A DNA stretch of 34,378 bases from Elusimicrobiota bacterium. Lineage in GTDB: Bacteria; Elusimicrobiota; Elusimicrobia; Elusimicrobiales; UBA9959. The notes beneath the pieces were generated by a model. That model had not been told where the DNA came from. It did no database searches and worked only from the letters and a program-made list of their open reading frames with translations. The stretch covers positions 1 through 34,378 of the forward strand of contig JAJUJA010000009.1 in NCBI GenBank assembly GCA_029267355.1, given 5' to 3'. A program made the translations under genes and the position numbers. Positions 1 through 34,378 of the stretch are shown here, piece by piece; positions within the stretch are counted from its first letter, which is position 1; each line of letters opens with the position of its first letter.

Positions 1-833
1 AAAGCTTCAGCGCAATAGCTAAGCTCCTCGATCACAGTTTTTAATCTGGCGCAGATGTCATCTGCCTCAGGAATTTTTCCTTCAAGATTTGAAAGGCAGG
101 ACAGCGCCTGGGAAACGGCAGACTGGGCGCTGTTATCCGAATCCTTTAAAAGCTCAAAAGCCCTGCCTGCATGACGGTTTATTCTGTCTTTTTCCTTTAT
201 TTTCAGTATAAGCTCTTCAAGAGCGGAATCTTTCTGCGGGTCAATATTCAATTTCTCTATTTCGCCAAGCTCAAAAGAATACATATCTATAAGTCTTTCT
301 TTTTCGCCTGCCGAAAGAGAGAGAGCTTCAATTTTGGAAGCGATCTCTTTTTTTTCATTATAAGCCTTCAGATATTCCTCTTTTTCCTTTTCAATTGCCC
401 CGAAAGAGTCAATTATATCAAGCTGAATATCGCCGGAAGATATGAAAGCGCTTTCATGCTGCCCGTAAAAATCGGCGATTTTAGAGCAGGTCTCCCTGAA
501 CTCTTTCATTGAGACCTGCCTGGAATTGACAAAAAACTTGTTTTTCAAATCCTTGTCCAGAATCCTTTTCAGCGAACTTATAGGCCGGGAATCTCCGCTT
601 TTTATTTCGGCATCTCCGGCGCCTGCCTCAAACTCCGCGTATGCCTGACAAAAGTTTTCTCCGCCGCTTATAAGTTCCGCTTTTGCCTTTCCGCCGAGAA
701 TGAATTCAAGAGCTTCAGCCGCGCTTGATTTGCCGGCTCCTGTTTCGCCTGTTATGACGCAAAGACTGCCGTCAAAATTTATCTCGGCCTCTTTTATCAA
801 AGCGAAATTTTTAATGCAAAGCTTCTTTATCAT
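1..833 (-). CDS. recN: DNA repair protein RecN, N-terminal part (cut by window edge)
   Basis: RecN is an SMC-like ATPase that acts in recombinational repair of double-strand breaks. My translation from the ATG at 833 gives an SMC-type start (MIKKLCIKNFALIKEAEINF) with a Walker A motif GETGAGKS at about residues 30-37. It continues with the RecN-typical FYGQHE segment and a helix containing FELGEIEKL, then enters the coiled-coil region. The frame stays open for 277 codons to the window edge, so the C-terminal Walker B half is missing. The ATG overlaps the nadK stop by four bases (ATGA), which fixes the start and implies translational coupling. nadK-recN adjacency is common in bacteria. The family is usually about 550 residues long, so roughly half is visible. 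Confidence 0.93.
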   Translation of the reverse strand, partial: MIKKLCIKNFALIKEAEINFDGSLCVITGETGAGKSSAAEALEFILGGKAKAELISGGENFCQAYAEFEAGAGDAEIKSGDSRPISSLKRILDKDLKNKFFVNSRQVSMKEFRETCSKIADFYGQHESAFISSGDIQLDIIDSFGAIEKEKEEYLKAYNEKKEIASKIEALSLSAGEKERLIDMYSFELGEIEKLNIDPQKDSALEELILKIKEKDRINRHAGRAFELLKDSDNSAQSAVSQALSCLSNLEGKIPEADDICARLKTVIEELSYCAEA

Positions 834-1651
834 CGCCTCTGACCCCAGCTTAATTTCTCCCTTAAAACCTTGAACCATGAGTAATTTTCCGGCACGGCTG
901 AGACAAGCGTAAACGGAGATTTTTTTATCTTTACGCTCTCTCCTGAATTGAGAGTGAAATTCTCCTGTCCGTCAACGGAAACTGTAACCTTTATGTCTTT
1001 TTCGCTTTCCTCGCAAAAAATTATTTCAAGCTCTTTCTCGGCAGACAGAACAAGAGGCCTGTGCGTCAAAGTATGCGGACATATGGGCGAAAGGCAAAAA
1101 ACGTCTGCTGTCGGGATTATTATCGGTCCCATGGCCGCAAGCCCATAAGCAGTAGAACCGGTTGGAGTGGATATTATAAGCCCGTCTCCGAAATATGAGC
1201 TCAAAAATTCTCCGGCATAGCCGGCTTTAAGATGAAAAGCTCTGGGTTGAGGGCTTCTCAAAACGCAATCGTTCAAAGCGTAATAAACGCTGTCTCCGGA
1301 GCTGACTTCAAGAAAAGATCTTTCAACTTTCTTGAATTTTCCTTTGATTACTTTGATAAAGAAATCTCTGAAATCTCCCGGCTCCACGGAGCTTAAAAAG
1401 CCAAGGCCCCCGGCATTTACGGCTATAAGCGGCGTTTTACTGCCGGCCAGACATCTTGCGGCATAAAGAGCCGTTCCGTCTCCGCCCGCGCTCACCGCTA
1501 TGTCGGCATTTTCCCGCGGAGCTTCTCTCTTGTTTACGCAAAGTTTTTCAGTTTTTATTCTGTGTTTTTCCAGAAAGGCCACTGCGCTTTCAGTAAATCT
1601 TATGGCGCTTTCTCTTTTTGAATTGTAAAAAAATGCGGCTTTTTTTATCAT
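830..1651 (-). CDS. nadK: NAD kinase
   Basis: This 273-residue protein phosphorylates NAD to NADP in the cytoplasm. Family marks are clear: GGDGT at residues 56-60 (nucleotide-binding and catalytic loop), NAGGLGFL at about 79-86, an ALND segment near 125-128, and STPTGSTAY at 161-169. The CPHTLTHRPLV segment near residue 190-200 is also typical. Length is normal for a bacterial NadK. The ATG at 1651 is preceded by a purine-rich GAAAGAGG ribosome binding site about six bases upstream. The gene lies 33 bases after comEC and overlaps recN by four bases, so it is part of the dnaX-recR-comEC-nadK-recN operon. Confidence 0.95.
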   Translation of the reverse strand: MIKKAAFFYNSKRESAIRFTESAVAFLEKHRIKTEKLCVNKREAPRENADIAVSAGGDGTALYAARCLAGSKTPLIAVNAGGLGFLSSVEPGDFRDFFIKVIKGKFKKVERSFLEVSSGDSVYYALNDCVLRSPQPRAFHLKAGYAGEFLSSYFGDGLIISTPTGSTAYGLAAMGPIIIPTADVFCLSPICPHTLTHRPLVLSAEKELEIIFCEESEKDIKVTVSVDGQENFTLNSGESVKIKKSPFTLVSAVPENYSWFKVLREKLSWGQRR

Positions 1652-1684
1652 TTATCGCCTCTTTCCATAATAATTTACAATATT

Positions 1685-3448
1685 TTAGGACCCGTCAAAA
1701 GACTTGTAAGGCAAAAAGCCGTATTCAAGCTCCTGCCGCAGCCCGCTGTATCCTGATTCTCCGTTTTTAAATTGAACAGTAAAAGGCCATGCCTTTTCTC
1801 CAGCCCACAGCCCGTTTATCTCTTCATCTCCCCAAGAATGCCAGAGAGGAGCGTAAACTTCGCTTTTAAGCTCATTTTTAAGGCATAAGGCGGTCTCCCT
1901 GTCGTATTTGCCCTCATAAAAAGCGCCGGAAAGGCGGAGAAAACCGTATGAATAAACAGCTCTTTTTATTTCTTCGCACAGACCGAGCGGATTTACTATA
2001 AAAAGTCTTCCTTCCCTTGATACAAAAACGCTTCTTTCTCCGTGAAGATAAAATTCTTTTTCAAAAGGCTTGTTAAGCCGTATTGTCCGCAAGGCCAGAG
2101 AAAGTGCAAGACATAATAAGGAAACAGCCGCAATAACCCTCTTATTTTTAAATAAAGTCCAGTGCAGAATAACGAAAATCAGCAGAGATATCGAAAAAAG
2201 AACAAAGAGGCCGGTATTTGGAACTTCAATGACTGAAAACTTGAGACCGGAGAAAAAATCAGCCGTATAAATGAGAATTTTCGCAAGAAGAGAAGGAAGA
2301 AAAAATATAAATCCTGACATTTTTTGAAATATCATTGAGAAAAGGGCGGCGCCGAGGCCAAGAGGAAGCAGAAGAGCAGCCGCCGGAACCGCTATCATAT
2401 TTGATATCAAGCCGCCGATTGATATGAAGTTGAAATAATAGATCAAAACCGGCAAAAGGGCCAGTTGAGCAAAAAAACTGACAAAAAAAAGATTGATTAG
2501 AAATGAAACGAGTCCGTTTCTTTTTGCCGCAAAAAAATCTTTTCTGCAGCCGAAACCGCAGGCAATACCGTAAACGGCCAGCACAGACATCTGAAATCCC
2601 GCGTCAAAGAGATAATTAGGATCAATGAGCAAAAGACACAGGGAAGCTATAATAAGAGCCTGAAATACATCCTTTTTTCTTTCCATTAAAAAAGCAGTTA
2701 TGGCTGCCGCAGCCATAAAGAAGGCTCTGACCAGAGGAGGGTCAAGGCCGCAGACAAAAACATAAAAAGCGCAAGCCAGAAGGCCGGCCATGCGGCTGAA
2801 AACTCTGCCGAAACCGGCAAATCTTAAGGCAAAGAAAAAAAAGCCCATCAGGGCCGCCACATTTCCGCCTGAGGCCACCAGCAAATGCGCCATGCCTGAA
2901 AGAGAAAAAGCCTTTGAAATCTCCCTGTCATTTTTCTTTTTTACACCAAGAATCACTCCGGCCATGACAAAGGCCTCTTTACTGCTCAGATTTTTATCAA
3001 ATGCCTCAAGCATTTTCTCTCTTACTTTGGATGCCGCATAAACAGGATAGAAAGCTCGTTTTTTTAAGGCGGCCTTTTCGCCTCTGGCTTCAAGAAAAAT
3101 TCCTTTATTTTGCAGAAAAAGACGCCAGTTAAATGAGCCCGGATAGTACCTCCAGTACGGTCTTAAAATTTCAGCTGTAAAGCAAACTTCATCATAAAGA
3201 GAAATTCCGCCCTTTTCATTAAGGTAGGCCATGAATTTCCTTTTTTCGCCGGCATAAAAAGAGCTGAATTCAAAACGCCATCTGCCTGCGCTTTCCTGCG
3301 GATATGAAAGGATCCTGCCGCACAGCGTATCAGAGACATAATAAATCCTCTGCTCTTTTTTGCCTTTTAAAAAATTGAGAAAAATAATCGCAGAAACAAA
3401 AACGCAAAGCAATATAAAAAGCGGACGCCTGTAATAGGAAAGAAGCAA
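1685..3448 (-). CDS. comEC: ComEC/Rec2-family DNA uptake channel, short form
   Basis: This 587-residue polytopic membrane protein matches the ComEC/Rec2 family, which moves single-stranded DNA across the inner membrane during natural transformation. The N-terminal part (about residues 1-135) has membrane segments followed by a DUF4131-like soluble stretch. The Competence domain follows, with the signature GMAHLLVASGGNVAAL at about residues 181-196 and many later membrane segments, including MSVLAVYGIACG. The last 120 or so residues are soluble but show no HxHxDH metal motif, so the metallo-beta-lactamase-like domain of long ComEC proteins is absent. The start appears to be TTG at 3448, behind a G-rich stretch and 19 bases after recR. 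A non-transformation role is possible because no pilus or other com gene is visible nearby. Confidence 0.85.
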   Translation of the reverse strand: MLLSYYRRPLFILLCVFVSAIIFLNFLKGKKEQRIYYVSDTLCGRILSYPQESAGRWRFEFSSFYAGEKRKFMAYLNEKGGISLYDEVCFTAEILRPYWRYYPGSFNWRLFLQNKGIFLEARGEKAALKKRAFYPVYAASKVREKMLEAFDKNLSSKEAFVMAGVILGVKKKNDREISKAFSLSGMAHLLVASGGNVAALMGFFFFALRFAGFGRVFSRMAGLLACAFYVFVCGLDPPLVRAFFMAAAAITAFLMERKKDVFQALIIASLCLLLIDPNYLFDAGFQMSVLAVYGIACGFGCRKDFFAAKRNGLVSFLINLFFVSFFAQLALLPVLIYYFNFISIGGLISNMIAVPAAALLLPLGLGAALFSMIFQKMSGFIFFLPSLLAKILIYTADFFSGLKFSVIEVPNTGLFVLFSISLLIFVILHWTLFKNKRVIAAVSLLCLALSLALRTIRLNKPFEKEFYLHGERSVFVSREGRLFIVNPLGLCEEIKRAVYSYGFLRLSGAFYEGKYDRETALCLKNELKSEVYAPLWHSWGDEEINGLWAGEKAWPFTVQFKNGESGYSGLRQELEYGFLPYKSFDGS

Positions 3449-3467
3449 TAGCCCCCCGGAAAAAATC

Positions 3468-4055
3468 TCAAAATTTCCTGCGTCCCTGAAGAGAATGCTT
3501 AAGCGTAAGCTCGTCCATATAATTTATATCCCCCCCAAGAGGAACGCCAAAAGCTATTCTGGAAATTTTCTCAGCCTTCTCTTCAAGAAGAGTTTTTATG
3601 TAAGAGGCGGTGGTTTCGCCTTCAGCGGAAGGATTGGTCGCTATTATTATTTCCTTGACCGGCGATTTTTCAACTCTTTCGATAAGCTCTTTCAATCTTA
3701 AAGAACCGCCGTCTAGGCCGGCGGCCGGAGAAAAGACGCCGCCCAAAACATGATAAAGGCCCTTATAAAAACCGGTTTTTTCTATGGCCTCAAGATCCTG
3801 TACGCTTTCAACTACGCAAATAGTATCCTGAATCCTTTGAGTATCAGAGCATATTTCGCAAAGCTCTCCATCGGAGTAGTTGAAGCATCTCGGACAAGGC
3901 TTGACCTGCCGGCGAACCTCTTGCATAGCCGCAAAAAGATCCGACATTTCAGATTCTGAAGCTCTGGCCACATAAAGCGCAAATCTCTCAGCCTGTTTCG
4001 GCCCGACTCCGGGCATTTTCCTGAAGCACGATATAAGCCGGCTGAAAACTTTCAT
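3468..4055 (-). CDS. recR: Recombination mediator RecR
   Basis: RecR works with RecO/RecF to load RecA at single-stranded gaps. The 195-residue product has the normal length and order: an N-terminal helix-hairpin-helix region (MPGVGPKQAERFALY, about residues 14-28), a four-cysteine zinc finger (C54, C57, C66, C69) and a Toprim domain starting near residue 79 with VVESVQDLEAIE. The later segment EIIIATNPSAEGE is also classic RecR. Its ATG at 4055 overlaps the dnaX stop by four bases. In many bacteria a ybaB/EbfC gene lies between dnaX and recR; there is no room for it here. Confidence 0.96.
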   Translation of the reverse strand: MKVFSRLISCFRKMPGVGPKQAERFALYVARASESEMSDLFAAMQEVRRQVKPCPRCFNYSDGELCEICSDTQRIQDTICVVESVQDLEAIEKTGFYKGLYHVLGGVFSPAAGLDGGSLRLKELIERVEKSPVKEIIIATNPSAEGETTASYIKTLLEEKAEKISRIAFGVPLGGDINYMDELTLKHSLQGRRKF

Positions 4056-5710
4056 TTTTCCTTTTCTCTCTTTTTAATTTTATGGACCTTGACAAGCGAA
4101 TCTTTAAAAACTTTTGAAATCTTCTTATATTCGGGAAAAATATCCTTCGGGTCCTGCGAATTTACATCCTGCCAGTTAAGAGCGCTTTCTTGCCGCCTTA
4201 ATTCCTGCTGATTTTCTCTCGGCGCCGGATTTGAGACATCAATAATTTCCTCCTGCGTGGGCTTATTTTTGAAAAGCAAAGACACGGGTCTTCCGGCTAT
4301 TTTTGAAACGACGGAGGATATATACTCTGATTTCTTTGAGCAATAAACCATAGGGAAATCCTTTTCAAAACGCAATTCCCATTCATTTTCCCTGAAAATG
4401 GCGGTACAATCGGATAAAAAATTTGAAAGAGCGGGGTCCTGTGAAGCTATTATCTCAGCGGTTTTTTGCCATATCTGAGACGGATGCAAGACTTCCCCGG
4501 CCGGATTTAAAACCTCAGTTTTTTTTTCCGGCTTTGCGGGTTCTGCAGCTTTAGGCTCTTTTTTTTCAATGCTCTGAAATGAAGGAGCAGCAGTATAGTT
4601 CCCGGCTATAGCCGATTCCGCCGATTCAAGACGCCTGACCAGAGCTTCTATATCCACAGGCGTCTCTATGACGGTATAAAGGGCCATCTCAAAAGAAAGC
4701 AGGGGATTGTCTGAGAATTTCAATTCCTCCATTATCCTGTTCATTTTTCTTGACAGCTTAGCGAAGGCATAAGGGTTGTGCCCCTGCGGAACATTGAAAG
4801 ATGAAGATGAAAAATTATTCGCCGCAAGGAAGGCCTGGGCGAAGTAATTCCTCAGCTCCCTTAAGATGGAAAAAGTTTCAAATCCTTCTTTTGAAATCGT
4901 CCTGAAAATCGAGTTAATTGAGGCAGCATCCCTGTTTAAAACTGCCGCGGCCAGATTTTCCACTATTTCAGCCGGAGGCAGGCCCAAAGTTTCAAAAGTA
5001 AAATTTTCGTCTATTTTGCCCTTTGAAAATGAGGCTATTCTATCTAAAATTGTAAGGGCGTCTCTCATAGCGCCGCCGCAGGAAGAGGCTATCATCTCAA
5101 GGGCTTTCGGCTGATATTCAAATTTTTCCTTTTCGCAAATTTCGGCGAGCCTGTTTTTAAGCTCATCAACAGATATCGGCTTAAACCTGAAAGTCTGGCA
5201 GCGCGATATTATAGTGGCAGGCACCTTGTTTATTTCAGTCGTCGCCATTATAAAAACAGCATGGGCAGGAGGTTCCTCAACCGTTTTAAGCAGAGCATTG
5301 AAAGCGCTGTTTGAAAGCATATGAACTTCATCAAGTATGTAAATCTTGTACTTGTCTCTGGAGGGGGCTATGTTTATGTTGTCTATTATGACATCCCTTA
5401 CGTTTTGAACCTGAGTATGGCTGGCTGCGTCTATTTCCAGCACATCCAGCGAACGGCTTTGGGATATTTCAAGGCAGGAAGGGCATTGTCCGCAAGGGTT
5501 ATTATTTTTCAGCTTATGGCAATTGAGAGTTTTAGCCAGTATTCTGGCGCTTGATGTTTTGCCGCAGCCTCTGGGACCATAAAAAAGAAAAGCTTTGGCT
5601 ATGCGGCCGCTCTCAACCGCATTCTTGATTGTTTTAACGAAAGCATCCTGCCCTACAAGGTCGTCCAAGACTTGAGGGCGGTACTTAAGAGCAAGATTTT
5701 CGTAAGCCAT
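4052..5710 (-). CDS. dnaX: DNA polymerase III subunit gamma/tau
   Basis: DnaX is the clamp-loader ATPase of the replicative polymerase. The N-terminal start LALKYRPQVLDDLVGQ is typical. Walker A GPRGCGKT is at residues 45-52, zinc-binding cysteines are at C64, C73, C76 and C79, Walker B with DEVH is at about 127-130, and an ISRCQ sensor/arginine-finger segment is near 167-171. The region after about residue 375 is variable and charged, as in tau tails. At 552 residues it is a full-length form. No strong Shine-Dalgarno precedes the ATG at 5710, but the start matches family alignments from memory. I did not see an obvious slippery A-run frameshift site. It is the first gene of the dnaX-recR-comEC-nadK-recN operon. 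Confidence 0.96.
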   Translation of the reverse strand: MAYENLALKYRPQVLDDLVGQDAFVKTIKNAVESGRIAKAFLFYGPRGCGKTSSARILAKTLNCHKLKNNNPCGQCPSCLEISQSRSLDVLEIDAASHTQVQNVRDVIIDNINIAPSRDKYKIYILDEVHMLSNSAFNALLKTVEEPPAHAVFIMATTEINKVPATIISRCQTFRFKPISVDELKNRLAEICEKEKFEYQPKALEMIASSCGGAMRDALTILDRIASFSKGKIDENFTFETLGLPPAEIVENLAAAVLNRDAASINSIFRTISKEGFETFSILRELRNYFAQAFLAANNFSSSSFNVPQGHNPYAFAKLSRKMNRIMEELKFSDNPLLSFEMALYTVIETPVDIEALVRRLESAESAIAGNYTAAPSFQSIEKKEPKAAEPAKPEKKTEVLNPAGEVLHPSQIWQKTAEIIASQDPALSNFLSDCTAIFRENEWELRFEKDFPMVYCSKKSEYISSVVSKIAGRPVSLLFKNKPTQEEIIDVSNPAPRENQQELRRQESALNWQDVNSQDPKDIFPEYKKISKVFKDSLVKVHKIKKREKEK

Positions 5711-5736
5711 ATAGATAAAGATACGGCAGAACCTGG

Positions 5737-5775
5737 GCGCGGCAGCTTAAAAAACAGAACCGAAAGACGCCGCGC
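5737..5775. repeat. GC-rich inverted repeat upstream of dnaX
   Basis: A perfect 7-bp inverted repeat (GCGCGGC / GCCGCGC, 25-base loop) lies between the beta-barrel gene and dnaX. No T-run follows either arm, so it is not a standard intrinsic terminator. It could reduce readthrough or act as a leader structure of dnaX. I found no convincing promoter in this 86-base gap. Confidence 0.4.
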
Positions 5776-5796
5776 TATTTAACTTAACTGACCTTA

Positions 5797-6666
5797 TTAA
5801 AACTTGAGGCCGGCTGAAAAAGAAAGAAAATTATTTCTGTCGCCGCCGGCTTTATAAGTCTGCCATGAAACGGTGGCGCCGACCATATTGAAATCAAGAT
5901 AAGCTCCAAGCCCGTATGTATTCAAGTCATCAATGTTTGAAAGTTTAAACTTGGTCTTATTATATGAGATGAAGGGCGTAACCATAGGATAGCCGAGAAG
6001 ATCAAGCTTTAGATTGAAATTGGACTTGGGATAGCCGACCACATAAGAGTTCAAACCGGTCAATCTCTGATTCATAGCCAGGCCGGCATTGGCAAGAGTG
6101 AGCGTTTTATCATAGCTTGAAGCCGTATATGAAGCCGAAATCTGAGCCATAAGCACCTTGGCGCCGGCAAACAAAGAAGCGTCCAATTGGCCGATATCTT
6201 TGGAATTTGAAGTATGCGCTGTATAGTTCAAGCCGGCTCCCAAATCTATCTGAGTCACGCCTGAAGCGCTGTGACCGCCGTAGCCGGAATTCGGGCCCGC
6301 CATTCTTGTTTTGCCGCCCGATGTCGGATTAAGCGAAAAGGTTATGTCCGCGCCGGCAAATTTATTTTCATATTTGCCAAGCAGCGTATTTTCAACTTCC
6401 GGAGTAAGGCCTGCGGCAAAAGACAGAGTATAAAGAGACTTTTCAAAGCCTATCCTTGCCGAATATTTTCTGTAAGCGTCAATGCCGTCCGCTTCATAAG
6501 AAGAATACTCCGGTTTCACCCAGAAACCGCCTGTTCCTATTTTGGCATAGGCGTCCTGGCCTTTATAGCCGTCAGTACCGCTGGTATAATTTAAACCCGC
6601 GTCAAAATATGACCAGCCGGCGGCCGAAAAGATAAAAAGAGCCGCGCATACGATTGTTTTTTTCAT
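5797..6666 (-). CDS. Probable outer-membrane beta-barrel protein, unknown function
   Basis: The 289-residue product starts with a signal peptide (two Lys, then a hydrophobic stretch VCAALFIFSAAGWS; cleavage probably around residues 16-20). The rest is made of alternating polar and hydrophobic short strands rich in Gly, Tyr, Asn and Lys, with no internal hydrophobic helix. It ends in Phe (SFSAGLKF), the usual terminal residue for outer-membrane barrels. It is not named because I recognise no family. It begins 9 bases after the deoxyhypusine-synthase-like gene and should share its promoter at 7817-7845. A soluble periplasmic beta-rich protein cannot be excluded. Confidence 0.65.
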   Translation of the reverse strand: MKKTIVCAALFIFSAAGWSYFDAGLNYTSGTDGYKGQDAYAKIGTGGFWVKPEYSSYEADGIDAYRKYSARIGFEKSLYTLSFAAGLTPEVENTLLGKYENKFAGADITFSLNPTSGGKTRMAGPNSGYGGHSASGVTQIDLGAGLNYTAHTSNSKDIGQLDASLFAGAKVLMAQISASYTASSYDKTLTLANAGLAMNQRLTGLNSYVVGYPKSNFNLKLDLLGYPMVTPFISYNKTKFKLSNIDDLNTYGLGAYLDFNMVGATVSWQTYKAGGDRNNFLSFSAGLKF

Positions 6667-6675
6667 TTATCCCCC

Positions 6676-7716
6676 TTAGGCGACCTTAGCCGCTTCTTTG
6701 TTCAGATAATCGCTGAAATTTCTGGCTTTCCTTGTTTTCCAAGCGCCTTTGTGATAACCATATCCTGCTATCAAAGGCATAGCCAAAGTGGCCTCGCTGT
6801 AAACCATCTGCTCATATGTGGTTTCAACTTTACCCCATGATGAAGCTTCCTTAAGCGTTGAGCTTGAAAGAGCCCCGTCTCTAACATCGGCTACAGTAAC
6901 CTGTATGGCATATTTATGCATGGGCGCCTCATAGCCGAGTATATCGGCCGCGACAACCGTGTCCTGAGTAAAGTTCTTGGGCACGCCGCCGCCTATCATA
7001 AAAATGCCCGTGTCTTTGGCGGCTATTTTAAGTTTTGTAAGTTCAAGGAAATCCTTGGCGCTGTCCATGGACATATGCTTATCAGGGTTATTCCATTGAT
7101 GCTCCACCATGCCGAAGCCGGCTGAGCAGTCTGAAAAGGCTGGCACAAATATGGGAACTCTCTTTTCATAGGCAGCCAGAACTACCGACTCCTTGTTTTT
7201 GCCGTGCTTGGAAAGATATCTGCCCATCTCTTCTATAAATTCTCTTGATGAATAAGGTCTCGGCTCAAGCGAATCTGCTATTTTCTTCATGGTTTCATCG
7301 CAAACTCTCAATTCATCTTCGTCTATAAAAGTGTCGTATATTCTGTCTATATGAAGCTCTCTGAGCTCATTGTCATCTATGCCGTGCCACCAGCCCTTAT
7401 AATGCTTGAAGCCCAGGCCTTCAAAGAAATCCTGGTCAACGATAAGCGCTCCTGTTGAGACTATGGCGTCAACCATGTTGTTTTTAACCATATCATAAAC
7501 GACTTTTTTAAGACCGGCTGAGAAAATCGAGCCGGCCAAAGTAAGTATGACCGAACAATTTTTATCTCTAAGCATCATATCGTATATTTTTGACGCTCTG
7601 GCCAAATCTCTGGCAGAGAAAGCCATATCGTCCATGGCCTCAACCATGGCAACGACATTGTGTTTCTTTATATCTATATGCTTTACAACTTCCTTAAGGT
7701 AATCGCTTTTTTTCAT
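6676..7716 (-). CDS. Deoxyhypusine-synthase-like protein
   Basis: This 346-residue protein belongs to the deoxyhypusine synthase family. In eukaryotes and archaea that family transfers an aminobutyl group from spermidine to eIF5A, using NAD and a covalent lysine. Visible marks are VDAIVSTGA (about 82-90), IGGGVPKNF (about 241-249) and SSWGK (292-296), where K296 aligns with the catalytic lysine. Bacteria have no eIF5A, and some bacterial members make homospermidine instead, so the substrate is unknown. The reading frame extends upstream to 7782, but I place the start at 7716 because GGAGG sits five bases before that ATG and the next residues are family-like. Transcription probably begins at the promoter at 7817-7845. 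The beta-barrel gene follows 9 bases downstream. Confidence 0.87.
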   Translation of the reverse strand: MKKSDYLKEVVKHIDIKKHNVVAMVEAMDDMAFSARDLARASKIYDMMLRDKNCSVILTLAGSIFSAGLKKVVYDMVKNNMVDAIVSTGALIVDQDFFEGLGFKHYKGWWHGIDDNELRELHIDRIYDTFIDEDELRVCDETMKKIADSLEPRPYSSREFIEEMGRYLSKHGKNKESVVLAAYEKRVPIFVPAFSDCSAGFGMVEHQWNNPDKHMSMDSAKDFLELTKLKIAAKDTGIFMIGGGVPKNFTQDTVVAADILGYEAPMHKYAIQVTVADVRDGALSSSTLKEASSWGKVETTYEQMVYSEATLAMPLIAGYGYHKGAWKTRKARNFSDYLNKEAAKVA

Positions 7717-7816
7717 TTTTCCTCCATCTAAAGGTGCCTGCCAAATAGTGCGCAGTAGCATTAAGACCCGCAAACAGATCAAATTTAATCCGTGCTGTTA
7801 GTTTGAAAAGTCTATC

Positions 7817-7845
7817 ATAATATTATATTACTTTGGCGGTTTCAA
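7817..7845 (-). promoter_or_regulatory. Sigma70-type promoter for the deoxyhypusine-synthase-like gene
   Basis: On the minus strand, TTGAAA (7845-7840) and TATTAT (7822-7817) are separated by 17 bases. Each box matches 5 of 6 consensus positions. Initiation near 7810 would give a leader of about 95 bases before the ATG at 7716. The promoter lies just after the terminator of the upstream cluster, so this two-gene unit is likely independent. Confidence 0.75.
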
Positions 7846-7868
7846 TGAAAGAGTCATTTACTACAAAC

Positions 7869-7899
7869 AAAAAAGCCCCCGGTAACGGGGGCTTTTTTT
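7869..7899 (-). terminator. Intrinsic terminator ending the A-F cluster
   Basis: A perfect hairpin has a GC core GCCCCCG / CGGGGGC and a GTAA (plus strand) or TTAC (minus strand) loop. It is flanked by six A and seven T, so it can work in both directions. It starts 12 bases after the stop codon of gene F (7912), where a terminator of the minus-strand cluster is expected. Confidence 0.93.
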
Positions 7900-7911
7900 G
7901 AAAGGATAGTT

Positions 7912-10900
7912 TTACTTGTCTCTGCTTGGGTTGCCGCATATAGCGCCAGCCATACCCGGAATCTGATTCCACCCTTCGCTATACGGTATGGTGGTAGTAG
8001 TTCCGTGAGTATAGCCGCCGCCTATTTTACCCCAAGAGGGGCCGACGGACACATTAACATTGAAGGAATCGCTTGTTGCAACCGACTTGCGCACCATCAT
8101 GCTGACATTTGATATTATCCAATTCTTGCCGTCGTACTTACAGTAAAGCTTCAATCCGATGTCAAACACATTATTAAGCATGCCGCTGTATATTTTCTCA
8201 ACATCCCCATTGCCGATTCTCTGAAGAGGATTCGTGTCTATTTCTTCCGGGGCTTGTGACGGATAAATGAGTCCATTAGTATATTCCAGGACAAAAATTT
8301 CCCTGAAAAGCCTGGTTCGGCAGCTGTCTTCACGATTTATAAGCTTGCCGGCCCATATACTGTGACATATGGAGTTCCTCGTAGCGGTGTTATACTGTTT
8401 GCCGGGAGTTTTTTCAAGAGCACTGAAAGTCGGCTCTTCATAACCGGGAAGAGACCAGATATCGCTCCTTTTCTTAAGCACCCATCTCCTGGCAACATAC
8501 ATTGAAGAGACGGTTGAACAGCCTTCCTTCGTCTCATAGCATTTTTTATCTTTGCTCTGATTTGCAGCAGAAGAACTATTATTGCCCGAGTTATTGCCGG
8601 CATTATTTCCGGTATTGTTGCCCGTATTATTTCCTGAATTGTTTCCGGAGTTGTTGCCGGCATTATTACCGGAATTATTTCCGGTATTGTTTGCAGTACT
8701 GTGCGGTCTTGAGGTAATGCCTATTCTCTTTTCTACGCAGGACATATTTATGTCTGAACCGCAAACTTTATCCACGCCGTCGCTTGAAGTTCTCATACCC
8801 TTGCCGTCAAATTTCTTCTGGGCGTCTTCAAACTTCCTTTTTTCTTCATCAAACTGAGACCTTATGGCCTTTTTTTCTTCTTCGGTTTTGGCAGATTCCA
8901 TTTTTACCCTGAGCGAAGTCATATTCCTCTGGGCTGTACGCATTCCCTCTATGGCTTTTATAGCTCCTGCCATCTGGGATTTACAGTTGGCGCTTGTGCA
9001 GTTATTGGCTCTTTGTGCGGCAGAAAGCCTGTTTTCAGACTGTTGAAGCGAGTTATCTACGACCCTCATATCGCCCGAGAGATCATAGGCGTTGGCTGTA
9101 ACAGTGCCTGAATTATTCCCGGCATTATTACCGGAATTATTGCCCGAGTTATTGCCGGCATTATTTCCGGTATTGTTGCCTGAATTATTTCCTGCATTGT
9201 TTCCGGAATTATTGCCCGAGTTATTGCCTGCAGGATTAACTGCAGCATCATCAAAGCCCTCTATACCCATTGACTTAAGCTGCGATTTAAAGCCCTCTAT
9301 CTGACCCTTAAGAACGGCAACTTCCGAGTCAACTTCCTTAAGTTTGTCCCTCATACCGTCCACGTCTTTAGGCAAACTTATAAGAGCTCTTACGCTGGCA
9401 GAGACTATGCTGCTTTTAACTTCAGACTCTCTTGGAGCTTTCTGGCCGGTAAAAAGCTGGGCATAAGGCATATTGGATGTAAGAGACGCTTCTTCGTCTC
9501 TTGCCTTTTTATCCTTTACTTTTTCGCCGTCAAAATGCTCTTTAAGCATATTATCCGGCTTATACTCATCAGGCAATATGCCTCTGGAAATAAAGGCAAA
9601 CTTAACCGGGGAATCGCCCTGTGAAACGGCGCCCTGAGTGGATATGCCGACTATCTTCTCGTATATCTTTCCAAGTTCCTGGCCCTGTTCTATCTGTGAG
9701 GAATATGTGGCCATTTCAGATGCCTTGGTTTCATAACCGGTGCCGAGCTGGCTGGCAGCCGCAAATATTCTTGATTTCTGGGAATTATAGAAGTTCACGG
9801 CATTTCTGTGATACTGCATATCATTAAGCCTTGCCGTAAAACTGCTCTCTATGACCCTGCTTTCAGAAAGCATTTTCTCAAGCTTAGGAGCAAGCTCATC
9901 ATTACCGCCGGCTCTATCCACTTCAGCTGTGCCTTCTTTTGTGCGGACTGTGGATATTCTCTCGCCTTTCTTGGCCTTTTCCAAAGCGGCCTGAAGTTTC
10001 CTGTTGAATTCCTGAACTGCCAAGGTTTCAGTCTTGATCTTGCCCTCAACCTTGCCTATTTCTTCATTGTAAGAAGCGACAACAGTTCCGACTTGAGAAG
10101 AAGTGAGCGAATTTATAGTCCTTGCTATGTTTTTACCCGTGCCGAAGACCTGCGTAAGAAAGCCGGCGCCTGACTTCATATCGTCCTTATCTTTGCCTTT
10201 TGATTCGGCAAAAGCTTCAACAGCCTGTTTTAAGCTTGAGTCATAACTGTCTATTGACTTTTGCAAATCATCCAGAATAGCCGGTGTTATCACTGAGGAA
10301 GAATCCCCGGCTGCGCCGGCATTGGGAGCTCCGCCGGAATTTGAACCGCCGCCATTGCTTGTAACAAATTGTCCGCCTGCGGATATACATTCGCCTATGC
10401 TCATAGGACTTGTTGTGGGGTTATTGTCCTTATTCTTTCCGCCGTATAAAGCCACGGATGAGCCATTCGGGAATTTACAATACCCAATCGGTTTAGGAGG
10501 GGAATAAGGGTTAAGCAACCCGGATATTGAATCGGAAATTTTCTGACTTATGGGTTTTGTGACGCTTTCAACAAGACCTTTGAAGAGGTCCTGCTTCATC
10601 TGTCTCTTAAACTGAGCCCAGCTCTTGGCGTCTTCGCAGGCAAGCTGCGTAGCCAGACTGCCGCGGCAAGGATCCCCGGGACTGTAAGAACCGCTGTTTC
10701 TGGTATTAGACCCGGAAGCCGGCTTTATCTTTTCGCTGTCTGAAACTCCGCCTAAAGCGCCATTGCCTTCGCCCTTAACTGAGGCGGCAGCGGCGTCCTG
10801 TAAAGCTTTAACGGCATTATCGCCTGAAAAGAAACCGGCAGCTTTATCGGCCTGACCTCTGAGTTTTTCAAGCGCGCCTTTGGAAGCGCTGTTTGGAGTA

Positions 10901-11598
10901 TTTGAGGCCACCCCTTTGTAGCCCGGAATTGCCACCGGACCTGCCATAGAGCGTTTCTCGGATTTTTTGGATACGCTTTGAGCGTCAGCTAAAATCTTTC
11001 CGCCGCCCAAATTTCCGCTGGTCCTTGAGCTTTCTCCGCCCGAGAAGAATGAACCCATGCCCCTGAGCGAGCTGGCCAATCTTGAAGAAGGCGTAAAAGG
11101 GGCCGGCGCAGATTTAACGGCTTCAGAGAAAGCTTTGGGAGCGACATCTCTCATTGAATCCCTGAAATTTGAAGGAGGCAATACAGGCGCAGGCGGAGGC
11201 GCTGATTGAGCCCCTACGATAAGCGAAGAAGGATCTCTCGCTGTGAGCGGCACTATAACCTCGCCGGACCCGTCCGGAGAACCGGCGCTAAGAGCATTAA
11301 CGCCTGAATCATAAAGATTGGGCATACCGGAGTCAGAGCCCTTTCTTTCGCCAAATCCGGGAGTGAGCAAATTGTCAGATGACGGCTTGGTCATCATAAA
11401 CTCGGCTATGGGCGCCATAACAAGTATGCTTAAGCCCATACCGACTATGGCCATATCCTTCCTTGAAAGATTTTTCAACCTTTCAAAAAAGGAAGCGGAG
11501 GTCTTGCCGAGATTATTTACCGAAAAACCGGAGGTTTTTTTGGCAAAACTCCCGGCAGCCAGCGTCGGCTTTTCATCGTCTTTCTTATTGAAGTTCAT
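7912..11598 (-). CDS. Gene F: giant membrane-anchored envelope protein with GNN[S/T/A] repeats
   Basis: I do not recognise this 1228-residue protein. It has a charged N-terminal tail, one membrane segment at about 49-66, a Pro/Ser/Gly-rich stretch (about 70-330), a predominantly helical, probably coiled-coil part (about 450-780), an array of ten GNNx units (791-831), a helical part with cysteines, a second ten-unit array (970-1008) and a folded-looking C-terminal part of about 220 residues with several cysteines. The exported part holds 14 cysteines by my count, including DPCRGSLATQLACED, NNCTSANC and KKCYETKEGC, which suggests disulfides outside the cytoplasm. The frame extends to 11652, but GGGAGGAG a few bases before the ATG at 11598 favours that start. 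It is the last gene of the cluster, separated from E by a 307-base spacer. Role unknown; a structural or adhesive envelope component is an inference. Confidence 0.8.
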   Translation of the reverse strand: MNFNKKDDEKPTLAAGSFAKKTSGFSVNNLGKTSASFFERLKNLSRKDMAIVGMGLSILVMAPIAEFMMTKPSSDNLLTPGFGERKGSDSGMPNLYDSGVNALSAGSPDGSGEVIVPLTARDPSSLIVGAQSAPPPAPVLPPSNFRDSMRDVAPKAFSEAVKSAPAPFTPSSRLASSLRGMGSFFSGGESSRTSGNLGGGKILADAQSVSKKSEKRSMAGPVAIPGYKGVASNTPNSASKGALEKLRGQADKAAGFFSGDNAVKALQDAAAASVKGEGNGALGGVSDSEKIKPASGSNTRNSGSYSPGDPCRGSLATQLACEDAKSWAQFKRQMKQDLFKGLVESVTKPISQKISDSISGLLNPYSPPKPIGYCKFPNGSSVALYGGKNKDNNPTTSPMSIGECISAGGQFVTSNGGGSNSGGAPNAGAAGDSSSVITPAILDDLQKSIDSYDSSLKQAVEAFAESKGKDKDDMKSGAGFLTQVFGTGKNIARTINSLTSSQVGTVVASYNEEIGKVEGKIKTETLAVQEFNRKLQAALEKAKKGERISTVRTKEGTAEVDRAGGNDELAPKLEKMLSESRVIESSFTARLNDMQYHRNAVNFYNSQKSRIFAAASQLGTGYETKASEMATYSSQIEQGQELGKIYEKIVGISTQGAVSQGDSPVKFAFISRGILPDEYKPDNMLKEHFDGEKVKDKKARDEEASLTSNMPYAQLFTGQKAPRESEVKSSIVSASVRALISLPKDVDGMRDKLKEVDSEVAVLKGQIEGFKSQLKSMGIEGFDDAAVNPAGNNSGNNSGNNAGNNSGNNTGNNAGNNSGNNSGNNAGNNSGTVTANAYDLSGDMRVVDNSLQQSENRLSAAQRANNCTSANCKSQMAGAIKAIEGMRTAQRNMTSLRVKMESAKTEEEKKAIRSQFDEEKRKFEDAQKKFDGKGMRTSSDGVDKVCGSDINMSCVEKRIGITSRPHSTANNTGNNSGNNAGNNSGNNSGNNTGNNTGNNAGNNSGNNSSSAANQSKDKKCYETKEGCSTVSSMYVARRWVLKKRSDIWSLPGYEEPTFSALEKTPGKQYNTATRNSICHSIWAGKLINREDSCRTRLFREIFVLEYTNGLIYPSQAPEEIDTNPLQRIGNGDVEKIYSGMLNNVFDIGLKLYCKYDGKNWIISNVSMMVRKSVATSDSFNVNVSVGPSWGKIGGGYTHGTTTTIPYSEGWNQIPGMAGAICGNPSRDK
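8575..8691 (-). repeat. Second 12-bp tandem repeat array in gene F
   Basis: Ten tandem units encode [G]NN followed by Ser, Thr or Ala (the first unit lacks its Gly). They occupy residues 970-1008 of gene F in 117 bases. Units vary at third codon positions, so the protein repeat is better conserved than the DNA. A change of one unit would keep the reading frame. Confidence 0.93.
9106..9228 (-). repeat. First 12-bp tandem repeat array in gene F
   Basis: Ten GNN[S/A/T] units plus a final Gly occupy residues 791-831 (123 bases). The array ends a coiled-coil-like region and precedes another helical stretch, so it looks like a flexible Asn/Gly linker. Synonymous differences between units argue against very recent expansion of the whole array. 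Confidence 0.93.
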
Positions 11599-11730
11599 AA
11601 CTCCTCCCGAATATATACTAAAGTTGAGATTAAGAAATAAGTCCTCTGCCAAAACTTATTCTTACATCTCCTTAAAACAAGGGCAAATCTTTTTACTTCA
11701 CCAATACTTTAGCTTATGCCCTTTGAAAAA

Positions 11731-11784
11731 TTAAGTGTCCTTAGTCCCTTTCTAAAATGGGACCTAAGGGCAAAAGACATTTAA
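11731..11784. repeat. Nested inverted repeat upstream of gene F
   Basis: The inner arms CCTTAGTCCC (11739-11748) and GGGACCTAAGG (11759-11769) pair with one bulged base around a 10-base loop. Outer arms TTAAGTGTC (11731-11739) and GACATTTAA (11776-11784) match at 8 of 9 positions. It could be an RNA leader structure or a protein-binding dyad. No T-run follows it. Confidence 0.6.
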
Positions 11785-11798
11785 GCAATTGAGAGAGC

Positions 11799-11890
11799 AA
11801 AAAACAAGCCCGAACAAAGCGGTTACTTCTTCCTCCCCCCACCTCAAAAATCCGCAAACTCCTTTAAGGGGAGCCGCTTCATCCGGGCTC
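11799..11890 (-). terminator. Candidate long terminator or attenuator after gene E
   Basis: On the minus strand, 11890-11874 can pair with 11822-11806 over 16 bases, counting G-U pairs, with AGCCCG/CGGGCT at the base. A run of six T follows immediately (11804-11799, after TG). The loop is about 51 bases and contains a minor hairpin (CTCC/GGAG). The stem and T-run fit an intrinsic terminator, but the loop is unusually long, so attenuation or partial readthrough into F is possible. Confidence 0.6.
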
Positions 11891-11905
11891 AAGATAAACA
11901 AAACA

Positions 11906-13498
11906 TCAACCGCCAACAGTATCCCCCGTCATATCAACAGCGCTGGAACCGTCCTCAGGTCCCCATTTTTTCAAAGCCTCAGAACTTACCCATGAAGCCA
12001 CGCCGACCGCCACCAAGGCCGCGCCTCCGGTGAATACTGCCGCCACTAAACCGGCCACTACCGTAAGTATAGTGCCGATCATACCGCCGACTATCTGGCC
12101 TATTATAAGACCGGCTCCCGCTATTATCAGGCCCACGCCTATGGCAGCGCCTATACCGGCGGTAAATATCGTAAGCAGAGCGCCTATTATTATCAGCAGC
12201 ACTCCAAGTATTATGCCTAGCCAGCATTTCCATTTGGAGCACTTATTGACTCTCATATCGTCATAAGTTTTTCCGCAATCATACTGCTGAGGGCTGGAAT
12301 TCTGACAGGCCGCCCCAAGATTGGCTGAAGCGGTGTTTATTTTCTTGCACAATTCCCTCATCTTCTCAACCACATTGTTGTTGTAATTGTCCACTGCGCC
12401 GTGCTTGCAGCATTTCGGCCTGTCTTTCAGCTTGGGCGCCAATTCTGTCTGTTCTTTCTGGTACTGAGATATTTTGGCGCTTTCAGTCTCATTTGCCTTG
12501 GCGCATTTCTCAGCCATATCAGACCAGGCTCCGGCGCTCGTTAAAAGCCCGCCTGTAAAGCCGGTATCAGGCAAAGATGCAGAACCTTCTGTAGTAACGA
12601 CATCGGCATTGACCTCATTTCCGTCATATGTTGAACCGACATATGAGGCCTGAGTTTCATAGCTAGGGTTCTGCTTATAAGCCGAAGAGGTCATAGTGAA
12701 AGTCTCAGAAGCCTGAAACAAAGCCCTTCTGTTTGAACTTATCCTGACGTCCATGGAAGAGCCCTTTGATCTATAGCCAACATTTTTCCAGCTGAACCCG
12801 GACAGTCTGCCCATTTTTTTGGCACTTCTTATCTTTCCGGTTTTAGGATCTCTCGGTTCGGGTATATTGGCAGAACCGTAAGAAGCATTCAGCATGCCTT
12901 CATTTTTGGACGCGGCGCCGGGACCCGTGATATAGTTCTTGTTCATGTAAGGCCCATAATCCATGCCGCCGCCGGAGCCAAAAGCCATATCGCCCATGCC
13001 CCCCTCGCCCATGGCAAGCATATCCTCAAAGTTCATGGCATCTGCCCCCTGACCCTTGGCTATTTCTTCATCTGAGACAACGCCTTTAACCGGCCCCGCA
13101 TTCTTGCGGGAAATTTTACCCCAATCATCGCCTGCTCTGACCATCCCAACCGTGCCCATTGAGTCAGAGCCGGAACCTCGCGCCGCACCGAAGATTCTCT
13201 GCCACAGTGAGTATTTATCAGAATCTTCGGAAGCCCTTGCCAGAGCGGATTTGACAAGATCTCTTGTGTAGTTAGGGTTTATGCTTGAAAGCACAGAGCC
13301 CAAACCCATACTCTTAAGCAAGGACACCACTGGAGGCAGCTCCAGAAACCTGCCGAGCATATCCCCCGATACGGCGAAAGGCACGGAGAGGGCGACCACA
13401 ACCAATGCGATGGCTATGTATTTCGCCCTGCCCCTGAATATTAAGAGTAAAGCTGCAAGTAAGCTTTTTCTCTTATGCCTTTCAAGAAATTTAGACAT
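11906..13498 (-). CDS. Gene E: membrane-anchored protein with Cys-rich stem and hydrophobic C-terminal bundle
   Basis: I do not recognise this 530-residue protein. It starts with a strongly basic tail and a membrane segment at about 26-44. A long Gly/Ser/Met/Asp-rich exported part follows, containing the shared motif QASYVG at 283-288. Next comes a helical stretch with eight cysteines (about 330-425, including a CC pair). The C terminus (about 426-510) is almost continuously hydrophobic with Gly-zipper spacing, probably three membrane segments, then a short acidic tail. GAGGAG lies seven bases before the ATG at 13498, and the gene follows D by 17 bases. The even number of cysteines just outside the predicted membrane bundle suggests a disulfide-stabilised periplasmic stem. 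It is likely a partner of genes B-D. Confidence 0.78.
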   Translation of the reverse strand: MSKFLERHKRKSLLAALLLIFRGRAKYIAIALVVVALSVPFAVSGDMLGRFLELPPVVSLLKSMGLGSVLSSINPNYTRDLVKSALARASEDSDKYSLWQRIFGAARGSGSDSMGTVGMVRAGDDWGKISRKNAGPVKGVVSDEEIAKGQGADAMNFEDMLAMGEGGMGDMAFGSGGGMDYGPYMNKNYITGPGAASKNEGMLNASYGSANIPEPRDPKTGKIRSAKKMGRLSGFSWKNVGYRSKGSSMDVRISSNRRALFQASETFTMTSSAYKQNPSYETQASYVGSTYDGNEVNADVVTTEGSASLPDTGFTGGLLTSAGAWSDMAEKCAKANETESAKISQYQKEQTELAPKLKDRPKCCKHGAVDNYNNNVVEKMRELCKKINTASANLGAACQNSSPQQYDCGKTYDDMRVNKCSKWKCWLGIILGVLLIIIGALLTIFTAGIGAAIGVGLIIAGAGLIIGQIVGGMIGTILTVVAGLVAAVFTGGAALVAVGVASWVSSEALKKWGPEDGSSAVDMTGDTVGG

Positions 13499-13515
13499 AA
13501 AGTCTCCTCAGGGGT

Positions 13516-15009
13516 TTACTTGCACTCCCCTTTATCCTTATCCCAGGTCTTGCCCTGCTTATAGCATTCTGTGGCCTTTTTTTCATAGTCTTTCATGGCA
13601 GACCCCGCAGCCATAGAACCCAAAAGCGCAAGTATGGCGGCAGCACCGGCAAAATAGGACACATATCCGGCAGCGCCTGCAGACCATTGCCCCGCCATAG
13701 CCAAACCTGCCGCTGCAGCGGCGGCAACCCCGGCTATGAGATATATGGTTCCAAGTTTCGCCTGGCCGTATTTACCCATAAGATCTATGGCTGACATTAT
13801 GACTTTTATGGCAAGCAGCAATGCAGCTATACACATAATCCAGCCGGCAATCATCAAGGCTATACCCCACCAGCCGCCTGCGCTTTTGCCGGCCTGAACA
13901 AGCAATGAACCTGCATAAGCCAAACCGGCAGCCAGCATCAGGTACATAAGAGCCTGATCCAGCATATTGCCCCATGGATTGTCTATATCATAGCCGGTGG
14001 TATCCGGGTAAGAGTAATCCCCTGCTCCTCCGCCGCCGGGAGTGACATCATTAAGCGAACTGGGCGTTTCAACAATTCCGGCTCCGCCATTACTCAAACC
14101 TTCCCCTCCAAGGCCTGTAGTTCCTTCACTGGTAGTGCCTTCCCAGGCGGCATCGCTTGTGGCCCTGAGAGTATCAGAGTTTCCTCCCTGATAGCTTCTC
14201 ATGGTGTTTTTTATGGCCTGAGCTCTGCCCAAAGATTTGCCTGCATCTCCCTTCTTCACGCTTATTCCCGAGGCCTTTGATACGCCGAATTTTTTGGAGT
14301 TCATGGCAAGCAGCTTATTCTTCCTGTCCTGGAACTTGGGCAAATTGCTGAAACCGCTGCCCATATTGCTGAATCCCACCTTAGGCCCAAATGTTCCCGG
14401 CTTACTGCCGAAGCCGCCCAAAGCGCTGAATTTATTGCCGCTTCCAATATCGCCTGAAAGCCCTATCTGAGCCGCGCCTTGGAGCTGGGCATTCATTTCA
14501 TCCTGCGCCTCCGGCTGTTCTCCGGCATTGGCGTCTGATGAAGCCTGCTCTTCGGCCGGTTTTTCATCCTTGGCCGCCGGCTGCTGTTCATCAAGAGATA
14601 CCTTGCCCTTATTGGCCTCTTTGAACATATCCAGAGATGAGGCGTTCTTCTGTTCTCTCAGTATAGCTGGCACATAGTCAAGATTCCTGTTCTTTACCGC
14701 CTGAGAGGAATCTCCCATAGCCGCGCTGTTTGCTGGAGCGGCATCTCTGGCGCTCTTCATATAAAATACCGTACCCACGCTCAAGGCCACCACGGCCATA
14801 GGGACAAGAACCGACGCCTTGGCAGCCAAAGCCGCAAAAAGCCCCGGTTTAGCCGCGCCTATGCGGCCGATATTTATGGCGCCCTGGGATGGCAAATTAC
14901 CCATGGACGCGGAGCGGCCGAAGCCCAACCGCTGTTTAAGCCAGGGCAAAAAGCCCTTGCGTTCCTTCTTCTTCTGGAAGTTTATCTCGGGCAAATCTTT
15001 GTTTTCCAT
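13516..15009 (-). CDS. Gene D: paralogue of C, N-anchored protein with C-terminal four-helix membrane region
   Basis: This 497-residue protein of unknown family has the same plan as gene C. A basic tail carries RKGFLPW at about 17-23, a membrane segment follows at about 64-84, then ASSLDMFK at 123-130, a long Gly/Ala/Gln/Ser-rich part, and the shared DAAWEG motif at 286-291. From about 358 there are four hydrophobic segments (near 363-381, 389-412, 430-447 and 455-475). With five membrane segments and a cytoplasmic N terminus, the 25-residue charged tail with two cysteines would lie outside the cytoplasm. The ATG at 15009 follows GGAGGG, 25 bases after C. It is probably an ancient paralogue of C; the function is unknown. 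Confidence 0.8.
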   Translation of the reverse strand: MENKDLPEINFQKKKERKGFLPWLKQRLGFGRSASMGNLPSQGAINIGRIGAAKPGLFAALAAKASVLVPMAVVALSVGTVFYMKSARDAAPANSAAMGDSSQAVKNRNLDYVPAILREQKNASSLDMFKEANKGKVSLDEQQPAAKDEKPAEEQASSDANAGEQPEAQDEMNAQLQGAAQIGLSGDIGSGNKFSALGGFGSKPGTFGPKVGFSNMGSGFSNLPKFQDRKNKLLAMNSKKFGVSKASGISVKKGDAGKSLGRAQAIKNTMRSYQGGNSDTLRATSDAAWEGTTSEGTTGLGGEGLSNGGAGIVETPSSLNDVTPGGGGAGDYSYPDTTGYDIDNPWGNMLDQALMYLMLAAGLAYAGSLLVQAGKSAGGWWGIALMIAGWIMCIAALLLAIKVIMSAIDLMGKYGQAKLGTIYLIAGVAAAAAAGLAMAGQWSAGAAGYVSYFAGAAAILALLGSMAAGSAMKDYEKKATECYKQGKTWDKDKGECK

Positions 15010-15034
15010 AAGCCCTCCATCTAATCCAAGTCAA

Positions 15035-16369
15035 TTACCAGCCCACACCAACAAGCTTGCCCCAAAAATTATCGGCCATATTCTTCAAGCCCGATACAGC
15101 ATCCTTTGCCGTAATATTGCTGTTCACGGCAGACAAGGCTTGTATGGCAGCGTATATTATGCCGGCTCCAACCAGCATATACATTATCGCTGACCATTTC
15201 TGCTGATATTTGCTGTACATCTGCCAGCCAAGATACATCTCATAAAGAGCAGTTCCTATTGCGGCATAGGCCATAACAATGGCGGCCATCTGCGCATAAG
15301 GGTTCTTCCACTTGGCCAGCAAGGTTGCGGCTGCAACAAGCCCTGCAGCTATGAGTATGGTATTGAATATCCTGTCCTCAAGATCTTTCCAAGGGCTGTC
15401 AACCTCTTTGTTTTCCGGAGTAGGCGGCTGATATTCATTCGTGTTTATATTGGGGTCATTGGCCTTAAGCTTGGCGCCATCGCTGACTCCGGCTCCGCCT
15501 ATACCAGTGCCGCCTGTGGGAGTGGCCACATCGCCCGACCCGGCAGTCTCGCCGGTGAAAGCAGCCTCAGCCGCGCTTCTGGCCCCCGAATCTGAAGCTG
15601 AATAAGCGGCTTTTTGACCCACCTTGCCGGCATATTTGGCCTGACCGAAAGAGCCGCTTCTCTTTATATTGGGCACTGTATATTTCGGAGAGTTCTTTAT
15701 ATTGGAGGCCAAAGCGCCCTTCATTGAAGAGGCTGAACCGGCTGAGGAAAGATTAGCCATGCCGCCCATGGGAGAAAACTGCTTTTTTCCCATATTTCCA
15801 AAAAAGCCGCCTGAGGTTTGAAGCTTGCCGCCTGAAGTGCCTGAGCCGCCTCCTTTGGAGTTATTAAAACCAAGCGAGGCGTTCAATTTTCCTGCGTCTG
15901 CGCCTGCAGCGGCGGCATCAGCCGAAGCGGCAGGAGCTTCAGCAGCCGGAGCTTGAGATGAAGCCGCCTCTTCTGATTTTACCTCGCTTTCATCGCCGGC
16001 GAGGCCTTCCTTTTTAGCCTGCTCCCTGAACATATCAAGAGAAGAAGCCGATTCCCCGGCCATATTGCGCACGCCTTCCCTCTCTATGCTGGCTTTTTTT
16101 GCCTGCTCCTGATAATAAGCATTCTGAAAAAGATCGGCAGTATAAACCTTACCGGAAGAAGGCCCGATGAGGTTATAGACAACACCCACCCCGGCCGCTA
16201 TGGTAGCGCCCCCTAAAATCACGCCCAGAAGACCGGCTTTGCTTGAAAAAAGGCCGGCCGCGCCCGCGGCTCTCCCCATTGAAGAAGCCCCTTTGGCTCC
16301 TCCCGAGAAAACCCGGCTTATAAAGGGCAGAAAGCCCTTTTTGTTTTCTTCTTCCCTGTTAAAGCTCAT
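15035..16369 (-). CDS. Gene C: paralogue of D, N-anchored protein with C-terminal three-helix membrane region
   Basis: This 444-residue unknown protein starts with an acidic/basic tail containing KKGFLPF at about 10-16, then a membrane segment at about 46-68. ASSLDMFRE is at 108-116. An Ala/Glu/Gly-rich exported stretch with SGGKLQTSGGFFG follows, then the shared EAAFTG motif at 268-273. Three hydrophobic segments lie near 334-353, 361-383 and 393-412, followed by a 30-residue tail. It contains no cysteine. The frame extends to 16414, overlapping B, but GGGAGG four bases before the ATG at 16369 makes that start much better and leaves 13 bases after B. The layout and motifs match D despite low overall similarity. 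Confidence 0.8.
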   Translation of the reverse strand: MSFNREEENKKGFLPFISRVFSGGAKGASSMGRAAGAAGLFSSKAGLLGVILGGATIAAGVGVVYNLIGPSSGKVYTADLFQNAYYQEQAKKASIEREGVRNMAGESASSLDMFREQAKKEGLAGDESEVKSEEAASSQAPAAEAPAASADAAAAGADAGKLNASLGFNNSKGGGSGTSGGKLQTSGGFFGNMGKKQFSPMGGMANLSSAGSASSMKGALASNIKNSPKYTVPNIKRSGSFGQAKYAGKVGQKAAYSASDSGARSAAEAAFTGETAGSGDVATPTGGTGIGGAGVSDGAKLKANDPNINTNEYQPPTPENKEVDSPWKDLEDRIFNTILIAAGLVAAATLLAKWKNPYAQMAAIVMAYAAIGTALYEMYLGWQMYSKYQQKWSAIMYMLVGAGIIYAAIQALSAVNSNITAKDAVSGLKNMADNFWGKLVGVGW

Positions 16370-16382
16370 ATAACCTCCCTGT

Positions 16383-17354
16383 CTATTTGCCGCTGTTTCC
16401 TTTCTTACCGCCAAGACTTCCGGTAATAGCGCCTGAAATCGCTCCGCCTATACCGCTGAAAACTGCGCCAACCGTTGCCTGTATTATCATCTGCATAAGC
16501 ATCTTCTTCATTTCCTCATCGCTGTTGTCAACTTCCATTTCTTTCGGTTCCGGAAGCTTTATTTCCTTTTTAGTCAGGCTCGGATCGTTCTTTTTCATCG
16601 AGGTATCCACTTTGCCGAGCTGAGTGCCTGCTTCCGCAAACTTTTGCTCCGCTTCGGTTACAAGCTTTGAATCATCCGCCTTCACTGAAGCCCCGAAGGC
16701 CTGTGAAGCGGAATTTCTTGCATCGTTTAAATTGGGGCTATTGGCCGCCTTAACGCTTTGCTCCTGAGCATTTTTGAGAGACGCTAAAAGCGCCTGACCT
16801 TTCTCGCTCTTCGGTTTTATATCGCTCAAATCAGAAGGCTTAAAGTCCGCCTTGGCGTTCTCCTGGCCGAAGAACTTATTGTGTGTTCCGCCGACTGTGT
16901 TAGTATTTGAGTTGCCCGCAGTAAGGGACGGCAAAACGCTGAGTTTTCCCTTGGGCACAGAGCCATAGTTTGAGCCGGGATTGGCATCAGGCACAGGCAC
17001 ATTTCCATCAGCTGTTGAATTAGCCGCCCCGGCTGCAGATTCATCCTGAACCGTTTCAGATGAGTCGCCGCTTGAAAAAAGAGACGAGGCAGCCATATCC
17101 AAAGCTGTGGCCGGGTTATCTATCAGTTCGCCGCTCAAAGGCGCCCCCGGAGCATCAGCCCCGGCGCCATCGGCAAGAAGAGATAAATCAGCTGATTTCT
17201 TAGAGAAAGAACCGCCGTAAATTGGAGATGATGAAGAACCGGTCTTATTCATAAGAGGCAAAGAAACCCACATAAAAAGAATAAGGAAGGCCACAACTGA
17301 GCCTACTATATACTGCGTCTTCTTAGGTTTCTTGGCTGTCACTATAGTTTTCAT
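16383..17354 (-). CDS. Gene B: N-anchored low-complexity protein with glycine-zipper C terminus
   Basis: This 323-residue protein has no family I recognise. It has a Lys-rich tail, a membrane segment at about 15-35, a Ser/Ala/Gly/Asp-rich exported stretch with TALDMAASSLF (weakly like the SSLDMF motif of C and D), a helical Lys/Ala/Glu-rich part (about 180-280) and a final hydrophobic segment at about 290-315. That last segment has repeated GxxxG-like spacing (VFSGIGGAISGAITGSLGG), as in glycine-zipper helices that pack or oligomerise in membranes. It has no cysteine. GAGGG lies four bases before the ATG at 17354. It is the first gene after the near-consensus promoter at 17423-17451. Confidence 0.78.
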   Translation of the reverse strand: MKTIVTAKKPKKTQYIVGSVVAFLILFMWVSLPLMNKTGSSSSPIYGGSFSKKSADLSLLADGAGADAPGAPLSGELIDNPATALDMAASSLFSSGDSSETVQDESAAGAANSTADGNVPVPDANPGSNYGSVPKGKLSVLPSLTAGNSNTNTVGGTHNKFFGQENAKADFKPSDLSDIKPKSEKGQALLASLKNAQEQSVKAANSPNLNDARNSASQAFGASVKADDSKLVTEAEQKFAEAGTQLGKVDTSMKKNDPSLTKKEIKLPEPKEMEVDNSDEEMKKMLMQMIIQATVGAVFSGIGGAISGAITGSLGGKKGNSGK

Positions 17355-17422
17355 AAGCCCTCAAAAATAAACTTCTGCTTCCTCCGATACATTCCCTGTT
17401 CGAAGCGAAGCGTTATACAAAT

Positions 17423-17451
17423 GTTATAGCAGACCCCCCTGGCTGTGTCAA
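17423..17451 (-). promoter_or_regulatory. Near-consensus sigma70 promoter for genes B-E
   Basis: On the minus strand, a perfect TTGACA (17451-17446) and TATAAC (17428-17423, 5 of 6) are 17 bases apart, with a TGC extended -10 directly upstream. It starts 10 bases before the gene A stop codon and would initiate near 17416, giving a leader of about 60 bases to gene B. It is the strongest promoter I see in the window, which suggests high expression. Confidence 0.85.
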
Positions 17452-17460
17452 GACCCAAAA

Positions 17461-18630
17461 TCACTGATTAGGCAAACTTCTGCATCCGAGGAAATCGCAG
17501 CCGTAGACGACCACTTGATTATCCTTTTGGGCCACTATCAAAGTGTCCCCGTTTGAGTACTTGGCCGCCATTACATCTCCGCTGAGACTCACCTGATTGC
17601 ACAAATCGCCCAGTTCCGAGCATGATATGCTGCTGCTTTTCACCACATCTTCATTGGGATACAATTTATATTTATCCACGGCGCTGTCAAATGTTTCCCT
17701 GGCCTTTTTCTGCAATTCGTCTTCTTCTTCACCATCCTGGGAGTTAGAATTGCTCATGGCCCCGCCAAGACCTGAAAACATGGAATTAACCATACCCTTG
17801 GCCATGTCCTTTTTCATCTGATTGGCAAGACTGTCCTTGACCTTATCATCGGCTCCGCTGTTTGGATTATCCGTTTTAGGCTCGCCCGGCTCAGGCGCAT
17901 GAAGACCGCCTGTTTCTGCCGCTTTGAGATCCACAACCTCGCCTCTTATTTTGTCAAGCTTGGTAACCGCATCCGAATATTTGCCCTGCTTGGATCCGCC
18001 CATACCGCCTACAAAGCTTTGGTCCCACTTGAATTTGGCCTGTGAGGCGGAACCGCTTCTAAGGCCTTCTTTTATATTTGCCCCCATGTGATCAAGTCTT
18101 GAAAGAAGCTTTTGCGATTGAGGACTCTTGCCGGCATTCTGAAGAGATGAACCGGTTACGGTCAGGCCGCCCGAAGCCCCTCCGCCGGAAAAGCCGCCCG
18201 AAGCGCCCTGAGTTTTAGTGCCTGAACCGCCGGCGGAAGAAAGACCTCCTGAAATTGAGGACTTTATTTTTTCGGATGGGACGTAAGGAGAAGCAGATGA
18301 CAGCGAAGCCGTTTTAGGATAAAGTTTTTCCGCCTTTTCCTCAGGAGTAAGATTTGAGTCTTCCAAAGCGGCGTCAGGAAAAATTTTCTTTTCAAGCTCC
18401 CTGACAAATTTGGTTATGGCAGGGTCTATCTTTTCGCCGTCAACAAAACCCGTTGTTTTAAGAAGAGCAAACATCGCTTTTTTGGGAAATGAAGAATATT
18501 CAAAGGAGAAGCCGGGCCTGTCCTTAAGGTCTTCCACTCCTTTCATCATAAAAAATACCGACACGCTTCCCCCGAGCAGAAGGAAAACCAGCATTGATAC
18601 TATGAAAACCTTCCTTTTACTGTTGTTCAT
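17461..18630 (-). CDS. Gene A: N-anchored envelope protein with small Cys-containing C-terminal domain
   Basis: This 389-residue protein belongs to no family I recognise. It has a short basic tail, a membrane segment at about 8-28, a helical membrane-proximal part, a Gly/Ser-rich stretch (about 125-165, with SGGFSGGGASGG), a second helical part containing QSFVGGMGG (loosely like the aromatic-glycine motif of C-E), an acidic patch (DGEEEDE) and a C-terminal domain of about 70 residues with four cysteines (SCSELGDLC and CDFLGC). The frame extends to 18777, but that start lies upstream of the promoter at 18709-18737. The ATG at 18630, behind GGGG, fits better. It is separately promoted from B-F, and could be a regulated partner or a minor subunit. 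Confidence 0.78.
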   Translation of the reverse strand: MNNSKRKVFIVSMLVFLLLGGSVSVFFMMKGVEDLKDRPGFSFEYSSFPKKAMFALLKTTGFVDGEKIDPAITKFVRELEKKIFPDAALEDSNLTPEEKAEKLYPKTASLSSASPYVPSEKIKSSISGGLSSAGGSGTKTQGASGGFSGGGASGGLTVTGSSLQNAGKSPQSQKLLSRLDHMGANIKEGLRSGSASQAKFKWDQSFVGGMGGSKQGKYSDAVTKLDKIRGEVVDLKAAETGGLHAPEPGEPKTDNPNSGADDKVKDSLANQMKKDMAKGMVNSMFSGLGGAMSNSNSQDGEEEDELQKKARETFDSAVDKYKLYPNEDVVKSSSISCSELGDLCNQVSLSGDVMAAKYSNGDTLIVAQKDNQVVVYGCDFLGCRSLPNQ

Positions 18631-18666
18631 AAAGAACCCCAACAAAAAACATACCGCTTTATTATC

Positions 18667-18684
18667 CCCGCTGTAAAAAGCGGG
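18667..18684. repeat. Small hairpin in the leader of gene A
   Basis: CCCGCT and AGCGGG form a 6-bp stem with a 6-base loop between the predicted transcription start (about 18702) and the gene A ribosome binding site. It may stabilise the leader RNA. It has no T-run and is not a terminator. Confidence 0.5.
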
Positions 18685-18708
18685 AGAATAAACGCGATTT
18701 ACCTTTAA

Positions 18709-18737
18709 AGCATAGCAGAGAAAACAAAAAAATTCAA
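18709..18737 (-). promoter_or_regulatory. Extended -10 promoter for gene A
   Basis: On the minus strand, TTGAAT (18737-18732, 4 of 6) and TATGCT (18714-18709, 4 of 6) are 17 bases apart, with TGC directly before the -10. The TCTGCTAT core is identical to that of the promoter of gene B. Predicted initiation is near 18702. Confidence 0.65.
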
Positions 18738-18778
18738 CCCCCGACCGCTTTTTCTCTTTTCCGCACCAAAGGCTCATT

Positions 18779-18814
18779 TTTTCATTTTTGGGACGACCGT
18801 CCAGAAAATGAAAA
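18779..18814. promoter_or_regulatory. 36-base dyad upstream of the gene A promoter (possible operator)
   Basis: Two 17-base arms match at 15 positions around a 2-base centre: TTTTCATTTT-TG-GGACG, then AC, then CGTCC-AG-AAAATGAAAA. No T-run follows on either strand, so a terminator is unlikely. Its position about 42 bases upstream of the -35 box suits an activator site or upstream element. A separate perfect palindrome CAGACGTCTG lies at 18828-18837. The rest of this 253-base gap shows nothing else I can name. Confidence 0.55.
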
Positions 18815-18883
18815 GATAAAAACTGTACAGACGTCTGCGATATGATGAGTTAAGCGTTCACTGCTGATAAGACATGGATACGC

Positions 18884-19738
18884 TTATTGCTTTCGGCCTT
18901 TCGCTCTGTCTATCATATCTTCCATTTCCTTGAAATCTTTAGGAGATAAAAAAGAGCCTATGCCGGTCATGCCGTAATAGGCATGTTCTATAGGAGTGTC
19001 CGGGCATATATAGGAACCTCTGGCCACGCCTTTGGGATCTTTTTTCAGGCCCAGCCATAAAAGCCACGGCAGCATATCAGAGAAATTATCGGAGATAAGC
19101 TCCGGGGCATTGCTCCTCAACCTTTCAGGATGGCCAAAACCGTCCATTACTATGCCGCTGTGATAACCGTGAGCCTTGGCTGCCTGAACGTCTTTTTCTG
19201 TATCGCCTATAACATAAACCTGAAATTCATCAGACCTGCATTTGAGAAATTTCTCGGCTTCCCTTACAGCGCTTTCTATCATGTCCTCTCTTTTTTCATA
19301 ATCTCCGCCGAAACCGCCGAAGGAAAAATAATGAGAAAGGCCTGACGGCGCCAGTTTAAGATAAGCTCCTTCCTGAAAATTCCCCGTAGCCAGACCAAGA
19401 AAAACGTCTTTTTGAGAAGACAGGAATTTGAGTAACTTTTCAACGCCCTTTATTTTCAGGTACCTTTTATTGTTTACTGCGGCATTGACTTCGGAAGGCA
19501 GAATTTCAAGATATTTCTTCTTGAGCTTTAAAAACTCCTTCTCCTTGGGTTTTCTTTTGAAAGCGCAAATAAAAGCTCTGTTAAAATTGTCTCTGTCCGT
19601 TGAGCCCTGCAGCTCAAACTTTGAACAAATATTATCCGGCCCGCCGAATTCAACCACAGCCCTGTTTAAGGCTTTAAGCCCGCAGCCGCCGGCTTTAACC
19701 AAGGTTCCGTCAACATCGAACAGTATTACCTTTTTCAT
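18884..19738 (-). CDS. HAD-superfamily hydrolase (phosphoglycolate-phosphatase-like)
   Basis: This 284-residue cytoplasmic phosphatase has HAD motif I FDVDGT (D8 nucleophile, D10 acid/base), motif II in LATGN near residue 116-120, and motif IV GDTEKDVQAA at about 178-187. A helical cap lies between motifs I and II, as in the phosphoglycolate phosphatase/beta-phosphoglucomutase group. The last 55 residues are an extra tail with no clear motif. The substrate cannot be told from sequence. Its ATG at 19738 overlaps the end of hutI by 29 bases, so it is translated as the last gene of the long operon. AGGA sits about 10 bases upstream. No clear terminator follows; only a weak AAGCGT/ACGCTT pair spans the stop. 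Confidence 0.85.
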   Translation of the reverse strand: MKKVILFDVDGTLVKAGGCGLKALNRAVVEFGGPDNICSKFELQGSTDRDNFNRAFICAFKRKPKEKEFLKLKKKYLEILPSEVNAAVNNKRYLKIKGVEKLLKFLSSQKDVFLGLATGNFQEGAYLKLAPSGLSHYFSFGGFGGDYEKREDMIESAVREAEKFLKCRSDEFQVYVIGDTEKDVQAAKAHGYHSGIVMDGFGHPERLRSNAPELISDNFSDMLPWLLWLGLKKDPKGVARGSYICPDTPIEHAYYGMTGIGSFLSPKDFKEMEDMIDRAKGRKQ

Positions 19739-20945
19739 ATATTATTCTTCCTTTTTTAATAGTGGCAAGATTAAGATTCGAGCCGAAATAATAGGCCGTT
19801 TCTCTGTAATCTTTGGCGTCCATAACGGCGATATCCGCCTGCTTGCCTTTTTCAAGAGAGCCGATTTTTTTCTCAAGGCCGAGAGCCCTGGCCCCGTTGA
19901 AAGTAGCCGCATACAGAGCCTGCTCAATGGTCATTTTCATATGAGTTACCGCGCAGGAAATGACAAACTGCATATTGAGGCATGGACAGGTTCCGGGATT
20001 AAAATCAGTGGCCAAAGCTATGCAAACGCCTTTTTCAATGAATGGCCTGGCGTCGGGGAAATGAGATAGACCCAGGAAATAGTTTGAAGCGGGCAGGAAT
20101 GTGACAACCACATTATTTTTGACCAGCGAAGGCAGATCTTTTAATTGGGCATAATCCATATGATCCGCGCTGACGGCTTTTACGGCAGCCGCCGCCTGAG
20201 CGCCGCCGTATTTTTTCATCTGTTCGGCATGTATCTTTGGTTTAAGTCCGGATTTAAGACAGGCAGACAAATAAGCCCTGCTTTGAGCCGGATTGAAATA
20301 GCCGTCTTCGCAAAATATATCTGCAAAAACGGCGAGCTTCCTTTTTTTAATTTGGGGCAAAACCCTTTTTATAAGATAAGAGAGGTAATCGCCTGATTTT
20401 TTAAACTCAGGCGGCAAGCTGTGAGCGCCGAGAAATGTCGGCACAAGCTCAACAGGCGTTTTACGCGAAACCCTATTCACAGTCTCAAGAATTTTTATTT
20501 CGCTGTCCGCGTCAAGGCCGTAGCCGCTCTTTACTTCAACCGTAGCGCTGCCATGCTCGGCGAATTTTTCAATCCAGCTAAGCAGTGATTTTTCAAGGTC
20601 TTGACGTCCTGCCTCGCGCAGAGCTTTTACGCTTGAAATTATGCCGCCGCCTCTCTCTTTTATTTCCTTGTAGGTTAAACCGGAAGATCTTAAAGAAAAA
20701 TCCTCAAGCCGGGGCCTGGCAAAAACGGCATGGGTGTGGCTGTCGACAAAAGCCGGCATAGCCACACCGCTGATTTTTATTTTTTCAGCTTTACGGGAAA
20801 AAGGCATTTTAGCCATTTCCTTTTCGCCGGCCACGGCGGCTATTTTTCCGTCTTTTACAGCTATGGCGCCTTTCTCTATTATGCCGGCATTATACGGGCC
20901 TCCCGACATTGTCAGGATTTGATTGAAGCCGTAGAATATTCTCAT
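19710..20945 (-). CDS. hutI: Imidazolonepropionase
   Basis: HutI hydrolyses imidazolone-5-propionate to N-formiminoglutamate, the third step of histidine degradation. The 411-residue product has the amidohydrolase metal motif in FVDSHTHAVFA (H70, H72), the family stretch GLTYKEIKERGGGI, a later HAEQ, SADHMDY, and ATDFNPGTCP with the metal-binding Asp near residue 315. Length is normal for HutI. The ATG at 20945 lies 8 bases after yajQ and has only a poor ribosome binding site, so translation may be coupled. HutH and HutU are upstream with YajQ between, and the fourth-step enzyme is not in this window. Confidence 0.94.
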   Translation of the reverse strand: MRIFYGFNQILTMSGGPYNAGIIEKGAIAVKDGKIAAVAGEKEMAKMPFSRKAEKIKISGVAMPAFVDSHTHAVFARPRLEDFSLRSSGLTYKEIKERGGGIISSVKALREAGRQDLEKSLLSWIEKFAEHGSATVEVKSGYGLDADSEIKILETVNRVSRKTPVELVPTFLGAHSLPPEFKKSGDYLSYLIKRVLPQIKKRKLAVFADIFCEDGYFNPAQSRAYLSACLKSGLKPKIHAEQMKKYGGAQAAAAVKAVSADHMDYAQLKDLPSLVKNNVVVTFLPASNYFLGLSHFPDARPFIEKGVCIALATDFNPGTCPCLNMQFVISCAVTHMKMTIEQALYAATFNGARALGLEKKIGSLEKGKQADIAVMDAKDYRETAYYFGSNLNLATIKKGRIIYEKGNTVRC

Positions 20946-20953
20946 TTCAATTC

Positions 20954-21448
20954 TTATCTGTAGTTTGTGAATTGAAGGGTGATGCCGAAATCTTTTTCCT
21001 TCAAAAGAGCTATGGTTGCCTGAAGTTCATCTTTGGATTTGGATGCGACCCTTACGGTATCGCCCTGTATTGAAGCGTTCACCTTAAGTTTGGCTTCCTT
21101 TATGGCTTTTGTTATCTCCTTGGCTTTTTCCTGCGGTATGCCCTGCTGTATTTTTACAGTCTGCCTGGCGCGGCCGCCAAGAGCGCTCTCCATTTTTTGC
21201 GGCTGAAAGTTTTTGAGCGGAAGCCCTCTTTTGGACAGTCTGGTGAGAAGCACGTCATAAAGGGACTTGACCTTGAACTCGTCGCTGGAGGTCATGGTTA
21301 TGACAAGCTCTTTTGAGTTTAATTCTATCAGCGAGTTCGTATCCTTGAAATCGTATCTGTTCACTATTTCCTTCATCGCGTTTGCAATTGATTCCTCAAC
21401 CAGAGTCAGCTCAACTTTTGAAACTACATCAAAACTGAAATCAGCCAT
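20954..21448 (-). CDS. yajQ: YajQ family nucleotide-binding protein
   Basis: This 164-residue protein is a clear YajQ/DUF520 member: it begins MADFSFDVVSKVEL and contains ANAMKEIVNRYDFKD and LLTRLSKRGLPLKNF. The family has a double ferredoxin-like fold, and some members bind cyclic di-GMP; others have been linked to RNA or tRNA binding. Length is normal. The ATG at 21448 follows an ideal AAAGGAGG site. It sits 16 bases after hutU and 8 before hutI, inside the histidine degradation genes, which is unusual and may mean only co-transcription. Confidence 0.94.
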   Translation of the reverse strand: MADFSFDVVSKVELTLVEESIANAMKEIVNRYDFKDTNSLIELNSKELVITMTSSDEFKVKSLYDVLLTRLSKRGLPLKNFQPQKMESALGGRARQTVKIQQGIPQEKAKEITKAIKEAKLKVNASIQGDTVRVASKSKDELQATIALLKEKDFGITLQFTNYR

Positions 21449-21464
21449 ATATCCTCCTTTACGC

Positions 21465-23108
21465 TCATTTCATCATCGGTATTTTGACTTTCTTTTCTTT
21501 GGCAAATTTCTTCGCCTTTTCATAGCCAGCGTCGGCATGACGCAAAACGCCCATACAGGGGTCATTTGTGAGAACTCTTTCAAGGCGTCTGTCCGTCTTT
21601 TTTTCACCGTCGCAAACAGTAACCTGACCGGCATGCAGCGAATAGCCCATGCCAACTCCGCCGCCGTGATGGAAGGAAACCCATGATGCGCCGCTGGCCG
21701 TATTGACCAGAGCGTTGAGTACCGGCCAATCTGCTATGGCGTCGGAGCCGTCTTTCATCGCTTCAGTCTCCCTGAAAGGACTGGCTACCGAACCAGAATC
21801 AAGATGATCGCGGCCTATGACTATGGGCGCGGAAATTTTGCCTTTTCTCACAGCATAATTGAATCTCAGCCCAAGCTCATGTCTTTCTCCGTAGCCCAGC
21901 CAGCATATTCTGGCCGGGAGGCCCTGAAATTTGACCTTTTCTCCGGCCATCTTTATCCATTTGACCATGCTTTCATTTTTGGGGAAAGTCTCAAGAGCAA
22001 GTTTATCCGTATAAGCTATATCTGAAGCATCGCCTGAAAGTGCGGCCCATCTGAAAGGCCCTTTGCCTTCGCAAAAAAGATCTCTTATATAAGCCGGGAC
22101 GAAACCGGGGAAATCATAGGCATTTTTCACGCCATGCTTATATGCCATGGTCCTTATATTGTTGCCGTAATCAAAGACCACGGCCCCTTTCTTCATAAAT
22201 CCCAGCATAGCTTCAACATGTTTAGCCATTGAGGCCATTGATTTTTTTACATATGCCTGAGGGTCTTTTTTTCTCAAAGCGGCGGCCTCTTTAAGCTTCA
22301 TCTTCTCAGGGATATATCCATTAAGTGGATCATGGGCCGAAGTCTGGTCTGTAAGCACATCTATCTTTACCCCTCTCCTAAGCATAAGAGGAAGCAGTTC
22401 GGCGCAATTGCCGAGCAGGCCTATTGAAATCGGCTTCTTCTCGCGAATATGCTTTTCCGCTATAGACAAAGCTTCATCCAAAGAGTCCGTCATTGTATCC
22501 AGATAGGCGGTTTTTAACCTCTTTTCTATTCTTTCAGGGTCAACCTCTATCATTATGGCCACACCGCCGTTCATAGTAACTGCCAAAGGCTGAGCGCCGC
22601 CCATACCGCCAAGCCCGCCTGAAACCACAAGTTTTCCCGCCAAATCGCTTTTGAAATGTTTTCTGGCGCAAGCGGCGAAAGTTTCATAGGTGCCCTGCAG
22701 TATGCCTTGTGTGCCTATGTAAATCCATGAGCCGGCAGTCATCTGGCCGTACATCATAAGCCCTTTTTTCTCAAGTTCGTCAAAAACTTCCCATTTCGCC
22801 CAGTTTCCGACAAGATTTGAATTGGCTATAAGGACCCGCGGGGCATCATCATGCGTTTTTATTATGCCTACAGGCTTGCCGGATTGAACAAGCAAAGTTT
22901 CATCATTCCCAAGTTTTTTCAGCGATTCCACTATCGAATTGAAACATGCCCAATTTCTTGCGGCTTTTCCGCGGCCGCCGTATACTATAAGGTCCTGAGG
23001 CCTTTCAGCCACCTCAGGATCCAGATTATTCATAAGCATTCTCAAGGCTGCTTCCTGATGCCAGCCCTTGCAGGAAATCTTTGAACCTCTTGGAGCTCTG
23101 ATTATCAT
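21465..23108 (-). CDS. hutU: Urocanate hydratase (urocanase)
   Basis: HutU converts urocanate to imidazolone propionate with a tightly bound NAD as electrophile. The 547-residue product has the family start ([21 protein letters not shown], given here shortened in meaning: a Trp-His-Gln-Glu segment at about 16-19), the NAD-binding [11 protein letters not shown] at 164-174, and later [11 protein letters not shown] and [11 protein letters not shown] segments typical of urocanase. Length is normal for the family. A GGAGG site precedes the ATG at 23108. It follows hutH by 39 bases, the largest gap in the long operon, and precedes yajQ by 16. Confidence 0.96.
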
Positions 23109-23147
23109 ATCTGCCTCCGAAAAAATGGAAATCGGCCTGTTTATATT

Positions 23148-24653
23148 TTACAAAAAAGCGCCGTTCCTTACAGCCGCAGCAATATTCTCCATTCTGCCCG
23201 AAAACTCAAAATCTCCCTCAGCCCGCGGAGAAAAGCGGTATATAGTATCCATAAATTTCTCAAGCGCAGGTGAACTCTTAAGCGGCCTGTGAAATTCTAT
23301 GCCGGCGGCGGCGGCCATCATTTCAACGGCGATTATGGCGGATACATTCCTTACGGTTTCCCTGAGCTTTAAGGCGGCATTCATGCCCATGCTGACAAAA
23401 TCCTCCTTATTTGCCGATGTAGGCAGAGAATCGGCTGAAGCGGGGTGTGAAAGAATTTTGTTTTCATTGCAAAGCGCGGCCGCTGTGACATGGGCTATCA
23501 TAAAGCCGGATTCAAGCCCCGGATTTTTGGCCAGAAACGGCGGCAGTATTTTAAAATCGCTTACAAGCTGCGCTATTCTGCGTTCGGATATATTTCCAAG
23601 CGCGGCCATATTTATAGCGGCAAAATCATAAATAAAGGAAAGCGCTTGGCCGTGGAAATTGCCGCCGGAAAAAGTTTCAACCTTCTTATTGTCAGCAAAT
23701 ACCAGCGGATTATCTGTAACGGCCGTAAATTCACGCTCCAAAGTCTGCTGGCAATGCATAAGATTGTCAAGCATAGGGCCCATTGCCTGAGGCGAGCATC
23801 TGAGACTGTAAGGATCCTGCACTCTCTTGTCATTTTTGGCATGAGACATTCTTATCTCGCTGCCTTCGAGAAGGACTCTTAATTTTTCAGCCACAAAAAG
23901 CTGGCCCGGATGCGGTTTAAGTCTGTGTATCTTTTCGTCAAAAGCGACCGGAGTGCCTTTCAAGGCGTCAACGGTCAAAGCCGCAGATTTTATAGATGTG
24001 TGAAACACGTTCAGGGCCTCAAGCAGAGCAAGTCCGCCGACAGCCTGCATGGCCTGAGTTCCGTTTATCAAAGCCAGGCCTTCTTTTTCCTTCAAAACTA
24101 GAGGCTTTATTCCCGCTTTTTTAAGGACAATCCTGGACGGTTTCCAGTCTTTTTCGCCTTCAAATCTGGCCAAACCTTCGCCTATAAGGCAAAGCGCCAT
24201 ATGCGCGCTGGGCGCCAAATCGCCGCTGGCGCCGACAGAGCCCTTCTGAGGTATGCGCGGCACTATCCTTTTGTTTAAAAATTCTATCATCGTCTTTACA
24301 AGAACCGGCCTGACCCCGCTGTGGCCTCTGGCCAGCTCGCCGGCTCTTATAAAAAGAAGCGCTCTCGCCTCTCTATCGCTCAGCGGCTCGCCGACGCCGC
24401 AGGCGTGGCTCCTTATCAAATTCAGCTGAAGCTTGTCCAAATTTTCGGAAGAGACGACTTCGCTGGCAAGCTGCCCGAAGCCAGTATTTATTCCGTAAAT
24501 TATTTTCCCGCTTTTCAAAAGCGATTCAAGCGCCTTTCTTGCAGAAAAAAGCTTCTTTTCTGCCGCGGCTGAAAGCTCAAATTTTGTTTTCGGGCCCAAA
24601 AGAGCGGGCAATTCCTCAAGAAGAAAAGATTCTCCAAGATAAAACTTTCCCAT
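23148..24653 (-). CDS. hutH: Histidine ammonia-lyase
   Basis: HutH removes ammonia from histidine to give urocanate. The 501-residue product has the Ala-Ser-Gly triad at 142-144 in GSVGASGDLAPSAH, which cyclises to the MIO cofactor. It also has YGINTGFG near 53-60, VQDPYSLRCSPQAMG and the SGGNFHGQ segment, all diagnostic of the family. The frame extends to 24674, but GGAGG four bases before the ATG at 24653 favours that start and leaves a 13-base gap after the exonuclease gene. Length is typical. It opens the hutH-hutU-yajQ-hutI group. Confidence 0.96.
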   Translation of the reverse strand: MGKFYLGESFLLEELPALLGPKTKFELSAAAEKKLFSARKALESLLKSGKIIYGINTGFGQLASEVVSSENLDKLQLNLIRSHACGVGEPLSDREARALLFIRAGELARGHSGVRPVLVKTMIEFLNKRIVPRIPQKGSVGASGDLAPSAHMALCLIGEGLARFEGEKDWKPSRIVLKKAGIKPLVLKEKEGLALINGTQAMQAVGGLALLEALNVFHTSIKSAALTVDALKGTPVAFDEKIHRLKPHPGQLFVAEKLRVLLEGSEIRMSHAKNDKRVQDPYSLRCSPQAMGPMLDNLMHCQQTLEREFTAVTDNPLVFADNKKVETFSGGNFHGQALSFIYDFAAINMAALGNISERRIAQLVSDFKILPPFLAKNPGLESGFMIAHVTAAALCNENKILSHPASADSLPTSANKEDFVSMGMNAALKLRETVRNVSAIIAVEMMAAAAGIEFHRPLKSSPALEKFMDTIYRFSPRAEGDFEFSGRMENIAAAVRNGAFL

Positions 24654-24666
24654 ATATCCTCCAGAA

Positions 24667-25242
24667 TTATTCAAGAGCTTTTATAAGCTCTCTTACGGTA
24701 GACACTCCGTCTTTTCTGAGCATAACCGTAAAATGCTCAAAAATCTTTCTTGTCATTTCTATATCGCTTGAAGCCCTGTGCCAATTTTCGCATGAAATTC
24801 CGAGACGCTTGGCGACTTCGCCCAGTCTGTTGCTTCTGAACTGCCCGAGCTTCACAGCCATTCTCCACGTATCCACGCAAGGAAAGGAGGGGAACTTAAA
24901 ACCTGCCCTTTCAAATTCTTTTTCAAGAAAAGCTATGTCAAAATTTACATTATGCCCCACCAGGATTGAGCCTTCAAGTCTGGATATTATAGCCGGAATA
25001 AGCGTATGAAAAAGCGGTTTATCGGCCACCATTTTATCGTCTATGCCGTTGAGCTTGACCACATCCGGCGGTATGGGAGTTTGCGGATTTACAAGTGAGG
25101 AAAAAAAATAAACCTTTTTAAAATTCCTGAATCCCGACATCGCTATTTCACAAATCCTGTCTTTTTTGCTTGAAAGGCCTGTGGTCTCCAGATCTATGAA
25201 AGTAAAAAGCGCGTCTTCTATAAGCATGCTCTTCAAATTCAT
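24667..25242 (-). CDS. DnaQ-like 3'-5' exonuclease (DEDDh)
   Basis: This 191-residue protein is an RNase T/DnaQ-fold exonuclease. The four acidic residues and the histidine of the DEDDh set are visible: D17 and E19 in FIDLETTG, D102 in GHNVNFD, and H155 with D160 in HRASSD. It is a stand-alone exonuclease without polymerase, helicase or UvrC domains, so it could be a proofreading-subunit paralogue or a general single-strand DNA or RNA trimming enzyme. Its ATG overlaps the macro-domain gene stop by four bases (ATGA). I do not assign dnaQ, because many genomes have several such proteins. Confidence 0.88.
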   Translation of the reverse strand: MNLKSMLIEDALFTFIDLETTGLSSKKDRICEIAMSGFRNFKKVYFFSSLVNPQTPIPPDVVKLNGIDDKMVADKPLFHTLIPAIISRLEGSILVGHNVNFDIAFLEKEFERAGFKFPSFPCVDTWRMAVKLGQFRSNRLGEVAKRLGISCENWHRASSDIEMTRKIFEHFTVMLRKDGVSTVRELIKALE

Positions 25243-25775
25243 AAAGCCGCCCTTTTTTTGGCATATTCAAAGGCCGAATTTTCATAAAAGACAAATATGA
25301 CTTTTTGCGGAAAATCGTTTTTTTTCAAAAAACCGCAAACCGCTTCAAATGCCGCGTCAAAAGCCTCTTTATAAGGGTAGAAATATACGCCTGTGCTTAT
25401 GGCAGGGAAAGCTACGCTTTTTAATTTTTTCTCAGCCGCGATGGCCAGCGATTTTTCATAGCATGAGGCAAGTTTTTCCCTTTCTCTGTAATTTCCGCCC
25501 CGCCAGACCGGCCCGACAGTATGTATTATCCAGGAAACGCCTTTCATTTCATAGGCCGGAGTAATTACCGCCTCGCCGGTTTCAAGCCTGCCTATCTCCT
25601 TTATTATTTCGCGGCATTTTTCATAAAGAGCGGGACCTGCAGCCCGATGTATAGCGCCGTCAACGCCTCCGCCGCCGGCAAGAGCCGGATTGGCGGCATT
25701 GACAACAGCATCGCAGGAAACATTTACGATATCGCCTTTCAGTATTGATATTCTCGAGCAAAGATTAAAATCCAT
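25239..25775 (-). CDS. Macro domain protein (ADP-ribose-binding, probable deacylase/hydrolase)
   Basis: The product of about 178 residues is a single macro domain. Visible marks are GDIVNVSCDAVVNAANP, the glycine-rich GGGGVDGAIHRAAG loop, HTVGPVW and the second loop FPAISTGVYFYP. Related stand-alone proteins such as E. coli YmdB deacetylate O-acetyl-ADP-ribose or remove ADP-ribose from proteins or nucleic acids. The frame can start at a TTG at 25784; I prefer the ATG at 25775, which lies within the end of the DUF3307 gene. Neither has a clear ribosome binding site, so coupling is likely. It overlaps the exonuclease gene by four bases. Confidence 0.9.
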   Translation of the reverse strand: MDFNLCSRISILKGDIVNVSCDAVVNAANPALAGGGGVDGAIHRAAGPALYEKCREIIKEIGRLETGEAVITPAYEMKGVSWIIHTVGPVWRGGNYREREKLASCYEKSLAIAAEKKLKSVAFPAISTGVYFYPYKEAFDAAFEAVCGFLKKNDFPQKVIFVFYENSAFEYAKKRAAL

Positions 25776-26472
25776 AATACACAAAGCGGGAAATCAGGCC
25801 GAAGATGCAGGAAAAAACTATGGATCCGTAGAAGTTTAACGAAGACACATCCATTATCCTTTTTCTTTTTACATAGAAAAATTGAACCAGCCATAAGGCA
25901 AGCAGCGCAATCCACCAATTGCCGGGCATCATAAAAAAAGCCCAGATGACTGCCCTTTCAAAGATCATGAAATATTTCTGGTCAAAACCGGGAAAAGAAG
26001 CCTCTAAAAAATCCTTTTCAAGAAAATAAAAAAACACTGTGGCAAAATGCGTAACTATAACCAGACATGAAAGCAGAAAAACCCATTTTTCGGGTATAAA
26101 ATCCGCTCCTGAAAAACTGAAAGGCGTAAACATGAAAATGGCATAGGCATGAGCGAACTGGTCGGCCAGAAAACTGAATGTGCTGTCGGGATACTTCAGC
26201 TTTTTTATGAGATATACCCTAAGCTCATCAACGCCGAAATGCACGGTCATAAGAGCCAAAAGAGCGAACCAGCCGCTGACTTGAAGAGAAAACAAATTGA
26301 ACCAGACTTGCCCGAGATAATCTCTCACAAGTATATAGGAAAAAACCGCATGAGTAAAAACATGCAGCAGCATTCCGGAAACAGCGCTTCTTTTGGCCCT
26401 GTTTATGTAATCAGTTTGAAAAGTAAAATCGGCCAGAAGATGAGCAAGAAAAAGACGCCAGAATATTTCCAT
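25765..26472 (-). CDS. DUF3307 family membrane protein
   Basis: This 235-residue protein has about six hydrophobic segments and starts with FLAHLLADFTFQTDYINRAKR followed by GMLLHVFTHAVF. This His/Asp/Gln pattern in the first helix and the second His-rich helix are what I recognise as DUF3307. The family function is unknown; members are often found near regulators or phage-related genes. Here it follows the cyclase gene with a 2-base gap and overlaps the macro-domain gene. The conserved His and Asp residues within membrane helices suggest ligand or ion binding, but that is inference. Confidence 0.8.
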   Translation of the reverse strand: MEIFWRLFLAHLLADFTFQTDYINRAKRSAVSGMLLHVFTHAVFSYILVRDYLGQVWFNLFSLQVSGWFALLALMTVHFGVDELRVYLIKKLKYPDSTFSFLADQFAHAYAIFMFTPFSFSGADFIPEKWVFLLSCLVIVTHFATVFFYFLEKDFLEASFPGFDQKYFMIFERAVIWAFFMMPGNWWIALLALWLVQFFYVKRKRIMDVSSLNFYGSIVFSCIFGLISRFVYYGF

Positions 26473-26474
26473 TT

Positions 26475-28619
26475 TTATTTGCTTGTCAGGTTAAATACAC
26501 CGTCAAAGCTTTCCTCTCCCCTGATAATGCGGCCGCAAAGCTCAAGGTAAAAGGCAGAAGGACCGTCTTTCGGGTCTGCCTCAATTGCAGCCTTAAAACA
26601 TTTGCCTGCCTTTTCATAGTCCTTATTATAGAAATATTTAATGCCCTTTTCATATTCAGCGTAAAGAGGCAGTGATTCCTTGCCTTCGCTCAAAAGGCCG
26701 GCCGGCTCATAAACATCCACCGGCAGAGCCTTGCCGACAACTCTTATTGAGCCGAGAAATCTGGCGTATATTTCGTCTTTAGCCTCTTCATATACATCCC
26801 TGCTCACCATGATTTTGGAATGAAAGAACTTATTGGCCCCTTCCAGCCTTGAGGCAAGGTTTACATTGTCGCCGAGAACCGTGTAGGCAAATCTTGTGTT
26901 TGAACCCATATTGCCCACTACCATAGGTCCAGAGTTTATGCCTACCCTCACGCTTATACGCTCATTTTCGCTTACGGTTTTGTTTAACTCTTCCACTTTT
27001 TTTATGCAGTCAATGGCGGTTTTGCAGGCCAGCGTCCTGTGTTTTTGCTGATCAAGCGGAGCGTTCCAGAAAGCCATTATGCAGTCGCCTATATATTTGT
27101 CCACTACGCCGTCATGTTTGTGCACAATTTCCGTAAGCTCTGAAAGATAATAGTTCAGCTTTTTGGTAAGATCCTCAGGGCTCAGTCTTTCGCTCATAGT
27201 GGTAAAGCCGGCTATATCCATATAAAAAACCGTCATATCGCGCCTTTCGCCGCCCAGAACGAGCTTTGAAGGGTCCTGAGTTATTATCTCAACGACCTTA
27301 GGCGAGAGATACTGTGAAAAAGTGTTTTTTATCCATTTCTTTTCCCTGCCTTCAACTATTGACTTGTACGCCATCACATACATGTATGACACCAGCAAGC
27401 CGACAAAATAAGGCATAAAATCCATATCCCAGTTTTTCTTCAATGAAAGAACGCTTAAAGCGCCGATAAAAAAAGCTGCGGCAATGACGGACCATGTTAT
27501 AGTTTTGATTTTCCTGGGCTGAAGAATTATCGGGAGCCAGACGGCAGATATCAGCAAAGAAAATCTGAACCACAAACTTACAGGCCTTAAATAATCCCCT
27601 TTCATTAAATTATCTATCAATGTGGCATGAAACTCCACTCCGGGAGTCAAAGGACTGAAAGGGTTTGGATAATGGTCAAAGGCGGCTGTGGCGGTTGCGC
27701 CTATGAGAACTATGCCGTCCTTCAGGGCCTCTTTCTCCTCAGGGGAAAGTTTGTCCTCTATAATGTCAGCTGCCGAAATATGCCTGAAAGGAGAATAATA
27801 AAGGCCATCTTCTTTTCCTTCAAACTCTTTTCTGCCGCGATGCTTGTACCTGTCCTTAGGAACTCTGAATTTTAGTCTCAATGTTTTATCCATCCATTCA
27901 GATGAAAGAACGTCCAGAGGCAAATCAGAATATACGGCATATGCTGCAAGACCGAGCAAAGGTATTCCGGAACTTTCCGCGCCATCGCGTTTTTTTGCGC
28001 CTAATTTCTCAAGGTCTTTATAGAGCAATACTTTCTGTTTATCGGGAGAATCTAAAAAATACGGAGGATAAAACGGATTCATCCTCCTTATATGTCCGTC
28101 GCTGTCCATGTGCGTATCAGCATGCGGCTGGGCCATATAGAGACTGTTTTCCATTATTCCTTTTATAGGTTTCTTAATCTCAAGATTTTCTATTGTAAGC
28201 AGATTTATTGTTCTTGCATATTTTTTCAGCGCCGAAATCAGGGCGGCGTCATTCTCTGGATTATCCCTGTCTTTATCAAAAAACAGCACGTCAAAACCCA
28301 CAACTTTGACCTTATACTTTTCAAGATTGGCCAGAAGCGGAGCATAGTATCTTCTCTTGAACGGCCAGCCGTATTTTTGAGTGCTGAATTCGTCTATGGC
28401 CACTATGCTTATCTTTGAATCGGCTTCCAGGGCGAGGCCCAGAGAATCAGCTATGCCCGCAAAGGCCGGAGCTACAAACTTAAAATCAGACCATTTTCTT
28501 TCAAGAGAGCGGAGAGGGTTCAGATAGTCCCCCAGAAAAATAGAAAATATCAGCAGAAAAAATGTCCACGGTATGCCGAACTTCATTAAGGTTTTCAATT
28601 CGCTTTTTTTATTAATCAT
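26475..28619 (-). CDS. CHASE2-domain class III adenylate/guanylate cyclase
   Basis: This 714-residue membrane cyclase has an N-terminal membrane helix (about 14-30), an extracytoplasmic CHASE2 sensor (about 40-345, including ISIVAIDEFSTQKYGWPFKR and GFDVLFFDKD), three membrane helices (about 350-367, 373-392, 401-418) and a cytoplasmic class III cyclase domain (about 455-650). The two metal-binding Asp are D468 (FYMDIAGFT) and D512 (YIGDCIMAFW). A Lys in VDKYIGD and Asp in TVLGDNVNLASRLE fit an active adenylate cyclase, so cAMP is the likely product. The last 50 residues look like a TPR-type helical pair. GGGGAG precedes the ATG; it lies 9 bases after the histidine kinase. No cAMP-binding regulator is in the window. 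Confidence 0.93.
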   Translation of the reverse strand: MINKKSELKTLMKFGIPWTFFLLIFSIFLGDYLNPLRSLERKWSDFKFVAPAFAGIADSLGLALEADSKISIVAIDEFSTQKYGWPFKRRYYAPLLANLEKYKVKVVGFDVLFFDKDRDNPENDAALISALKKYARTINLLTIENLEIKKPIKGIMENSLYMAQPHADTHMDSDGHIRRMNPFYPPYFLDSPDKQKVLLYKDLEKLGAKKRDGAESSGIPLLGLAAYAVYSDLPLDVLSSEWMDKTLRLKFRVPKDRYKHRGRKEFEGKEDGLYYSPFRHISAADIIEDKLSPEEKEALKDGIVLIGATATAAFDHYPNPFSPLTPGVEFHATLIDNLMKGDYLRPVSLWFRFSLLISAVWLPIILQPRKIKTITWSVIAAAFFIGALSVLSLKKNWDMDFMPYFVGLLVSYMYVMAYKSIVEGREKKWIKNTFSQYLSPKVVEIITQDPSKLVLGGERRDMTVFYMDIAGFTTMSERLSPEDLTKKLNYYLSELTEIVHKHDGVVDKYIGDCIMAFWNAPLDQQKHRTLACKTAIDCIKKVEELNKTVSENERISVRVGINSGPMVVGNMGSNTRFAYTVLGDNVNLASRLEGANKFFHSKIMVSRDVYEEAKDEIYARFLGSIRVVGKALPVDVYEPAGLLSEGKESLPLYAEYEKGIKYFYNKDYEKAGKCFKAAIEADPKDGPSAFYLELCGRIIRGEESFDGVFNLTSK

Positions 28620-28628
28620 ATTTCTCCC

Positions 28629-30608
28629 CTATGCCGCCTTGAGCCTTATAAAAAACTCGCTGCCGCTTTTGCCGTCAGAAACTGCGCCCACATAGCCGCC
28701 GTGAGCCTGAGCGGCCGCCTTGGCTATGCTTAGCCCCAGTCCGAAACCTCTGGGGTCATAGCCGGTGAATTTCTCAAAAATCTTTTCAAGTTTGTCCTTG
28801 CTTATGCCCGGTCCGTAATCCCTGACGGATATAAAAATTTCTCCGCCTTCTCTTGCGGCGGAAAGCTTTATGACTCCGTTCTCAAAAGAAAATTTGCAGG
28901 CATTTGAAAGTATATTATCAACGGCCCTGGATAAAAGCATCTCATCAGCTTTTACTTTAATATCCGGCGGGCAATCCAGCTCAAGCTTGAGATTTTTCTC
29001 GGCCAGAACAGGGGAAAATCTTTCAGCCGTTTTTTTAAGAAACTCAAAAACTCCGAAGTTTGAAAGGTTAAGCTTGAAAGCCCCGCTTTCAAGCCGCGAC
29101 ATTTCCAGCACGCTTTCCACAAGCCTGAATATTCTTTCGCTTTCCTCTTCTATGCCTTTTATGTATTCCGCCGATTTCTGTTTATCGTTGAGATTTAGAG
29201 AAAGAAGTTTCGCATACCCCTGCATATTAAGAATAGGCGCCCTAACATCATGGGCTACAGAGCGGAAAAAATCTTCCCTGACAGCGCGGATTTTGGCCTC
29301 GGCGGTAATATCTCTGACAACTATAAAAATCAGCGGCTTCTCAAGCTGTGACGGCGAAACTTTGACGGATATTGAGTAAAAAGAGCCCTTTTCCCAGGCA
29401 AACTCCGAAGGCTTTCCCTTTGAGTATGCCGCAAGTTTAACGATAAGCAAAATGGCCCTTTGCGGAGTTTCGCCGGATTTTTTCAGCATCTCCTGCGCGG
29501 CCGGATTCCAGTAAACCGGTTCCCCGGTAAAATCAGCAAGTATTATCCCGTCGTTTATCAAGGCGGCCAGCAGGTCCATTTTCTCTTTTTCCCTGAAAAC
29601 TTTTTCAACCTGCAGCTGCTGGTATCTGTGAAGAGATTTCATCATTGAGTTAAAAGCGGAAATAAGAGTGTTTATCTCTTTTATTCTGGTATCAGGCTTT
29701 ACCTGCCTTGAGAAATCGTTTTTTGATATTCTCTCGGCGGCCGCTATAAGCCTGTTTATAGGCATGGATATATTCCCGGCCGCAGTAAGCGCCACGAAAT
29801 AAAATACCGTAAGCAGCAGTAAAAGCATAAACAGCAGCGAAGAAGACGCGAGATTCGTTTCTCTGAAGGCCTCGCTTTCAGGCTGAAGCGTAAGAGCGTA
29901 AAGATTGAGGTCCGCTACTCTGGCAAAAGCGCCGACATAATTTCTGTCGCTATCTGAAAGCCCCTTAAAAAAACCGGAACCGCCGTAAAGTTTTGAGGAA
30001 AGAGCGGAGAAACTCAAAGCCGGCGGAAAGCCTGAAAAGGAAAAAATTCTCCCCGACGGAGAGGCAAAATAAACCGAGCCGGATTTTCCTATTTTCTGCA
30101 TATACACCGAAGAAAATGTTTCCTTGAGATTTACGGCGGCATAAAGCAGTTTGCGGCCTGAGAGCGGATATATCACATCGGCCAGCGGCATATCGCCCAC
30201 TATCCTGAAATTCCCTATTATGGCATCCTTTTTGCCTGAGGGCATGGACTCTCTCACATAGGAGGCCAGATCCGAGTGGTCAAAAAATTTGTTCAGTAAA
30301 GGCGAACCGGCAGAACAGATCTTTTTGTCTTGCGAAAAAACAGCAATATATGAAAGATCAGGATTTTTTGAAAAAGCGTAGGAACATATCCTGTCCGCCG
30401 GCATTTGCTCATAGTTTGAAAGGCGAAGAGACAGCTGGGCCAGGCTTTCCTCCGCCATCCTGGCCGAGATCTCGGCTATGTTCAAGTGGTAGCGCAGTAT
30501 ATTTTCCTTGCCGGATGTCTGGTAAAAAATCAGGAAGATAAAAACAGGCAATACCGGTATAAAGCCTACCGAAAAAATTATGGAAAGGAATCTGTTTAAA
30601 ATCTTCAT
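28629..30608 (-). CDS. Membrane sensor histidine kinase (HAMP-PAS-HisKA-HATPase)
   Basis: The 659-residue kinase has an N-terminal membrane helix (about 10-28), a periplasmic sensor of about 225 residues (double-Cache-like), a second membrane helix (about 256-277), HAMP (about 278-330), PAS (about 345-435) and the kinase core. The H-box is SVAHDVRAP with H453. The N-box DNILSNACKFS is near 564-574, G1 is DYGPGI at 597-602 and G2 is GFGLGLS at 621-627. All catalytic elements look intact. The gene follows etfA by 15 bases without a good ribosome binding site. No response regulator is adjacent, so its partner must be encoded elsewhere. The placement before a CHASE2 cyclase suggests two membrane sensors made together. 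Confidence 0.95.
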   Translation of the reverse strand: MKILNRFLSIIFSVGFIPVLPVFIFLIFYQTSGKENILRYHLNIAEISARMAEESLAQLSLRLSNYEQMPADRICSYAFSKNPDLSYIAVFSQDKKICSAGSPLLNKFFDHSDLASYVRESMPSGKKDAIIGNFRIVGDMPLADVIYPLSGRKLLYAAVNLKETFSSVYMQKIGKSGSVYFASPSGRIFSFSGFPPALSFSALSSKLYGGSGFFKGLSDSDRNYVGAFARVADLNLYALTLQPESEAFRETNLASSSLLFMLLLLLTVFYFVALTAAGNISMPINRLIAAAERISKNDFSRQVKPDTRIKEINTLISAFNSMMKSLHRYQQLQVEKVFREKEKMDLLAALINDGIILADFTGEPVYWNPAAQEMLKKSGETPQRAILLIVKLAAYSKGKPSEFAWEKGSFYSISVKVSPSQLEKPLIFIVVRDITAEAKIRAVREDFFRSVAHDVRAPILNMQGYAKLLSLNLNDKQKSAEYIKGIEEESERIFRLVESVLEMSRLESGAFKLNLSNFGVFEFLKKTAERFSPVLAEKNLKLELDCPPDIKVKADEMLLSRAVDNILSNACKFSFENGVIKLSAAREGGEIFISVRDYGPGISKDKLEKIFEKFTGYDPRGFGLGLSIAKAAAQAHGGYVGAVSDGKSGSEFFIRLKAA

Positions 30609-30623
30609 TAAAAATCTGTCTAA

Positions 30624-31832
30624 TCAACCCCGCTTCAGGCCTTTGGCAAGCAGTTCAGAAAGTTTCGGCAGAACCTGATGAGCATCAGCCACAAAAGCGT
30701 ATTTGGCTGCGCCGAATATCATGGCATTGGGGTCTTTGTTCACGGCTATCACTATGTCAGAATTTTTCATGCCGACAAGATGCTGCACCGCGCCGGATAT
30801 GCCGAAGGCCATATACAATCTAGGGCTTACAGTGACTCCGCTTTGCCCAACTTGATGAGACTTCTCCTTAAAACCCAAATCTACAGCCGCCCTTGAAGCG
30901 CCGACTGCCGCGCCAAGCACTGAGGCAAGCTCTTCTATAAGCTTGAATTTTTCCTTGGTCTTCATTCCCCTGCCGCCTGAAACTATTATATTGGCGTTCT
31001 CTATCTTCATTGAGCCTGAACCCCTGTCAATTTTTCTTCTGAGAACCTTCACTCTTCTCATGTTTTTGTCTATCTTCAAATCTTCCCTTACAAGTATGGC
31101 TATCCTTCCGCTTTGGGCTGGAGACACCTTCATAACATTAGGCCTGACCGTGGCCATCTGCGGCCTGGAATTCGGCGAAAGTATATCGGCCATTATATTG
31201 CCGCCGAAGGCCGGTCTGGATTGAACAAGCAGTCCGTCTCTTACAGAAAGGGCCGTACAATCGGCTGTCAGTCCCACATACAGAGCGGAAGCTATTCTCG
31301 GAGCAAGATCCCTGCCCTTGACTGTTGCGCCGAACAAAACTACGGAAGGCTTGTGCTTGTTTATAAGGGCGCAAACGGCTGCCGAATAAATGTCGGTATT
31401 GTAAACGGTAAATTCCGGATTTTCGCAAAAGTAAACCTTGTCGGCTCCGTATTCGCCCAGCTCTCTTTCATAATTTCTGTTTTTCCCGGCAAGCACCACA
31501 GCGCAAAGCTCTTCCTTGAGGGCATCCGCTATTTTTCTGCCTTCGCTTAAAAGCTCAAAGGAAACCTTTCTTACCGGCCCCTCAGCTGAAAGATCTTCGC
31601 TGTCTTCAAGCTCAACAAAAACCCAGACGCCTTTGTAGGCGGAAAAATCCTTTGAGGCCGTATCCCTTTTTATTGAAATCGCCTCAACCGGACAGACCTG
31701 AACGCAGGCGCCGCATAAAGTGCAGGCGCTCATATTTACAACCGCTTTTTTGCCCGACATGCTCAAAGCCCCGAAAGGGCAAACAGCCACGCATTTGGTG
31801 CATCCTATACATTTGGCAGAAATCTCAAGCAT
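30624..31832 (-). CDS. etfA: Electron transfer flavoprotein alpha subunit fused to an N-terminal ferredoxin
   Basis: The 402-residue product begins with two [4Fe-4S] ferredoxin motifs: CIGCTKCVAVCP (C8, C11, C14, C18) and CTLCGACVQVCP (C37, C40, C43, C47). A full EtfA follows, with the FAD-binding C-terminal segment GQSGVTVSPRLYMAFGISGAVQHLVGM near residues 330-355 and NKDPNAMIF after it. Ferredoxin-EtfA fusions occur in anaerobic enzyme complexes such as caffeyl-CoA reductase and lactate dehydrogenase that use flavin-based electron bifurcation. The neighbours etfB and acyl-CoA dehydrogenase fit that model. Spacing to etfB is 14 bases. Reversible electron confurcation is the alternative reading of its role. 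Confidence 0.94.
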   Translation of the reverse strand: MLEISAKCIGCTKCVAVCPFGALSMSGKKAVVNMSACTLCGACVQVCPVEAISIKRDTASKDFSAYKGVWVFVELEDSEDLSAEGPVRKVSFELLSEGRKIADALKEELCAVVLAGKNRNYERELGEYGADKVYFCENPEFTVYNTDIYSAAVCALINKHKPSVVLFGATVKGRDLAPRIASALYVGLTADCTALSVRDGLLVQSRPAFGGNIMADILSPNSRPQMATVRPNVMKVSPAQSGRIAILVREDLKIDKNMRRVKVLRRKIDRGSGSMKIENANIIVSGGRGMKTKEKFKLIEELASVLGAAVGASRAAVDLGFKEKSHQVGQSGVTVSPRLYMAFGISGAVQHLVGMKNSDIVIAVNKDPNAMIFGAAKYAFVADAHQVLPKLSELLAKGLKRG

Positions 31833-31846
31833 ATTACTCTCCCTTT

Positions 31847-32638
31847 TTATTTTATGAAGCCTTCTTTTTTCATTATTTCAACTATTTTTTCAGCAGCCGC
31901 GGCCGCGGAAAGATTAAAAACCTGCGTCTCGGTTTCTTTTTTCGGCGGATATATCTTTGAAACCTGAGTAGGCGAACCCTTCAAGCCGAGATAATGGCTT
32001 TGAGCTTCCACATCCTGCGCGCTCCAGACATGAAATTTCTTCTTGGAAGCAGAATAGATCTGGGTGAAAGACGGATAAGCCTGGGGATGGTCCTTGGGCA
32101 TTATCATAGTGAAAAGAGCCGGAGCCCTGAGTTCAACCGTCTCGCTGCCGCCGTCTATATGCCTTTCAGCTATTATGGTTTTCCCTTCAATCTCCATATG
32201 TTCGCAGAATGTTACCTGAGGCAGGCCCAGCTGCTGAGCTATGCCCGGGCCGACCTGAGCGGTGTCGCCGTCTATGGCCTGCATGCCGCACATTATTATG
32301 TCTGCTTTCCCGATTTTCTTTATGGCCATTGAAAGCGCATATGATGTGGCCCATGTATCAGAACCGGCAAAGGCCGCATCGCTTAAAAGAACGCCTTCAT
32401 CGGCGCCGAGAGCCAAAGCCAGCTGCACAACTGCTTTTGCCTGGGGAGGTCCCATTGAAATTACCGTAACGCTGAACCCCGGATGTTTTTTCTTGAGATC
32501 AAGGGCGCTTTCCAGAGCGAAATGGTCATATGGATTCAAGATGCTGGGCACGCCCGTTCTTATCAAAGTGCCCGTCTCAGGATTTATTTTTACTTCAGTG
32601 GTGTCCGGCACCTGTTTTATGCAAACTATTATTTTCAC
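31847..32638 (-). CDS. etfB: Electron transfer flavoprotein beta subunit
   Basis: This 263-residue protein has the EtfB start (IIVCIKQVPDTTEVKIN), the LNPYDHFALESAL segment near 35-47, and the flavin/nucleotide-loop stretch CGMQAIDGDTAQVGP at about 117-131. It forms a heterodimer with the downstream ferredoxin-EtfA and takes electrons from or gives them to the acyl-CoA dehydrogenase encoded just upstream. The start is GTG at 32638, chosen because AGGAGG lies five bases upstream and the family N terminus fits exactly. The gap to the dehydrogenase gene is 8 bases. Confidence 0.95.
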   Translation of the reverse strand: MKIIVCIKQVPDTTEVKINPETGTLIRTGVPSILNPYDHFALESALDLKKKHPGFSVTVISMGPPQAKAVVQLALALGADEGVLLSDAAFAGSDTWATSYALSMAIKKIGKADIIMCGMQAIDGDTAQVGPGIAQQLGLPQVTFCEHMEIEGKTIIAERHIDGGSETVELRAPALFTMIMPKDHPQAYPSFTQIYSASKKKFHVWSAQDVEAQSHYLGLKGSPTQVSKIYPPKKETETQVFNLSAAAAAEKIVEIMKKEGFIK

Positions 32639-32646
32639 AAATCCTC

Positions 32647-34287
32647 CTATCTGGCCTTGAAGGCCTGTTTGAGAGCCGCAGCTATAAAGTCCATATCGGC
32701 AAGAAGGCCTTTCTGCCTTTTCTCTATTTCCTTGGCGTTTATCTTCTCTGAAAATCCGGCCGGCTCATCCGCAGCCGACAGGACAAGGGACGCGCCTTCT
32801 ATCGCGGTTTTCAAGGCCGTATTCTTGGCATTTACTCTTGCCATTGTTTCGTAGGTTTTTCTGTCAAATTTAACAGTTTCGGAATATTTTTCCGAAGCGG
32901 CCGTTCTGCAAAAGCTCCACGCTATTTCATTGGCTGCAATAAGCGAGCCGAGCTTGAAAGTCACATGCTGATGCCTTGTAAGCTTATTTATCCTGCATTC
33001 TTCAAGAACCGCCGTCAAAGCCCTAAGGGAAAGGGCGCACACATCGGCCCCGACATTGGGGTTTGTCTTGACAAGATTTTCCATTTCTTCGGCCATTGAC
33101 ATATAAAAGCCGCCTCTCGTTTTCAGATGCTCCTGCCATCTGCCCCTGTAAATCGTCATTTCCATAACTTCGCTGGTGCCTTCATATATGCATGTTATCT
33201 TTATGTCCCTTTTGATTTTTTCAACAGGAAAATCTCTCGTGTATCCGTAACCGCCCAGCGCCTGTATGGCGTCTTCAGCCGCTTTGTTTCCGGACTCAGT
33301 GGCCCAATACTTGGCTATGGCGCCCTCTGTCTGAAGGCCGTGCTCGCCGGAGTCAAGTCTGCCTGCGACATATTCTATGTAAGAGCGGGCGGCCTCAAGA
33401 TTTGCAGCATGCGGCACCAGAAATTTATGCGAATACCCCTGCTTGTCGCAGAGAGGACCGCCGGCCTGTATTCTCTGCTGCGAATATCTTATGGCGTTTT
33501 CAAGAGCTTCCCAGCCGGCGCCAAGTCCGAAAGCCGCCACCATGAGTCTTGTGTATCCGAAAACGGCCTGCGCCTGCAGAAGACCTTTTCCTTCCTCGCC
33601 GCCTATGAGGTTCTCAACGGGCACAAAAACATTATCAAGAGAAAGGCCGCTTGTATTTGAAAGCCTTATCCCGTGCTTATCTTCATGATGATTGGGTGAA
33701 AATCCCTCATAGCCCTTCTCAACCAGAAACCAGCTGGGACCGCCGGGGGCCATGGCAAGAACGGTATAAAGGTCCGCTATGCCTCCGTTTGAAATCCATT
33801 GTTTGGCTCCCGTTATGGAATAACCGGCCAGCTTTCCGTTCTTTATTACATGCTCGGCTCTTGTCTTTAAATTGACCAGATCGCTGCCGGCATCGGGCTC
33901 TGTGGCGGCATAGGCGACCATAAGCCTTTCTTTCGCTATGCGTTTAAGCCATTTTTCCTTCTGCTGTTCAGTTCCGCCTACATTAAGCGGATCCGTTCCC
34001 AAAAATGTGGCAAAAACGGAAGTTGCTATGCCCAGGTCTATTCTGGCCAGCTGTTCGCATATTCTGTAAATGTCATATGTCCCGCCGGATACCCCGCCGT
34101 ATTCGGCCGGGATCATCAGCAAATGCACACCCAGTTTATCTGTGTCATACATTTCCCTGAGCACTTCCAGCGGACATTCATTTGCCGCATCCTTTTCCCT
34201 TATATAATCGTAAGTGATCTTTTTTCTGGCATAGGCCCTGAGGCTGTCCAGCATCAAATTTCTGCTTATAGAATCCAAAGAAGGCAT
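32647..34287 (-). CDS. Acyl-CoA dehydrogenase with C-terminal extension
   Basis: This flavoprotein oxidises or, in a bifurcating complex, forms saturated acyl-CoA. Marks are the ATEPDAGSD signature at about 128-136, KQWISNGG at 162-169, QALGGYGYTRDFPVEKIKRD at 342-361 and IYEGTSE at 367-373, where E369 is in the position of the catalytic base of short-chain enzymes. Typical members have about 380 residues; this one has 546, with a mainly helical tail of about 155 residues resembling that of larger acyl-CoA dehydrogenases. The exact acyl-CoA cannot be told. GGAGG precedes the ATG at 34287, and etfB and ferredoxin-etfA follow at once. Confidence 0.93.
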   Translation of the reverse strand: MPSLDSISRNLMLDSLRAYARKKITYDYIREKDAANECPLEVLREMYDTDKLGVHLLMIPAEYGGVSGGTYDIYRICEQLARIDLGIATSVFATFLGTDPLNVGGTEQQKEKWLKRIAKERLMVAYAATEPDAGSDLVNLKTRAEHVIKNGKLAGYSITGAKQWISNGGIADLYTVLAMAPGGPSWFLVEKGYEGFSPNHHEDKHGIRLSNTSGLSLDNVFVPVENLIGGEEGKGLLQAQAVFGYTRLMVAAFGLGAGWEALENAIRYSQQRIQAGGPLCDKQGYSHKFLVPHAANLEAARSYIEYVAGRLDSGEHGLQTEGAIAKYWATESGNKAAEDAIQALGGYGYTRDFPVEKIKRDIKITCIYEGTSEVMEMTIYRGRWQEHLKTRGGFYMSMAEEMENLVKTNPNVGADVCALSLRALTAVLEECRINKLTRHQHVTFKLGSLIAANEIAWSFCRTAASEKYSETVKFDRKTYETMARVNAKNTALKTAIEGASLVLSAADEPAGFSEKINAKEIEKRQKGLLADMDFIAAALKQAFKAR

Positions 34288-34297
34288 CTTTCCTCCG

Positions 34298-34378
34298 TTA
34301 ATTTGCCGAAACTTTCTCGGCTCTGGATATTTTTTCAGATATCTTGGCGGCCTGAGACCTCAGCTCATCGGCTTGAGA
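34298..34378 (-). CDS. C-terminal end of an upstream gene (cut by window edge)
   Basis: The minus-strand frame from the window edge gives 26 residues ending in RAEKVSAN and a TAA at 34300-34298, 10 bases before the acyl-CoA dehydrogenase ATG. The composition (charged, Ala-rich helix) looks coding, and the spacing matches the operon style of this region. Too little remains to identify it. Confidence 0.5.
   Translation of the reverse strand, partial: SQADELRSQAAKISEKISRAEKVSAN

What the first reader, a model, noticed from the sequence alone, without database searches (positions are those of the whole stretch)
7912..18630. Six-gene cluster of unrecognised membrane-anchored envelope proteins (A-F)
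Six consecutive large genes share one plan: a short, usually basic cytoplasmic tail, one membrane segment close to the N terminus, a long Gly/Ser/Ala/Asn-rich exported stretch, and a different C-terminal module in each. I recognise no known secretion, pilus, S-layer or conjugation component. One terminator, two good promoters and tight spacing from B to E argue for a coordinated assembly. My hypothesis is a large multi-subunit envelope structure in which C, D and E form the membrane base, B adds a glycine-zipper helix, and F is a long fibre or spanning component. The function itself is open.
Basis: partly seen in the sequence, partly recalled or inferred. Interest (0 to 1): 0.9.

Follow-up and report, generated by a model that had tools for sequence, protein, structure and literature searches.

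The report
Tad-pilus-linked envelope complex with swappable tip
Six neighbouring genes in an uncultured Elusimicrobia bacterium encode membrane-anchored proteins of no known family; related genomes place them beside the genes of a Tad-type pilus, and the longest one has an outer end that is exchanged between close relatives, so the set most likely forms an undescribed pilus-associated contact structure.

Summary
Six large genes (A-F, minus strand, 7912-18630) encode Gly/Ser/Ala/Asn-rich proteins with an N-terminal membrane anchor and match no family in Pfam, NCBIfam or PHROGs. The order A-B-C-D-E-F is conserved across their family of Elusimicrobiales. Two details change: A-D share a homologous exported region and C and D are full-length paralogues, so the C-terminal modules are not all different; and the promoters are not above chance.

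Divergent versions occur across the class Elusimicrobia. In three other families they follow TadE-like minor-pilin genes, and in two of these the same contig carries a Tad/Flp pilus locus. Of 119 genomes with C or F, 112 carry the Tad ATPase. In the window's own family an A paralogue sits beside the Tad minor pilins.

F is modular: 390 conserved N-terminal residues, then a distal part that is unrelated even between congeners 87% identical in the N-terminus.

Best explanation: an Elusimicrobia-specific accessory complex of a Tad-type pilus, with F as its exchangeable recognition end. The Tad link rests on genomic context; assembly and function are inferred. No Tad gene was found in this MAG itself, probably through incompleteness.

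The parts
17461..18630 (-). gene A, 389 aa: bitopic; N-tail of 6-7 residues, TM at about 7-25, Gly/Ser-rich stretch, domain shared with B and C, variable C-terminal end with 4 Cys
   Evidence: a paralogue of A lies directly after TadE2 in the Tad locus of family f1
16383..17354 (-). gene B, 323 aa: TM at about 11-35, long disordered stretch, helical region, C-terminal glycine-zipper-like helix
   Evidence: AlphaFold mean pLDDT 52, confident mainly in the TM helix
15035..16369 (-). gene C, 444 aa: basic N-tail, TM at about 35-53, shared exported domain, C-terminal TM segments; full-length paralogue of D
13516..15009 (-). gene D, 497 aa: same plan as C, with four C-terminal TM segments
11906..13498 (-). 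gene E, 530 aa: N-terminal TM, long exported stretch, conserved Cys-rich segment, then C-terminal TM region
7912..11598 (-). gene F, 1228 aa: N-terminal anchor module plus long distal part
10429..11598 (-). conserved N-terminal module of F (about 390 aa, TM at 51-69; 51 invariant residues in 14 sequences)
   Evidence: 378 of 378 pairs of 28 proteins match
7915..10428 (-). hypervariable distal part of F: helical middle, Asn/Gly repeat linkers, Cys-containing beta-rich end
   Evidence: only 43 of 378 pairs match in the last 220 aa; abrupt loss of similarity after residue 393 between congeners; weak AlphaFold model of the end (pLDDT 64), no PDB match
9105..9232 (-). 12/36-bp tandem repeat encoding a (G-N-N-S/A/T)n linker of F
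8577..8691 (-). 12/36-bp tandem repeat encoding a second (G-N-N-S/A/T)n linker of F
7869..7898 (-). strong intrinsic terminator after F
   Evidence: 13-bp stem, T run

Best explanation
A-F are an Elusimicrobia-specific accessory complex of a Tad/Flp-type (type IVc) pilus machine. A-D are diverged paralogues and, with E, sit in the inner membrane, C-E by several helices, with long flexible stretches and Cys-rich or helical parts in the periplasm. F is anchored in the same complex by its conserved 390-residue N-terminal module and carries a long distal part that is replaced as a cassette between related species. The most likely working: the complex forms a platform around the TadG/TadE-like minor pilins and presents F, through or beside the Tad secretin, as a cell-surface contact element whose outer end determines what is bound. 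Shown by sequence: the conserved order, the paralogy of A-D, the proximity to Tad genes in other families, co-occurrence with Tad, and the modular replacement in F. Inferred: physical assembly with the Tad machine, surface exposure of F, and a role in contact or adhesion.
For: Conserved order in the family. Homologues across the class: C in 87 and the F N-module in 110 of 341 phylum genomes. In f2 (G112:C10, G056:C7, G067:C31) and f15 (G214:C19, G230:C41) the B-F-type genes follow TadG/TadE-like minor-pilin genes on contigs that also carry a Tad locus; in f14 (G190:C88) a TadE-like gene again lies upstream, with the Tad core on another contig. The core was identified by Pfam in the same-genus genome G002: TadE 8e-11, RcpC 1e-14, secretin 1.5e-42, CbiA + T2SSE 1.8e-63, two T2SSF proteins, with ATPase and secretin alignable in six loci of f1, f2 and f15. 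112 of 119 genomes with C or F have that ATPase, against 113 of 222 without. In the window's own family an A-family protein directly follows TadE2 (E 1.3e-13 and 3.4e-8 in L227 and L231, 4.9e-13 in L228). F: N-module 378/378 pairs, last 220 aa 43/378; L204/L207 87% identical over residues 1-393 and then no match; L038/L206 nucleotide similarity stops inside F and resumes at 83% downstream; within genera A-E are 44-70% and the F N-module 65-71% identical, the F distal part 25-48%.
Against: In the window's family the cluster is not inside the Tad locus, and in this MAG no Tad gene was found (TadE, TadB/C, ATPase, only low-scoring secretins, no TadG2). None of A-F resembles a canonical Tad protein and none shows a prepilin-type G-x4-E motif in its first TM by inspection. 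Families f10 and f11 have a similar ATPase but no detectable C or F, and most gut Elusimicrobiaceae versions score too low for the profiles. Co-occurrence partly reflects shared ancestry. No structure or experiment ties the proteins to the pilus.
Confidence: 0.66

Rival explanations
1. A stand-alone envelope or adhesion complex that merely lies near the Tad locus in some families; it works without the pilus machine as a membrane-anchored, periplasm-spanning or surface fibre.
For: The cluster is away from the Tad locus in the family f1 and no Tad gene was found in this MAG; no canonical Tad homology.
Against: Proximity to TadE-like minor-pilin genes in f2, f14 and f15, an A paralogue at the Tad locus in f1, and 112/119 co-occurrence.
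Confidence: 0.18
2. F is a polymorphic secreted effector: the conserved N-module is a delivery signal, the exchanged end is the active part, and A-E form the export apparatus, perhaps driven by the Tad ATPase.
For: Sharp conserved-N/variable-C architecture with replacement between conserved flanks; several F-like hits in one genome, e.g. three on G184:C41.
Against: No toxin or effector family match; no immunity-like gene after F, which is followed by a strong terminator and conserved housekeeping genes.
Confidence: 0.1
3. Remnant of a phage-like or other mobile structure.
For: Weak tape-measure hit of E (PHROG 58, E 2.9e-5), probably compositional.
Against: No other phage genes nearby; conservation of order next to DHS and DnaX over a whole family.
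Confidence: 0.02

Closest known systems
Tad/Flp (type IVc) pilus loci: TadZ, TadA, TadB, TadC, secretin, RcpC, TadD, TadE, TadG
   Same: Module B-F lies next to Tad minor-pilin genes in three families and in the same genomes as the Tad ATPase; inner-membrane proteins with exported parts
   Different: A-F have no detectable sequence relationship to canonical Tad proteins and no prepilin motif, and form a separate operon in the window's family. Tad systems had been noted in Elusimicrobia (PMC6668835) but I found no description of this module
Kil pilus Tip complexes of Myxococcus (KilL/M/N; PMC12075869)
   Same: Tad-linked proteins in which a conserved base carries a variable distal domain; several paralogous sets in one genome
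   Different: KilL/M/N are minor pilins (TadE/F/G homologues) with a predicted prepilin cleavage site and pilin-like fold; F shows no such site. The TadG2/TadE2 pair next to the module is the likelier counterpart of a Tip
Type IV pilus alignment complex (PilN/PilO/PilP), from general knowledge, not tested
   Same: Several inner-membrane proteins with a short cytoplasmic tail, one TM and a periplasmic part, linking platform and secretin
   Different: No homology seen; A-F are largely Gly/Ser/Ala-rich and C-E are polytopic

Membership tests
Tad/Flp (type IVc) pilus system component | Encoded in or beside a tad locus | tested here: met
   Met in f2 and f15 (same contig as the Tad core) and, beside a TadE-like gene only, in f14; not met for the window itself, whose family keeps the Tad locus on another contig
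Tad/Flp (type IVc) pilus system component | Genomes with the module also carry the Tad motor | tested here: met
   112 of 119 for the ATPase; two of the seven exceptions (G015, G134) have TadG2; in G000 no Tad gene was found
Tad/Flp (type IVc) pilus system component | Homology to a canonical Tad protein | tested here: not met
   No Pfam or NCBIfam match of A-F to a Tad family
Tad/Flp (type IVc) pilus system component | Needed for, or physically part of, the pilus machine | not testable with these tools
   Needs deletion or pull-down in a cultured member
Tad minor pilin / Kil Tip protein | Prepilin peptidase site (G-x4-E) before a hydrophobic helix | tested here: not met
   Absent by inspection in alignments of all six families; present by inspection in the neighbouring TadE2
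Tad minor pilin / Kil Tip protein | Conserved base with an exchangeable distal domain | tested here: met
   F
Tad minor pilin / Kil Tip protein | Pilin fold | tested here: inconclusive
   AlphaFold of B low confidence; distal end of F pLDDT 64, no PDB match
Type IV secretion / conjugation (VirB10, TrbI) | Homology to VirB10/TrbI or another conjugation protein | tested here: not met
   Only a 9.7-bit TrbI hit for A (E 0.98)

The most novel reading that the evidence does not exclude
A class-wide, previously undescribed contact apparatus of Elusimicrobia: a Tad-type machine with its own multi-subunit envelope platform (A-E) that displays a giant non-pilin fibre (F) whose distal recognition end is swapped as a cassette between species, similar in logic to Kil pilus tips but built from unrelated proteins.
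Probability: 0.35. Interest if true: 0.82.

Novelty: new variant of a known kind. Interest (0 to 1): 0.64.

Why it matters
I found no description, in the papers searched, of a non-pilin accessory complex of this size linked to Tad pili. If the link is right, a whole bacterial class carries an extended Tad machine, six protein families without any annotation gain a testable role, and F gives a natural record of how a contact protein changes its outer end while its anchor stays fixed.

Tried and rejected
Pfam, NCBIfam and PHROG scans of A-F and PDB profile searches of D, E and parts of F gave only weak, composition-driven hits (TrbI 9.7 bits for A, FliH on low-complexity parts of F, tape measure for E, Spore_III_AB for B): rejected. 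A, B and C were not searched against the PDB. AlphaFold of B gave a mostly disordered model (pLDDT 52) that was not searched further; the end of F gave pLDDT 64 and no Foldseek match in the PDB (best E 0.55). Considered and dropped: conjugation or type IV secretion, phage remnant, pilins proper. Promoter predictions were not above chance. One alignment call failed on wrong coordinates. Literature searches on Elusimicrobia with Tad found only a remark that Tad systems occur there; a search on Elusimicrobium minutum and pili found nothing relevant.

Full report
1. The observation. Each has a short basic N-tail, a membrane segment near the N terminus and a long stretch rich in Gly, Ser, Ala and Asn (36-49% after the first TM; the other 19 window proteins average 27.5% overall). 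B to E are separated by 13-25 nt, A-B by about 105 and E-F by 307. A terminator with a 13-bp stem follows F (7898-7869); promoter-like sites are no more frequent than in shuffles. No family in Pfam, NCBIfam or PHROGs is a credible relative of A-F, and PDB profile searches of D, E, the F N-module and the F end found none; A, B and C were not searched there. The surroundings are ordinary: NAD kinase, ComEC, RecR, DnaX and a deoxyhypusine-synthase-family protein on one side, a HAD phosphatase and hut genes on the other.

2. Where it comes from and how far it is conserved. The window is contig C40 of a 1.93-Mb MAG. The public relatives found with C are nearly all titled Elusimicrobia, Elusimicrobium or Elusimicrobiales; a few are titled only 'bacterium'. 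In the window's family (f1) the complete order A-B-C-D-E-F is present in 11 contigs including the window (one of them with interrupted frames), B-F in three more; the rest are split or cut by contig ends, apart from one with a duplicated C (first map). The DHS-family gene is found in ten of these loci. One insertion occurs: a radical-SAM-like gene between D and E in L035 (my reading of the sequence).

3. The six proteins are not six independent inventions. Profile-profile comparison links A to B (95%, E 3.5e-8), B to C (97%, E 5.8e-10) and C to D over their full length (100%, E 5.5e-41); A to C is weak (44%). The same comparisons with one profile reversed gave at most 27%, and with columns shuffled at most 0.3%. 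E and F did not join them reliably: the D-E match at 90% covers only C-terminal hydrophobic segments.

4. The link to a Tad pilus. Searching 341 genomes of the phylum finds C in 87 and the N-module of F in 110, spread over several families of the class. Reading the diverged loci showed TadE-like and TadG-like genes directly upstream of the cluster in f2 (L117, L119; a TadE-like C-terminal end in L120, by inspection). The Pfam scores of these neighbours are individually weak (TadE 18.3 and 21.9 bits, cut-off 22.9); the call rests on the motif and on their place in a Tad locus. Genome-wide searches for TadE and T2SSF in 23 genomes then placed a Tad core on the same contig in G112, G056 and G067 (f2) and in G214 and G230 (f15); the gene maps read TadE, RcpC, secretin, TadZ-TadA, TadB, TadC, TPR protein, regulators, TadG2, TadE2, then the module (for f2 and G214; G230 by coordinates only). 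In f14 (G190:C88) a TadE-like gene lies upstream of the module but the Tad core is on another contig. Pfam identification of the core was done on the same-genus genome G002 (RcpC 1.3e-14, secretin 1.5e-42, CbiA plus T2SSE 1.8e-63, two T2SSF, TadE 8.3e-11); the ATPase and secretin of six loci from f1, f2 and f15 align well.

Co-occurrence: of 119 genomes with C or F, 112 have this TadZ-TadA ATPase; of the 222 others, 113 have it. Relatedness inflates the formal significance, so I use the number only as consistency. Of the seven exceptions, G015 and G134 do have TadG2. In the window's own MAG no Tad ATPase, TadE, TadB/C or TadG2 was found, and its secretins score only like the non-Tad ones of a relative. 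Both same-genus genomes have the ATPase, so a missing contig is the likely reason, but loss is not excluded.

In f1 the module has separated from the Tad locus, yet an A-family protein still sits directly after TadE2 there (L227 E 1.3e-13, L231 3.4e-8; the same position by coordinates in L228, 4.9e-13, and weakly in L181). This ties the family of A to the Tad locus inside the window's own family.

5. F is a modular protein. Among 28 F proteins of f1, all 378 pairs match in the first 390 residues but only 43 in the last 220, which fall into eight groups without BLAST links between them. Non-detection is not proof of non-homology, and some of the beta-rich ends may be remotely related, but the contrast is abrupt: L204 and L207, same genus, are 87% identical over residues 1-393 with no match after; L038 and L206 are 82% identical in DNA up to the same region, then unalignable in DNA, then 83% identical again downstream of F, although their proteins still align to about residue 744. 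Within five genera A-E are 44-70% identical and the F N-module 65-71%, the distal part 25-48%. This is what replacement or very fast change of a distal part looks like; for a surface element it suggests a changing partner. The end of the window's F is predicted, with low confidence, as mixed and beta-rich and has no PDB counterpart. B is mostly disordered in its model.

6. Mechanism and membership. I propose that A-E form an inner-membrane and periplasmic platform linked to the Tad machine and its TadG2/TadE2 pair, and that F is displayed as the contact end. Context, paralogy, co-occurrence and modularity are shown; the physical assembly, the path of F across the outer membrane and the contact function are inferred. 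By sequence the proteins are not members of any canonical Tad family and are not prepilins. They work, at most, with a Tad pilus; the logic of an exchangeable end is shared with the Kil Tips of Myxococcus (PMC12075869), which are minor pilins. Tad systems in Elusimicrobia were noted before (PMC6668835); I found no description of this module in the library searched.

7. Verdict. Real, conserved, unannotated, and now attached to a known kind of machine: a new variant of a known kind, with a real chance of being a distinct contact apparatus.

Noticed in passing
window 6676-7782: Deoxyhypusine-synthase-family protein (Pfam DS, E 3.5e-95) in a bacterium, conserved downstream of the cluster at 82-96% identity in relatives.
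   Followed up: partly
window 5797-6666: 289-aa protein without any Pfam or NCBIfam match, conserved between the DHS-family gene and dnaX in relatives.
   Followed up: no
L187:4364-6577, L184:6023-8338: The Tad ATPase of these Elusimicrobia is a single TadZ-TadA fusion (MinD/CbiA-like domain plus T2SSE).
   Followed up: partly
L234:1827-3434, L232:1942-3537, L233:1930-3564, L190:4381-6012: Another unannotated conserved membrane protein of about 530-565 aa (motif RRYI.G.N.AS.PW) directly after TadE2 in f1 and f15.
   Followed up: partly
G184:C41 (L126 covers part): Three F-like hits and a C-like gene on one 234-kb contig of a 4.6-Mb genome: possible expansion of the system.
   Followed up: no
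L035:11424-12791: Radical-SAM/B12-type protein (by inspection) inserted between D and E in one genome.
   Followed up: no
L117, L118, L119, L120, L185: Host-associated, small-genome relatives (f2) carry strongly diverged versions of the module, some with small extra ORFs between the large genes.
   Followed up: partly
window 26475-28619: CHASE2-adenylate cyclase next to a sensor histidine kinase (28629-30608).
   Followed up: no

Follow-up and report, generated by a model that had tools for sequence, protein, structure and literature searches.

A 36-base palindrome upstream of a bacterial gene looks like a stray copy of the end of palindrome-bracketed units that carry a Cas2-like gene

The window, by which we mean the whole stretch of 34,378 nucleotides analysed here from an Elusimicrobiota genome, carries a large dyad at 18779-18814, between two genes of the minus strand. 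On one side lies the end of a gene for a HAD-family hydrolase (18884-19738, from the open reading frame list and a domain match), and on the other the promoter of gene A (17461-18630), whose product of 389 aa has no Pfam match. The start of gene A is at 18777 in the open reading frame list and at 18630 by conservation, and the latter is used here. Its promoter, TTGAAT-N17-TATGCT, occupies 18709-18737 on the minus strand; because the -35 box TTGAAT begins at 18737, the gap between dyad and box is 41 bases, close to the 42 or so of the original prediction. The gene A leader (18630-18692) holds the blocks GGGGATAATAAAGCGG and TTTTGGGG, conserved before the start in three species, and a short stem near 18668-18686. 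Elsewhere in the window, genes for urocanase and an aromatic amino acid lyase (21465-24674), near an amidohydrolase gene, likely form a histidine degradation cluster.

The dyad consists of two 17-base arms around a 2-base centre, with 15 of the 17 positions paired as originally described, and a covariance model of its copies, introduced below, matches 18777-18816. In its middle is the 8-mer ACGACCGT (18793-18800), a core type that is also found in palindromes bracketing genes of the PaaX_M (Cas2-like) family. Only two dyads in the window, this one included, reach its score or better, against a mean of 0.1 in 40 dinucleotide shuffles. The ten-base palindrome CAGACGTCTG at 18828-18837, singled out along with the dyad in the original prediction, is indeed present, but it is an ordinary short palindrome: the window has 38 of that length against a mean of 44.4 in 40 shuffles, and it was not seen beside the other copies of the dyad as far as their flanks were listed. 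On these shuffle counts the large dyad is above chance and CAGACGTCTG is not. A search for terminators reported no terminator-like site at 18779-18814, where a stem followed by a T-run is missing, and a Rho-independent terminator was rejected as a reading of the dyad, in agreement with the first assessment. The other of the two strong dyads, AAAAAAGCCCCCGGTAACGGGGGCTTTTTT at 7869-7898, looks like an ordinary bidirectional terminator.

It had been proposed that the dyad is the natural control point of gene A, and that its conservation upstream of gene A in relatives would be a way to check this. We compared the window's genome (G000) with the two other genomes of its genus (G001 and G002), where the gene A protein is 81% and 53% identical. 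In both congeners the DNA next to gene A is recognisable as the end of the same HAD gene, and the leader and promoter are conserved in all three genomes, with the promoter consensus TTGAAW-N17-TATNCT. Neither congener has the dyad upstream of gene A, nor anywhere else in its genome within 3 mismatches. Because the congeners keep gene A and its promoter without the dyad, the dyad does not look like gene A's switch, and the operator reading was set aside. The other suggested check, a search of the rest of the genome for the same dyad, gave three further copies on three other contigs (E 8e-8, 2e-5 and 9e-4). All, like the window's own, are upstream of some gene, as operators would be; no function common to their neighbours was seen.

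The 36-base palindrome is thus a dispersed repeat, one of four scattered intergenic copies in its genome. A pattern scan of G000 finds these four places with no control matches, and a looser pattern finds the same four, but with two control matches; the majority sequence of the four copies is about TTGTCATTTTTNGGACGRCCGTCCNAAAAATGAAAAA. The genes adjoining them are gene A and the HAD hydrolase, an NTP transferase and a proton-translocating subunit, an OsmC-like protein, and an ankyrin protein, among which no common function was seen. Half-sites in G000 (perfect lone ones on C13, C51 and C59, and one with a single mismatch on C130) were considered as transposon ends and rejected: the other half is missing, and in the half-site scan of G000 a reversed pattern used as control gave no fewer matches (17 and 28 versus 18 and 17). 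A candidate with 3 mismatches in genome G024, which the covariance model did not report, was dropped as weak. In G263, a distant genome of the window's phylum, there is one perfect clean palindrome with a different core, CTATCATTTTGTTGACGTCAACAAAATGATAG (L058, about 212-247).

An exact-pattern scan of 84,980 genomes, which would miss more diverged copies, returned seven contigs, all from a single other genome, the MAG SKS1.bin17, with ten copies closely similar in sequence to those of G000 in a 14-copy alignment. Two of the ten (L029, at 1935 and 2635) bracket an open reading frame for a winged-helix and Cas2-like protein, which matches the PaaX_M profile with an E of 1e-28; that genome has one PF20803 match. 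An AlphaFold model of this protein made without an alignment had a mean pLDDT of 42.7 and was left unused. The prfA gene of the same MAG is flanked by two further copies (L030, 156 and 1053) that have some 60 identical bases in common, exceeding the palindrome. We found no match to the pattern in viral contigs, none to the SKS1.bin17 protein in viral contigs or phages, none to the protein of locus L097 (see below) in plasmids, and no PHROGs match for any of four proteins tested.

A covariance model built from the 14 copies has matches in 2 of 340 genomes of the window's phylum and 34 of 390 genomes around SKS1.bin17; G000 is one of the 2, and SKS1.bin17 one of the 34. From their gene content and genome size, we take the set around SKS1.bin17 to be candidate-phyla bacteria. 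PF20803 is present in 224 of these 390 genomes, and it goes with the palindrome: 28 of the 34 genomes positive for the covariance model have it, compared to 196 of the 356 others (p = 0.0013). In the positive genomes the palindromes are often paired, 0.5-0.9 kb apart. Thirty loci have mostly the same kind of core (one is without a palindrome at the threshold used, and a few have another centre), while their arms vary by genome and yet are self-complementary, a property that proves little alone, since the covariance model demands pairing. Of 14 loci inspected that have two or more palindromes, 10 carry a gene of one family in between, and all 10 proteins of that family match PF20803; the N-terminal part of such proteins weakly matches the winged helices of MarR and PadR. 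Other cargo between palindromes includes prfA (L030 of SKS1.bin17) and a NUDIX-like gene (L070, in G448), the latter named from reading its sequence.

The association can also be approached from the protein side. The sample here is 96 PaaX_M genes in 95 loci (30, plus 60, plus 4 of the window's phylum, plus L029), with 90 of the 95 loci drawn from the best-scoring part of the PF20803 match list; three (L029, L131 and L187) had come to light in the palindrome search, and 92 loci were not known beforehand to carry palindromes. A site was counted if at least 12 of 18 positions pair around a perfect centre, within 200 bases before or after the gene. By this measure a palindrome is present in 57 of 92 complete 5' flanks and 68 of 92 complete 3' flanks, on both sides of 47 genes and on at least one side of 78 of the 96. 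Control windows elsewhere in the same loci have a site in only 33 of 528 cases (Fisher p below 1e-32). Because those windows are partly coding, a gene-flank control was added, in which a site was present in 5 of 43 flanks upstream of other genes and in 5 of 50 downstream. A stricter, run-based score lowers the counts to 26 (5'), 29 (3') and 18 (both) of 96, against 8 of 339 in the control. Small Cas2-like genes with such a palindrome on one or both sides occur in many other bacteria.

A complete unit consists of a palindrome, a PaaX_M gene of roughly 140-260 codons and a matching palindrome, with arms that in some cases are perfect over 40-60 bases. With simple ORF calls, the sites are symmetrically placed, with a median distance of 41 nt to the start on the 5' side and 40.5 nt to the stop on the 3' side. 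By the same calls, 32 of the 68 3' sites face a convergent gene, of which they are therefore not the promoters. The two ends of a unit resemble each other: among 50 units with both sites, arm identity is 0.696 within a unit and 0.333 between units (figures that supersede 0.634 and 0.328 from a comparison without a common centre), and the core 8-mer is identical at both ends in 41 of the 50, where chance predicts 0.145. The commonest cores are ACGATCGT, GCGATCGC, GCTATAGC and ACGACCGT, the last being that of the window. On a tree of 57 proteins the core type changes 24 times, compared to 30.1 when shuffled (none of 300 shuffles as low); coarser core classes track the tree less (21 changes versus 24.6, 8 of 300 as low). 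The core type partly tracks the protein tree. At locus L144 the palindromes at 1046-1095 and 1791-1846 have an arm block in common, and the 3' one carries a second palindrome where its core is expected, as would result from insertion of one palindrome into another.

Such units also exist in the window's phylum. Four of its loci have a strong PaaX_M match, and two of these, L097 and L100, which come from the family of the window's genome, are bracketed by matching sites. A further 26 loci of the phylum with weaker PF20803 matches have no loop-free palindrome, and 5 have ordinary stems. The window palindrome fits the unit type, with a core ACGACCGT of the ACGNNCGT type and long arms pairing at 15 of 17 positions. 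PF20803 has no match in G000 (93.8% complete, as assembled) or in either congener, nor was a PaaX_M gene found between two copies in G000; the window copy is for this reason called solo and not a unit.

Units in the same orientation with conserved neighbors (L158/L178 and L137/L138) indicate that some are inherited in place. Elsewhere a unit is reversed between the same neighbors (L127 and L154 versus L150; L177 versus L199), or reversed with a neighbor common on one side only (L172 versus L182); protein identity among turned units is only 36-44%, at which separate acquisition and inversion look alike. In L217 a gene is accompanied by a solo palindrome where its relatives L127 and L150 have a unit. 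Stated by genome, the solo palindrome follows the gene in G462 and a unit follows it in G641 and G651, and also in G645, there with other ORFs intervening. None of the loci compared showed movement, excision or an exact empty site. Of the 43 positions at which the two palindromes of a unit disagree, 27 have changed on both arms with pairing kept (19 of 21 units, after two very different ones were dropped), a count that is inflated by the choice of high-scoring palindromes.

Taken together, the observation of a dyad stands and its reading as a gene A switch fails. The window dyad looks like a stray copy of the end of a palindrome-bracketed unit, and we judge it probable, with some reserve, that it belongs as a solo copy to a class of long palindromes whose complete units bracket PaaX_M (Cas2-like) genes. 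The best reading of the class would be a selfish palindrome of the REP/RAYT kind that relies on a Cas2-like protein. This protein would bind as a dimer centred on the palindrome's two-fold axis, its Cas2-like pair contacting the core, which is conserved, and its winged helices contacting the arms, which are specific to each unit. Cutting or nicking at that point, perhaps when the palindrome is extruded as a hairpin, might allow the palindrome, with or without the gene, to be copied to other intergenic places or exchanged between them, a role comparable to the one proposed for RAYT transposases at REP palindromes. Binding and cutting, like movement and an origin outside the species, are inferred. 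Such a palindrome would have its own dimeric protein and would move rarely, and solo copies would be left behind or spread apart from the gene. The small number of copies per genome (4 in G000 and 10 in SKS1.bin17) counts against this explanation, as REPs are described as high-copy.

The main rival is a small regulon, in which a PaaX-like winged-helix repressor would regulate its own gene from the 5' palindrome, and solo palindromes would be operators controlling other genes, gene A included. We regard this as unlikely, though it deserves serious weight. The resemblance of the N-terminal part to MarR and PadR regulators suggests it, as do the matches of three of four proteins to PaaX, below its cut-off, and the tracking of protein by core, in part; moreover, most solo copies in SKS1.bin17, and all four copies in G000, precede a gene on the same strand. 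A palindrome after the PaaX_M gene is nevertheless at least as frequent as one before it, and nearly half of the 3' palindromes face a convergent gene; the solo copy of SKS1.bin17 at L030 1053 itself sits between two convergent genes. The regulon would furthermore have neighbors with no common function seen, a gene A that is without the site in both congeners, and, in G000, sites with no such protein found.

It is highly improbable that the dyad works as an RNA hairpin, in leaders or where the HAD transcript ends, to attenuate transcription, stabilise mRNA or serve as a processing site. The dyad could fold if transcribed, and it lies about 69 bases beyond the HAD stop codon, but there is no terminator at it and no Rfam family matches the window at gathering scores. 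Nor do the arms favour wobble pairs: sense-strand mismatches in 84 palindromes around PaaX_M genes comprise 23 G.T, 25 A.C and 65 others, and in the better palindromes 10 G.U, 6 A.C and 11 others. With no clear preference for G.U over A.C, a DNA-level site appears more likely than RNA pairing. The original preference for a protein-binding or boundary site over a terminator survives to this extent. Hardly any credence is due to the idea that the copies are miniature inverted-repeat elements belonging to an ordinary insertion sequence, or true REPs that depend on a Y1 transposase. The copies are dispersed, intergenic and palindromic and G000 has one Y1_Tnp gene (C19:4189-4527), but that gene and the four copies are on different contigs, SKS1.bin17 has ten copies and no Y1_Tnp match, a Y1/RAYT partner sought in both genomes gave no fit, and PaaX_M is the family that recurs inside the palindrome pairs, at 10 of the 14 loci inspected.

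Returning to a selfish palindrome with a Cas2-like partner, we advance a broader proposal only tentatively, as possible and somewhat short of probable: Cas2-like winged-helix proteins might drive an undescribed class of mobile units of very small size, both in bacteria with small genomes and in the window's phylum, with perfect or near-perfect palindromes of conserved core serving both as unit ends and as independently spreading sites, and the window dyad would be such a site whose gene is now missing. If true, many genes that match Cas2 or PaaX in small bacterial genomes would be parts of palindrome-bracketed units instead of remnants of CRISPR or simple regulators. REP-like palindromes would then have a second protein family serving them, one with no relation to HUH transposases, and the finding would bear on how Cas2 came to work with palindromic repeats. 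A search of open-access PMC, preprints aside, found no report of palindromes associated with PaaX_M and no paper that has PaaX and Cas2 together; the association may be in print elsewhere.

Several known systems have features in common with these units. PaaX, the regulator of phenylacetate degradation, also has the PF20803 Cas2-like domain behind a winged-helix part. Three of four proteins score 19.9-40.3 bits against TIGR02277 (PaaX), far from its cut-off of 264.55, and the fourth does not match; the proteins here are shorter than the 279 positions of that model, and, unlike PaaX, have palindromes on both sides of their gene. CRISPR shares with the units a Cas2-like domain and an insert that has a palindromic repeat on either side. 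Scores against TIGR01573 (Cas2; cut-off 24.5) are 36.9, 28.3, 27.3 and 17.7 bits, and all four proteins match PADLOC Cas2 models; as three of four pass the NCBI cas2 cut-off and all four match PADLOC, public records may name such proteins Cas2. The differences are that a winged helix is fused to the domain here, that no spacer array was noticed in the loci, and that the insert is the gene itself. Integron cassettes resemble the units in having a single gene between palindromic sites, with the occasional other cargo noted above (prfA in L030, the NUDIX-like gene in L070), but in contrast to attC the site here is a palindrome with a loop of zero to two bases and a core of the ACGNNCGT type. One paper (PMC3710099) does no more than mention that integron cassettes can carry Cas2-like proteins.

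The closest working parallel is REP/REPIN with RAYT, where, as here, short intergenic palindromes are scattered in a genome and the same palindrome stands on both sides of one gene. The transposase and foot motif that define that system are missing here. A RAYT is a Y1 (HUH) transposase, whereas the protein here combines a winged helix and a Cas2-like domain, and no Y1 transposase gene flanked by the palindrome was found in G000 or SKS1.bin17. The REP foot is described as an unpaired GTAG or CGTC tetranucleotide (PMC3733652); neither occurs as a foot in the 14-copy alignment, and the ACGNNCGT core is central and paired. Arms that can be perfect over 40-60 bases are likewise unlike those of REPs. 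The likeness extends to the genes: RAYT copies within a genome are distinct, according to another paper (PMC3116915), and so are PaaX_M copies, with a mean identity of 47% and a maximum of 83% in 71 within-genome pairs. In SKS1.bin17 the arrangement expected of a RAYT, a bracketed gene together with solo copies, is seen with a different kind of protein: one bracketed PaaX_M gene and eight other copies of the palindrome.
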